The notes under the pieces are model-generated. The model ran no database searches. It was not told the origin of the DNA and saw only the letters and a program-made list of their open reading frames with translations. DNA of 46,100 nucleotides, from the NCBI GenBank assembly GCA_018816555.1, contig JAHIVT010000121.1, positions 1-46,100 on the forward strand, given 5' to 3'. Positions 1 to 46,100 of the stretch are shown here, piece after piece. The position numbers were made by a program, and so were the translations under genes. How positions within the stretch are numbered: the stretch's first letter is position 1; each line of letters starts with the position of its first letter. The DNA is from Pseudomonadota bacterium (lineage in GTDB: Bacteria > Desulfobacterota > Desulfobulbia > Desulfobulbales > SURF-16).

Positions 1-984
1 AAAAATTGTCCGGCAGAAAAACAGGAGAGATGAGGAGGAATGATAACGCATTTCTTTTACCTGTGAATTCGAAATGAATGTGACTGCGCAGTCCCTTTCC
101 CTTCATGCCTTGCAGATTTTTCTCCCCTTCCCGTTTGAAAAATCTGGAACAGCCATGAACCCCGCTGCGCAGCACTTGTTCGTTCATTCCCCTCAATTCT
201 CCTCCCTTTTCCGCCTTCCCTTTGGAAAAGAAAATTCTGACGGCCTGTTAAACACGCTCATCAAATTGTCAACTTGTGCATATAGCAATAATTCTGCCAA
301 CCTGGCATGGTGGAGCATTTTGGCAAGAATTTTTTTTGTTCATTGCTTTCCCGGGCAGTCATTTCAAGAGGTGCGGGACGGGTGAAAAATATTTTTCCGC
401 CCTTGGCCACAGGGGCGGTCAATCGGCCTTGCCGGAGTATTTTCCTGAATATTGGAAATAAATCCATTTTTCCGGATCTCTTCCGCTTTTCCGGATTTGC
501 CGGATGGAGACAGAAGGTATAAATAAAAAAAAATGTGGTTAGTCGATAGGTTAGGAAGGGGGAAGGGTCCCCAGAAAAAACATCTGCATACCGGGAAAAC
601 GATTTCTTTTCAACCTGCAAATGATATAAGGTATAAATTCAGGCAGTCAGCCGTTAAGTCTGCCAACAAGGCTCATGGTCTCCCCGGGCGGTCTGGCAAT
701 GTGCCGGTTTGCACTGGGGACGATTGTGCGTCATCAACCTGTTGAGGACAAAATGTTTCAGGATCTTTTTGTTCACACCCTCGATGCCTTTCGGCTTTTT
801 TTGTCGAGCGGGAAGTTCCCGTTACCGAAATTTCCTTTAACCAATAGATATCCCCCTCTTGTGTTTCGTGGCCGAGAGGTTCTTGGAGGGGCTTGATGCT
901 GGTCCGGGCAACACGCCGGGCCGAGATGGTCACGGATTTATAACGATCACATTGTCCGGATAAAAAAGGATGGCGGAGGCTGAC
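1..984. other. Long stretch with no supported gene
   Basis: I find no reading frame here with a believable start, ribosome site and protein-like composition. The open frames are short, overlap one another on both strands and look like translated noise. The DNA is rich in homopolymer runs around 330-540. The last 25 bases hold the ribosome site of the following gene. A promoter for that gene probably lies here but I cannot point to one with confidence. Confidence 0.5.
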
Positions 985-2706
985 ATGCGAAGGATAGCAA
1001 CGATTTTCATAGGTTTATGGATTTTGTTCTCCTGCGCTCCTGCAGGAGCCCATACCGGGCCGCATAAAATCGGCATTCTGATGTGGCATGAGTCGCCCCA
1101 TGATGAAAAAGCGCTCCAGGGATTCATTGAGGGAATTCAACTATCGGGTATCCCCCATAAGCTGGACCTGAAGCGGGCTTACGGGGATGAAGGCAAAGCC
1201 AGGGAGTTCATCCGCCGCTGGAAGGATGAAAGGGTTGATCTGATCTTCACCATCGGCACCAAGGGGACCCTGTGGACCATGGAGGAGATAACGGATATCC
1301 CCATTGTCTTCTCCGCGGTTACTGATCCGGTTGCCGCGGGAATAGCCGAGAGCTGGCAGTCATCAGGCCGCAATATCACCGGCAGCAGCAACTGGATCGA
1401 GTTCAGAAATAAACTGAAGATCTTCAAAGAGGCAATCCCCCACCTGAAGACCCTGGGTGTCATATTCCGGCCGAATAATCCCGTTCCCCTTGCCGAAACC
1501 AGATGTGCCCGTGACTGTGCCGCCGATATGGGGATTACCCTGAAAGAGGTGACTATCGATTCGGCGGATCAGATAGAAAATGGTGTCAAACAGTTGTTGC
1601 AGCAGGGAATTGATGCCCTGTGGGTGCCGATCGAGGACGTGGTTTATAAAAATATGTCCCTGGTTGGCAAGGTGACGCACCCGGCCAAATTACCCGTGGT
1701 TTCCAGTACCTTCGAAGGGGTCGAAGATCCGCAGGAGGGGGGGCCGGTGGGCATGGTTTCCGTGACAGTGGATTATGAATCACTGGGCCGACTCTGTGTC
1801 CCTGCCGCCATCGAGATTCTGACTAAAAATAAAAATCCGCGGGAAATCCCCATCGTCACATCCGACCGTTATTATATCACCATCAATGTCAATGCCGCAG
1901 ATGCCATCGGCTACAGGCTGCCGCCGCTTTTTCTGGCCAAGGCCGACAAGGTCTTGCGCGGCTTTGCCGGACAGAGGATCGTGGTCAGCGGCACCGGTGA
2001 CAGTCAGGCGTTGCTGCGGGAGGCAGCCAGCACGCTGGAGGAGAAACTGGGCGGCGGAGAAATTGATATTCCGGAAAGTATCGGCTCGGGCGGCGGGGTA
2101 AGAGCGGCGGCAGCCGGAGAGATCGATCTCGGCAGGGTTGCCCGGCAATTAACCGAGAGTGAAGAAAAACTTGGCCTCAACTACAAGCCGTTTGCCAAAT
2201 GTCCGGTTGCCTTTGTCGTTCATCCCAGCGTGACCAATCTTGACAATGTAAGTTCCCAGGAGATTGTCGGCATTTATTCCGGCAAAATTACCGATTGGAG
2301 TCAATTGGGGAGCGAGACGGGGAAAATTTATGCGGTGGGCAGGGAACCGGGCGACTCCTGTCTGATTGTCTTAAATAAGCTGGTGCCCGGTTTTAAAAAC
2401 ATAACCAATCCCACGGCCAAGATTATTTATAACACTCCCGAGGCGGTGAAAACGATCATGAAACACCGCAGGACGATAGGCTATGTCCCCATGTCAATGG
2501 CAATTGGCACGGATTTGCGTATCCTGAAGGTGGACGGCATTTATCCATCGGCTGAAAATGTAAGTAACGGTACATACCAATTCATCGTTCCCTTTGCCTT
2601 GGTCTACCGGGAAAATCTTGACGGCTTTGCCAAAAGATTTGTCGATTTTCTTGACAGCGACGAGGGGAAACAAATCATCAGGTCCTATGGAGTGGTCCCG
2701 GAGTAG
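985..2706 (+). CDS. Two-part periplasmic substrate-binding protein (ABC_sub_bind + PstS-like)
   Basis: The product is a secreted ligand-binding protein of 573 residues. An N-terminal signal peptide (MRRIATIF... to about residue 22) is followed by a domain resembling the ABC_sub_bind family (about 25-315; motifs IGILMWHES, DLIFTIGTKGT, NITGSSNW). A second domain (about 318-573) resembles phosphate-type PstS binding proteins (VVSGTGDSQALLREAA, ESIGSGGGVRAAAAGE, GKITDWSQLG, IGYVPMSMA). I chose the ATG at 985 over the one at 970 because a GGAGG site lies seven bases upstream and the signal peptide starts there. No permease or ATPase gene follows. Instead a membrane histidine kinase starts 46 bases downstream, so the protein may act as a ligand sensor for that kinase rather than in transport. 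That role is inferred; the domain calls are from motif recognition. Confidence 0.8.
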   Translation: MRRIATIFIGLWILFSCAPAGAHTGPHKIGILMWHESPHDEKALQGFIEGIQLSGIPHKLDLKRAYGDEGKAREFIRRWKDERVDLIFTIGTKGTLWTMEEITDIPIVFSAVTDPVAAGIAESWQSSGRNITGSSNWIEFRNKLKIFKEAIPHLKTLGVIFRPNNPVPLAETRCARDCAADMGITLKEVTIDSADQIENGVKQLLQQGIDALWVPIEDVVYKNMSLVGKVTHPAKLPVVSSTFEGVEDPQEGGPVGMVSVTVDYESLGRLCVPAAIEILTKNKNPREIPIVTSDRYYITINVNAADAIGYRLPPLFLAKADKVLRGFAGQRIVVSGTGDSQALLREAASTLEEKLGGGEIDIPESIGSGGGVRAAAAGEIDLGRVARQLTESEEKLGLNYKPFAKCPVAFVVHPSVTNLDNVSSQEIVGIYSGKITDWSQLGSETGKIYAVGREPGDSCLIVLNKLVPGFKNITNPTAKIIYNTPEAVKTIMKHRRTIGYVPMSMAIGTDLRILKVDGIYPSAENVSNGTYQFIVPFALVYRENLDGFAKRFVDFLDSDEGKQIIRSYGVVPE

Positions 2707-2752
2707 ATGGATTATTTTGTCTGCTGACTCGCAGCGGAGGGCATTCATTAAC

Positions 2753-5050
2753 GTGTTTCGATCAATCAAGACCAAAATTCTCGTATCACAGATAGGACTT
2801 GTCCTCCTTGTCTGTGGTCTGCTGGGATTTTCCAGCTATGTCTTAATGGTTGATTCTCTCAAGAAGACCCAGGAGCAGCGTCTGCGCAACATTGCCCAGG
2901 ACCGGGCGCAGAAGCTGAGTGCCATGATTCAATACAAGGAGGAAAAATTCAGAACCCTGGCGACCAACGAGGCCATCGAGGCATACACCCGGGAATATCA
3001 TGAGCCGGTCTTGATCCAGCATTTCAACGGCTTTATGACGGAATTTCCCATGCTCGCCTATGTGCGTGAAGATGGCGTCGAGGAGATGAAGCTGGTCAAC
3101 GGGGTTGAGAGGCCGGAAATCCTGGCGGATATCAGCACAACTTTTCTCTTTGAAGAGGCGACATGGATTCCAAACAAGGTGTTTTCGGTATTCCCGGGTC
3201 AGGGCACTGTTGCCGAAGAAATGATGGTGCAGTTTGCCTACTGCCGGCAGAATTTTTTCGGAGAATTCGAAGGTGTGATCGTCGGCGGTATTCCCCTGGG
3301 CGATTTTCTCAAAGATTTTCAGCAATTCAAATTTGACGATACAGGTTTTCTCATCCTGATGGATGCCGCCGGCACGATTATCTCCCATCCGCAGCAGGAT
3401 AAAATCATGGGCAGGTTAGCCGGCGATAATCGCCAGTCGGAAGAGATCGTCGCCCAGGCCGGGAAAATGAATTCCGGATTCCATCGGGCCAGCCTGTTGG
3501 GCGTTGATGGTTTCGTGGCCTATTCCCCGGTGCCGGGCGGAAACTGGTCGGTCATGGCCGTCCTGCCCTATGCCAAATTCATGGATGCGCCAAACAATCT
3601 GCGCAACATGGTGTTTGTCATTTCACTGACTGTGCTGATTGCCGCGATATTGCTTTCCCTTCTGCTTGCCCAGGGCATAACCAAGCCGATTCTGCAGCTT
3701 AGTCAGGCAACGAGTCGTCTGGCTCAAGGAGATTTGCAACAAACGGTGGATATCCGCGCAAAGGATGAAATCGGCATGCTGGCCGAATCTTTCAACAACA
3801 TGACCCGGGACCTGCATGATGCCATTGTCCTGCGTGACTTGGAAATGAACGAAAGGAAATGGGCCGAGCAGGAAAGGCGGAAACTGGAAATTCAGGTGCA
3901 AAGGGCTCAGCGCATGGAGGCCCTCGGCACCCTGGCCGGAGGTGTGGCCCATGACCTCAATAATATTCTCGGGGGGATCATCAGTTATCCGGAGCTGATA
4001 TTGCTTGATCTGCCGGCGGACAGCCGCATCAGAGCGCCGCTTCTCGCCATCCAGCAGTCCGGGCATAAGGCCGCCGCCATTGTCCAGGATATGCTGACCA
4101 TGGCCAGGCGGGGGGTGGTTGAAAGTACGGTGATGAATCTCAATCAGACAGTCAGCGAATACCTGCAAAGCCCGGAACATGAAAGTTTACGCTCTCTGCA
4201 CCCACAGGTTGTCTTTGCAACCAACCTGGCGCAGGATCTTCTGGATATATGCGGTTCACCGGTCCATCTGTCCAAAACGGTGATGAATCTGGTTTTTAAT
4301 GCCGCAGAGGCCATGCCCGACGGCGGCAAGATCATGATCTCCACCCGGAACCGCTATGTGGACAAACCGATCAGAGGCTATGACCATGTCGAAGAGGGCG
4401 AATATGTGATCTTTACCGTCACGGATACGGGAATCGGTATTTCCCCCCAGGATCTGGGCAGGATATTTGAACCGTTCTATACGAAAAAGGTAATGGGCAG
4501 AAGCGGAACAGGGCTCGGCATGGCTGTGGTCTGGGGCACGGTAAAGGACCATAACGGATATATCCAGGTGGAAAGCGTTGAAGGCCGGGGATCGACATTT
4601 ACCCTCTATTTTCCCGTAACCAGAAAGGGCAGAGATGCAGACGTCCAGGACCTATCCCTGCAGGCTTACATGGGCAGCGGCGAGTCCATCCTGGTGGTGG
4701 ATGATATCAAGGAACAGCGGGAATTGGCATCGGAAATGCTGGGGAAACTTGGTTATTCGGTTAATTCCGCGGCCAGCGGGGAAGAGGCGATTGCCTATAT
4801 GCAGGATCACCAAGTGGACCTGCTGCTGCTTGATATGATTATGGAGCCCGGCATTGACGGACTTGAGACGTACAAAAAGATTCTCGAAATGCATCCTGCC
4901 CAGAAGGCCATCATTGTCAGCGGCTTTTCGGAAACCCACCGGGTCAAGGAAGCGGAAAAACTGGGCGCCGGGGTATATGTCAGAAAGCCGTTTGTTCTGA
5001 AAAAAATAGGCCTGGCCGTGAAAGCTGAGTTAAACAGCAGTGGCCGTTAG
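2753..5050 (+). CDS. Membrane hybrid histidine kinase (Cache-HAMP-HisKA-HATPase-REC)
   Basis: This 765-residue sensor kinase has a first membrane segment at about 8-31, a periplasmic Cache-like sensor region to about 285, a second membrane segment at about 286-308, HAMP and a short coiled coil, then HisKA with the phospho-accepting His near residue 400 (GGVAHDLNNILGG). The ATPase domain shows DTGIGIS and GTGLGMAVV glycine boxes. A C-terminal receiver has the acidic pair VVDD, phospho-acceptor Asp near 694 (LLLLDMIM) and the conserved Lys in RKPF. The GTG start at 2753 is preferred because a GGAGGG site precedes it; an ATG at 2687, overlapping the upstream stop, is the alternative. It probably forms an operon with the binding protein upstream, which could present its ligand. 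No separate output regulator is adjacent. Confidence 0.85.
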   Translation: MFRSIKTKILVSQIGLVLLVCGLLGFSSYVLMVDSLKKTQEQRLRNIAQDRAQKLSAMIQYKEEKFRTLATNEAIEAYTREYHEPVLIQHFNGFMTEFPMLAYVREDGVEEMKLVNGVERPEILADISTTFLFEEATWIPNKVFSVFPGQGTVAEEMMVQFAYCRQNFFGEFEGVIVGGIPLGDFLKDFQQFKFDDTGFLILMDAAGTIISHPQQDKIMGRLAGDNRQSEEIVAQAGKMNSGFHRASLLGVDGFVAYSPVPGGNWSVMAVLPYAKFMDAPNNLRNMVFVISLTVLIAAILLSLLLAQGITKPILQLSQATSRLAQGDLQQTVDIRAKDEIGMLAESFNNMTRDLHDAIVLRDLEMNERKWAEQERRKLEIQVQRAQRMEALGTLAGGVAHDLNNILGGIISYPELILLDLPADSRIRAPLLAIQQSGHKAAAIVQDMLTMARRGVVESTVMNLNQTVSEYLQSPEHESLRSLHPQVVFATNLAQDLLDICGSPVHLSKTVMNLVFNAAEAMPDGGKIMISTRNRYVDKPIRGYDHVEEGEYVIFTVTDTGIGISPQDLGRIFEPFYTKKVMGRSGTGLGMAVVWGTVKDHNGYIQVESVEGRGSTFTLYFPVTRKGRDADVQDLSLQAYMGSGESILVVDDIKEQRELASEMLGKLGYSVNSAASGEEAIAYMQDHQVDLLLLDMIMEPGIDGLETYKKILEMHPAQKAIIVSGFSETHRVKEAEKLGAGVYVRKPFVLKKIGLAVKAELNSSGR

Positions 5051-5079
5051 GAGATTGGCGGCAGAGAAGTGATTGGGCG

Positions 5080-5979
5080 TCAGCTTGGCGGGCCAGCTAA
5101 AGCCTTTTCCAGGGCCTGGGCGATGCCGGTCATGTTGGCAAAGTAATCTCTGGCCAGCGGATCAAGGGCGACGACCACCCCGTTAATGGCGCGGGCAACG
5201 GTTTCCGCGCTTTTCCGGGAGAACTGGGGCTGCACAAACAGTACTTTCACCCCGTTTTTTTTGGCCGATTCGATCAGGCTGGCCAGATGCCGGGCGCTGG
5301 GAGAATTGCCGCCCGTTTCCACGGCAATCTGTTTCAGTCCGTACGCCTTGGCAAAATAGCCGAAGGCCGGGTGAAAAACAAAAAAACTTTTGCCCCGCAA
5401 CGGGGCCAGGGCCTTGCTTAACCTCGCGTGCAGCGCATCAAGGTCCGCGCAGAATGCGGTGAAGTTTTGTTCATAAAGTGACTGGCCGCCCGGGTCAAGC
5501 TGAATCAGGGTATCCTTGATGATTTTCGCCTGTTGTTTAACCAGCAGAGGATCGAGCCAGATGTGCGGGTCAAGTTCCTCTCCAGGGTCATGGTGATCAT
5601 CCTCTTCATGACCCGTTATTTTTTCGAGCGCAATTCCCTGCCTGGTGTCAACGATGACGAGATTCGGCAGGGAATTTTCTATTTTGGGAATAAAGGTGTT
5701 TTCAAAGGCGACACCGATGCGAAAATAAACCCTGGCCTCGGCAAGCCTTGCCATCTGGCGAGGCGTTGGGGCGTATGTGTGCGGGCTTTGTCCGGACTGG
5801 ACCAGCACTTCCACCTCAACCCTGTCTCCGCCGATTTTTTCCACAAAAAATGCCTGGGGCAGAATGGAAACCAAAACCGGGATTTTTTTCTTGGGGGCCG
5901 CCTGTGCCGCCGGCAGATGCAGGGAGAGGGAAAAGGCGAGGGTCAGGCAGAGGGCAAGAATTTTTTTCAGGTAAGGCAT
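5080..5979 (-). CDS. ZnuA-like periplasmic metal-binding protein
   Basis: This is a 299-residue solute-binding protein of the cluster A-I (ZnuA/TroA) family, which delivers zinc or manganese to an ABC importer. A signal peptide ends near AAQAAPKKK. The family pattern is visible: SILPQAFFVEKIGGDRVEV, SGQSPHTYAPTPRQM with a metal-ligand His, a short acidic-histidine loop (EEDDHHDPGEE), DPHIWLDP with the second His, and FFVFHPAFGYFAKAYGL with the third. The short His/Asp-rich loop is typical of zinc-specific members. It converges on the kinase gene, with 29 bases between stops. The permease and ATPase partners are not in this window, so it is an orphan here. Confidence 0.88.
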   Translation of the reverse strand: MPYLKKILALCLTLAFSLSLHLPAAQAAPKKKIPVLVSILPQAFFVEKIGGDRVEVEVLVQSGQSPHTYAPTPRQMARLAEARVYFRIGVAFENTFIPKIENSLPNLVIVDTRQGIALEKITGHEEDDHHDPGEELDPHIWLDPLLVKQQAKIIKDTLIQLDPGGQSLYEQNFTAFCADLDALHARLSKALAPLRGKSFFVFHPAFGYFAKAYGLKQIAVETGGNSPSARHLASLIESAKKNGVKVLFVQPQFSRKSAETVARAINGVVVALDPLARDYFANMTGIAQALEKALAGPPS

Positions 5980-6079
5980 GGAGGTTTCTTATTCCAGTTT
6001 GCAATCAGGAAGGCGCGTTCATGTAATTTCATTCCCATATGCATGGGGCGGATCCGGGATCCATGGCTGCATGGTTGAA

Positions 6080-6883
6080 TTAACTGTCGCCCAGATAGGT
6101 TCTGGCGCCCATGAAGCGGGAGGCGAAATAGCTGCTGGAAAGAGAAGAGGTTTCGATCTGTTTTCCTTTTCGCGGGGCATGGATGAAGGAATTGTTGCCG
6201 GCGTATATGCCAACATGGGTGATGCGTTTGCCGCCTCTGGTGGCAAAAAAGACCAGATCACCTTTTTTGAGTTCGTTTTTTGCCACCGGTTTACCGGAGT
6301 GAAACTGACTTTTTGAGGTGCGTGGCAGGTCAAGACCGTTCAACTGGTAGACGGCCATGACCAAACCGCTGCAGTCAAAACCGTCCTCCTGGGAAGCGCC
6401 ACCCCATTTGTAACGGATGCCCAAAAAATCTGCTGCGGTATCAAGCAGCTGTTCCCGCAGATAATCCTCGCCCAGTTCGTCTTTCTTGGCCAGGGCATAG
6501 GAGTCAGGCCTGACGAGATAATAATCGGTGATGGTGCCCGCGCGCAGATAGTTCTCGGCCTGGCGGGTTGCCTCCTGCAGTGACGGGTAATTGCCGAAGC
6601 GTACTTTGTAGAGGCCAGAGCTGTGCCGGAAGTAGTAGGCGTTCAGTCCCTGTTTTTCCAAGGTTCTGCTCAGGCGGGCGGCATGCTCCACATCGGTAAA
6701 GGCGCCGGCCTGGATGGTATAGCCGAGCCTGAAGGAGTTGCATGATTCCGGGGCAAGGGTTGTTTTGACCGGGGTTGGTGAAAGCGTACTGCAGCCGGAT
6801 GTCAGCATGAGCTGAACAAACAGCAGCAGGAAGAAAGGCCACAGGATGGCCATATGCAAGGCGTTGTCTTTGCTTATCTTCAT
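6080..6883 (-). CDS. SPOR-NlpC/P60 cell-wall lipoprotein
   Basis: The 267-residue product is a probable peptidoglycan endopeptidase anchored as a lipoprotein. A hydrophobic leader ends in a lipobox (LTSGC). A SPOR domain follows (about 50-125, YTIQAGAFTDVEHAARL and YKVRFGNYPSLQEA), which binds denuded glycan strands. The C-terminal NlpC/P60 domain (about 145-265) carries the catalytic Cys in GFDCSGLV, a His in RITHVGIY and a third polar residue in FIHAPR. SPOR and NlpC/P60 together suggest activity at the division septum or during wall turnover. An AAGGA site precedes the ATG closely. It is transcribed divergently from the phosphotransferase gene, with about 100 bases between starts. Confidence 0.88.
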   Translation of the reverse strand: MKISKDNALHMAILWPFFLLLFVQLMLTSGCSTLSPTPVKTTLAPESCNSFRLGYTIQAGAFTDVEHAARLSRTLEKQGLNAYYFRHSSGLYKVRFGNYPSLQEATRQAENYLRAGTITDYYLVRPDSYALAKKDELGEDYLREQLLDTAADFLGIRYKWGGASQEDGFDCSGLVMAVYQLNGLDLPRTSKSQFHSGKPVAKNELKKGDLVFFATRGGKRITHVGIYAGNNSFIHAPRKGKQIETSSLSSSYFASRFMGARTYLGDS

Positions 6884-6980
6884 GTTCCTTTTTGAGAAAT
6901 GTATAAAATCCTTATAACCGTTTGAATAAGTGTTCGTAAAGATAAAAAAATGTTATCAGTAAAAAAAAATTGGAGAAGAG

Positions 6981-8072
6981 ATGACGGCTGATATTCACGC
7001 CGTGGCGGCACAGTTTTTTGCAGCCGCGGCAATCAAAGATATCCGGGAATATGGAACAGGCAGGGTCAATGATACCTTTCTGGTGACTGTTGCCGGTATG
7101 AATGAGAACCGTTTTATCCTCCAGCGCATCAGTTCCGCGGTTTTTGCCCATCCTGAATGGCTTATGGAAAACCTGCGTGTTGTCTGCGATCATGTGATGA
7201 ATAAGCTGGCAGTTGAGGGAAATTCCGGCAACTGGCGGATGCCGGTCATTCAGCAGACCCTGGGGGGCAGGGATTTCCTCCGGGATCGTGACGAATCCTG
7301 CTGGCGGGTGCTGCATTTCATTGCCGGCTGCAGGAGCTTCGACACGGTGCGGAGTGGCTTCCAGGCCAGGGAGGCGGGGCTGGCCCTGGGGCGTTTCCAT
7401 CGACTCATCAGTGACCTTCCTCCGTCCAGGCTCCATGATACCCTGCCCGGCTTCCACATCACCCCGCTTTATCTCGCCCAGTATGACAGGGTGGCGGCCG
7501 CATCAGCCCGGAAGGACTCGGCGGACATCCGTTTCTGCCATGATTTTATTGCCCGGCGCAGGGCTTTGGCCCACGTCCTTGAGGATGCCGGAAAGGAGGG
7601 GAAACTCTTCAGGCGGCCCATTCACGGTGACCCCAAACTCAGCAACATCCTCTTTGATGAACAGACAGGCCGGGCGGTGAGCCTGATTGATCTTGATACG
7701 GTGAAGCCCGGTCTCATCCAGTACGATATCGGTGACTGTCTGCGTTCCTGCTGCAATGGCCCAGGGGAAGAAGGCCCTTTGCCCGTTTTTTTTGACACGG
7801 AGCTATGTCGGGAAATTCTGCAGGGTTACGTGGCAGAGGCCGACAGTTTTCTCACCCCGCATGATTATGATTATTTTTATGCCGGCGCCCGACTCATCGC
7901 CTTTGAGCTGGGGCTTCGTTTTTTTACCGATTATCTGCAGGGGGATGTCTATTTCAAGGCATTGTTTCCTGCACAAAATCTTGAGCGGGCTCTGGTCCAG
8001 TTCAGCCTTACGGAAAGCATTGAAAAGCAGGAGAGGGAGATCAATTCCATCATCGGTGATATTATAACCTGA
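6981..8072 (+). CDS. APH-fold phosphotransferase, NahK-like small-molecule kinase
   Basis: This 363-residue kinase has the aminoglycoside phosphotransferase fold. The N-lobe shows the pattern YGTGRVNDTFLV ... RFILQRIS, which I associate with N-acetylhexosamine 1-kinases and related sugar kinases. The catalytic loop is RPIHGDPKLSNILFD (Asp and Asn for phosphate transfer and metal) and the second metal site is SLIDLDTVKPG. The substrate is probably a sugar or sugar amine, phosphorylated for salvage or polysaccharide synthesis, but the exact substrate cannot be read from sequence. A good ribosome site (TTGGAGAAG) precedes the ATG. No sugar-nucleotide gene is next to it. Confidence 0.75.
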   Translation: MTADIHAVAAQFFAAAAIKDIREYGTGRVNDTFLVTVAGMNENRFILQRISSAVFAHPEWLMENLRVVCDHVMNKLAVEGNSGNWRMPVIQQTLGGRDFLRDRDESCWRVLHFIAGCRSFDTVRSGFQAREAGLALGRFHRLISDLPPSRLHDTLPGFHITPLYLAQYDRVAAASARKDSADIRFCHDFIARRRALAHVLEDAGKEGKLFRRPIHGDPKLSNILFDEQTGRAVSLIDLDTVKPGLIQYDIGDCLRSCCNGPGEEGPLPVFFDTELCREILQGYVAEADSFLTPHDYDYFYAGARLIAFELGLRFFTDYLQGDVYFKALFPAQNLERALVQFSLTESIEKQEREINSIIGDIIT

Positions 8073-8289
8073 AATTCTGTAAAACATCTCTTGGCAATCG
8101 ATTGGGAAATTTGATAATCTATATAGATGGTGTGATTGGTTTGTCAAAAATGATGGCTTAGTAAGCAGTCCCGGTACCGAATTTCCCTGACGATAAATCA
8201 GGAACTTGTCATGCACTGTAAGTCTGTCGAGCCGGTTGTTACCCTCAAGGTGGCATAAAATGCGAGACAGTCAAAAGTTGAGGTGGCCC

Positions 8290-8736
8290 ATGCATCGTAT
8301 TGTTACCTTTCTGCTGTTGTTTGTCCTGGCAGCACCCTGGCCGGTTTTGGCGGCGGAGGATTTTGCCGGAACCGTGAAAAATGTTCAGGGAAGCGTCTTG
8401 GTCATGCGTCAGAAAATGACGCTCAAGGTGGCAAGGGGAATGAAAATCTATGCAAATGATGTAATCAGCACCGGCAAGGATGGCTCGGTGGGGATCATTT
8501 TGCGGGATAATACCATTTTTTCACTGGGACCGGAAAGTGAGCTGGAGTTAAAGGAATATGTCTTTGTCCCGGATCAGGGCCGCTTTACCGTGCTGGCGAA
8601 AATGATCAAGGGGACATTCGTCTATATGTCCGGATTGATAGGCAAACTCTCACCGGATTCCATTAAGATCGAGACACCGGTGGGCACCATTGCCATCCGT
8701 GGGACCAGATTTGCCGCAAAAATTGCAGGCAATTGA
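8290..8736 (+). CDS. Secreted FecR-domain protein
   Basis: The product is a 148-residue exported protein with a signal peptide ending at LAAED and a FecR-type beta domain: GTVKNVQGSVLVMR, KIYANDVISTGKDGSVGIIL, FSLGPESELELKEY, IETPVGTIAIRGTRFA. In this context such domains are thought to act as periplasmic or surface adaptors. The ATG at 8290 is chosen because GAGGTGG lies just upstream and the signal peptide begins there; an upstream frame extension from 8206 is unconvincing. It is followed by an OmpA-like lipoprotein and a CHASE2-HD-GYP protein in the same direction, a gene order I recognise from many deltaproteobacteria and cyanobacteria, where a nucleotide-signalling enzyme takes the last place. 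Confidence 0.82.
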   Translation: MHRIVTFLLLFVLAAPWPVLAAEDFAGTVKNVQGSVLVMRQKMTLKVARGMKIYANDVISTGKDGSVGIILRDNTIFSLGPESELELKEYVFVPDQGRFTVLAKMIKGTFVYMSGLIGKLSPDSIKIETPVGTIAIRGTRFAAKIAGN

Positions 8737-8788
8737 CCTGCGTGCCTATGATTTAACCAGAATTTCGTCATGAAGAAGGGGAGTGCTT

Positions 8789-9394
8789 ATGAAAGGTATT
8801 GTTATAATTGTGCCATGCCTGGTGCTGCTGCTCTTGTTGACTGCCTGCTCTTCGCAAAAGAACATGTTTGTTCTGCTGCCGGACCAGGATGGGAATGTGG
8901 GGAGCATTGAGGTAATTAATGACACGGGGAGCTATGTGGCGGATAAGCCGGGTGATTGTGTTACCGTCGCCGATAGCAGCAGTAAGCCCAAGGCCGCCCC
9001 GGCAATGAACGAGGAGCAGATCAGAACGACCTTCGGCGAGGCCCTTGCCGTTGAGCCCTCGCAACCCCGGAGCTTTCTCCTCTATTTTAAAACCGACTCT
9101 TTTGATTTGACCAATGGCTCTATCGAGTTGCTGCAGCCGATCATGGATGCCATTAAAAAAAATCAGTCGACGGACGTCAGCGTCATCGGCCATGCCGACA
9201 CTGCCGGCTCCAAAGAGTATAATTTTACCCTGTCTACCAAACGAGCCCAGACTGTGCGCAATCTCCTGGTGGAAAGGGGTGTCGACCCCGCCATTATTGA
9301 GGTCTCCTCCTATGGAGAGGCCGATCTCCTGATCCCCACGGCAGACAATGTCAAGGAGCCGAGAAACCGGCGCGTTGAGGTTATCATCAGATGA
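8789..9394 (+). CDS. OmpA-family lipoprotein
   Basis: This is a 201-residue lipoprotein (lipobox LLTACSS) with a variable linker and a C-terminal OmpA/MotB peptidoglycan-binding domain: [60 protein letters not shown]. It would tether the outer membrane to peptidoglycan. The ATG at 8789 sits five bases after GGGGAG, better placed than the GTG at 8783. The stop overlaps the start of the next gene (ATGA), so translation is probably coupled to the CHASE2-HD-GYP gene. Confidence 0.87.
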   Translation: MKGIVIIVPCLVLLLLLTACSSQKNMFVLLPDQDGNVGSIEVINDTGSYVADKPGDCVTVADSSSKPKAAPAMNEEQIRTTFGEALAVEPSQPRSFLLYFKTDSFDLTNGSIELLQPIMDAIKKNQSTDVSVIGHADTAGSKEYNFTLSTKRAQTVRNLLVERGVDPAIIEVSSYGEADLLIPTADNVKEPRNRRVEVIIR

Positions 9395-11487
9395 AATCCC
9401 CCCGCCGGCCCAGCCGCTGGCAGGGGGTTGTTCTTCTTTCCGGTTGTATTGTTACCCTTCTTTTTTCCCTCGCCTCCATCTATCGGCCTTCCTTCCTGTC
9501 CCTGGTTGGGCTGAAAGTCTACGACTCCATGGTGCGGTCACTGCCGAAAAGCGAACATGGCATGGGGCCGGTGATTGTTGATTTTGACGAGAAATCACTG
9601 GCCGAGTTCGGGCAATGGCCCTGGCCCCGTTACCGGGTTGCCCTGCTGCTCGATAAACTGCGGCGGATGGGGGCCGAATCCGTCGGTTTGGATATTATTT
9701 TTGCCGAAGCGGACAGAACCTCCCTGCAGATCCTGCAAAAGGAAATGGAACGTGACCTGCATGTCGAATTTTCCCTTGCCGGCCTGCCGCAGCACCTGCA
9801 GGATAATGACCTGGCCCTGGCTGAAGTGTTGCAGAAAGGGCCTTTCGTCCTGGGATACAAATTTTCTTTTGGGCAAAATCAAGCTCCGGGAAAAGAGGAG
9901 TTTCTCCATCCGATAGATGCAGTCTTGCCGCAAGACAGTAAGGCTGCCGGCCGTGATTTTCTTTTTAACGCCCTCGACGCCACGGTGAATATCGCCCAAC
10001 TCAGTAAGGCCGTGGATGCATCCGGTTTTGTCAACTATCCGGCCGATGTCGATGGGGTGCTCCGGCGCGTTCCTTTGCTGATACGTTACCGGGATAAGGT
10101 TTATCCGGGTCTGGCCCTGGCCACGGTGATGAAGGCCTGGGGGCTTAAGGGGGTAGCCCTGGACATGCCTGCCGGCGGGTTGGAGGCAGTGGTCGTGAAT
10201 GACCGGCGGATTCCTGTTGATGGGATGAGCAATCTTTTGCTTGCCTATCAGGGCAGGGGGCGTTTTTTCGACTTTATATCAGCGGCTGATATCTTAAACG
10301 ATGCCGTGCCAAAAGAGCGCGTGGCAGGTAAGATTATGCTGGTCGGCACCTCGGCCGCCGGCCTGATGGACAGCCACCCCACCCCGCTCGATGCCGTCTA
10401 CCCTGGAGTGGAGGTGCATGCCACCATCATCGAGAACATCATGAGCGGACATTTTCTCGCACGACCCTTGTGGGCCGGAGGCTTTGAGTTCGCTGCCATT
10501 ATTGTTCTCGGCTGTCTGTCGACTTTTTTTCTGGCCGGGGCAAATGCCCTGACCAGCGTCTGCTTTCTTGTCATCGGCGTCTGCGGGATAGGGTACGGAT
10601 CCTTTATTCTCCTGGAAAAACAGGGGATTTTTATTAATCCGCTCTGTGGGATGCTGATTCTCGTCGTTAATTTCGCCATCTTGAGTCTGCTGAAATTCTG
10701 GCGCGAGGAAAGAGAGGTCAAGAAGCGGAGCAGGGAACTGCTGCTGGCCCAGGATACCACCATTCTCAGCATGACGGCCCTGGCCGAGACCCGGGACAAT
10801 GAAACCGGCGGCCATATTCAAAGGACCCAGCATTATGTCCGGGCCTTGGCCGAGCATCTTGCTGACCATCCCAGATTCAAAAAATGCCTTGACTGGTCCA
10901 CCATTGAGATGCTTTTCCGGTCCGCCCCGCTGCATGATATCGGCAAGGTGGGAGTGGCCGACCGTATCCTGCTTAATCCCGGTAAACTATCCGCTGAAGA
11001 GTTTGAAGCGATGAAAGAACATGCCCGTTTGGGTTATGACACCCTGGTAAAGGCGGAGTCTTTACTGCAGGATGGTGAAGGACATTCGTTTTTGCGCCTG
11101 GCAGGGGAGATCGCCTACAGTCACCATGAGAAATGGAATGGCACGGGCTATCCCCGTGGACTCAAGGGTGATGCCATTCCCGTTGCCGGGCGCCTGATGG
11201 CGCTGGCTGATGTGTATGATGCCCTGATCAGCGCCAGGTGCTACAAGCCCCCATTTACCCATGACGAGGCGGTGGAAATTATCAAAAAGGGGCGTGGCAG
11301 CCATTTCGACCCGGATGTGGTGGATGCCTTTCTGGCGCAGGAGGAGTCATTTCAACGCATTGCCCGGCGCTTTTCCGATGATGAGCCGGACAGCCCATCC
11401 TCCGGCAAGGTTGCGCCGGTCGTCAGAGTCAATGGCGAGCCGAGCCCGGCGGAACAGGAGACCGGGCCTATTGCAGGGCCTGACTGA
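9391..11487 (+). CDS. CHASE2-HD-GYP membrane protein, putative c-di-GMP phosphodiesterase
   Basis: This 698-residue membrane signalling enzyme has a membrane segment near residues 12-30, a large extracytoplasmic CHASE2 sensor domain (about 45-340; [34 protein letters not shown]), three closely spaced membrane segments (about 360-440), a coiled coil, and an HD-GYP domain (about 455-640). The HD motif is LHDIGKVGV and the GYP motif is [11 protein letters not shown], both intact, so c-di-GMP hydrolysis is likely. The last 60 residues are a Pro/Glu-rich tail. It overlaps the OmpA gene by four bases and overlaps dapL tail-to-tail by 20 bases. With FecR and OmpA upstream it forms an envelope-sensing operon; the ligand is unknown. 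Confidence 0.88.
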
Positions 11488-12694
11488 TCCGTTCCATTGC
11501 CTTGATCACGTTTTCATAGCTGTTAAAGGCGGAAAGCCTGATATAGCCCTGGCCGCATTTGCCGAAACCGGCCCCGGGCGTGCAAACCACGCCTGCCTTA
11601 TTCAGCAGCATGTCAAAAAATTCCCACGAATCACGGCCCTGGCCGTCAATCCAGATGTAGGGGGCATTGTCGCCGCCCACCGACGCAAAGCCGAGAGCGA
11701 TCATTTCTTTTTTGATAAGCGCTGCGTTGCGCAGATAATAGTCGGTCAGTTCCCTGACCTGTCGCTTTCCCGCGTCACTGTAAACGGCCGCGGCCGCCTT
11801 CTGGATCGGGTAGGAGACGCCGTTGAACTTGGTGCAGTGACGGCGGTTCCACAGGGGGTGGAGGAGTTGTTTGTTGCCGGCGCTGTCAAAGGCCGCGCAT
11901 TCCTTGGGTACCACCGTAAAGGCGCAGCGGGTGCCGGTGAAGCCCGCGGTTTTGGAAAAGCTCCTGAATTCTATGGCCACCTCCCGGGCTCCTTCCACCT
12001 CATAGATTGAGCGGGGCAGGGATTCGTCGCGGATAAAGGCCTCGTAGGCGGCATCAAAGAGGATCAGCGCCTTGTTGGTCCGGGCGTAATCAACCCAGGT
12101 TTTGAGCTGCTCCCTGGTGATGGTGGAGCCGGTGGGGTTGTTGGGGAAGCAGAGGTAGATGAGGTCCACCGGCTGCCCTGGCAGATCCGGCACAAAGTTG
12201 TTGCCCTTCACGGAATCAAGATAGCAGATGCCCTGGTAGCGGCCGTCGGCAAAAGACCCGGTGCGCCCGGCCATGACGTTGGTGTCGAGATAGACGGGAT
12301 AAACCGGGTCGGGGATGGCGATTTTCACCTCGGTGGCGAAGAGTTCCTGAATGTTGCCGGTGTCGCATTTGGCCCCGTCGCTGACAAAGATTTCATCTGC
12401 TGCGACATTCGCCCCCCGGCTGCGGAAATCATTCTCAGCAATGGCCTCCCGCAGGAAGGCATAGCCCTGTTCCGGCCCATAGCCGCGGAAGGTTGCCTCA
12501 TTGGCCATCTCGTCAGTGGCAGCATGCAGGGCCTCGACGCAGGCCGGCGGCAGGGGACGGGTCACGTCGCCTATGCCCAGTTTGATGATGTCCCTGCCGG
12601 GGTTGTTCTGCTGAAAGGCGGCCACGCGTTTGGCGATATCGGAAAACAGGTAGGAGGCCTGCAGTTTGAGATAGTTTTCATTGATGGTGATCAT
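11468..12694 (-). CDS. dapL: LL-diaminopimelate aminotransferase
   Basis: The enzyme (408 residues) is a fold-type I PLP aminotransferase that converts tetrahydrodipicolinate and glutamate directly to LL-diaminopimelate and 2-oxoglutarate for lysine and peptidoglycan synthesis. Recognisable features are the start [60 protein letters not shown], and the PLP-lysine segment [15 protein letters not shown]. The ATG at 12694 has GGGGA upstream and matches the usual family start; the frame stays open upstream but that part is low-complexity. The gene's stop lies inside the 3' end of the HD-GYP gene on the other strand. The DapL route is common in Desulfobacterota, Chlamydiae, Bacteroidetes and plants. 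Confidence 0.93.
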
Positions 12695-12897
12695 GTTTTT
12701 CCCCGAATTTTGCTTTGACTGACGAATAATGAAATGCAACCTTGATCTATAAAACAAAGTCTTTTTTCTGTCAATTGCGGTATTGGAAAACATGTATATG
12801 ATTACATATTTGTCACACCTGGCAGTGCCATGGAAGACACTGCAGTACTGTTTGTGGCTCCTGTCATAGGTTCAACTTTAGGGATGGCGGTTATTCG

Positions 12898-12974
12898 GGG
12901 GTAGGAGCGGGCCATGCCCGCGACCTGTGGCATTGCGGGCTCCCGCTATCGCGGGCATGGCCCGCTCCTACCCG
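12898..12974. repeat. Long GC-rich inverted repeat (REP-like)
   Basis: Two arms of about 26 bases (12898-12923 and 12949-12974; GTAGGAGCGGGCCATGCC and its complement) are almost perfect inverted copies around a short loop. This would form a strong hairpin. It lies between the divergent dapL and hisHF genes. Palindromes of this wording are, to my knowledge, widespread intergenic repeats. Confidence 0.75.
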
Positions 12975-13005
12975 GCGAGACTTATAGCAGCGCAAGCTGC
13001 GTCAT

Positions 13006-13080
13006 CGTCATTCCTGGCAAGCGAAGCGCGACCAGGAATCCAGTGATTTTTTTGGATGCCGGATCAAGGTCCGGCATGAC
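13006..13080. repeat. Dispersed intergenic repeat with imperfect dyads
   Basis: The segment runs from CGTCATTCCTGGC to GGTCCGGCATGAC. It contains two nested imperfect inverted repeats (CATTCCTGG/CCAGGAATC and ATGCCGGA/TCCGGCAT). I recognise this type as a common dispersed repeat of proteobacterial genomes. It adjoins the previous palindrome, so the dapL-hisHF gap holds two unrelated repeats. Confidence 0.6.
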
Positions 13081-13186
13081 TGTTAAAGAAAGTTGCAGCA
13101 AGCAAAAAAGGCAGGTATGTTTGCAGCTTTGATTTTAACCATGGGCCGGCATGCCGGCAGATTTTGTTTAAGCAAGGTATAGAGAG

Positions 13187-14776
13187 ATGATCACTTTACT
13201 TGATTACGGGGCGGGCAATGTCCGCAGTGTGCGCAATGCCATCAGGAAACTGGGTTTTGACGTGAAGGATGTGACCTGCCCGGAGGATATCCGGCAGGCG
13301 GAAAAGCTGGTCTTCCCCGGCGTGGGCAGTTTCGGCAGCGCCATGGAGCGGCTGCAGCGCATGGGCTATGTGGAGCCCCTGCTGGCCCATATCAAAGGCG
13401 GCAAGCCCTTTCTCGGCATCTGCCTGGGGCTGCAGACCCTGTATGAGGGCAGCGAGGAGACCCCCGGCGTGGCAGGGCTCGGCATCATTCCCGGCCAGAT
13501 CAAACGTTTCAGGCCCTCAAAGCTGTCCGTGCCGCAGATCGGCTGGAACGGCATCAATGTGCGCAAGGAGTCCCCCCTTTTTAAGGGCTATGACAATGAA
13601 AAGCTCTATTTTGTCCACTCCTTCAGGGCATCACTGGACGAGGCCGGCCGCGACTGGGTGCTGACCACCACCAACTACGGCGAGGAGTTTGTCAGCGCCG
13701 TCCAGAAAGGCAATGTGGTGGCCTGCCAGTTTCACCCGGAAAAAAGCGGCGAGGCCGGCCTGCTGATTCTGAAGAATTTCCTGGAGCTGGCCGACCTTGA
13801 GGCTGCCGCACCTGGCACGGTTACCGTGGCGGGCGGGGAGACCAAACTTGCCAAGCGTATTATCGCCTGCCTGGATGTGCGCAGCAATGATGCCGGCGAC
13901 CTGGTGGTGACCAAGGGCGACCAGTACGATGTGCGGCACGAGGGTGAGGTGCGCAATCTGGGCAAACCGGTGGAGCTTGCCCGCCGTTATTTCGAGGAGG
14001 GGGCGGATGAGATCACCTTTCTCAATATCACCGGTTTCCGGGATTTTCCGCTGAAGGACCAGCCCATGCTGGAGGTGCTGCAGAACACCTCGGAAAATGT
14101 CTTTGTGCCGCTGACCATCGGCGGCGGCATCCGCGAATTCACCGACACGGAAGGCCGCCACTATTCGGCCCTTGATGTGGCCTCCGAATATTTCCGCAGC
14201 GGCGCGGACAAGATCTCCATCGGCAGCGATGCGGTCTACACGGTGGAGGAGTATCTGAAGAACAGCACCAAAACCGGCAAAAGCTCCATCGAGCAGATCT
14301 CCATTGTCTACGGCGCCCAGGCAGTTGTCATCTCCATTGACCCGCGCCGGGTTTACGTGAACAGCCCGCAGGAGACCACCCATAATACCGTCAAAACCGT
14401 CTTCCCCGGACCCAATGGTGAACAGTACTGCTGGTACCAGTGCACGGTGAAAGGCGGACGGGAAGGCCGGGACGTGGATGCGGTGCAGCTGGCCCAGGTG
14501 TGCGAAACTCTGGGCGCAGGCGAGATTCTCTTAAACTGCATTGATAAGGACGGCACCAACAGCGGCTTTGATCTGGAGCTGGTTAACCAGGTGCGGAAGG
14601 CGGTCACTATCCCGGTCATTGCCTCAAGCGGGGCGGGCAGGGTAGAGCATTTCTCCGAGGTCTTTGCCGCCACCGATGTTGAGGCGGCCCTGGCAGCCGG
14701 TATCTTCCACCGGAGGGAGGTGCCCATTTCGGCGGTGAAGGAGCATATGCGGGAAAAGGGGATAGAGACGCGGTAG
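13187..14776 (+). CDS. hisHF: Fused imidazole glycerol phosphate synthase (HisH-HisF)
   Basis: This 529-residue bifunctional enzyme makes IGP and AICAR from PRFAR and glutamine in histidine synthesis. The N-terminal glutaminase (1-205) has its nucleophile at Cys79 (GICLGLQ) and the His183/Glu185 dyad (CQFHPEKSG). The C-terminal (beta/alpha)8 cyclase (about 220-529) starts AKRIIACLDVRSND, with Asp230, and continues with LTIGGGIREF, RSGADKISIGSDA, AQAVVISIDP and PVIASSGAG. The long insertions and the single chain match the eukaryotic HIS7 type, not the usual bacterial separate HisH and HisF. From residue 415 (CWYQ) the DNA is repeated three more times in the window, and the 65 bases at 14429-14493 are the likely recombination core. 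The present C-terminal tail was therefore probably delivered by a mobile element. All catalytic residues remain intact. Confidence 0.95.
   Translation: MITLLDYGAGNVRSVRNAIRKLGFDVKDVTCPEDIRQAEKLVFPGVGSFGSAMERLQRMGYVEPLLAHIKGGKPFLGICLGLQTLYEGSEETPGVAGLGIIPGQIKRFRPSKLSVPQIGWNGINVRKESPLFKGYDNEKLYFVHSFRASLDEAGRDWVLTTTNYGEEFVSAVQKGNVVACQFHPEKSGEAGLLILKNFLELADLEAAAPGTVTVAGGETKLAKRIIACLDVRSNDAGDLVVTKGDQYDVRHEGEVRNLGKPVELARRYFEEGADEITFLNITGFRDFPLKDQPMLEVLQNTSENVFVPLTIGGGIREFTDTEGRHYSALDVASEYFRSGADKISIGSDAVYTVEEYLKNSTKTGKSSIEQISIVYGAQAVVISIDPRRVYVNSPQETTHNTVKTVFPGPNGEQYCWYQCTVKGGREGRDVDAVQLAQVCETLGAGEILLNCIDKDGTNSGFDLELVNQVRKAVTIPVIASSGAGRVEHFSEVFAATDVEAALAAGIFHRREVPISAVKEHMREKGIETR
14429..14493 (+). 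other. Left attachment core inside hisHF
   Basis: These 65 bases (starting TGCTGGTACCAG) encode [21 protein letters not shown], a highly conserved part of HisF, and are identical to 33599-33663. Both flanks differ: left of the core hisHF and the second copy are unrelated, right of it they are homologous but diverged. Crossover most likely occurred within this segment. Confidence 0.75.
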
Positions 14777-14823
14777 TTGTATGCAGATTTGGTGCTTAGC
14801 GATATTTCAGCAAAAATGGAACT

Positions 14824-14856
14824 AAGGCAGGGTCTTGGTGGCTCTGCCTTTTTTTT
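14824..14856 (+). terminator. Rho-independent terminator after hisHF
   Basis: AAGGCAGGGTC and GGCTCTGCCTT form a hairpin followed by eight T residues, about 50 bases after the hisHF stop. Nearly the same hairpin follows the PEP-CTERM gene at 27.7 kb. Confidence 0.8.
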
Positions 14857-14930
14857 GTTCAGGAGATCTTGATTTCGATTTCGGCTAGGGAAATTTCATA
14901 ACGGGTATTGGAATCTCTTTGGGTGGGCAA

Positions 14931-17900
14931 TCAAGATGTTAGGGATGCTGCGATAACCAACTTGACCCGCTTCCAGAAATAGCGAATTTCAAGGAGAAGA
15001 CCTGTCGAACTGGGGCTGTCACTGGAGGGCGGGTTCTTTGATGACAGGCGATTTAGATACTCCGCTTCCTTGGTTTCGTTTCCACGTATCCTCCAAAGAA
15101 AAGATGAGTGCCGAAATAATCGAAGAAGCTGTGTAGTGTCACCTCGTGACTCAAAAAGATTCCATAGTGTGGCGTGGCACTGGTCAAAGAGTGATCCAAA
15201 CCGTTGCGCATACAAATAGGAGTACGCTAATTTGAGAGTGAAAAGGTCGCTTGTTGTTAGCTTGGCTTGTGGGTCCTGCAGCCTTTCGACTGCACGCGCC
15301 TTCGCAACGACTGCTCGTGTCTTGTTATAGACACGCATATCTTTGGCCGCCAAAACGCGGTCAAGGAGTCGAATCTCTTCTGCCGGTTCGTCCATGTCAT
15401 TTGCGAGGTCGAGCGTTATCGTATCAGCAAGCGTCAGATGCCCTTCTTTCCTTGCTTGCTTTTCCAATGTGATCAGACGTTTCCTTTTATTGGCACCTTT
15501 GAGTGTTTGCCCCGCTTCAATTGCTATTGCATGAAGCCTGGCTGCAGATCCTTGGCTTGCGAATCGCTGGACTTCCCCTGCGGCCTTGACGGCCAAATCA
15601 GTATGTTCCAGTTTTTCTTCAGTAAGGGCGATGTTTAACCAAATCGAGGCCTTTTCTTTTTTTTCAAGGTACCCTTCGCCCACTTCCAGAGCGCTGTGTA
15701 AATGCCTAAGGGCCTCTTCGTGCTTACTGCTCATCCTCATTGCTATGCCAGTTAGCATGGCTAATTCACTCCATTGTTCAGGCATATCGTCACGCCCAAT
15801 CGTCTGAAGCACCCCCCCAGCTATGACCGCAAGATCTCGATATCGTTCCTCAGATCTCACGCGTCTACAAAACTGGAGTCCTAGGTTGGCGGCTTTGCGT
15901 GCTGTCAAAATATCGCCATTTTTTCTTGCATCTACGATTAAATGGTGGACCACAGCAAACTCGTTTCCAACACCTGAGCTCAAATATTCGCGATATTCGA
16001 ATGGCAATCTGCGGAGCTTAACCTTGCCTTCTCGCCAACGACGCCCGAAAAATCGGTCCACTCCTGCAAGGACGATTTCCATTCGTTCATTATCTGAAAG
16101 CATAGTCAGCACATAATGCCCAATTTGACGTGGAACTTTAAGGATCTTCGGGGTGTTCTCCTCTGATAGCCCACCTTTCCCGAAGTCAACACAAGATGTA
16201 GCATGCTTGAGTGGAATCGCGTTCAGTAATGCTAGTTCTTTCAGTTGAAGTGCATTGTCAATAAAGAACGGTTCAGAAGGAAGGTAATGTGCAAGAGTTT
16301 CTAGCGTTTCCCCGTATGGCAAGACCGAAAGAACCTTTAAGAGGCGAAGACTTCGCTTGCTCCGCTTGTCGACGGATCTCACTAAGGTGTTAACAGCGTG
16401 CACTAATGCTTGTGGAACGCTCTCTGATAATGACCCATTCTCTGCCGGGCCTTCCATCTCAGCGTCGAGAACCGACTCAAGAGATGAGACCTTGAGGGAT
16501 CGCAGCATCCGATCAAGATGCATAGGGAGTCCATCGGAGCGCTCATGAAGTTTGTCAATAATGTCTGGGTCACATAGTCCTGGAGTTGCATCTGGATGAT
16601 GCAACAGGTACGTGCGAACATCCGGCACATCCAAGGAATGTAATTCAATCAACGGAAAATCCACTTTGACAGGTGGTGTCCGCGAAACAATTACGACATG
16701 CAACTCGGGACAGTAGTCGAGTATGGCCGAAATAACTTGTTGAAGTTTGAGAAGGTTCTCTTCAGTACTAAGTGATGGATGGATCCCATCGAAGACCAGA
16801 AATGCACCAGAAAGGACGGTCACATACCCACAGAACGCTTGCATTGCCATCCCGAATTGCTGAGGGAAGAGCGCCTGAAAACTGTTTTCGTCATCCGCAT
16901 CGTCACAAAGTAGATGAAATACTTCCAACTGATTGCCCTGGTTCCGAAAGCGTTCAAGCGCCGCAGCAAGAAACTCCTCTTTACCCATACCCCAGTCGGA
17001 AGACAGCCACACTGCCCTCGTCCTACGAATTTCTAGTTCTAATTGGCTCTGTTCCTCTTGGCGTATAGCGCGGTGGTGAGCTGTTGAGGACAATGACAAT
17101 CTAGGACAGGACGCGAGACGAGTCCTTGATGTTTTCAAATCGGGACTTTTGTCAAGCAGGTGGAGGTCATCACTTGACGTCTCCTCTGGAGGCTCCACGT
17201 CCGCGTCCTGCTTGTTTTGCACATCTAACTTGTCAAAATCTTCAGACAAGTCATCCTCCTCTGTCATAGGTTCAAACGCCACTATGACACTATTGTCTTC
17301 GTTGAGCTGAAAAGAATGGTCAGGGCAAAAAATCAGCCCACCATGGCGACCTCTTATTACAGTGCGTGGCCAAAATGTCTCAATGGAGTTAACTCCGTCG
17401 AATAGAAACCGCCCAGCCATATAGCCATGTGTACGCTTTTTTGGTGTTTCACCAACCCATTCCTCTAAACCGAATAGTGAGGGACCTTGGCGAAACCTCC
17501 GTGGATGACCACCCGCTTCACTCATTTCCATTGTCTCAGGGTCGTGTTGATGGCCATAGAGATGGCTAAGAAAACGACCAGGAGGATATATTTCTTGTCG
17601 ATAATGATCTAATGAGTCTGGAGCAAGCCAGGTTGGAGGTTGATGCGTAAGTAGTACACTTGCCGTTCGTTTATTGAGCCACGCACTGGGGTTGGCACTG
17701 CAAACAGCATTCAACTGAGAAACATGTAGTGCGAGTTTTCCCTTGAAATCACCCTCGGTCAATTGGAGAAAGGATGAATTGAGACCAACTATTCCAAGCT
17801 CTACATTGGACTTCTGAAAGATCGCGCTAAAGTCACCAGGGAGAATGCCTTCTTTACGAGGCAATGTCGGGACCTGCAGTTGTGACAAGCATGTAGAATA

Positions 17901-18320
17901 CTCATGGAAGTACTCCTTGATAGCCTGCCGTTCTTCACAAGAATCGTCGTGCCAAAACGTTCTTCTCAACTCTTCATCCGACCACCATAGTTGCGTCAGA
18001 GTCCGTAACACGGCTGATCCCTTTGATGGTCTAATCAAGTCATGATTTCCGGGAACGGCACACATAAAGGGAGAGCGGCCAGTCGCAGACAACACTTTCC
18101 AAAGACTCTCGATCTCTTTATTGAGAAGGTCATATTCAGAACGCTTACCGGCCTGTACAAAATCTCCAGTAAAAAATACAAGGTCCCATCCACCAATCTG
18201 ATCTGTCATTTTCGCAAGGTCTTTGAAGAGGTCGTGCTTAACTTTCGGCCAAAGCCACGAATGATCGTCGAGACCAAGATGCAGGTCAGTCAGGAGAATC
18301 CAGTTAATTGATTCGCTCAT
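14931..18320 (-). CDS. Metallophosphoesterase-STAND NTPase-TPR protein, putative phage defence
   Basis: This 1129-residue protein joins three parts. The N-terminal calcineurin-like phosphoesterase (about 1-330) has all the metal motifs: TDLHLG, FTGDFVQAG, VPGNHDL, LLTHQP and LYGHQHD. The centre (about 410-690) looks like a STAND-type NTPase with a divergent P-loop (SSDWGMGKEEF near 440; Glu replaces the usual Ser/Thr), a Walker B-like LVFDGIH, a sensor-like VVIVSRTPP and a GxP-type motif (RSDGLPMHL). The C-terminal 400 residues are helical repeats resembling TPRs (EEALRHLHSALEVGEGYL). This order of enzyme, switch and repeat sensor is that of Avs-like defence proteins, where the repeats detect a phage protein and the N-terminal enzyme attacks the cell or phage. 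The ATG at 18320 follows GAGAGAAG. Function is inferred; the domains are seen. Confidence 0.8.
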   Translation of the reverse strand: MSESINWILLTDLHLGLDDHSWLWPKVKHDLFKDLAKMTDQIGGWDLVFFTGDFVQAGKRSEYDLLNKEIESLWKVLSATGRSPFMCAVPGNHDLIRPSKGSAVLRTLTQLWWSDEELRRTFWHDDSCEERQAIKEYFHEYSTCLSQLQVPTLPRKEGILPGDFSAIFQKSNVELGIVGLNSSFLQLTEGDFKGKLALHVSQLNAVCSANPSAWLNKRTASVLLTHQPPTWLAPDSLDHYRQEIYPPGRFLSHLYGHQHDPETMEMSEAGGHPRRFRQGPSLFGLEEWVGETPKKRTHGYMAGRFLFDGVNSIETFWPRTVIRGRHGGLIFCPDHSFQLNEDNSVIVAFEPMTEEDDLSEDFDKLDVQNKQDADVEPPEETSSDDLHLLDKSPDLKTSRTRLASCPRLSLSSTAHHRAIRQEEQSQLELEIRRTRAVWLSSDWGMGKEEFLAAALERFRNQGNQLEVFHLLCDDADDENSFQALFPQQFGMAMQAFCGYVTVLSGAFLVFDGIHPSLSTEENLLKLQQVISAILDYCPELHVVIVSRTPPVKVDFPLIELHSLDVPDVRTYLLHHPDATPGLCDPDIIDKLHERSDGLPMHLDRMLRSLKVSSLESVLDAEMEGPAENGSLSESVPQALVHAVNTLVRSVDKRSKRSLRLLKVLSVLPYGETLETLAHYLPSEPFFIDNALQLKELALLNAIPLKHATSCVDFGKGGLSEENTPKILKVPRQIGHYVLTMLSDNERMEIVLAGVDRFFGRRWREGKVKLRRLPFEYREYLSSGVGNEFAVVHHLIVDARKNGDILTARKAANLGLQFCRRVRSEERYRDLAVIAGGVLQTIGRDDMPEQWSELAMLTGIAMRMSSKHEEALRHLHSALEVGEGYLEKKEKASIWLNIALTEEKLEHTDLAVKAAGEVQRFASQGSAARLHAIAIEAGQTLKGANKRKRLITLEKQARKEGHLTLADTITLDLANDMDEPAEEIRLLDRVLAAKDMRVYNKTRAVVAKARAVERLQDPQAKLTTSDLFTLKLAYSYLYAQRFGSLFDQCHATLWNLFESRGDTTQLLRLFRHSSFLWRIRGNETKEAEYLNRLSSKNPPSSDSPSSTGLLLEIRYFWKRVKLVIAASLTS

Positions 18321-18451
18321 ATTTATCTTCTCTCTGTTGCGTACTGTCTTTGGCACTCATAATGGAAGACATAATCTCGGTTTCTCCGGCTAGGCTAACA
18401 ACGGCAATTCCGCAATTCCGGGGACACCATATTTAATTATCAGTCAATATA

Positions 18452-18563
18452 TTTCCAAACATCCATTTCGCAGCTATGGCTCGGTAGCCTTTGGGAATCC
18501 CCTAGTGCGGACCGCATGCATGCTAGATGGTGTGGGGAGGGGGAGACTCCTCCTTGCCGATTA
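18452..18563 (+). repeat. Dispersed structured repeat R, copy 1
   Basis: The repeat begins TTTCCAAACATCC, then has GGCTCGGTAGCC, TAGTGCGGACC, a GGTGTGGGGAGGGGGAG block and CTCCTCCTTGCCGATTA. Similar sequences lie at 24011-25056 (split by an IS), 39353-39414 (truncated) and 40929-41096. The block near the end can form a hairpin (GGGGGAG/CTCCTCC). The wording resembles the 3' ends (domains V-VI) of some group II introns, but I cannot confirm that. No reverse transcriptase lies in this orientation nearby. Confidence 0.6.
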
Positions 18564-18632
18564 TATCAAGATATGTTTATTCTTATCTGAGATAAAAACA
18601 CTTAGATGTCAGATGAAAGCAGCTCCCCTAAG

Positions 18633-19298
18633 TTACAATAAAAATGAGTAATCACTTGAGAAGGACTTCCCATTAATTCCGTCTGTCCCTGGAACCTGCA
18701 CAAATAGACCACTACCTCTATTAACGACATTAAATTTGAGTTGCCCTTTCGACTGACTCATTTCGTTGCCGTATTTTTCAAAAAATTTCTCTGGCAGAGG
18801 GATGTCGATAACCTCTCCATTTTCTCGCTGACACAAAAGTACAGCATGATCAAAGCCTCCAGCAGGTAAACCAAGAAACCACCTGTTGGGTTGTCTTTCT
18901 GTCGCGACAGCAAGGCCGACCCGCTTACCCGACCTAGTGCGAAAGATTGTCTTGCCTTTAATTAATTGAAGATTGATCCCTTCTTCTTTGCGTTTGCTCA
19001 AGAACTCATTGCGAATTTTCTCCCCAAGTGCCCTTGAGGACATAATTTGCGATGACCGCGATTCGTCAACTGGGGCGGCAACAACTCCTTGAGTTTTTGG
19101 TGGTTGAATTGTTGGGTTGCCACTTCTCAATGCTTCGAGTTCTGAGACAATTTGGCTGTGGCGAGAAATTAGATTTTTTATTTTTTCTAATTTTTCACTT
19201 TCGGCTAACACGAGATCCGTTTTTCCATCGCTCGCAGCCTTTGAAATATTTGATAATATTTTATTTTTTTCGTTCTCAAGCTCTGATAATGTGTCCAT
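18633..19298 (-). CDS. Unknown protein with N-terminal coiled coil
   Basis: I do not recognise the family of this 221-residue protein. The first 55 residues are a charged heptad-like helix (LENEKNKILSNISKAASD, EKLEKIKNLISRHSQIVSEL). A proline-rich linker (NPTIQPPKTQG) leads to a compact C-terminal region (about 85-221) with FRTRSGKRVGLAVATE, NRWFLGLPAGGFDHAVLLC and LPEKFFEKYGNEM. There is no membrane segment or obvious catalytic motif; the C-terminal part could be a ligand- or DNA-binding beta domain. It lies between the STAND protein and the PD-(D/E)XK-like protein on the same strand, with 36 bases to the latter, so it may be part of one defence unit. AAGG precedes the ATG. Confidence 0.7.
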   Translation of the reverse strand: MDTLSELENEKNKILSNISKAASDGKTDLVLAESEKLEKIKNLISRHSQIVSELEALRSGNPTIQPPKTQGVVAAPVDESRSSQIMSSRALGEKIRNEFLSKRKEEGINLQLIKGKTIFRTRSGKRVGLAVATERQPNRWFLGLPAGGFDHAVLLCQRENGEVIDIPLPEKFFEKYGNEMSQSKGQLKFNVVNRGSGLFVQVPGTDGINGKSFSSDYSFLL

Positions 19299-19334
19299 GC
19301 GCTACCTTCTTGTTGAAATATTATTCATCTTAAT

Positions 19335-19871
19335 TTAGATGGTAGCTGAGATTAAGTGTAGTGTCAAGTGTAATTTTCTTGCGATGCTGTCCTTGCACTT
19401 AAATTTCACGCACGCCGCTTGGAGACACCAAAAAACATTTGAGATTGAGCAGTTTTTCACTCGTCCTGGAATTTTCTGTATTTGATGTTCCCATTCTGGG
19501 AGATCTGGTACTGCCAAGCCGTAGGTTACGTCATTTTCTGTAGTGTTCATCATGAGAACGATTTGACCAATAGCAGAGTACATTGCCTGCTCTTTTTGTT
19601 TTGATGACTTGCCTTCTACCTCGATCAGAAACACACCTTTTTCCGGATGTGCTGCATAAATATCCACTCGACCATGTTCTTTGTGTGAGCCGAAATCCAC
19701 TCCCAAGAACTTCAGGGCTAACTCCGCAGCCAAAACTTTTTCTTTTTTGTCTGGTTTGTGTTGCGGGCCTTTTGCTCTTTCCATTGCATCGATGTCCACC
19801 AGAACCTCCCATCCATCGCTCGGTGAAAAAAGATGCTTCACGAGTTGGTGTTTTACTTCAAGCTGATACAT
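19335..19871 (-). CDS. PD-(D/E)XK nuclease-like protein
   Basis: The 178-residue product (start MYQLEVKHQLVKHLF) shows the core of the PD-(D/E)XK fold: a helix with conserved Glu (VLAAELALKFLG), then GRVDIYA with the metal-binding Asp, FLIEVEGKSS with ExK, and a Gln-bearing helix (YSAIGQIVLMM). This suggests a DNA- or RNA-cleaving or binding protein, though such folds can be inactive. The C-terminal 60 residues are unassigned. The frame stays open to 19967, but that extension is the 3' end of the group II intron, whose boundary is at 19890/19891, 19 bases upstream of this ATG. In the spliced transcript the frame continues into the upstream exon, possibly from a GTG (residues VIPCSYLRCPTKDM), so the true start is uncertain. 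Confidence 0.68.
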   Translation of the reverse strand: MYQLEVKHQLVKHLFSPSDGWEVLVDIDAMERAKGPQHKPDKKEKVLAAELALKFLGVDFGSHKEHGRVDIYAAHPEKGVFLIEVEGKSSKQKEQAMYSAIGQIVLMMNTTENDVTYGLAVPDLPEWEHQIQKIPGRVKNCSISNVFWCLQAACVKFKCKDSIARKLHLTLHLISATI

Positions 19872-19927
19872 GTCTTTTGTTGGGCACCGGGTAGGGCAGA
19901 GGCCTTGCAGCCTCTTTCCCCCCCTAA

Positions 19928-19961
19928 GAACCGTGCGTGATAGTTTCCCATCACACGGCTC
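19928..19961 (-). ncRNA. Group II intron domain V
   Basis: The 34-nt hairpin starts GAGCCGTGTGAT, has a GAAA-type loop and ends ATCACGCACGGTTC, with the usual bulge on the 3' side. This is the catalytic core helix, and its length and sequence match the classical domain V exactly. A domain VI hairpin (GAGGC/GCCTC) and the intron end follow. Confidence 0.9.
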
Positions 19962-20009
19962 AAGCATCTTAAAGGCAGCCCTTAGGGGGCGGCCCGACTG
20001 TTTGACTTC

Positions 20010-21614
20010 CTATGTAAACATTGCCCGGAATTCTCTTGCCGAGAGTGCCGGTAGCAGTTTACTCTCCTTATTGTTTCTGCGCTCCCACAGGTACTTGGAA
20101 AACTCAGGCAAATAAGGATTCGCCGCCGCTTTGATTTTGATATGTCTTCTGATGCCGATTGAGCAGATGCGTATGACCTGGTAGACTTTTGTTAAGCCTT
20201 TTGCGGTCTTGGTTCTGACAGCGAAGATATGTTTCCGATCACCGGCTGTCCAGTATTTAGCAAACAGCCACTTCTTGGATTTCCTTGGGTGTCGGTTCCT
20301 GAGCATGCGCCACAGCTGTTCAAACACATATGTATCGATGCGGCTGAAGGCCTCCGATGATACCACATGGCGGTGGTAATTTGCCCAACCTCGAAGCGTT
20401 TGGTTCAATTTCTTGATTAAGGCTTCCATCGGCGCGCTGACGTGTTTTCTGATTAACGTTCCTACTTTTTCTCTGAGGGCGAGGACTCCCTCGGTGGCCG
20501 GTTTGATGTGCAGTTTCCTACCGTGCTTCCGAAAAGTTTGCCCGAGAAACGTAAATCCGTCTCTGATATGCGTGATCAAGGTCTTTTCTTTCGAGAGAGT
20601 GAGACCACGTACGATAAGAAACTCTTCCACAGCCGGTTTGATTTTCTTTTCCAGCAGGGTTTTCGATTTTCCCGTGATAATGAAATCATCGGCATAGCGA
20701 ATGAAGTTAATACGATTTCGACGGGGGACTGCACAGCGAACGACCTCTTCCAATCCGTCGAGTACCATATTAGCCAAGGTTGGACTGATTATTCCACCTT
20801 GAGGAGTTCCTTTGCGAGAAGGATAGGTGATGCCGTTTTCAACATATCCCGCCGTAAGCCACTTGCGAAGAATTTCTTTATCCATTGGAATGTTATTGAG
20901 CATCCATTCCATTGAAATATTGTCGAAGCATCCGGCGATGTCCGCCTCCAATATCCAGGTAGCCGAATTAGGCTTGTTCAAGGCATTAAACCCGGCCTGT
21001 ATGGCATCGGCACAGGAGCGGCATTCCCGAAAGCCGTAGGAATTTCCATCGGCTGTGGTTTCCGCCACCGGCGCCAGTGCGAGTTTGTACAGTGCCTGCA
21101 TTGCCCTGTCTAAAAGTGTTGGTATTGATAACGGGCGTTTCTTGCCGTTCTTCTTCGGAATATAAATACGTCTGAGCGGTTGCGGCCTGTAACCACGTCG
21201 GCGCAGGCTGAAAACAGCCCGCCATTTGGCTCGGGCGCCTTTCCACAGGACGCCGTCAATGCCGGGGGTTTTCTTCCCCTTGTTGGAAGTGACTCGTTTC
21301 ACAGCCAGTTGCTTGGCGTAGAACGAGTTGGTTAGAAGATGCTGTAAAGTGTTGACCTTACCCCATCTCTTTTCCTGAACAGCCTTTGCGATACGCATCT
21401 GCAGCCTTCTAACATGCTTTTCCGCGGCTTTCCAATCAATGAAATGCCATGGTTTAGCTTCATCGACAGGCGCCCCAGCCAAAGCGGCCGTCTCTAGCTT
21501 TCCCGTCTTCGAAGGTTCTCCGGACTCTCCCGCAATAAGACACCAGTTGAACGTCAGCACGCCATTCACATTTTGCCAGCCGGCTCCAGGTTTTAGCGTT
21601 GAGTCATTTTTCAT
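20010..21614 (-). CDS. ltrA: Group II intron reverse transcriptase/maturase (LtrA type)
   Basis: This 534-residue protein has the full intron RT layout: an RT0-like N-terminus (FIDWKAAEKHVRRLQMRI), fingers and palm motifs (GKKTPGIDGVLW, KKNGKKRPLSIPTLLDRA, ADIAGCFDNI, GTPQGGIISPTLAN), the catalytic box IRYADDFIITG, domain X (ALIKKLNQTLRGWANYHR) and a C-terminal segment with HIKIKAAANPYLPEF, which resembles the tail of the HNH-type endonuclease domain; the paired cysteines of complete HNH domains are missing. It copies spliced intron RNA into DNA and helps splicing. The catalytic residues are intact, so the intron may still be active. Confidence 0.93.
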   Translation of the reverse strand: MKNDSTLKPGAGWQNVNGVLTFNWCLIAGESGEPSKTGKLETAALAGAPVDEAKPWHFIDWKAAEKHVRRLQMRIAKAVQEKRWGKVNTLQHLLTNSFYAKQLAVKRVTSNKGKKTPGIDGVLWKGARAKWRAVFSLRRRGYRPQPLRRIYIPKKNGKKRPLSIPTLLDRAMQALYKLALAPVAETTADGNSYGFRECRSCADAIQAGFNALNKPNSATWILEADIAGCFDNISMEWMLNNIPMDKEILRKWLTAGYVENGITYPSRKGTPQGGIISPTLANMVLDGLEEVVRCAVPRRNRINFIRYADDFIITGKSKTLLEKKIKPAVEEFLIVRGLTLSKEKTLITHIRDGFTFLGQTFRKHGRKLHIKPATEGVLALREKVGTLIRKHVSAPMEALIKKLNQTLRGWANYHRHVVSSEAFSRIDTYVFEQLWRMLRNRHPRKSKKWLFAKYWTAGDRKHIFAVRTKTAKGLTKVYQVIRICSIGIRRHIKIKAAANPYLPEFSKYLWERRNNKESKLLPALSAREFRAMFT

Positions 21615-22133
21615 ACTCTATCCTTCGGGTTTCCCGATGGCATTATTTGCTTCTTTCAACCTCTCTAACCCGCCACTCCAACAGCACGCCTTGCGGTAAT
21701 GCCTGCCCTGCATTGCACAGGGCGGAGGGACGGGGTTTCCACGTTCCACGTCTTTACCTTAACGGACAACTTAGGCGGGACTTGGACGCCGGAAGGAAAT
21801 CGGGTCCCGTGCGGGCACGTTAGTCTCCCGCAACCTCTCCAACACGCGTAACCACTGAGAAACACGTCATAGACCTGCTAAACCCGGTAGGTCCGTCGCT
21901 CGCCTGACGGCGCGTAAAGTCCTTTGCCTGCTCTCGCCATATTGTCCCATCCTAGCCCTTAACCGGGCGGGATTCCCGGAGGGGAGTCCACCTCGCGGCT
22001 TCTTCCCGATTCGGTACATTGTCAGGAGGGCTTCGCACCCAGTCATCAGCGCAACGGTAGCACGCCTCCCTAGGATACCGGCGGGGACACGCCGGGTGAT
22101 TGCGTGCACAGATAACTACACGGGATCACATAT

Positions 22134-22155
22134 AAAAACGCGACTTCGTGTCGCG
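22134..22155 (-). terminator. Probable terminator of the SIR2-like gene
   Basis: On the minus strand CGCGAC, ACGAA and GTCGCG form a tight hairpin followed by five T residues, about 90 bases after the SIR2-like stop. The group II intron begins 24 bases further on. A second hairpin with a T run on the plus strand (around 22172-22189, AGCCGC/GCGGCT) is close by. Confidence 0.65.
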
Positions 22156-22242
22156 AATAACGCCGCTAATCAGCCGCGCGGCTTTTTTTAACATCGGCTG
22201 AATTAGCATGGTTGGGCCATGAAGCCTGGAAGTGCCGGACTG

Positions 22243-23241
22243 TCATCCAGTGAAAAATATTTCTTTTAGTTCTCTCCATTCATCTGTCTCGTTGCTATTA
22301 GAAGGGAAAAGCTCGTGAAAGTTGGCGCTAATATAGCCGGTCAAACCCTGAAAAATCTTTTGTCCATTATCAGAATCCGCTTTGATTAGCCTTTCCTTAA
22401 AGGTATTTGGGGCTGTCGGGGAAACTATGTATAATTTAAGGCCGTGACTTTTTATAGCCTTTGCAATTATTTCGTTAATATGGATATCCCGGAAACCGTA
22501 ACCTATAACTAAAAGTTTTCTCCGGGCTCGGAATAATTCTTCTTTGAAAACATCGAAATACCACAAGAGAAGAGGTTCATTCGCTATTTGTGTTATTTTG
22601 TTTCTGCCAATAACCATCTTGCTGGAGCCATCGGAACTTTTCCAACCAAAAGAGCCGTGCAATTTTATATAATAAGTATTGGTTATATTAAATATTTTTT
22701 CTTTGTTAGAATCGATTTTCGCCTTGGTGGGTACAATCTTGAAATTATTGTTGTCCAGTGGCTGCTTAGATTCGTTAGAGTTTGGGGGGAAAAATCTTTC
22801 CATCATGGGGGTAATTATTGGAGGTGTAATTCCGGAAATAAGCCTTTCGATGAACAGGTCTTGATTGAGCGTGAAAAAGAAAGTTTTTTGGTTATTTTGG
22901 GATAACAAATCAATAATCTTTTTTGCCCCATTTAGAATGTTTAACTTAGATTCATCTGTCGTAGAGATATAATCTTGGCCAATTTTGTCAAGTTTTCTAT
23001 ATGCTTGGAGCATAGCAGAGTTGATAGCATCTTTTACATCATTTGAATAATCTCCGGCAAAAATTTTGTGATAAACTGACTCGTAGTCAAAATCATTTCG
23101 TAAGATATCTACCAAATCAGGACTTTTTTGCACCTCACTACAATTAAATATCTTTTCCCACATCTCCGTTGCAAGAAAACCCCCAAAATTTTTCGTAAAT
23201 CCAGCGCCAGTTAGCAAAATATTATTAGATATTCCTGGTGC
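22243..23241 (-). CDS. SIR2-like NAD-cleaving domain protein, putative defence effector
   Basis: The 332-residue protein belongs to the SIR2-like group found in many phage-defence systems, where it depletes NAD+. Visible motifs are ILLTGAGFTKNFGG (nucleotide-binding glycine motif), FFTLNQDLFIER (the TxNxD site), IKLHGSFGW (the catalytic-type His) and LLVIGYGFRDIHINEII (the second nucleotide segment). It is a single-domain protein with no fused sensor, so it may work with a partner or alone. The ATG at 23241 is chosen because the SIR2 fold starts at once (MAPGISNNILLTG); the ribosome site is weak. Its promoter and operator are almost the same as those of the 325-aa gene at 26047. NAD cleavage is inferred from family. 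Confidence 0.8.
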   Translation of the reverse strand, partial: APGISNNILLTGAGFTKNFGGFLATEMWEKIFNCSEVQKSPDLVDILRNDFDYESVYHKIFAGDYSNDVKDAINSAMLQAYRKLDKIGQDYISTTDESKLNILNGAKKIIDLLSQNNQKTFFFTLNQDLFIERLISGITPPIITPMMERFFPPNSNESKQPLDNNNFKIVPTKAKIDSNKEKIFNITNTYYIKLHGSFGWKSSDGSSKMVIGRNKITQIANEPLLLWYFDVFKEELFRARRKLLVIGYGFRDIHINEIIAKAIKSHGLKLYIVSPTAPNTFKERLIKADSDNGQKIFQGLTGYISANFHELFPSNSNETDEWRELKEIFFTG

Positions 23242-23284
23242 CATATTTTCTAAATCCAATGAGTATAGGGGGGGATAGAGGACT

Positions 23285-23381
23285 AACAAATAATTATCAA
23301 GTTTCTTGATATCTACTCCAGCCTAACATTCTTGACAACAAAATATAGGGCGTTCTACCTATTTTTACCCGACATCATTCA
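23285..23381 (-). promoter_or_regulatory. Promoter-operator P, copy 1 (SIR2-like gene)
   Basis: On the minus strand there is a -35 box TTGTCA (23333-23338), a 17-base spacer and a -10 box TAGATA (23310-23315). A perfect inverted repeat ATCAAG-AAA-CTTGAT (23296-23310) abuts the -10 box, where a bound repressor would block initiation. The whole segment of about 97 bases is repeated at 26073-26170 with the same box spacing. Confidence 0.75.
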
Positions 23382-23461
23382 TCGTTAAGACCTATAGACA
23401 AAATTAACCCCTCCAGCAAACTGCATTTATAACAACCCTCCTATAGTTTAATCCCATGAGC

Positions 23462-23640
23462 GCCAAAATTGGTTTTTCCCCCGTTTAGGTAGCGCAAAAC
23501 GGTAAAAACGCCAGATGAAATCAGCAAAATTTTGGAGCTAACCTGCTGTATCCCGCGAGTTTGTTGATGCGACAGTTTGTTAGTATAAGTGGAGTGATTT
23601 TTGCAGTATTTTTACGCAGCATTGTGATAACCGCTAAATA
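23462..23640. repeat. Diverged repeat Q, copy 1
   Basis: This region matches 26873-27050 imperfectly along its length (shared blocks include AAAACGGTAA, CTGCTG.ATCCC, GTTTGTTGATG and CAGTTTG.TAG.ATA). With repeat P it forms a two-part scaffold that occurs twice. In the other copy a RAMA-domain gene sits between P and Q; here about 80 bases are left between them. Confidence 0.6.
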
Positions 23641-23728
23641 AATTATATAAGTAATCTTAACTTTGCAGGCAAATCGTGCTGCTACAGATACTAATCAAAT
23701 CTGACACTACAGAAATATAGGAGAAAAT

Positions 23729-23965
23729 ATGTTCACAGATAGTGACGCAGATATCGAAAAAGCCCAGAGATTAATAAATGATATGCAACCTGGTGTATAT
23801 GAACTTAAACAAATCTTTGGGGAGGAATGGAAAGAAAATAATGACCCGACTCATTATGGTGCAATATTCAAGAAACTTGTAGAAAACAATCGTCTTACCA
23901 ATATTAGTGTTGGGGAGAAAAAATCTAATAACCATCTAACATACATAATAATCAAACAAGATTGA
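23729..23965 (+). CDS. Small DUF1413-like protein
   Basis: This 78-residue soluble protein (VYELKQIFGEEW, YGAIFKKLVENNRLTNI, KKSNNHLTYIII) resembles the DUF1413 group, small single-domain proteins with a winged-helix-like look and no known role. A clear ribosome site (TAGGAGAAAATATG) supports it. It is on the plus strand among minus-strand genes and follows repeat Q. The family match is from memory of the pattern and is tentative. Confidence 0.65.
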   Translation: MFTDSDADIEKAQRLINDMQPGVYELKQIFGEEWKENNDPTHYGAIFKKLVENNRLTNISVGEKKSNNHLTYIIIKQD

Positions 23966-24048
23966 ACGGTTGTTCCGTATTTCAAAAAGCGCACCTCTAT
24001 TCACGCGTCGCCATATTTTCAAAACATCAATCATCCATCTATGGCTTA

Positions 24049-24969
24049 GAACTTATCCGTAAATAACGCCTACTTTTCTAAAGGCAATTATTGCCGCTGC
24101 CAAGTGCAGCAAGGCTTCGTATGTTGCGGTGAGCTTTTCGTATCTCACCAGTAGCTTCCTGAACCTGTTGAACCAGGAATGTGTGACTTCAACCACCCAT
24201 CTCCGGGCTCTGAACAAAGGGTTGGCTTTCTTTTCTTTAATTTCTTCCCCGCGCTGCTTTACGTGAGGGATGTAGCTTCGATCTTTGATAGCTTGTTGTG
24301 CCGGTTCACCTCCGTAGCCGCGATCTGCACAGAGATTTTGTTCTGTGTTGTGCCGGTTGACGATGATTTCGTCCAGTACGAATTCAAGCTGACTCACGTC
24401 GTGTCTGTTTGCTCCGGTTACGACTATCGAAAAGGGGACACCACGTTCGTCCACTAGAACATGTCGTTTGCTGCCGTTTTTGCCCCCGGTCGGTCGGGTT
24501 GCGACCTACAGATTCTTGAGCCAGCGGTGCTTTGGTCATGGCACCATCTATACTTTGCCATCGCCAGGCGATGCCTTCCATTTCATCGTATTCGGCAAGG
24601 CCGGCTCGCCAAAGAGAAAGAAAAAAGCCGGCCCGCATCCACCTCATGAAATGAGTGTGAATTGCACTTGGGCTGCCGAAGCGTTCCTTTGGAAGCGCCT
24701 TCCACTGGCAACCGGTACGCAGAACATATAATATTGCCTCAAAGACCTGCCGGGGATTCATGGGCTTCTTGCCACCACCGGCTTTACGTTTGTATGTTTT
24801 GTTGGGGTCGCGCTCCGGCGCAGGGATTAAGGGAGCAACTTTCTCCCAGAATTTCTCGGAGACTTCCCAGGATTTAATCTTAGCCATAATTCCTCCATGT
24901 TTTGTAAATAACTGAAAGGAATTATAGCATGTTTTCTTAAATATTACTTTTTTATTTACGGATAAGTTC
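24049..24969 (-). mobile_element. IS5-family insertion sequence (IS427-type, 921 bp)
   Basis: The ends are inverted copies starting GAACTTATCCGTAAATA, flanked by a direct TTA duplication (24046-24048 and 24970-24972). Two overlapping frames encode the transposase. Removing the element and one TTA restores a continuous copy of repeat R (copy 2), so the IS inserted into that repeat. Confidence 0.88.
24053..24887 (-). CDS. IS5-type transposase in two frames
   Basis: The first frame (24887 to 24384) starts MAKIKSWEVSEKFWEKV after a strong AGGAGG site and contains the N-terminal DUF4096-like region and the first catalytic Asp (SIDGAM). The second frame (24454 to 24053) carries FSIVVTGANRHDV, ADRGYGG with the second Asp, and the final Glu (RRWVVEVTHSWFNRFR). 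The frames meet at GGGGGCAAAAACGG, where a -1 shift gives the expected continuation GKNGSKRHVLV. In this IS group such an overlap is normally a programmed frameshift, so I treat it as a working gene, although a simple mutation cannot be excluded. Confidence 0.82.
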
Positions 24970-25069
24970 TTAGTCGCCTCCAGGAACCAGCTAGTGCGGA
25001 CCCGCATGCCACGTGGTGTGGTATAAGGGGGAGAGAAAGAGTCCACCTTGCCTGATGGAGTTTTATTGC

Positions 25070-26047
25070 TTAAGGTGCATGCACCTCGGCTATATCTTGC
25101 AAATCTCCTAGATTCAAGAAGATGAATCCATTTGGTTGAATACCCTCTGGAGAAAACCAGAGGAATCTATATTCACGTTGATACGCGAACTTAAAGTCTT
25201 TTGACATAGCGGGATCAATATGTTCGTTTTTGATTCTTTCATATGGATCAAAATAGTTAACTGGGTTGTGATGAAAATACCAACCATGTAGAGATTTCTT
25301 CCCTGCAAATTGAATTCTTTCGAAAAACTTGTCGGTATCACGTATTACCAAGCATGCATCAGATCCATCGAAAGCAGAAATAAGATTTTGATCCCAATCA
25401 CATGCCATACAGAAGACATAATAATTCGGAAAGGTTACATCTTGCTGAATATCACCGATAATCTTAAGTTGTTTTCCATCCTGTGCGGTTACTTTACTAT
25501 ATCTGCCAGGTAAAAATGATCGCTTCAATAGCTCTTGATCTTGTCGGGCTTCGTCATTCTCAACCGGGAAAAAATCCGATGCTGGCCGAATTCTTATTGA
25601 GCCCTCTTTCGCAATTGCCTCCAAAAATTGTTTCTTGTCATAACGAAATAGAACATCACCAGCATTTGGGTGTTTCGGCCGAACGGGAGCGCCTTGTGCT
25701 TTGAAATCGAAAATTTCTGCTTGCGGAATCTGAATACTCGGTGAAGTCCCTCGAAGATGATATTCTAATCTTGTCTGATGCTCTTTACGGAACCAATACC
25801 AAGAACTCAGAAACGACTGGATAGGTATGATGTCTCGATCTCTACTGACCAAAGATTTCATATTCCTGAAAATAGAAAGATAGCGGTCGTTTAGAGCATC
25901 AGTAGCAACATTTTCGAGATAACGGTAGGATTGATATTCAAGCTCCCAAAACTCGGGATCGTATGAATGCCTATTGTCACGAAAGGACTTTATTGCCTCC
26001 GGATGCGGAAGGCTAGTGGGTAATATAAGTTTATTTACTAAAAGCAT
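25070..26047 (-). CDS. Unknown 325-residue protein, possibly DUF2971-like
   Basis: I do not recognise this protein with certainty. The C-terminal half has a pattern reminiscent of DUF2971-type proteins: LFRYDKKQFLEAI, IRIRPASDFFPVEN, YYVFCMACDWDQNL, GSDACLVIRDTDKFFERI and YQREYRFLWFSP. The N-terminal 130 residues are charged and helical (FWELEYQSYRYLENVATDAL). There is no signal peptide or membrane segment. The ATG at 26047 lies after the shared P promoter-operator. DUF2971-like genes often sit in defence and toxin loci, but the activity is unknown. Co-control with the SIR2-like gene suggests a related job. Confidence 0.68.
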   Translation of the reverse strand: MLLVNKLILPTSLPHPEAIKSFRDNRHSYDPEFWELEYQSYRYLENVATDALNDRYLSIFRNMKSLVSRDRDIIPIQSFLSSWYWFRKEHQTRLEYHLRGTSPSIQIPQAEIFDFKAQGAPVRPKHPNAGDVLFRYDKKQFLEAIAKEGSIRIRPASDFFPVENDEARQDQELLKRSFLPGRYSKVTAQDGKQLKIIGDIQQDVTFPNYYVFCMACDWDQNLISAFDGSDACLVIRDTDKFFERIQFAGKKSLHGWYFHHNPVNYFDPYERIKNEHIDPAMSKDFKFAYQREYRFLWFSPEGIQPNGFIFLNLGDLQDIAEVHAP

Positions 26048-26072
26048 GAGTTCCGGTCTTTTTAATCCAACC

Positions 26073-26170
26073 AACAAATTATTATCAAGTTTCTTGATAT
26101 CTACTTCAACCTAACATTCTTGACAACGAAATATAGGGAATTCTAGCCATTCCAAACCCGATATCATTCA
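26073..26170 (-). promoter_or_regulatory. Promoter-operator P, copy 2 (325-aa gene)
   Basis: The layout matches copy 1: TTGTCA (26121-26126), 17-base spacer, TAGATA (26098-26103) and the same inverted repeat ATCAAG-AAA-CTTGAT (26084-26098). Its upstream end overlaps the stop codon of the RAMA-domain gene, so the 325-aa gene has its own promoter at the end of that gene. Confidence 0.75.
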
Positions 26171-26631
26171 AACTCATCTAATTCCTGCAGAAGCTTCTCT
26201 GAGATTTCCTTACTTTCAGGACGACATCCTAATGCAGATTTCCACTCTTGATCGCTAGGTCGCTTGATCCAAAGATCCCGCCAAGCATTTCGGCTGGTGC
26301 CAGTGATTTTGTTCACCATACTTCCTGGCGAAATCGATTCCCCATTGTATATGATCTCGTCACCTTCGACCTTGGCGTAAAAAAATGTGCCTTTGTACTG
26401 CATGCGAATTTGAGTTCCATGAACAAGGAATAGACTTTTCCATTGGTACCCTCGGTCATCACTGCTAATCTCTGACAACAACTCAGGTTTCCAACTAGCA
26501 TTATCAAGCCAGTAATCGATTGCAGTGACAATTACATCTACCGGGTCTCGCGGGTCATTATTGGTCCGTAGAAAGTTTGCCAACTCCAAAAATTGCGATG
26601 TCTGAACCGGAACTGATATGTGCGATTTCAT
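26164..26631 (-). CDS. RAMA-domain protein, possible regulator
   Basis: The C-terminal half of this 155-residue protein (about 70-135: GTQIRMQYKGTFFYAKV, IIYNGESISPGSMVNKITG, SRNAWRDLWIKRP) matches the RAMA/DUF4357 type of small DNA-associated domain found with restriction systems. The N-terminus (MKSHISVPVQTSQFLELANFL) looks like the strand-helix start of a ribbon-helix-helix protein. A strong ribosome site (AAGGAGG, seven bases before ATG) and a good promoter precede it. As it lies directly upstream of the P operator it could be the regulator of the neighbouring effector genes; this is inference. Confidence 0.68.
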   Translation of the reverse strand: MKSHISVPVQTSQFLELANFLRTNNDPRDPVDVIVTAIDYWLDNASWKPELLSEISSDDRGYQWKSLFLVHGTQIRMQYKGTFFYAKVEGDEIIYNGESISPGSMVNKITGTSRNAWRDLWIKRPSDQEWKSALGCRPESKEISEKLLQELDEFE

Positions 26632-26677
26632 GCTTTATCCTCCTTTTTAATACTTTTATTTGCTTCACTTGCTGATT

Positions 26678-26705
26678 ACTATAGCAAGCTAAATAGCAAT
26701 GTCAA
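26678..26705 (-). promoter_or_regulatory. Promoter of the RAMA-domain gene
   Basis: TTGACA (26700-26705) and TATAGT (26678-26683) are separated by 16 bases on the minus strand. The spacer holds two direct near-repeats (TTGCTA, CTTGCTA), possible regulator half-sites. Confidence 0.65.
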
Positions 26706-26872
26706 GCGTTGAAACGTAATAAAAAGTAAATAATAGTTTAAAATAGTGCGAGGTGTTATATGCATGAAGGTACCGGGCAGCATCTACGTTTACTACACTA
26801 AAAACCTATTTGAGCAAAAGAAATGAGTAAAATTACTGGAGTCTAGCGGTAGCCTCCACGCTTTTAATTCCG

Positions 26873-27050
26873 GGAAATGTATAAATTGGGTTTATTCCGG
26901 TTTAAGTGGCGATAAAACGGTAATAGCACCAAATTGCACCAGCATGGTTCTTGGGTTGTTCTGCTGCATCCCTTATGTTTGTTGATGGTGTCAGTTTGGT
27001 AGCATAGGTGGTGCGATTATTGCTCCATATTTATGCGGGGCGAGAAATGC
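26873..27050. repeat. Diverged repeat Q, copy 2
   Basis: This is homologous to 23462-23640, upstream of the RAMA-domain gene and its promoter. It contains no gene I can support. Confidence 0.6.
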
Positions 27051-27137
27051 TGCCTTCGCCTGACAATGAATGGTAGTGTAAATTGTATTTAGGCAAATAG
27101 CCTATTATGAAGAACGTAATCTAACTAAAGGAGAAAA

Positions 27138-27686
27138 ATGAAAAAGACACTATTTGCAGGGTTGGCTCTGGGGTTGCTGGCTTTTCCTATGACAGCAAGA
27201 GCACTTCCTATCAATTGGTATCTCAATGACGTTATCTTTTCTGATGGGGGTACTGCATATGGCTCGTTTGTTTTTGACGTCGATACTAGCCAGTACTCGA
27301 ATATCGACATTGTGACAACAGGTAGTTTAGCATTTACATATACCAATTTGGTGGCTTCCAATCCTTTTGCGCTTGATGTAAACACTGGCTCGACGGCTGT
27401 TGGAGACGGGTTCTTGCAATTGGTGGCAGTCTCGAATTTCACAAATGCCGGTGGCACAATTGCCCTTGGGTCGAATGTACTGGATGGAGGCTTGTACTCG
27501 TGGGAGAGCATGTATACTAGCCCTTGGGGTGATGGTAGTACGTCACGTGGTGGGCCATTACGAGAGTTAGTTTCGGGTTACGTAACCACCACTGCTGCAA
27601 CGCCAACCCCAGAACCCGCTACCATGCTCCTGATGAGCACTGGATTGGTTGGTATGGTAGTGGCGCGCAGGAAGAAGAAAGCATAA
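27138..27686 (+). CDS. PEP-CTERM sorted surface protein
   Basis: This 182-residue exported protein has a signal peptide (MKKTLFAGLALGLLAFP... to about residue 22), a beta-rich Ser/Thr/Asn body, and a C-terminal sorting signal: PTPEPATMLLMSTGLVGMVV followed by ARRKKKA. Exosortase cleaves such signals at the PEP motif for delivery to the outer surface or matrix. No exosortase is encoded in the window. The ribosome site AAAGGAGAAAA is strong. Its place inside the mobile element, between the defence genes and the replication genes, is unusual. Confidence 0.85.
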   Translation: MKKTLFAGLALGLLAFPMTARALPINWYLNDVIFSDGGTAYGSFVFDVDTSQYSNIDIVTTGSLAFTYTNLVASNPFALDVNTGSTAVGDGFLQLVAVSNFTNAGGTIALGSNVLDGGLYSWESMYTSPWGDGSTSRGGPLRELVSGYVTTTAATPTPEPATMLLMSTGLVGMVVARRKKKA

Positions 27687-27718
27687 TATTCATTTTTTTT
27701 CCCATAAAAACACAACTA

Positions 27719-27747
27719 GGCAGGGTCTTAACGGCTCTGCTTTTTTT
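27719..27747 (+). terminator. Terminator after the PEP-CTERM gene
   Basis: GGCAGGGTC and GGCTCTGC form a hairpin followed by a T run. The sequence is nearly the same as the terminator after hisHF. Confidence 0.7.
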
Positions 27748-27901
27748 ATTCCCTGCAGGAAATCTTTTTCTCTCCAACCATCCTCTTTGTCCCCACGTCA
27801 ACCGAGATAACACTTAACATCTCAACTCCGTAGTTCTCTCAGACCCCTAACCCCGCTACTCATTAGTTTTTCTATTCATAATCACATATCAGCCCTCCCT
27901 C

Positions 27902-27941
27902 AAGCCCCATTGGCCAATCCAGGTCGATGGGGCTTTTTTTA
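27902..27941 (+). terminator. Rho-independent terminator before the small-protein operon
   Basis: AAGCCCCAT and ATGGGGCTT pair around a 16-base loop and are followed by seven T residues. It lies 26 bases before the start of the 80-aa gene, so it could act as an attenuator of the operon rather than only as an end signal; 27748-27901 shows no gene. Confidence 0.7.
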
Positions 27942-27966
27942 TTCCCTCAACCAAAAAGGAGCATCT

Positions 27967-28209
27967 ATGCAAAACAAAGAAATCGTCAGTCAACTGCCCG
28001 TCAACCCTTCAGAAGTCATTTATGCCATCACCATGGAAACTCTCCTGGCCGCCATTGTCCATCGCCTTGGCGCTGAGGCCCTTAAACTGACCGAGGAGGA
28101 TCTGTATCTCGCAAGGGAAGAGGTCCTGGCTGCCATCAGTCACAATCTGGATGAAAGGGACTACATCGACATGGGTCTCGATGCCTGGGAAATCACCCGT
28201 AACCTCTAA
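27967..28209 (+). CDS. Small acidic helical protein, unknown
   Basis: This 80-residue protein (MQNKEIVSQLPVNPSEVIYA...) is largely helical and acidic in the second half (LKLTEEDLYLAREEVLAAI, LDERDYIDMGLDAWEI). No family is recognised. An AAAAAGGAGCATCT ribosome site supports the ATG at 27967, and the next gene starts 12 bases downstream with nearly the same ribosome site, so they are co-transcribed. Confidence 0.68.
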   Translation: MQNKEIVSQLPVNPSEVIYAITMETLLAAIVHRLGAEALKLTEEDLYLAREEVLAAISHNLDERDYIDMGLDAWEITRNL

Positions 28210-28221
28210 AAAGGAGCATTT

Positions 28222-28374
28222 ATGTTTTGGCTTTTATTGGCAGCAATGAGCGCTCTGCTCATCAAGTTCGGAGCATTGTCTGTGAAGGTTGTATTTCAGG
28301 CGGTGGCCTTGAAGGTAGCATTGGTGATATTCGTCCTCCTTGCCGTGTTCATCATATGGCAATGGCACAGATGA
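28222..28374 (+). CDS. 50-residue membrane microprotein
   Basis: MFWLLLAAMSALLIKFGALS is followed by a second hydrophobic run ending FIIWQWHR, so there are one long or two short membrane spans with a basic end. The strong AAAAAGGAGCATTT ribosome site matches that of the gene before. It resembles the small hydrophobic proteins of filamentous phages and of mobile elements in size only; no family is recognised. Confidence 0.6.
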   Translation: MFWLLLAAMSALLIKFGALSVKVVFQAVALKVALVIFVLLAVFIIWQWHR

Positions 28375-28409
28375 GGGAATTTAACCATCTTATATGAAGG
28401 AGAAAAACT

Positions 28410-28856
28410 ATGAGTGAAGAAGGAATGAGGATTTTAAAAGAAGCAAAATGTCAATCCCTATCCGGGCGATCCACCCTGTCCTACAAGATCGGGTGCAAGG
28501 ATGATAAAGAGGTATTTCTTTGTCTGACCGGCAACTCAGGGCAGGGGATCTTTAATAAGGATTGGATTTCACTTACACAGCTTGATTCTGTACTGGCTGC
28601 AGAGGAGAAACCGATTACATCGGGCCGTCTCCATGAAATGTTTAAAGGCAAATCAGCCAATTCATCCGGTTTTGTCCTTGCCGTGCTTCTGAGCGAAAAG
28701 CTGCTGAAAATATCCAAGGGTAACCTTCGGCATTACGAGCGGCTTGATCCCACTGAATTCAATGCAGCCATTCAGGCACTCATGGCGTTAGAACCGGACG
28801 CTACTCAGCCCCCACCGGCAAAGACCGCCAAGAAGCACAAGAAGGAGGCCCCATGA
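28410..28856 (+). CDS. Unknown 148-residue protein of the element operon
   Basis: This soluble protein carries SGRSTLSYKIGCKDDKEVFL, FLCLTGNSGQGIFNKDWISL and a basic Pro/Lys tail (PPPAKTAKKHKKEAP). I have no confident family. The ribosome site GAAGGAGAAAAACT is good. Its stop overlaps the start of the following membrane microprotein (ATGA), showing translational coupling. Confidence 0.68.
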   Translation: MSEEGMRILKEAKCQSLSGRSTLSYKIGCKDDKEVFLCLTGNSGQGIFNKDWISLTQLDSVLAAEEKPITSGRLHEMFKGKSANSSGFVLAVLLSEKLLKISKGNLRHYERLDPTEFNAAIQALMALEPDATQPPPAKTAKKHKKEAP

Positions 28857-29026
28857 TTGCCATAACCTGTGCCCTCGTCACCGCTGCTGTCCTCTGCATG
28901 CTCTTTGCCTCAACACGCAGTATAGGCGTCTTATGTGTGACAGTGCTGTGCTTCATTTATCCAATTCCTGTGACCTTGATTCTGATCGGGATTGGGCTCA
29001 TCTATTACAAAGGGAGAATTATATGA
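28853..29026 (+). CDS. 57-residue membrane microprotein
   Basis: Two hydrophobic spans (MIAITCALVTAAVLCMLFAS and VLCVTVLCFIYPIPVTLILI) and a basic end (YYKGRII) are visible. AAGGAGG lies six bases before the ATG and the start overlaps the preceding stop. It is the second tiny membrane protein of this operon. Confidence 0.6.
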   Translation: MIAITCALVTAAVLCMLFASTRSIGVLCVTVLCFIYPIPVTLILIGIGLIYYKGRII

Positions 29027-29118
29027 ATGATACAAGTAGGTCAAAAACGCCGCCAGGCAGGATTTCAAGGGCGGTTCCGGGGCGAAAAACTGAGCACCCT
29101 GAAAACCTGAAAACCTGA
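29023..29118 (+). CDS. 31-residue basic peptide, tentative
   Basis: An ATG overlapping the previous stop, preceded by AAAGGGAG, opens a frame encoding MNDTSRSKTPPGRISRAVPG and ending ENLKT. Composition is basic and disordered. Coupling to the upstream gene is the only support. Confidence 0.35.
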   Translation: MNDTSRSKTPPGRISRAVPGRKTEHPENLKT

Positions 29119-29624
29119 AAAACTGAGGGGGAGGGAGGGGGGAGCCACCGGGCGGTGAGGATCGGGCCATAGGTGGCAAATCTGGGGCCTACTCGGAGCC
29201 CCTAGGGTGCCTGTCGGGTACTCTGGGGGTCCCCCTTCTGGGCAGAATTTCAGGATTTCACCCTTCTTGGCTGGCGCATAAATTGCAAATAATTTATATT
29301 CTCAGCAGGTGGACTGGAAGAGAGAGGCAGAAAAGAATTCAATTCTTACAATGTGTTAGTTGGGATAGGTCACTGCCCCTCAAAGATTAAAAACAGGTAA
29401 TTCGGGAAAAATTTTTAACTAGAAAACTAACGCGGGTGTGATAGAGCTCATCTGTATTTCCTTTCTTAAAGTGCTTTAAAGTGATTAATATTTTGATCCC
29501 TTCTTAAAAGTGCATTAACTGGCTTAATTTTTTTTTCCACACGGTACAGATGCTTTCATTAAGGAATTCATTTTTTATCAGTTTAAAATGCTTTTAACAT
29601 GTTGAATTTATTTAAAAAAAATGA

Positions 29625-29653
29625 TTGACACCAGTTTAATTCATGTATATTAT
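29625..29653 (+). promoter_or_regulatory. Strong promoter upstream of the primase-helicase gene
   Basis: TTGACA (29625-29630), a 17-base spacer and TATTAT (29648-29653) form a near-consensus sigma-70 promoter about 195 bases before the start codon. Confidence 0.72.
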
Positions 29654-29724
29654 GAAAATATAAAAAATGCTCCAGAGAGGCATTAAAATTTAGTTAGTTC
29701 ATACAAGTGTTTTAGATGTTCTTT

Positions 29725-29776
29725 ACGAGCCAAGTGGCCACCCTCTCTGATGTTTGAGCGCTGGCCGCTTGCTCGT
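29725..29776 (+). ncRNA. Long hairpin in the primase-helicase leader
   Basis: Arms ACGAGC-AAG-GGCCA (29725-29740) and TGGCC-CTT-GCTCGT (29762-29776) pair with two single mismatches or bulges around a 21-base loop. Position between promoter and start codon suggests control of initiator synthesis, or a single-strand origin or nick-site structure. Confidence 0.5.
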
Positions 29777-29848
29777 TAGGAATAGTTTGATTTGATTACT
29801 CCTTCAGCAAGCACATTTTTCATCTTGTTCTTGTAAAAGGAGTTATTC

Positions 29849-31921
29849 ATGCAAGATCAAAAAGTAGTAACCAAAACAACATCATCAGTCCCCCCAGAAA
29901 CAAACAATTCAGACGCCTTTTCTTTGTGGCAGCGCTACATTAAAGATTGCCTTGGTGGTGCCATGTACTGGTTAGGGTATGGATTCAAAGTAATCCCGCT
30001 TGCATCCGGCACCAAGATACCCGCAGTTAAGTGGGACCCATGGCTTGACGGTCTTGATCCACAGAAGGTTCATGACCATTGGGCCGGAAACCCATCTCAC
30101 GATGTTGGCTTCATTGTTGGCGAGAGCATCATTGTCTTTGATGCCGACAGCCCAGAATCCTTAGCAGCTCTTTTAGAGATTGAAGCTCGCGTTGGCATCA
30201 CTCCAAAGTTAGTGGTCAAAACGAAAAAAGGGGAACATCACTACTTCCGCCGAGCTGCTGGTACCACAGCAAAGTCCGATTCTCACAGCACAGAGATGTT
30301 CCCAGACCGCTTGGATATCAAAACCGGTCGGTCATTGGTGGTATTACCTCCGAGTACGGGGAAATCCATCATGTCACTTACAGCGGAAAACGCCGGTGCA
30401 TTATCGGAAGCCACACAAGAGTTTATCGATGCCGTCTATCAACACAACGGCAGGAATGCGCCTTCACAACCAAGAGAGGTAACGGCAAGTGCTTTTACCC
30501 AAGAGGGAAAAAGTGATGCATCATTAAAGAAGATAGAAAAGTTGCTGAATAGCATTGATCCTGATTGTGGTTATGATGACTGGCTGCATTGTATTATGGC
30601 GGTCCACCACGAAACTAACGGTAGTGATGAAGGACTGGATATTGTTGACGCTTGGAGCCGCAAAGGCCAGAAGTACAAGGACCGTAAAGACATAGAAACA
30701 AAATGGCATTCACTCAAACCAGATGTTGCCACCCCCTATACCATAGGGACGCTGATCAAGATGGCCAGGGCTGCTGGTGCTGACGTCGATGCCATTATGA
30801 ATAACGGAGACGAAGAGTTTGAGGTTTGTGAATATGAGATAGTCGATCCGAGTGCCGTAGCACCCGAGAATGTAACAAAAAGAGAGAACCCTCTGGACAG
30901 GTATACCTTGCTTGGAATGTCACATGAAATCGAAAAACAGGTTATGGAGGAAGCCTATGTTTTAGATGAAATTGCCCTAATGGGTCAATCCACTGTGATT
31001 TATGCTGCCCCTAACACGGGTAAGACGCTTCTCTGTTTGCACTTGCTTATGAAAAGCATCAAGCAAACAGGACTTGATCCGACCAAGGTCTACTACGTCA
31101 ACGTTGATGATACGGCTACTGGTCTGCTGGAAAAGCTTCATATCGCGGAGGAGTATGGTTTTAACATGTTGGCTGAGGGGTACCGTAATTTCAAGGCCAA
31201 AGAGTTTTTGCTCCTTATCACGGACATGATTGAGACTGGTAAAGCCCGTGGTGTGATCATTTTCTTAGATACACTGAAGAAGTTTACAGACCTGATGAAA
31301 AAGGATGCATGTACACGCTTCACGGAAGTGATTCGTACATTTGTCATGCAAGGTGGGACTGTCATTGCTTTGGCTCACACCAATAAAAATCCTGGTCGTG
31401 ATGGCAGGAGAGTTTATGCTGGAACCTCTGACATTGTGGACGATTTTGACTGCGCCTACATTTTGGACACCATTTTAGAGGATGCCGACAAAAAACAGAA
31501 AACGGTCGAGTTCACTAACATGAAAAAACGAGGGAACGTTGCTTTGTCAGTGTCTTACAGTTACGACCTGGAACGAAAAATTAAATATAACGAGCTGTTG
31601 TTGTCAGTGCAGAAAGTTGATGAGATGCATCTTTTAGCACACAAACAAGCCGCTGAAATAAAATCTGATGCTGATGTGATTACAGCCATTGAAACCTACA
31701 TCAAGGGGGGTATCAACACCAAGATGAAGCTGGCAGCGGAATCTGCTGAACATGCCAATGTCAGCCAAAAACAAGCTCTTAGGATTATTGAGAAGTACAC
31801 CGGAGACGACCCGAAAATCCATCGGTGGTCTTTTGAGGTGCGTGAGCGTGGTGCCAAGGCTTACAAGGTGCTGGAGCGTCCCTCAGGGCACCCGGCCGCC
31901 CCGGCCATCACCACTCCCTAG
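29849..31921 (+). CDS. Bifunctional primase-polymerase / RecA-like helicase
   Basis: This 690-residue replication protein starts with a prim-pol domain (about 30-200): YGFKVIPLASGTKIPAVKWD, VGFIVGESIIVFDADS with the DxD metal site, HHYFRRAAG, and DIKTGRSLVVLPPS. A PriCT-like domain follows (about 225-300, IDPDCGYDDWLHCIMAVHH). The C-terminal half is a RepA/DnaB-like ATPase with Walker A AAPNTGKTLL near residue 387, VYYVNVDD, Walker B GVIIFLDTL and an arginine-bearing AHTNKNPGRDGRR. It would prime and unwind the element for autonomous replication after excision. Such proteins are typical of satellite-like integrative elements. The ribosome site is AAAAGGAGTTATTC. Confidence 0.85.
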   Translation: MQDQKVVTKTTSSVPPETNNSDAFSLWQRYIKDCLGGAMYWLGYGFKVIPLASGTKIPAVKWDPWLDGLDPQKVHDHWAGNPSHDVGFIVGESIIVFDADSPESLAALLEIEARVGITPKLVVKTKKGEHHYFRRAAGTTAKSDSHSTEMFPDRLDIKTGRSLVVLPPSTGKSIMSLTAENAGALSEATQEFIDAVYQHNGRNAPSQPREVTASAFTQEGKSDASLKKIEKLLNSIDPDCGYDDWLHCIMAVHHETNGSDEGLDIVDAWSRKGQKYKDRKDIETKWHSLKPDVATPYTIGTLIKMARAAGADVDAIMNNGDEEFEVCEYEIVDPSAVAPENVTKRENPLDRYTLLGMSHEIEKQVMEEAYVLDEIALMGQSTVIYAAPNTGKTLLCLHLLMKSIKQTGLDPTKVYYVNVDDTATGLLEKLHIAEEYGFNMLAEGYRNFKAKEFLLLITDMIETGKARGVIIFLDTLKKFTDLMKKDACTRFTEVIRTFVMQGGTVIALAHTNKNPGRDGRRVYAGTSDIVDDFDCAYILDTILEDADKKQKTVEFTNMKKRGNVALSVSYSYDLERKIKYNELLLSVQKVDEMHLLAHKQAAEIKSDADVITAIETYIKGGINTKMKLAAESAEHANVSQKQALRIIEKYTGDDPKIHRWSFEVRERGAKAYKVLERPSGHPAAPAITTP

Positions 31922-32174
31922 GCGGTCCACCCGGCACGGGGGCCAGGTTCGCAGGTTTTCAGTTTTGCAGTTTTTCAGGCCCCTCAGGTCTGCGCCTGCC
32001 GACCCTGCCCCCCTTCGCCGCTGGACTCGACGGAGGTTGGTAACTGTTAGAAATAAAATGGAAATCTAATTTATGGATAGAAAAAATGGCCATTTTTAGG
32101 CCAATGAGGTCAACCCGTAAAACACACGCTGCCTCTATGGATAGCAGCAAAAAATATAAGTAAGGAGGCTCACT
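31922..32174 (+). other. Primase-integrase gap with regulatory dyad
   Basis: Between the primase-helicase and the integrase are GC-rich palindromic stretches (31922-32040) and an AT-rich part with the dyad AAAAATGGCCATTTTT (32084-32099), a possible site for control of the integrase gene. The ribosome site TAAGGAGG closes the region. Confidence 0.45.
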
Positions 32175-33377
32175 ATGCCTATTGTTTCTTTATCAGCTGA
32201 ATTTGTACGTAACATTGTTTGCCCTGAAGGTAAGGCGAAGGAAAATTATTATGACACCGCAATTACCGGCTTTATTCTGGAGGTCAGGCAAACTGGCGGT
32301 AAAACCTATGCTCTCCGGTATAAGGACCAGCACGGCCGTCAATGCCAACATAAAATTGGGGACAGCAAGTCCATAAGTTTTGATAAAGCTAAAAATGCTG
32401 CCCAGATTTTACGGTCCCGAGTTGTATTGGGTGAAGACCCTTCTGCAGAGAAGCGCACTAAACGTATGGTGCCTACTCTCGAAGAGTTTTGCAGGGATCG
32501 GTATATGCCTTTTGCCAAAAGCTATAAACGCTCCTGGCTGTCAGATGAGAGTCTATTGAAAAACCATATCTTGCCCCGGTTCGGCTCATACCATATGGAC
32601 AAAATCAGCCAACCGGACGTAATCGAGTTTCAGAATTCCCTGAAAACCAAAGGTTATTCTCTCGGTATGGCTAATCGCCCTTTGGTCCTGCTGAAATATA
32701 TTTTCAATGTGGCATTGAAATGGAAGATACCTGGTATTGAGTTGAACCCGGCTGCCGAGGTGAAGCTGTTTGAGGCCAACAATGCCAGGGAAAGATATCT
32801 TACGGCTGAGGAATGCCAGCGATTGATGGAAGCCCTTGAGCACAATGAAAACACTCAGCTGAAATACATCGTGCCTTTGCTTTTACTGACTGGTGCACGT
32901 AAGCGCGAATTGCTTGATGCCTGTTGGGAGCATTTTGATATAGATAGGCGTACTTGGAGAATTCCGATGTCAAAGACAGGAAAGTCGCGTCATGTACCGC
33001 TTTCATCTGCTGTTTTGTCGATATTGGCTGAGTTGCCACGATGGGAGGGGTGTCCCTATCTCGTGCCAAACCCCAAGACGCTCAAGCCCTACAATCAGAT
33101 CCATTTCAGTTGGAATAAAGCAAGAATAGCTGCTGGCCTACCTGATGTCAGAATGCATGACCTGCGCCATAGCATGGCCTCCAACATGGTGAACTCCGGG
33201 CGCTCGCTGTATGAAGTTGCCAAGGTTCTAGGCCATAGCCAGCTAAAGACGACTCAGCGGTATGCACATCTCTCGCAGGAGACGCTGCTGGCGGCAGTCG
33301 ATGCAGCTGCCAATGCCACAGGAACGAACTGGGGGCAAGCGCATACTGACAACGCGAAGGGAGAGACAACTCGTTGA
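32175..33377 (+). CDS. Tyrosine recombinase (integrase) of the hisHF element
   Basis: This 400-residue integrase has an N-terminal arm-binding domain (about 20-95, YYDTAITGFILEVRQTGGKT), a core-binding SAM-like domain (about 105-195) and the catalytic domain (about 215-380). The active-site set is complete: Arg242 in TGARKRELL, a Lys-bearing beta hairpin (SKTGKSRHVPLS), His328/Arg331 in HDLRHSMAS, His in VLGHSQLKT and the nucleophile Tyr363 in TTQRYAHLS. It is next to the right attachment core, so it is the enzyme expected to cut within the hisF coding sequence. It should work without other element proteins apart from a host bending factor and perhaps an excisionase, which I do not see. Confidence 0.92.
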   Translation: MPIVSLSAEFVRNIVCPEGKAKENYYDTAITGFILEVRQTGGKTYALRYKDQHGRQCQHKIGDSKSISFDKAKNAAQILRSRVVLGEDPSAEKRTKRMVPTLEEFCRDRYMPFAKSYKRSWLSDESLLKNHILPRFGSYHMDKISQPDVIEFQNSLKTKGYSLGMANRPLVLLKYIFNVALKWKIPGIELNPAAEVKLFEANNARERYLTAEECQRLMEALEHNENTQLKYIVPLLLLTGARKRELLDACWEHFDIDRRTWRIPMSKTGKSRHVPLSSAVLSILAELPRWEGCPYLVPNPKTLKPYNQIHFSWNKARIAAGLPDVRMHDLRHSMASNMVNSGRSLYEVAKVLGHSQLKTTQRYAHLSQETLLAAVDAAANATGTNWGQAHTDNAKGETTR

Positions 33378-33598
33378 TATTATTCACCGCCGCCCCGCCC
33401 ATCAGTGGGTATTGGTGGGTTGGGTGGTCGGTGGGGAGAATGAGTTGTGTCGATTTGGGCAAAGGGCTATAACTTTTATAAAGTGGCAAATGCATACTTT
33501 GAGCAGGTGGGTGGTGCTTGGGTGAGCCGACAGAAAAGCACCAAAAATAGACGTATGACCTTGAAAACAACCAACTTTAGCCTAACAAATCCATGAAT

Positions 33599-33663
33599 TG
33601 CTGGTACCAGTGCACGGTGAAAGGCGGACGGGAAGGCCGGGACGTGGATGCGGTGCAGCTGGC
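33599..33663 (+). other. Right attachment core of the 19-kb element
   Basis: This is the exact second copy of the 65-bp core, 221 bases after the integrase stop. The unrelated DNA immediately to its left is element end sequence. By chance or design an ATG (33593) lies two codons upstream in frame, giving a short open frame through the displaced tail. Confidence 0.75.
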
Positions 33664-33946
33664 ACAAACCTGCGAAACCCTGGGTGCGGGCGAGATTCTC
33701 TTAAACTGCATTGACAAGGACGGCACCAACTCCGGCTTTGATCTGGAGCTGGTCAACCAGGTGCGCCGGGCGGTCTCCATCCCGGTCATCGCCTCAAGCG
33801 GCGCGGGCAAGGTGGAGCACTTCTCCGAGGTCTTTGCCGCCACCGATGTGGAGGCTGCCCTGGCGGCCGGTATCTTTCACCGGAGGGAGGTGCCCATTGC
33901 CGCGGTGAAAGAGCACATGCGGGATGAGGGGATTGAGACGCGGTAG
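33599..33946 (+). pseudogene. Displaced hisF 3' end, copy 1
   Basis: This fragment encodes the last 115 residues of HisF (from [10 protein letters not shown] to GIETR and a stop), in frame without breaks. Compared with the tail of the intact gene it has seven amino-acid differences (for example LAQT for LAQV and RDEGIETR for REKGIETR) and many silent changes after the 65-bp core. The lack of stop codons and the mostly silent changes show that it was under selection until recently. It is probably the tail hisHF had before the 19-kb element arrived. Confidence 0.88.
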
Positions 33947-34000
33947 TAATTTATTGATTAAAGATTTTGCGAAATGCCCTTTTTCACAAAATGGAGGGTA

Positions 34001-34032
34001 AAGGCGGGGTCTCAATGGCCTCGCCTTTTTTT
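34001..34032 (+). terminator. Terminator after displaced hisF tail 1
   Basis: AAGGCGGGG and CCTCGCCTT form a hairpin followed by T residues, 55 bases after the fragment's stop. Position and shape mirror the terminator of the intact hisHF, so the tail moved with its own terminator. Confidence 0.7.
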
Positions 34033-34066
34033 ATAATTTTATGGAATGTCCCTATACTCCCTCAAA

Positions 34067-34099
34067 TAAAAAAGGCAGGGCCTGAATGGACCCTGCCTT
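34067..34099 (-). terminator. Terminator of the second PEP-CTERM gene
   Basis: On the minus strand AAGGCAGGGTCC and GGCCCTGCCTT pair and are followed by a T run, 23 bases after the stop codon. Confidence 0.82.
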
Positions 34100-34121
34100 G
34101 GAAATCTTGTTCCGGAAACGC

Positions 34122-35000
34122 TTATTTTTTTCTGCGCAGCCTGCTGCCAACCAACCCGGCCAAGCCGGAACCGAAGAGCAGGATGGTGGCTGGCACGGGG
34201 ACAGGGGCAGGGTCACGGTCGAATGTGATGCCAACCATAAAGGCCGCGCGAGAACTATCCTCAGGCGAAAGGTAATCCTGGATGGCAAGCACCGCGTCGA
34301 AGGTTTTCGCCCAGTATTCGTCAGTGCCTTCGACGAGCAGTCCCTGGGTGTAGTACATGTACGAACGGATGGTGTCGGTCCCCGCATATATCTGAGTGAG
34401 GTCCGGATAGTAGTTGGAAATTGGGTCGGTCGTGTTACCGAAATCATAGGTGCCTGGCAAAACACCATTTGAGCCGTTCTCCCACAGGCCGATAGTGAAG
34501 TTGAAATAACCATCCGTTCCCTGGCTCACCGTACCAAAACTGCTCACGGTGTAACGATCGACGCCGTCCGGATTGTCGAGAATATTATCCCAGACCAACA
34601 CTGTCGAACTATTGGCGGAAAAGATTCCGCCATCTTCCGCCACCGAGTTGGGGCCGTTGCCAATAGACCAGTTGATGGAAGAAGAGCCGGATTCATAGCG
34701 GCGCCAATCCGGAGTGCTGGGAGGATACTGCTGATAGAGATTATCCGGAACATAGGCGTTGATCGTGACCCCCAGGCCCTGGGTTATCCAATTCAAACCG
34801 AGGTTGGATTGCAGCTGCGCTCCAGCGTTGTTTGAAGCAGCAACATCGGTTGGGTCGTTTATGTTGACCGAAGTTCCATCGCCATAGAGAATAAAGGATA
34901 TTTCACCAGTAAAGGCGTGGATGGTATCTGCCCAGGCAATTCCGGACAGGCCGAGGGTGAGTAAACCTGTTATCGCTGCCGTTGATATGACCTTCTTCAT
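34122..35000 (-). CDS. PEP-CTERM sorted surface protein
   Basis: This 292-residue exported protein has a signal peptide (MKKVISTAAITGLLTLGLSGIAWA without break to about residue 24), a beta-rich body with many Asn, Tyr and Thr, and a C-terminal PVPVPATILLFGSGLAGLVG segment followed by SRLRRKK. The sorting motif is VPVPAT instead of the exact PEP, a common variant. The ATG at 35000 has GGAGGG upstream; a longer frame to 35141 has no ribosome site. It is a stand-alone gene with its own terminator and no exosortase nearby. Confidence 0.85.
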   Translation of the reverse strand: MKKVISTAAITGLLTLGLSGIAWADTIHAFTGEISFILYGDGTSVNINDPTDVAASNNAGAQLQSNLGLNWITQGLGVTINAYVPDNLYQQYPPSTPDWRRYESGSSSINWSIGNGPNSVAEDGGIFSANSSTVLVWDNILDNPDGVDRYTVSSFGTVSQGTDGYFNFTIGLWENGSNGVLPGTYDFGNTTDPISNYYPDLTQIYAGTDTIRSYMYYTQGLLVEGTDEYWAKTFDAVLAIQDYLSPEDSSRAAFMVGITFDRDPAPVPVPATILLFGSGLAGLVGSRLRRKK

Positions 35001-35702
35001 TTTTCCCTCCATTACTATGGGTACGGTTACCGTGTTTTCGGCCGGGCCGCAGGGAATATGCTTTTTCTTCACCTTGACTACAGTCGCACCGGTGGTGCCT
35101 CCCTGGTTGAGATCGTCCCTCAGCCGGACAAAATCAAACAAGTCCGTTACGTCAAACCCGTAGGCGGCGATATCAATCCCGTAGGTGCCTCCATGTATCT
35201 TGCCGACATCATACCAACCCGAGCCGTTTTTGCTTATCTCTTATGAAGGTGTCTTCTAATCCGCCCCCAATTCGAAAATATACAGGTCGGCGGCTGAATT
35301 TCCGCTTCCGTTGAGGGCAAATTTGAAAAACCGCACCTAAATATTTACAATTTTCATGCCAAGTGCTGGCTATTTGCGCAGACCGCGTCCCCTCTATGTT
35401 TTATCGGTCAAAGAAAATTGTCGGCAGCCAAATAAAGTCCGATTTTCCGGAAATCTATTCATAATAACAGGAAAATTTGTTGTTCCCGAATTAATTCCGA
35501 CTCTCTTCCCTCTCAATACATCCCTTCCGAGCAAGGTGATAAGAAATCACAAAAAGGGACCGGACTAATTTCCCCTTTCCATCATCTCACTCCAGGCTCA
35601 GAAGAAAACACCACGCCGGCACGACGTTAATCTGTCCGGTTTCAATCGGAATTGTCTCTTCCTCGTAACGAGTAACGATTGTACCTGATGCCAGTTTCAG
35701 CT
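35001..35702. other. Gap without a gene
   Basis: No convincing frame lies here. The region between 35040 and 35330 is GC-rich and 35330-35570 is AT-rich; the latter may hold the promoter of a lost gene. I see no repeat shared with the rest of the window until the hisF remnant begins. Confidence 0.45.
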
Positions 35703-35794
35703 CGGCCCTGGCAGCTGGCATCTTCCATCGTCGGGAGGTGCCCATTGCGGCGGTGAAGGAGCACATGCGGGAAAAGGGGATTGAGACGCGGTAA
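35703..35794 (+). pseudogene. Short hisF tail remnant
   Basis: These bases encode the last 29 residues of HisF ([20 protein letters not shown] and MREKGIETR, then TAA) in frame. The upstream boundary is abrupt and the attachment core is missing, so the 5' part was deleted. It is a further sign of repeated integration at hisF. Confidence 0.8.
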
Positions 35795-35937
35795 CCTGGC
35801 GCCCATTTTTCCCGTTTACAGAGGAGCGTAGCTTCTTCGCCGTGGGCCGGTTGGTCATCGATGGTGCCTAAGGGGCATCAACAAAAGAGCAGGTGACGTT
35901 TCGTGTACAGCAGGGATGCAAGGCGGAAGGTTGTTGT

Positions 35938-36243
35938 TTACGTATTTGCTTGAACCGCTTCCGCGTGCAATTTCAGCCCCAGCGCGCCGATAACTTTTAA
36001 TATCGTGTCAAAACCGGGAGTTCGTTCTCCTGAGAGGGCTTTATAAAGGCTTTCACGGGACAGACCCGCATCACGCGCCACCTGTGACATGCCTTTGGCC
36101 CTGGCAATATCACCCAGAGCTTTGGCGATAAATGCGGCGTCACCATTCGCCTCCTCAAGGCAGGCCTCAAGGTAAGCGGCCATTTCCTCAGGAGTACGAA
36201 GGTGTTCAGCGACATCATATCTGGAAGTTTTGGTTTTTACCAT
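35938..36243 (-). CDS. HigA-like antitoxin
   Basis: This 101-residue protein is an addiction-module antidote of the helix-turn-helix type (TIGR02684-like): SRYDVAEHLRTPEEMAAYL, then IARAKGMSQVARDAGLSRES and LYKALSGERTPGFDTILKVI. It would bind the toxin and repress the operon. The ribosome site TAGGAGCG overlaps the toxin stop codon region, so both are on one transcript with the toxin first. It is intact while the toxin is frameshifted. Confidence 0.88.
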   Translation of the reverse strand: MVKTKTSRYDVAEHLRTPEEMAAYLEACLEEANGDAAFIAKALGDIARAKGMSQVARDAGLSRESLYKALSGERTPGFDTILKVIGALGLKLHAEAVQANT

Positions 36244-36253
36244 GATTCCGCTC

Positions 36254-36545
36254 CTATAAATTACGTGATAGATGCAAGGCGGTTTTTATGTCCTTGGATT
36301 GGGTGTTTTTATCACCCCCAGCCAACAGGATGATTACCTTTTGGCCTATCTTTTTGAAATAGACCCGATAGCCTGGTCCGTAATCAATCCGCATTTCCGA
36401 TACACCCTCACCAACCGGCTTAACATCTCCCGGGTTGCCGGCTGCAAATCTTTTAAATTCGGACAAGGTTCCGAGCACGGGCGCGGATGTCTTGCAATCC
36501 ATCGATCCATTTGGCAAAAGTTTCTGTTTTGCGGATTTCGACCAT
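36254..36545 (-). pseudogene. Frameshifted HigB/RelE-type toxin
   Basis: The start MVEIRKTETFAKWIDGLQDI and the end EMRIDYGPGYRVYFKK ... HLSRNL belong to the RelE-like addiction-module killer family (TIGR02683-like), ribosome-dependent mRNA interferases. The two halves are in different frames. Near 36452-36458 one extra T in the stretch read as ATTTAAAAG on the minus strand creates a stop after RARNLVRI; dropping it restores RIKRFAAGNPGDVKPVGEG. The toxin should be inactive unless rescued by slippage. Confidence 0.85.
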
Positions 36546-36553
36546 GATAATAT

Positions 36554-36579
36554 TGTAGCCATCAGGCTACATTTGTCAA
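36554..36579 (-). promoter_or_regulatory. Promoter and operator of the toxin-antitoxin operon
   Basis: A perfect palindrome TGTAGCC-TGAT-GGCTACA (36554-36571) lies between a -35 box TTGACA (36574-36579 on the minus strand) and a -10 region ACAATA. This is the expected place for autorepression by the antitoxin. Confidence 0.75.
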
Positions 36580-36659
36580 GGTGTTTGTGGTTTGTGGATG
36601 AGGCCAGACACTTATTATTCCCTTTGAAATAATCAACTTTTCTTCCGGCTTGCCGGAAC

Positions 36660-37007
36660 TGCTGGTACCAGTGCACGGTCAAGGGTGGCCGGGAAGGCCG
36701 GGACGTGGATGCGGTGCAGCTGGCACAAACCTGCGAAACCCTGGGCGCTGGCGAGATTCTCTTAAACTGCATTGACAAGGACGGCACCAACTCCGGCTTT
36801 GATCTGGAGCTGGTCAATCAGGTGCGCAAGGCGGTCACTATCCCGGTCATCGCCTCAAGCGGCGCGGGCAAGGTTGAGCACTTCTCCGAGGTCTTTGCCG
36901 CCACCGATGTCGAGGCGGCCCTGGCTGCCGGTATCTTTCACCGGAGGGAGGTGCCTATTTCCGCAGTGAAGGAGCACATGCGGGAAAAGGGGATTGAGAC
37001 CCGCTAA
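36660..37007 (+). pseudogene. Displaced hisF 3' end, copy 2
   Basis: This second full-length tail encodes the last 115 HisF residues in frame, ending GIETR and TAA. Its protein differs from the tail of the intact gene at only two positions (LAQT, AGKVEH), but the DNA has many silent differences. It starts with the same 20 bases as the other tails and then differs by several third-position changes within the core. It is the copy furthest from hisHF and may be the oldest or original one. Confidence 0.86.
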
Positions 37008-37053
37008 AGGGACCTTGAGCCAGTGCGTGGCGCAGGGGAATAGCCGGAATGAA

Positions 37054-37148
37054 AGAACTTTGGGGTCAGGTCTAAGAACTTTGGGGTCAGGTCTTGAAAA
37101 ATGAGTTTTTCCCTGGAGTGATCCGCAAAATTTATATTTCAAGACCCC
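37054..37148. repeat. Palindromic repeat T, copy 1, with tandem start
   Basis: The words AAGAACTTTGGGGTCAGGTC occur twice in tandem (37054 and 37075), then the sequence ends in TATTTCAAGACCCC, the inverted partner of GGTCTTGAAA. Related palindromes lie at 39416-39480 and 40690-40750. Such ends are typical of small non-autonomous elements moved by REP-type transposases; that link is from memory. Confidence 0.65.
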
Positions 37149-37177
37149 GTGCCCCACATTGTTTGGCATCGCCTCGA

Positions 37178-39283
37178 TTACTCAAAATAAGTGCTCTCTG
37201 CCCTCGATGCGATGCAGCTCCTCATGCGGTTATCATCTGAACTTCGCTTTTTTTCGACTAACCCCATTTCTTGGAGTTTCGATGTGCGCTTGCCTACGAG
37301 TTGGTAAGTAATATCAAGAAGCCCCGATATCTCTCCAGCCCTCATTTTGGTGCCTTCTTCGTGGAGAACTCGTAGGATGTCAAGTTCTACTGGCTCTATC
37401 ATTGTTTCTTCAACCAGTTGGCTGAATTCCAACTGGAAATCGTCTGCAAGTATAACAACTCGACACAAGCCTTGTTTGCACTCAGGACAAAGCCATTTGA
37501 AAAGATCAAAACTCTCTTTCTTCTCCATTGGGAAGCAGGAGCCGCAATGGTTGCAGCGGATTGTCTGCTTCTGGGCGAGAAACTCTTGGAGCGCACGACT
37601 GTAGTCAAAACATCTTTGGACAAAATAGTTTCGGTATTGACGTCCCGCTGGATAACCCCATGACATCCGGTGCATCTCAGTGATACCATAATATAGTGCG
37701 TACACAGCAACGGGCGCCCCATTCTTGTCACGAGTATCTTTGTATTTTGTTATCAGGAGGTTGGCTTCCAGTGAGCGGAAGAGCGGCTCTAAGCTCGGTT
37801 GGACGATGAAATGACTCGTGGGCGGATTGCTGAGTTCATTGAAGTACGAGCCACCAATACTGCCGTCTTGGATCTTCCGCCGAACCGTTCGCGCCTCTGT
37901 CACAATACATTCTAGGAGTCCTTTCTGGTTGTGCCTATCCAGCTTGTTCTCAAAGGGCTCTAGTGCATAGCGAAGCATGCGATCAAAGTACTGCGATACC
38001 GTTGATTCGTAATACTTCCTCGCCGCCAGGCGGATTGCTGCCTGCGTGATGAGTTGCCCCTTTGACACTCGGTCCAAGTAGCACGTGTGGAGCAGGGCAC
38101 CCATAAGCCGAGGTACATTGAAGGATGCTTGAAACATGAGCGTCAAGTAATCGTTCAGGGGTATCGCTAGGTCAAAGTAGTCCGAAACCTTTTCTCCAAA
38201 GGCAGCAAAGCGTGTATCAAGAAGACGTGTTGCGTAGTCGATGGCACCAGATTCCATCTCTTGCACTTCATTGGCTTCGTAGAGCGAGGAGAAGTCGATG
38301 CTGATGGTATCAACTTTGGTTGGATCGATCTTGCCATAGTAGACACGGCCTGGATATCCAGCGATTTTGAGTTTTACCATCTCATTACTGGCGTTGTTTA
38401 GAGGAGCCAACACGACATCAACGAACAAACGCTGATCTACGTAGTTCAGCTCGGAGAAGTCGTCAAAGAAGACAACCAGTCGAGCCATACGTGCTTCTTC
38501 CAACAGATCCCTGATCTCGCCAAGTAGATCCGAAAACGGGAACGCTTGCAGTACGACTTCGGAGTATTCCTTATAGACTTCAGCATCCTCCAGGGTCTTG
38601 TCGAAGTCTGAAAGAGAAGCGGAAGTATTTATCTTCGGACCCGTGGCAGCGATTTCACCGCCTACCTTCAATCCTGTGCTTCCCCCATGTTCTTTCGAAT
38701 TTTGGAAACGCCACTGCTGGGATATCCGCTGTAGTATCGGGATCTCATGCTTCTCAAGTTTTGCGTCGGTGACCCTCTCGCGAAGAGCCGAAAGACTCTG
38801 TTGCAGGTCTTTGTATGAGCGTCGGACACCGCGCCAGACTTCGAGAAAGCTCATCTTGCTGCATGTCTTGTCTATCTCCTTAAGGAGCTCCGATATTACA
38901 GTCCCCAAAAACACCTTGCGCAGTATGTGTGCTCGACAGATTCCAGGATCTATACCTTCTTCGGGTCTACCCGCGATCATTTCCTGCGGGGACAGCAACT
39001 CGTAAAGAGCTTTGACGTCCACATAAATCGACAGAACATCACGAGAGTTCCGGTAGTCGAGCTGGGCTTTGGCGAAAATGGTACTTTTTCCAGTACCTTT
39101 GCGTCCAAGTAGAAATGTCGTATTGCTTGACATTATAGAGCGTAGCACCGCATTACCCGGCAAAGGATCAACATAGAGCGAATCAACGGGATCGTCGCCA
39201 AGCTCTTTGCTGAAGTCCCGCAGGTCTGCGCGTCGATACTGCCGCAACGATTCCGCAATGCGAGCGAAAGCGTCTAAATTCAT
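37178..39283 (-). CDS. P-loop NTPase with zinc ribbon and winged helix, putative defence
   Basis: This 701-residue protein has a clear Walker A (LLGRKGTGKSTIFAKA, about 57-70), a Walker B with two acids (LVVFFDDFSEL, about 270-282), a long helical middle region and a late part with CNHCGSCF ... CPECKQG forming a four-cysteine zinc ribbon (about 570-600). The last 65 residues look like a MarR-type winged helix (LDILRVLHEEGTKMRAGEIS, YQLVGKRTSKLQEMGLVEKK). This suggests an ATP-driven DNA-binding machine. I recognise no named system; Sll1717-type P-loop proteins come closest. It stands alone, bracketed by T repeats, next to the hisF array. Confidence 0.68.
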   Translation of the reverse strand: MNLDAFARIAESLRQYRRADLRDFSKELGDDPVDSLYVDPLPGNAVLRSIMSSNTTFLLGRKGTGKSTIFAKAQLDYRNSRDVLSIYVDVKALYELLSPQEMIAGRPEEGIDPGICRAHILRKVFLGTVISELLKEIDKTCSKMSFLEVWRGVRRSYKDLQQSLSALRERVTDAKLEKHEIPILQRISQQWRFQNSKEHGGSTGLKVGGEIAATGPKINTSASLSDFDKTLEDAEVYKEYSEVVLQAFPFSDLLGEIRDLLEEARMARLVVFFDDFSELNYVDQRLFVDVVLAPLNNASNEMVKLKIAGYPGRVYYGKIDPTKVDTISIDFSSLYEANEVQEMESGAIDYATRLLDTRFAAFGEKVSDYFDLAIPLNDYLTLMFQASFNVPRLMGALLHTCYLDRVSKGQLITQAAIRLAARKYYESTVSQYFDRMLRYALEPFENKLDRHNQKGLLECIVTEARTVRRKIQDGSIGGSYFNELSNPPTSHFIVQPSLEPLFRSLEANLLITKYKDTRDKNGAPVAVYALYYGITEMHRMSWGYPAGRQYRNYFVQRCFDYSRALQEFLAQKQTIRCNHCGSCFPMEKKESFDLFKWLCPECKQGLCRVVILADDFQLEFSQLVEETMIEPVELDILRVLHEEGTKMRAGEISGLLDITYQLVGKRTSKLQEMGLVEKKRSSDDNRMRSCIASRAESTYFE

Positions 39284-39352
39284 TCATCTCCTCCGTTTGC
39301 TATCAAACTGGGGTTAGGTCGTGAAATATCTTTTTGTTAATATTCACCAGTG

Positions 39353-39414
39353 AATATATTTCCAAACATCCTACCATGCATAGATCGGTAGCCTCTGAGA
39401 ACCGCCTAGCACCT
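39353..39414 (+). repeat. Dispersed repeat R, copy 3 (truncated)
   Basis: ATTTCCAAACATCC, GATCGGTAGCCTCTGAG and AACCGCCTAG match copies 1, 2 and 4; the GC-rich hairpin end is missing, cut off where repeat T copy 2 begins. A degenerate GGGGTTAGGTCGTGAAATAT (39311-39330) lies just before it. Confidence 0.55.
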
Positions 39415-39415
39415 A

Positions 39416-39480
39416 GAGGGTCAGGTCTTGAAATATAAGCTTTTGTGTAAATATCCGTAAAATTGAACATTTCAAGACCC
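39416..39480. repeat. Palindromic repeat T, copy 2
   Basis: GGTCAGGTCTTGAAATATAA at the left and ACATTTCAAGACC at the right are inverted partners about 30 bases apart. The interior (GCTTTTGTGTAAATATCC) matches 40690-40750 closely. Confidence 0.65.
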
Positions 39481-39587
39481 CCAAAGCATTTACTCTTTCA
39501 TAGTTTATCGCAAGCAAACGCTCTTCTGGCTGTTGGTTCTGATGCTTTTTGCGCATGGAGGCCGCCTTCGAAACGGCCTGATTCATT

Positions 39588-40175
39588 TTACGGTTCGATC
39601 TTTGTCCCCAATAACTCCAGGAATTTTCGAATCCATTCAGGATGAGCAGGCCAGGCCGGGGCTGTGACCAGATTGCCGTCAACCACGGCATTTGATGCGG
39701 TTTCATTAATCTGCCCCAGGGTTGCACCGGCGGTCGCCAGATCAGGCAGCACCGCAGGATAGGCAATACAGGTTTTGCCTTTTACTACGCCCGCCGCCGC
39801 TAACACTTGCGGTCCATGGCAGATGGCGGCAATCGGCTTGTTGGCTTCTGCAAAATGCCTGGTCATTGCAAGGACCTTGTCATTCAAACGAAGATACTCC
39901 GGGGCGCGTCCGCCGGGAATAACCAATCCATCGTACTCTTCAGCCTTCACCTCATCAAATGTGGCGGTCAGCATAAAATTATGCCCTGGTTTTTCGCTGT
40001 AAGTCTGATCCCCTTCAAAGTCATGCACAGCGGTTCGCACCTTTTCTCCGGTTTTTTTGCCCGGGCAGACCGCATGAACCGTATGACCCACCATGGTCAG
40101 CATCTGAAATGGGACCATCACTTCATAGTCTTCAACAAAATCTCCTACCAGCATTAAAATTTTTTTTGCACTCAT
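39588..40175 (-). CDS. DJ-1/PfpI family protein
   Basis: This 195-residue protein of the glutamine-amidotransferase-like DJ-1/PfpI superfamily shows [20 protein letters not shown], the acidic-site segment [14 protein letters not shown] and the nucleophile elbow [14 protein letters not shown] with the reactive Cys. Members act as protein or nucleotide deglycases, glyoxalases or peptidases under stress; which one applies cannot be read here. AGGAGGAAACCATA precedes the ATG. It is close in form to archaeal PfpI. It does not appear to belong with its repeat-rich neighbours. Confidence 0.88.
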
Positions 40176-40241
40176 TATGGTTTCCTCCTCATATTGGATC
40201 TGGTGGATGCAGTTTGCAGAAAGCTATGGGGACATGAGAAA

Positions 40242-40583
40242 TCACTGCAATATAGTGGCATACAATATTTTTACCATCAAATAAGCAACTGCACCAAGGG
40301 TGATCAGCTGTATTGATAAAAAGATCATCATGTCTGACCTGGTTGCAGTTTCGCTTCCAATCTTGATTGGTCTATCCTCAGATATTCTACTCAGAAGCAT
40401 AATAGTTGGCGCAAAGAATGCAGGTATGCCAAATAAACATAATACAGCAACAAATTTGCTGTTGATAATTTCAGGATGATTTCCTTGCAAATAAGCAATG
40501 CCCAAAAGAGATGTGCAAGCGCAAATTACTTCAAATATTTTCCAAACTGTCACACATATGAGCATGTATAAATATTTATTCAT
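40242..40583 (-). CDS. Small three-span membrane protein
   Basis: This 113-residue protein has hydrophobic segments at about 5-32, 42-65 and 86-110 (LICVTVWKIFEVICACTSLL, FVAVLCLFGIPAFFAPTIML, IFLSIQLITLGAVAYLMVKI). No family is recognised. The ribosome site is weak. It lies on the same strand after the DJ-1 gene in the map (transcribed before it, 66 bases apart), so the two could be co-transcribed. Confidence 0.6.
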   Translation of the reverse strand: MNKYLYMLICVTVWKIFEVICACTSLLGIAYLQGNHPEIINSKFVAVLCLFGIPAFFAPTIMLLSRISEDRPIKIGSETATRSDMMIFLSIQLITLGAVAYLMVKILYATILQ

Positions 40584-40689
40584 TATTTCAGACCTGTCCC
40601 CAATTCTATACTGTATAGTATTTGTCCGGTTTTAACGTTCATCACTCTCGCATGTGATGAATCGGCATTGAGCAAGACTATGCAGTGCT

Positions 40690-40750
40690 TTGAGGTCTTG
40701 AAATATAAGTTTTTGCGTAAAAATCCTTAAAATTCAACATTTCAATACCT
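40690..40750. repeat. Palindromic repeat T, copy 3
   Basis: GAGGTCTTGAAATATAAG at the left and AACATTTCAATACC at the right, with an interior nearly the same as copy 2. One arm has mutated (AATACC for AAGACC). Confidence 0.6.
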
Positions 40751-40928
40751 ATTTACATATGATGGCATGTGGCAATGTTACGCGCACCAGTTTGCGTATT
40801 ATTACCTATCCTGACAACCTTTACAAAATGATGGAGTATATGCAAATATGGCAAATTGTCGCGGCTGTTTTTTAACTATGCGCAATAAGAGAGATACCGG
40901 CTGGAATAGTACGAGATGGATTGAGATG

Positions 40929-41096
40929 CTTCCAAACATCCATTATACCCCTCAAGGGGGTACAAAACAGAGCCCGGCTATGGCCCGGTAGACTCGGGGA
41001 ACCACCAGGTGCGCGCCCAACGGAAGTGCCCTTGGGGTAGACCTGCATGCCAGGTGGTGTGGGGAAGGGGAGAGAAAGACTCCGGCTACCCGATTA
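40929..41096 (+). repeat. Dispersed repeat R, copy 4 (longest)
   Basis: This copy has extra hairpins absent from the others (ACCCCTCAAGGGGGT near 40947 and CGGAAGTGCCCTTGGGG near 41020) but the same order of conserved blocks: TTCCAAACATCC, GGCTATGGCCCGGTAG, CTGCATGCCAGGTGGTGTGG, GGAGAGAAAGACTCC and CCCGATTA. It ends 35 bases before the stop of the receiver-PilZ gene on the other strand. Confidence 0.6.
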
Positions 41097-41130
41097 GGGC
41101 GCCATCCTGATCTTCAATAAATTCATTTTG

Positions 41131-41928
41131 TTACGACATTTCTTCAAGAAATCTCCTTATCTGCCCCTGCTGGCCGGCATCCGGATGATCAAACATTGCC
41201 CCGATGGTCAGTATTGCAGCGTCTGCGGTTTTATGCAATGGAACATCTTCACGGCGAACAACTTTTAATCTCAGCCTTTCAATCGACATATTCCTGGCCT
41301 TGTCAAGCACGTTGCCTCGCCAATCGACTGGTTTCGCATCTTGATTCTTGTACTGCATTGCCAAACCACCATAACTGATGTTCAGGACTTTGCAATGGCT
41401 GCCATTATATATGAACAGGATGTCGTCTCCTGCTGAATGCCTGATATGCTTCCTCCTCTCAACATTCCTGCCGGCCTCTTGATTTGGACAATATTGCTTT
41501 ATGGCGCTCAATATATGTTCGAAATTGAACGGCTTCAAAATTAATTCATCCATCCCTGCCTGGAGGACCGTTTCACGAAAATCCAGATTTGCCGTAACAG
41601 CCACCACAGGTATTCTCGTACCTTTTCTGAGGGAATGGAGAGATTGGGCAAGTTCCGGATACTCTTCCACCGAGGAATGGTCACCGGCTTCGCATTTCCG
41701 CAAAACCTGCGTTGCAGTCAAACCGTCCATCACCGGCATTCTGATATCCATCAAGACCATATCAAAATTTTTCTCGACCAGGATATGCAGGGCCTCCAGG
41801 CCATTATTTGCTATTTCAACCGCATGACCGTGTCTTTCGAGGATGGTACTTAATAAATCATGAATCAAGGGTTCATCATCCACGACGAGAATTTTCTTCC
41901 CGGTATTTGCTAAAGCATCTTGGCCCAT
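41131..41928 (-). CDS. Receiver-PilZ response regulator
   Basis: This 265-residue regulator joins a receiver (1-145; KILVVDDEPLIHDLL, phospho-Asp in MVLMDIRMPVMDG, Thr in VVAVTAN, Lys in ILKPFNF) to a PilZ domain (about 155-255; RRKHIRHSAGDDILF and NISYGGLAMQY, the RxxxR and (D/N)xSxxG c-di-GMP motifs). Phosphorylation and c-di-GMP would thus meet in one protein, probably controlling motility, adhesion or exopolysaccharide. The receiver carries an insertion (CEAGDHSSVEEYPELAQSL) seen in hybrid-kinase-type receivers. The partner kinase is not adjacent. Confidence 0.88.
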   Translation of the reverse strand: MGQDALANTGKKILVVDDEPLIHDLLSTILERHGHAVEIANNGLEALHILVEKNFDMVLMDIRMPVMDGLTATQVLRKCEAGDHSSVEEYPELAQSLHSLRKGTRIPVVAVTANLDFRETVLQAGMDELILKPFNFEHILSAIKQYCPNQEAGRNVERRKHIRHSAGDDILFIYNGSHCKVLNISYGGLAMQYKNQDAKPVDWRGNVLDKARNMSIERLRLKVVRREDVPLHKTADAAILTIGAMFDHPDAGQQGQIRRFLEEMS

Positions 41929-42074
41929 ATTGTTCCTTTGATTTTATGTAATCACATTAGCGAAGATTTTATGCAATGATACTACCGAATGTCCAGAAAA
42001 ATCATTTGGCTTGTTAGAAGGGGGGGTATTCAAGCCAGGACTTCTATTGCGCGAGGTCTGATGCTGGAGAGAGT

Positions 42075-42863
42075 TCACAAGCCAGCCGCTCTTTGTTCAA
42101 CATAGGTCAAAGCCGCTTCAAACGCAACTTTGATTTTGTCATTCTGTGGCAGTGTCAGGTGAAGTGTCTGCAGGTAGTTGCGTGCAAGTATCTCTCTGAA
42201 TGTATGGGTAAAGTTGACATCATAGACCCAGGCAAGACGCATGAGGGCAAAATCATTTTTGCTGACGATGTGCCGATAATCAACGAGCTTCCTCGCCATG
42301 ATATCGGCAAGGGCTTTTTCAGAACAGGAGTCGCCATCCGGTAAATCCTGATCGACTGTATTGTTCCGCGCGTCTTTGCTCAATTTGTTGTGTTCGGTAA
42401 AAACACGCCAGATATCAAGCTTATCCGCATCGCGTAGCATTCTTGAAAGCAGATGAACCTTCCTGTCTCTATCAGCGGGCAAAACCGCTCTGTTGTGATA
42501 TCGTATGGCTGTTAAAATTCGCTCTTGTTCCCGTTGGGAAAATTTCCGAAGGACCAGATTTTCCTTGAGAACCCGCGCGCCGAGTTCGGCATGATTGACG
42601 GATACGGAATCAACAAAAGTTTTATGGGTGCTGTACTGGGGAAAACGGCCGATATCGTGCAGAAGGCCCGCCGCGTCAGTTATGCCCAGATCTCTTGTGT
42701 CGAGTGCCAGGTCGCGGCCTAACGTCAACGCTTCCCGACGGACACGCTGGCAATGGACAATTTTCAGTGACACCGGGTATCGATCTGTAGAGTTTATCAG
42801 CATGTGATGTCTGGTATATCGGCCAAACCATGCATGAATATCGTCGTTGCCATATGAGTTCAT
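42075..42863 (-). CDS. HD-domain phosphohydrolase
   Basis: This 262-residue protein carries the HD metal site: His in KIVHCQRVRREAL, HD in GLLHDIGRFPQYS, further His in SVNHAELGARVL and IRYHNRAVLP, and Asp in MLRDADKLDIWRV. It should hydrolyse a phosphorylated nucleotide or similar compound; the substrate is unknown. The start at 42863 (MNSYGNDD) has AAGGAG 12 bases upstream; the frame extends a little further upstream to 42908 without better signals. Confidence 0.78.
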   Translation of the reverse strand: MNSYGNDDIHAWFGRYTRHHMLINSTDRYPVSLKIVHCQRVRREALTLGRDLALDTRDLGITDAAGLLHDIGRFPQYSTHKTFVDSVSVNHAELGARVLKENLVLRKFSQREQERILTAIRYHNRAVLPADRDRKVHLLSRMLRDADKLDIWRVFTEHNKLSKDARNNTVDQDLPDGDSCSEKALADIMARKLVDYRHIVSKNDFALMRLAWVYDVNFTHTFREILARNYLQTLHLTLPQNDKIKVAFEAALTYVEQRAAGL

Positions 42864-42979
42864 AAATGAATGCGTCTCCTTGCAGTGATTACCGCAAAGT
42901 GTGATCAAGGAAATGTGGTTAGTCGAAAGAGGCCGAAAAAAGATCTTATTGGTGCCTCATCGGCCGTTCTTCTTTTTAA

Positions 42980-43353
42980 GGGAAACCCGTCATCTTTCTG
43001 CAACTCATTGATGGCTCTAAAGATTATAAAGAGGATATCTGCCAGATTATTGTCATCAAGGGAGAAAGCAGCAAATTCGGGATCATGGTCGAGGCCCTGG
43101 GCTCCACTCCATCTATTCCCCTCGATAGAATTGACTTCAACGCCTGCTTGCTCGATGGTGCTGACAAATCACCGAAGGGGTGATGCTGCCCGCTGATGCC
43201 AAGTCTCAATTAGAAATGCTTATACTGCTGGACGCCAAAAGAATGTGGGATTATCTGGCCAACATAGGAACCTTTAAGGTGTCAAGGCACAAGCGCGACA
43301 ACGCGGTTTTGTCCACAGTCGAAGGTCACGAAATCGAGGGGGCAAATCTTTAG
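42980..43353 (+). pseudogene. CheW-like remnant in two frames
   Basis: Frame one (42980-43183) reads GKPVIFLQLIDGSKDYKEDI, CQIIVIKGESSKFGIMVEAL and GSTPSIPLDRID, with the character of a CheW-type scaffold domain. It has no start and ends at a stop. Frame two (43183-43353) reads MLPADAKSQLEMLILLDAKR MWDYLANI and then VSRHKRDNAVLSTVEGHEIE, where LILLDAKRMW resembles the end of such a domain. The pieces overlap by one base and probably derive from one chemotaxis-type gene that has lost its beginning and its frame. Confidence 0.4.
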
Positions 43354-43529
43354 GGTACTTTTTCATTTTCCCTGTTTCTTAATCTCGAGCGAAAATTATA
43401 GTTATTCAAGATACCCTTTATTTGTCAATTACGCGGTGTTTCACAATTCAACCCGCAATATCCCATACGCTCGTAAGCCTTGATTTGCAAGCCATAACAC
43501 GCAAATTGGCCTGTAGCGGGAAAAGTGTA

Positions 43530-45746
43530 TTAATTGCACCCGTCATCTGCTTCATCGGTCAAACCATCGCAGTCATTGTCCAGTGTGTCGCCGCAATTCT
43601 CGTTAGCCTCGATTTCCGAAGCGTAATCATCGATGAGGGGATAGTAGACGGAAGTCCACTGTCCATCCAGACAGCTCATCCTGGCACCGTAACACACGCC
43701 TGTCTGGTTTTCCGTCAACGGCCCGGCGAGATCAAGGTTTTCATCCGTCATACCGTCGCAGTCATTATCCAAACCGTCACAGCTTATCTCGGTCGGCTCA
43801 TATTGTGGAATTGATGCAAAATCATCCACCCAGCCGTTTACACCTTCACAAATTTTCAAGGCACCTGAACAGACACCCGGGAGACTGCTTGTTATCAGGG
43901 GCAGATTGTCGTCAATCGAACCGGAGCAGTCATTGTCCTGGCCGTCACATCTTTCTTCGGCATCAGGATTGATGGCAAGATCGAAAGGACGGCAGTCTTC
44001 TTCATCAAGCCATCCGTCATTATCGTCATCAGGGTCAACGCAGTCCATTTCTCCGTCCTGGTCGTTATCAGGGAAACCTTCATCGACAATGCCGTTGCAG
44101 TCATTGTCCAAACCGTCACAGATTTCAATTGCACCCACATGTACTTGATCATTCGAATCGTCACAATCTTCGCCAAGGCTATCGGCAACAGGAATCCAGG
44201 TCGGATCGGGCTGCTGGCATTCTTCAGTACATGCAGATGTGTAAAGATCTCCATCAGCATCTTCGCACCACCTCGGCTCCGTCGGATTATCAATTACTCC
44301 GTCACAGTTGTTATCCTGGCCGTCACATATTTCCGGAGCTGGTGCTGTCTCTCCGACACAAATGCCGCTCCACAAGCCATTTTCGCCACAGGTTTCAATG
44401 CCCTGCTCACAGAGACCTTCGCTGCTGCCGCACACCCGGGTATCTCCGCTGGCGCATTGAGGTGGAACGCTGCCGAAAACATTTTCCCACTCGACCTGAC
44501 AGTCGGAACGAATACAGTCAAAATCAGGATTCAGCGGTGTTCCGCAACCATTGTTGACCAGGCATTGGCCAAGAGTTATACCAGCCGCTTGGCACTCATC
44601 TTGAGTTTGCTGTAATATGCAGCCACCAATACATATTGCCTCATCCAGGTCGCACAGAGCGGCACACGCCATAACATTGTTGATGTCCGTCTCCGTACAC
44701 AATGAGGTGACACAATTATTATCCACAAGCCCGTCACAGTTTGAGTCCTTGCCGTCGCATCGCTCGCCCAGATCGGGATTTATTGCCCAGGAGCCGTCAT
44801 TACAGTCATCGGAATTATCAACATAGCCGGCAACGGCATTACAGTTTTGCAGGCTTACAGCAGGATCCCCATGACCGTCATTGTCTGTGTCCGCATACCA
44901 CAAAGGAGAGTCCGGCACATTGTCATCAATAATGCCGTTGCAGTCGTTATCAAGTTGATCACATACTTCCTGCTCAGGAGTATGCTGGTTGACGCAGGCT
45001 CCATATTCGGTGCCGGATTCGTCGCAGAATCTGAATCCTGAAGTGCATGCAGCTACATCTAATGTGGCAGGGTCGCCGGTGTAACAGTGCAGAAAGTCAC
45101 CCTGGTGGCAGATCTGCACCACAGGCTTGCCGCAGGACCAGCCGCTTGCTGTTTTAACGAGGATATCGCCTTCCAGGCAAAAATCAGCAAATTTTTCAGC
45201 GGTGATGGACCCATCGGCTACCTTTGATGTCGTTACTGCATTATCAGCCAGTTTTTCCGGACTGATGGAATAATCAGCAATTTCAGTTGTGCTGATGGAA
45301 TTACTCAGCACCGTTGATGCCACGGCTGCCTCACCGGCCTTTATGGCAAAAGGAACACTGGTGAATTTCTGACGGGGAAGGAGAATTTCACCGTTTATTT
45401 CCACCTCCAGCCATAACTCCGGTTCGCTGCTGACCGCAGCATCAAGAAACTGGTACTGTCCGTTTCCGGTTGACGCCCCTTCAGCTCCAAGCTCAATGGA
45501 GTAAATACCTTCAAGAACAGTGACATCCTGCAATTCCTCATAAACAAGATTTCCTGCACCGGGAGAAGAAGTGTCATACAGCCTGAAGGTCATGGGAAGG
45601 GGAGATGTTTCGTCGGCAGAAACAGGCTGACCGTTTTCAAGCAATTTTCCCTGATAGTTGATAGTGGTTGGTATGGCCATGGCAGGGACGGCAAAATAGG
45701 ACAGCAAAAGGCCTACAAGTGGATAGACTATATATTTTTTCTTCAT
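43530..45746 (-). CDS. Secreted MopE-type cysteine- and aspartate-rich repeat protein
   Basis: This 738-residue exported protein has a signal peptide (ending VPAMA), an N-terminal domain seen in deltaproteobacterial surface proteins (INYQGKLLENGQPVSA, PLPMTFRLYDTSS, LWLEVEINGE, FTSVPFAIKAGEA), a stretch of short helical-turn repeats (ISPEKLADNAVTTSKVADGS), and then seven MopE-type motifs of the form EICDGLDNDCNGIVDEG with interspersed DDCNDG...INPD units. The Asp/Asn/Cys pattern suggests calcium or other metal binding with disulphides. Role in adhesion or metal capture is possible; the family has copper-binding members. The ribosome site is weak (GGGGTT). Confidence 0.85.
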   Translation of the reverse strand: MKKKYIVYPLVGLLLSYFAVPAMAIPTTINYQGKLLENGQPVSADETSPLPMTFRLYDTSSPGAGNLVYEELQDVTVLEGIYSIELGAEGASTGNGQYQFLDAAVSSEPELWLEVEINGEILLPRQKFTSVPFAIKAGEAAVASTVLSNSISTTEIADYSISPEKLADNAVTTSKVADGSITAEKFADFCLEGDILVKTASGWSCGKPVVQICHQGDFLHCYTGDPATLDVAACTSGFRFCDESGTEYGACVNQHTPEQEVCDQLDNDCNGIIDDNVPDSPLWYADTDNDGHGDPAVSLQNCNAVAGYVDNSDDCNDGSWAINPDLGERCDGKDSNCDGLVDNNCVTSLCTETDINNVMACAALCDLDEAICIGGCILQQTQDECQAAGITLGQCLVNNGCGTPLNPDFDCIRSDCQVEWENVFGSVPPQCASGDTRVCGSSEGLCEQGIETCGENGLWSGICVGETAPAPEICDGQDNNCDGVIDNPTEPRWCEDADGDLYTSACTEECQQPDPTWIPVADSLGEDCDDSNDQVHVGAIEICDGLDNDCNGIVDEGFPDNDQDGEMDCVDPDDDNDGWLDEEDCRPFDLAINPDAEERCDGQDNDCSGSIDDNLPLITSSLPGVCSGALKICEGVNGWVDDFASIPQYEPTEISCDGLDNDCDGMTDENLDLAGPLTENQTGVCYGARMSCLDGQWTSVYYPLIDDYASEIEANENCGDTLDNDCDGLTDEADDGCN

Positions 45747-45819
45747 GGTAACCCCACAATGTTAAATGTTCTTCCGCAACTATTTACTCCAAAGTTGATG
45801 GACTTGTAACATCTGAAAA

Positions 45820-45905
45820 TTCACCACAGAGAACACAAAGCCCACAGAGCTAACTGTCTGTAATAAAAAATATTTCTCTGTGATCTCTGTGTGCTCCGTG
45901 GTGAA
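45820..45905. repeat. Imperfect inverted repeat
   Basis: TTCACCACAGAGAACACA at 45820 and TGTGCTCCGTGGTGAA at 45890 are inverted partners; further CACAGAG/CTCTGTG pairs lie between. Repeats of this ACCACAGAG type are common in environmental proteobacterial genomes. Confidence 0.7.
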
Positions 45906-46100
45906 AAAAAGACTTTTTACGGGTTCATCAAAGTTGAATGTGTAAAAAAATGGTTTAGCTTTAACACCGATTTTCGCGAACGCTTTTACAGATTAAGACA
46001 ACCAGGTGGTGAGTCTGGTTATCTTACAATGTAACACATTGAATTTACATGGAATATATTGCAAGGCGACCATAAAGTTCTTCCTGTATTGTTAGCTTTT
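45906..46100. other. Window end without a gene
   Basis: AT-rich DNA with no supported frame. It may hold a promoter for a gene beyond the window. Confidence 0.4.

Follow-up and report, generated by a model that had tools for sequence, protein, structure and literature searches.

What does a single gene do that joins a metallophosphoesterase (MPE), a STAND-like switch and a helical-repeat array in one polypeptide? The gene lies in the 46,100-nt stretch of a Pseudomonadota bacterium contig that was analyzed here (the window), where a reading from sequence alone had proposed a new Avs-like defence protein. We find it quite likely that the product is a one-gene, NLR-like anti-phage protein, and we read it best as an abortive-infection protein whose effector is a phosphodiesterase and whose switch is atypical.

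Gene and domain architecture

The gene had been placed at 14931-18320, which is correct, and the strand, missing from that description, is minus. The frame may begin at GTG 18356 (1141 aa) or ATG 18320 (1129 aa) and ends at a stop at 14931-14933; the ATG is preferred because it agrees with the N-termini of relatives. In 200 mononucleotide shuffles of the gene segment the longest open frame was 186 aa, versus 1129 aa for the real one. Pfam and the predicted structures bear out the proposed order of effector, STAND and repeat sensor, and the features of the gene and its surroundings are given in Table 1.

Table 1. Features of the gene and of the surrounding element (window positions).
Feature	Position	Strand	Basis
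Whole gene: MPE - STAND - TPR	14931..18320	-	ORF, Pfam, predicted model
N-terminal calcineurin-like MPE, residues 1-345	17286..18320	-	PF00149, conservation, model
Variable linker, residues 346-405	17106..17285	-	15% mean pairwise identity; pLDDT mostly low
STAND switch, residues 406-760 (nucleotide-binding fold followed by helical and winged-helix parts)	16041..17105	-	Structural matches
Atypical P-loop SDWGMGKE(E), residues 441-448 (to 449 with final E)	16977..17000	-	Family table
Walker B-like FLVFD, residues 507-511	16788..16802	-	Acid in 16/18 chassis rows
TPR superhelix, putative sensor, residues 784-1095	15036..15971	-	Model and TPR structural matches
3' end of intact hisHF (left att-like repeat)	14429..14777	+	
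Diverged second hisHF 3'-end copy (right att-like repeat)	33599..33947	+	90.5% over 349 bp
Third hisHF 3'-end copy	35703..35793	+	91% over 91 bp
Fourth hisHF 3'-end copy	36656..37007	+	91% over 343 bp
Tyrosine integrase of element	32175..33377	+	PF00589 5.1e-30
Prim-Pol / PriCT_2 / AAA replication protein of element	29849..31921	+	Pfam
Separate SIR2-domain gene, same element	22243..23289	-	PF13289 1.3e-11; PADLOC Aga_SIR2 1.4e-13
Group II intron, mobile cargo (maturase 20010-21614)	19886..22096	-	RF02012, RF00029; TIGR04416

The phosphoesterase head

The Metallophos family (PF00149) matches residues 9-261 with an E-value of 6.2e-10 and 40.3 bits, above the cut-off of 21.5. Calcineurin-like MPEs are marked by the di-metal motif set DxH, GD, GNHD, H and GHxH. 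The full set is present here, intact as the sequence-only reading had it: the eight metal-site positions (D12, H14, D53, N92, H93, H226, H257 and H259) are identical in all seven aligned MPE-type proteins, namely the window's own and its relatives (six fused, one split).

Confidence in the MPE is low when the whole protein is modelled, and only the model of the isolated domain is good (pLDDT 82). The top solved structure for the latter is SMPDL3A (5ebb; Z 21.6, rmsd 3.6, 284 aligned), yet at 14% identity. The best solved matches are SMPDL3A/acid sphingomyelinase and purple acid phosphatase (Z 21.2), with Rv0805-type phosphodiesterases at Z 20.8. Within an anti-phage role, the MPE might instead be an SbcD/Mre11-type DNA/RNA nuclease, with cleavage of nucleic acid as the toxic step. 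The MPE profile gives seven matches to solved sequences at E ≤ 0.01 (best E 7e-6, profile positions 4-97), all bearing SbcD, Mre11 or exonuclease names except LMO2642, and the PADLOC "Endonuclease" effector PDLC00736 matches relatives of the protein. The fold comparison argues against this, since SMPDL3A and purple acid phosphatase rank above Mre11 (Z 17.5 and less) and SbcD (Z 16.4 and less), although fold does not fix the substrate, and we consider a nuclease step possible but doubtful.

A STAND switch with an atypical P-loop

By its predicted fold the protein is a STAND; ATPase activity of that class is doubtful. The structure prediction suggested in the sequence-only reading, which would have counted the lack of a STAND fold against itself, recovers one: Apaf-1 (Z 20.7), 6mfv (Z 18.9) and MalT (8bob, Z 18.0) match this part, and the winged-helix part of the full-length model is patchy in confidence. 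These three resemble the protein in fold and in the order of switch and repeat sensor (a TPR sensor in the STAND protein 6mfv), but have other effectors or none and share 9-14% identity with it.

The divergent P-loop that had been reported as GMGKEE is present as SDWGMGKEE, and does not fit the Walker A pattern GxxxxGK[ST], the lysine being followed by E rather than S/T. Among the 18 rows that share the STAND-TPR part (the chassis), GK[ST] occurs in two of the 16 having the P-loop region (L031 and L028 are excluded, as their frames begin after it) and in none of the seven with an MPE; all seven lack the Walker A S/T, and three lack the lysine as well. We take FLVFD to be the Walker B acid motif and DGLPMHL a GLPL-type motif, both of which the protein has. 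Given the loss of the S/T from seven MPE rows and of the lysine from three, the protein probably hydrolyses ATP weakly or not at all. The lost Walker A counts against a standard ATP-driven STAND switch, and to judge from the motifs the switch is atypical and perhaps independent of hydrolysis. Loss of the S/T might also mean that the gene is decaying and the function of its STAND switch being lost. This is very improbable, as the frame is free of stop codons, DWG[LM]GK does not vary among the four nearest rows (the window, Spartobacteria, a Deltaproteobacteria MAG and Desulfosarcina), and the MPE site is invariant in all seven.

The C-terminal part is a helical-repeat superhelix in the model (residues 784-1128; block pLDDT 73-94 over 791-1090). 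Its structural matches are TPR structures; TPR matches fill the list obtained, and other families may still match. The sequence match to TPR_12 (Pfam) is weak and under the cut-off (E 0.0045). The N-terminal half of the TPR region is the most variable folded part of the protein, and the C-terminal half is conserved to the same degree as the MPE.

Relatives and exchange of heads

The 18 chassis rows, the window's included, comprise seven with an MPE head and ten with a SIR2 head, the latter forming a sister clade. The two types lie on opposite sides of one branch of the tree (support 99/97). Heads are either fused to the chassis or encoded by adjacent genes, and the fused or split state requires at least four changes on the chassis tree. 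SIR2_2 scores above its Pfam cut-off in all eight SIR2-type heads scanned, split relatives included; the remaining two (L007 and L027) were assigned by annotation and alignment, and TTNFD and HLHG motifs are found in the three fused SIR2 rows of A1. In known defence proteins, SIR2 heads deplete NAD. MPE and SIR2 are exchanged on one chassis.

Many relatives are plasmid-borne (14 plasmid records). Four plasmid chassis matches fall outside the tree: NZ_CP129220, NZ_CP047590, NZ_CP118937 (a fragment, L030) and NZ_CP021126 (L003). Two pairs are near-identical, L004/L027 and L003/L025, with L025 alone of the second pair among the 18 rows. Known defence neighbours are confined to the SIR2 branch. 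L027 adjoins a Ppl-like gene (E 2.5e-35), and on the Citrobacter plasmid L004 the gene in the matching position is annotated TrlF; L033 adjoins ApeA (PADLOC 5.8e-30; Pfam ApeA_NTD1 3.8e-23), and L009 has an annotated CBASS nearby. ORF lists inspected by eye, with no neighbourhood null, gave no obvious known defence neighbour for L021, L022, L024, L025 and L026. On the MPE branch, support for defence consists of the element described below, its separate SIR2 gene and homology to DS-8. The settings of the homologues are mobile and, for some, defensive; housekeeping contexts alone would have told against the sequence-only reading.

An integrative element at hisHF and a patchy distribution

The gene sits inside a 19.2-kb integrative element that adjoins the hisHF 3' end, and a same-genus genome (G001) has an empty hisHF site. 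GC3 here is 0.45 versus 0.77 for hisHF. A full-length match was found in one of 395 genomes of the phylum, its own. The protein is absent from all five same-genus genomes; in the scan that covered them, G082 matches residues 2-280 only. Nine other genomes of the phylum at E ≤ 1e-5 match at model positions 32-217 only, and were read as generic P-loop ATPases.

Searches elsewhere were negative. None of 50,697 phage records matched; viral contigs queried with two alignments confirmed 0/16 and 0/38 candidates, and genome contigs queried for close relatives with the single protein 0/5. E. coli genomes queried with the Citrobacter SIR2-chassis gene gave none. Against solved structures the single sequence found nothing, and the chassis profile only TPR proteins of designed origin, besides weak rows at chance level. 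Matches to Cas6e/Cse3 (about residues 1035-1103, E 0.004-0.06) are short and come from one of eight members, and were set aside as chance, as was a Cbp1 adhesin match (E 0.003-0.0055) for the same reasons.

This distribution bears on two further explanations. The protein could be a MalT-like signal transducer that plays no part in defence and whose phosphoesterase serves ordinary physiology by turnover of a second messenger, as the places of MalT and the Rv0805-type phosphodiesterases among the structural matches would allow. We think this unlikely, because Pfam finds no DNA-binding or messenger-synthase domain, the sister chassis bears a SIR2 head, the spread is patchy, by plasmids and an integrative element, and the gene is absent from all five same-genus genomes. 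Carriage by plasmids and by an element with an integrase would suit a stabilizing or competition module of mobile DNA (addiction, or anti-plasmid/anti-transfer) rather than an anti-phage one, and some other defence proteins do target mobile DNA. Such a module is improbable here: relatives adjoin Ppl, ApeA and CBASS genes, no antitoxin was recognised adjoining the gene (the nearest upstream ORFs have no Pfam assignment), and DS-8, with which the MPE is shared, is described as anti-phage in the available text (PMC13092281).

Comparison with known defence systems

DS-8 is an MPE-NACHT protein validated as anti-phage (Science 2026, DefensePredictor), whose defence depends on catalytic residues of the MPE and on a residue of the NACHT, according to the accessible portion of the source (PMC13092281). 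Its plan, a single protein in which an SMPDL3A-like metallophosphatase at the N-terminus is joined to an NTPase of the STAND class (NACHT), is that of the window's protein. The MPE parts alone are related: the DS-8 model NF053861 matches residues 10-269 only (E 5e-13), with 47.7 bits against the 790 bits that define full-length DS-8, an hhalign comparison of the MPE gives E 5.6e-7, and homology ends at about residue 270. The DS-9 model NF053862 also matches the MPE (E 5.8e-11). The same genome holds two DS-8 pieces, covering model positions 1-608 (561 bits) and 607-993 (308 bits), both under the 790-bit cut-off. Each lies close to a contig end, the first on C114 and the second on C4; the frame of the first stops shortly before the C114 end, that of the second picks up 143 bases into C4, and the two, if one gene, may be interrupted by an insert. 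The first piece has a standard P-loop (GESQVGKT), which the window's protein lacks, and its hhalign probability with the window's chassis is 0.4%.

The plan of N-terminal effector, central STAND and C-terminal repeat sensor is that of Avs proteins, and to this extent the label "Avs-like" holds. Membership of Avs is at most putative: none of the NCBIfam and PADLOC matches of eight members (E ≤ 10) is to an Avs-type model, though these libraries may cover Avs incompletely; no STAND family matched the chassis there either. Avs5 (AVAST type 5) has a similar order with a TPR-type sensor, and a SIR2 head resembling that of the sister clade, but differs in its intact Walker A (GPAGSGKT), whose Gly and Lys are required for immunity in the text available (PMC12931631); the window's protein has an MPE head and a degenerate P-loop. 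The TIR-STAND-TPR proteins of P4-like satellites likewise combine a central STAND and C-terminal TPR with exchanged N-terminal effectors (TIR, SIR2, nucleases), but the portion of PMC9122126 consulted names no MPE head, and the likeness drawn here is one of plan. A STAND domain with lost catalysis and an N-terminal effector is also described, in the passages available, for the iSTAND of MoxR-vWA ternary systems, a predicted conflict system (PMC7159879). The Pfam scan found no MoxR/vWA gene among the 16 window proteins, and relatives of the protein resemble single-gene or two-gene units.

The claim of novelty survives in part. The chassis is distinct from that of DS-8, and in the literature covered, a partial set, we recognised no description of it; an MPE-NACHT was published in 2026 as DS-8, and the swapped-effector plan had appeared before, as far as the consulted text goes (PMC13092281, PMC9122126). 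The kind of defence is probably one only just described, and the switch unusual.

Proposed mechanism and significance

The anti-phage reading draws on the domain order, the homology of the MPE to DS-8 and DS-9, SIR2 on the same chassis, the defence neighbours of relatives, the mobile element and the patchy spread. At rest, the TPR superhelix and winged helix would lock the STAND core shut and hold the phosphoesterase inactive. During infection the TPR region would bind a phage protein, or some other signal of infection, the core would open, and proteins would assemble such that their N-terminal phosphoesterase domains meet and switch on. The active enzyme would then cleave a nucleotide-type phosphodiester, perhaps that of a messenger or of a nucleotide essential to the cell, and the infected cell would cease to grow.

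More tentatively, and at somewhat less than even odds, the chassis may represent an NLR-like family outside the libraries searched, spread over several phyla, in which STAND works without nucleotide hydrolysis (in some members without binding too) as a pure ligand-gated scaffold, paralleling plant NLRs with degenerate P-loops, and takes a phosphodiesterase or an NADase head, fused or separate. Should the anti-phage reading proposed above be right, MPE heads have been fitted to at least two unrelated bacterial NLR-like chassis, that of DS-8 and that of the window's protein, with traces of both in one genome, and the substrate of DS-8-type enzymes can therefore be sought in two settings. The loss of Walker A would allow a stringent check on whether ATP is a universal requirement of STAND immunity, and the natural pair of MPE and SIR2 heads on one chassis, partly as two genes, would be suited to asking whether head and switch interchange.

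The metallophosphoesterase protein and its predicted fold

The MPE-STAND gene, so called for its N-terminal metallophosphoesterase (MPE) and STAND switch, is real, intact and mobile, and encodes an NLR-like protein with an MPE head; we think it likely that this MPE-STAND-TPR protein serves in defence. The gene reads from 18320 to 14931 and gives 1129 residues from the ATG that agrees with the relatives. The only Pfam match over cut-off is Metallophos (residues 9-261, E 6.2e-10), with TPR_12 below threshold.

The full-length AlphaFold2 model, built on six sequences (mean pLDDT 66, pTM 0.60), is good in the nucleotide-binding part (block means 69-89, residues 401 to 600) and the repeats (73-94, residues 791 to 1090), and patchy in the helical/winged-helix part between them (37-80, residues 601 to 780). 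The MPE is poorly modelled within the full-length protein and well modelled alone (residues 1-360; pLDDT 82, pTM 0.87). The top Foldseek match of the full model in the PDB is 6mfv, a STAND protein with a TPR sensor (E 1.5e-12), followed by Apaf-1 (1.1e-6). VIA-align gives Apaf-1 (Z 20.7, residues 406-914), 6mfv (Z 18.9, residues 402-1101) and MalT 8bob (Z 18.0, rmsd 4.2, 346 aligned, residues 404-845), and because of these matches a STAND fold is supported for the modelled protein. The sequence-only reading had proposed structure prediction as a check on this fold, which the model passed; the helical-repeat sensor that it described is likewise borne out as a predicted fold.

Its claim of intact phosphoesterase metal motifs also stands, since eight metal-site positions are identical in all seven aligned MPE-type proteins, the window protein included. 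The closest match to the isolated MPE model is chain B of the integrative YydD-YydB model 9a6c (Z 31.0); among solved structures SMPDL3A leads (Z 21.6), then acid sphingomyelinase and purple acid phosphatase (21.2) and Rv0805 (20.8), against at most 17.5 for Mre11 and 16.4 for SbcD. The sequence profile finds mainly SbcD/Mre11-type structures (best E 7e-6; six of the seven bear the name SbcD, Mre11 or exonuclease). We lean towards a nucleotide-type phosphodiesterase as the putative class.

The P-loop, described earlier as divergent, is indeed so: GK[ST] occurs in none of the seven MPE rows of the alignment, and the lysine in four. Across the chassis (the STAND-TPR part without its head), the lysine is retained in 10 of the 16 rows that include the P-loop and GK[ST] in two, from Enterobacter and Klebsiella, which are close relatives; of all 18 rows, 16 preserve the Walker B acid. 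The four nearest MPE rows share SDWG[LM]GK[EI], which is conserved, yet not Walker A. Among the six fused MPE proteins, mean pairwise identity is 31% in the nucleotide-binding part, lower than in the MPE and the C-terminal half of the TPRs (37% each); the N-terminal half of the TPRs varies most of the folded parts (26%). From sequence, we infer that the chassis STAND may have lost hydrolysis. Predicted conflict systems contain inactive STAND domains (iSTAND, PMC7159879), and plants have NLRs with degenerate P-loops (PMC3478704).

An integrated array at hisHF

Features of the window at and beside hisHF
Feature	Position	Remark
hisHF	13187-14776	intact gene
MPE-STAND gene	14931-18320	minus strand
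ORF	18633-19298	short; upstream of the MPE gene, same strand
ORF	19335-19967	short; upstream of the MPE gene, same strand
SIR2-domain gene	22243-23289	GC 36%; best PADLOC match Aga_SIR2
100-bp repeat	23282-23381	upstream of the SIR2 gene
100-bp repeat	26070-26170	upstream of an unassigned 335-aa gene; copies 86% alike
hisHF 3'-end copy	33599-33947	~9-10% diverged
hisHF 3'-end copy	35703-35793	~9-10% diverged
HI1420-type addiction-module antidote gene	35938-36243	within the small third unit
hisHF 3'-end copy	36656-37007	~9-10% diverged
P-loop ATPase + MarR-type winged helix	37178-39283	Sll1717-family 2.8e-10, DS41_1 anti-phage 9.7e-5, both sub-cut-off

Between 14429 and 37007 the 3' end of hisHF occurs four times in tandem, bounding one 19.2-kb and two 1-2-kb units. 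The 19.2-kb element, bounded by the first two of these copies, is mostly GC-poorer (GC3 is 0.45 for the MPE-STAND gene versus 0.77 for hisHF), carries this gene at its left end and a tyrosine integrase close to the right repeat, and also holds the SIR2 gene, a group II intron, an IS4/5-type transposase and a Prim-Pol replication protein.

In one same-genus genome (G001), the hisHF region (locus L062, 4500-867) corresponds to window 11137-14774 (90%) and joins directly to sequence matching 35703-36587 (L062 956-76, 91.5%), so that 14777-35793 is absent there. In a second (G004), ~1.3 kb separates hisHF from the downstream sequence (window 35882-36610), and is window-like only in its first 90-130 bases, which resemble the beginning of the first and of the second unit. 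Both thus lack the 19-kb unit. At E <= 1e-100, 17 of 21 genomes have hisHF, among them the window's own; the MPE-STAND protein is in none of five same-genus genomes and at full length in one of 97, again the window's own. Together, the repeated 3' ends, the two genome comparisons and this distribution are the signature of site-specific tandem integration at hisHF.

The 100-bp repeat has 12 matches in this genome, window pair included, and one more downstream of hisHF in another genome (G011); it could be a shared upstream element or MITE-like. Neither short ORF has a Pfam match above threshold. ORF 19335-19967, whose true start probably lies later, extends into the group II intron's 3' end; by eye, the VDIY...LIEVEGK stretch of this ORF resembles a PD-(D/E)xK nuclease core.

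MPE and SIR2 heads on one chassis

A tblastn search of plasmids gave 14 records. Only the Rhizobium Kim5 plasmid has a full-length MPE-STAND-TPR protein (28.5% over 95%); the Pseudomonas HR96 record, matching in the MPE only, turned out to be a two-gene version. The remaining 12, from Enterobacterales and Vibrio, match only from residue 392 onward, and by annotation, covering ten of them, the majority have SIR2 in place of the MPE, fused or in the preceding gene. The Pantoea copy lacks a head within the frame examined, and a Klebsiella copy is fragmentary.

A scan of 84,980 species genomes with exact patterns gave 58 candidates and seven confirmed loci, a lower bound. Five are MPE-type (best-segment identity 38% in a Spartobacteria MAG, 36% in a Deltaproteobacteria MAG, 33% in Desulfosarcina alkanivorans, 28% in Rhizobium sophoriradicis, 27% in Bradyrhizobium canariense), and two SIR2-type (Vibrio jasicida, Buttiauxella). 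Going by record names, the MPE relatives span four phyla; SIR2_2 is over cut-off in all eight SIR2-type heads scanned. In a chassis tree of 18 rows (seven MPE including the window, ten SIR2, and Pantoea unlabelled), one branch splits MPE from SIR2 rows (support 99/97), so one head exchange suffices, rather than many. The fused and split states require at least four changes; long branches lead to Pseudomonas and to Vibrio jasicida.

Beside the relatives lie a Ppl gene (Buttiauxella, adjacent; PADLOC 2.5e-35), TrlF-annotated genes (Citrobacter and Klebsiella variicola plasmids), an ApeA-type HEPN protein (Klebsiella L033; PADLOC 5.8e-30, Pfam ApeA_NTD1 and HEPN_Apea), a CBASS operon ~2.3 kb downstream (Proteus), a tyrosine integrase ~40 bp downstream (Pseudomonas), a phage-type integrase 1.1 kb off (Desulfosarcina) and VapBC (Enterobacter). 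The rest have transposases or nothing notable alongside.

Relation to DS-8 and other systems

The protein falls outside DS-8, a validated anti-phage MPE-NACHT protein (PMC13092281): the DS8_antiphage model matches at residues 10-269 only, with 47.7 bits against a cut-off of 790. Its own genome carries two DS-8 pieces, each below cut-off singly: one on contig C114 (561 bits, model 1-608), which stops 137 bases short of the contig end and is soon followed by a stop codon, and one on C4 (model 607-993, 308 bits), starting 143 bases into the contig. If they belong together, an insert may interrupt the gene, or assembly may have broken it. Pfam identifies a Fic gene ahead of the C114 piece and an Mrr_cat nuclease gene behind the C4 piece.

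With hhalign, the MPE family aligns with the first piece (E 5.6e-7, probability 92%) and the chassis does not (0.4%); plain BLASTP of the window protein against that piece gave nothing significant (best E 0.042). By these alignments, one genome holds two unrelated STAND chassis bearing related MPE heads.

Elsewhere, a related MPE gene on a Klebsiella plasmid (L032, 5995-10163) adjoins a gene annotated GASH; the pair corresponds to the GTPase-associated systems with MPE effectors described in PMC7159879. A same-order genome has a 951-aa MPE-containing open frame that matches the window protein in the MPE only.

The proposal of a new Avs-like protein thus holds in part. By analogy the protein would work like Avs and DS-8; the likeness to Avs shown here is one of plan rather than of family membership. 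The general plan is not new, because DS-8 and the TIR/SIR2-STAND-TPR proteins (PMC9122126) came earlier, and PMC8195603 had already predicted conflict proteins in which a calcineurin head sits on an NTPase-centred architecture. Within reach of our searches, the novelty lies in the chassis, the MPE/SIR2 pair on it and the atypical P-loop.
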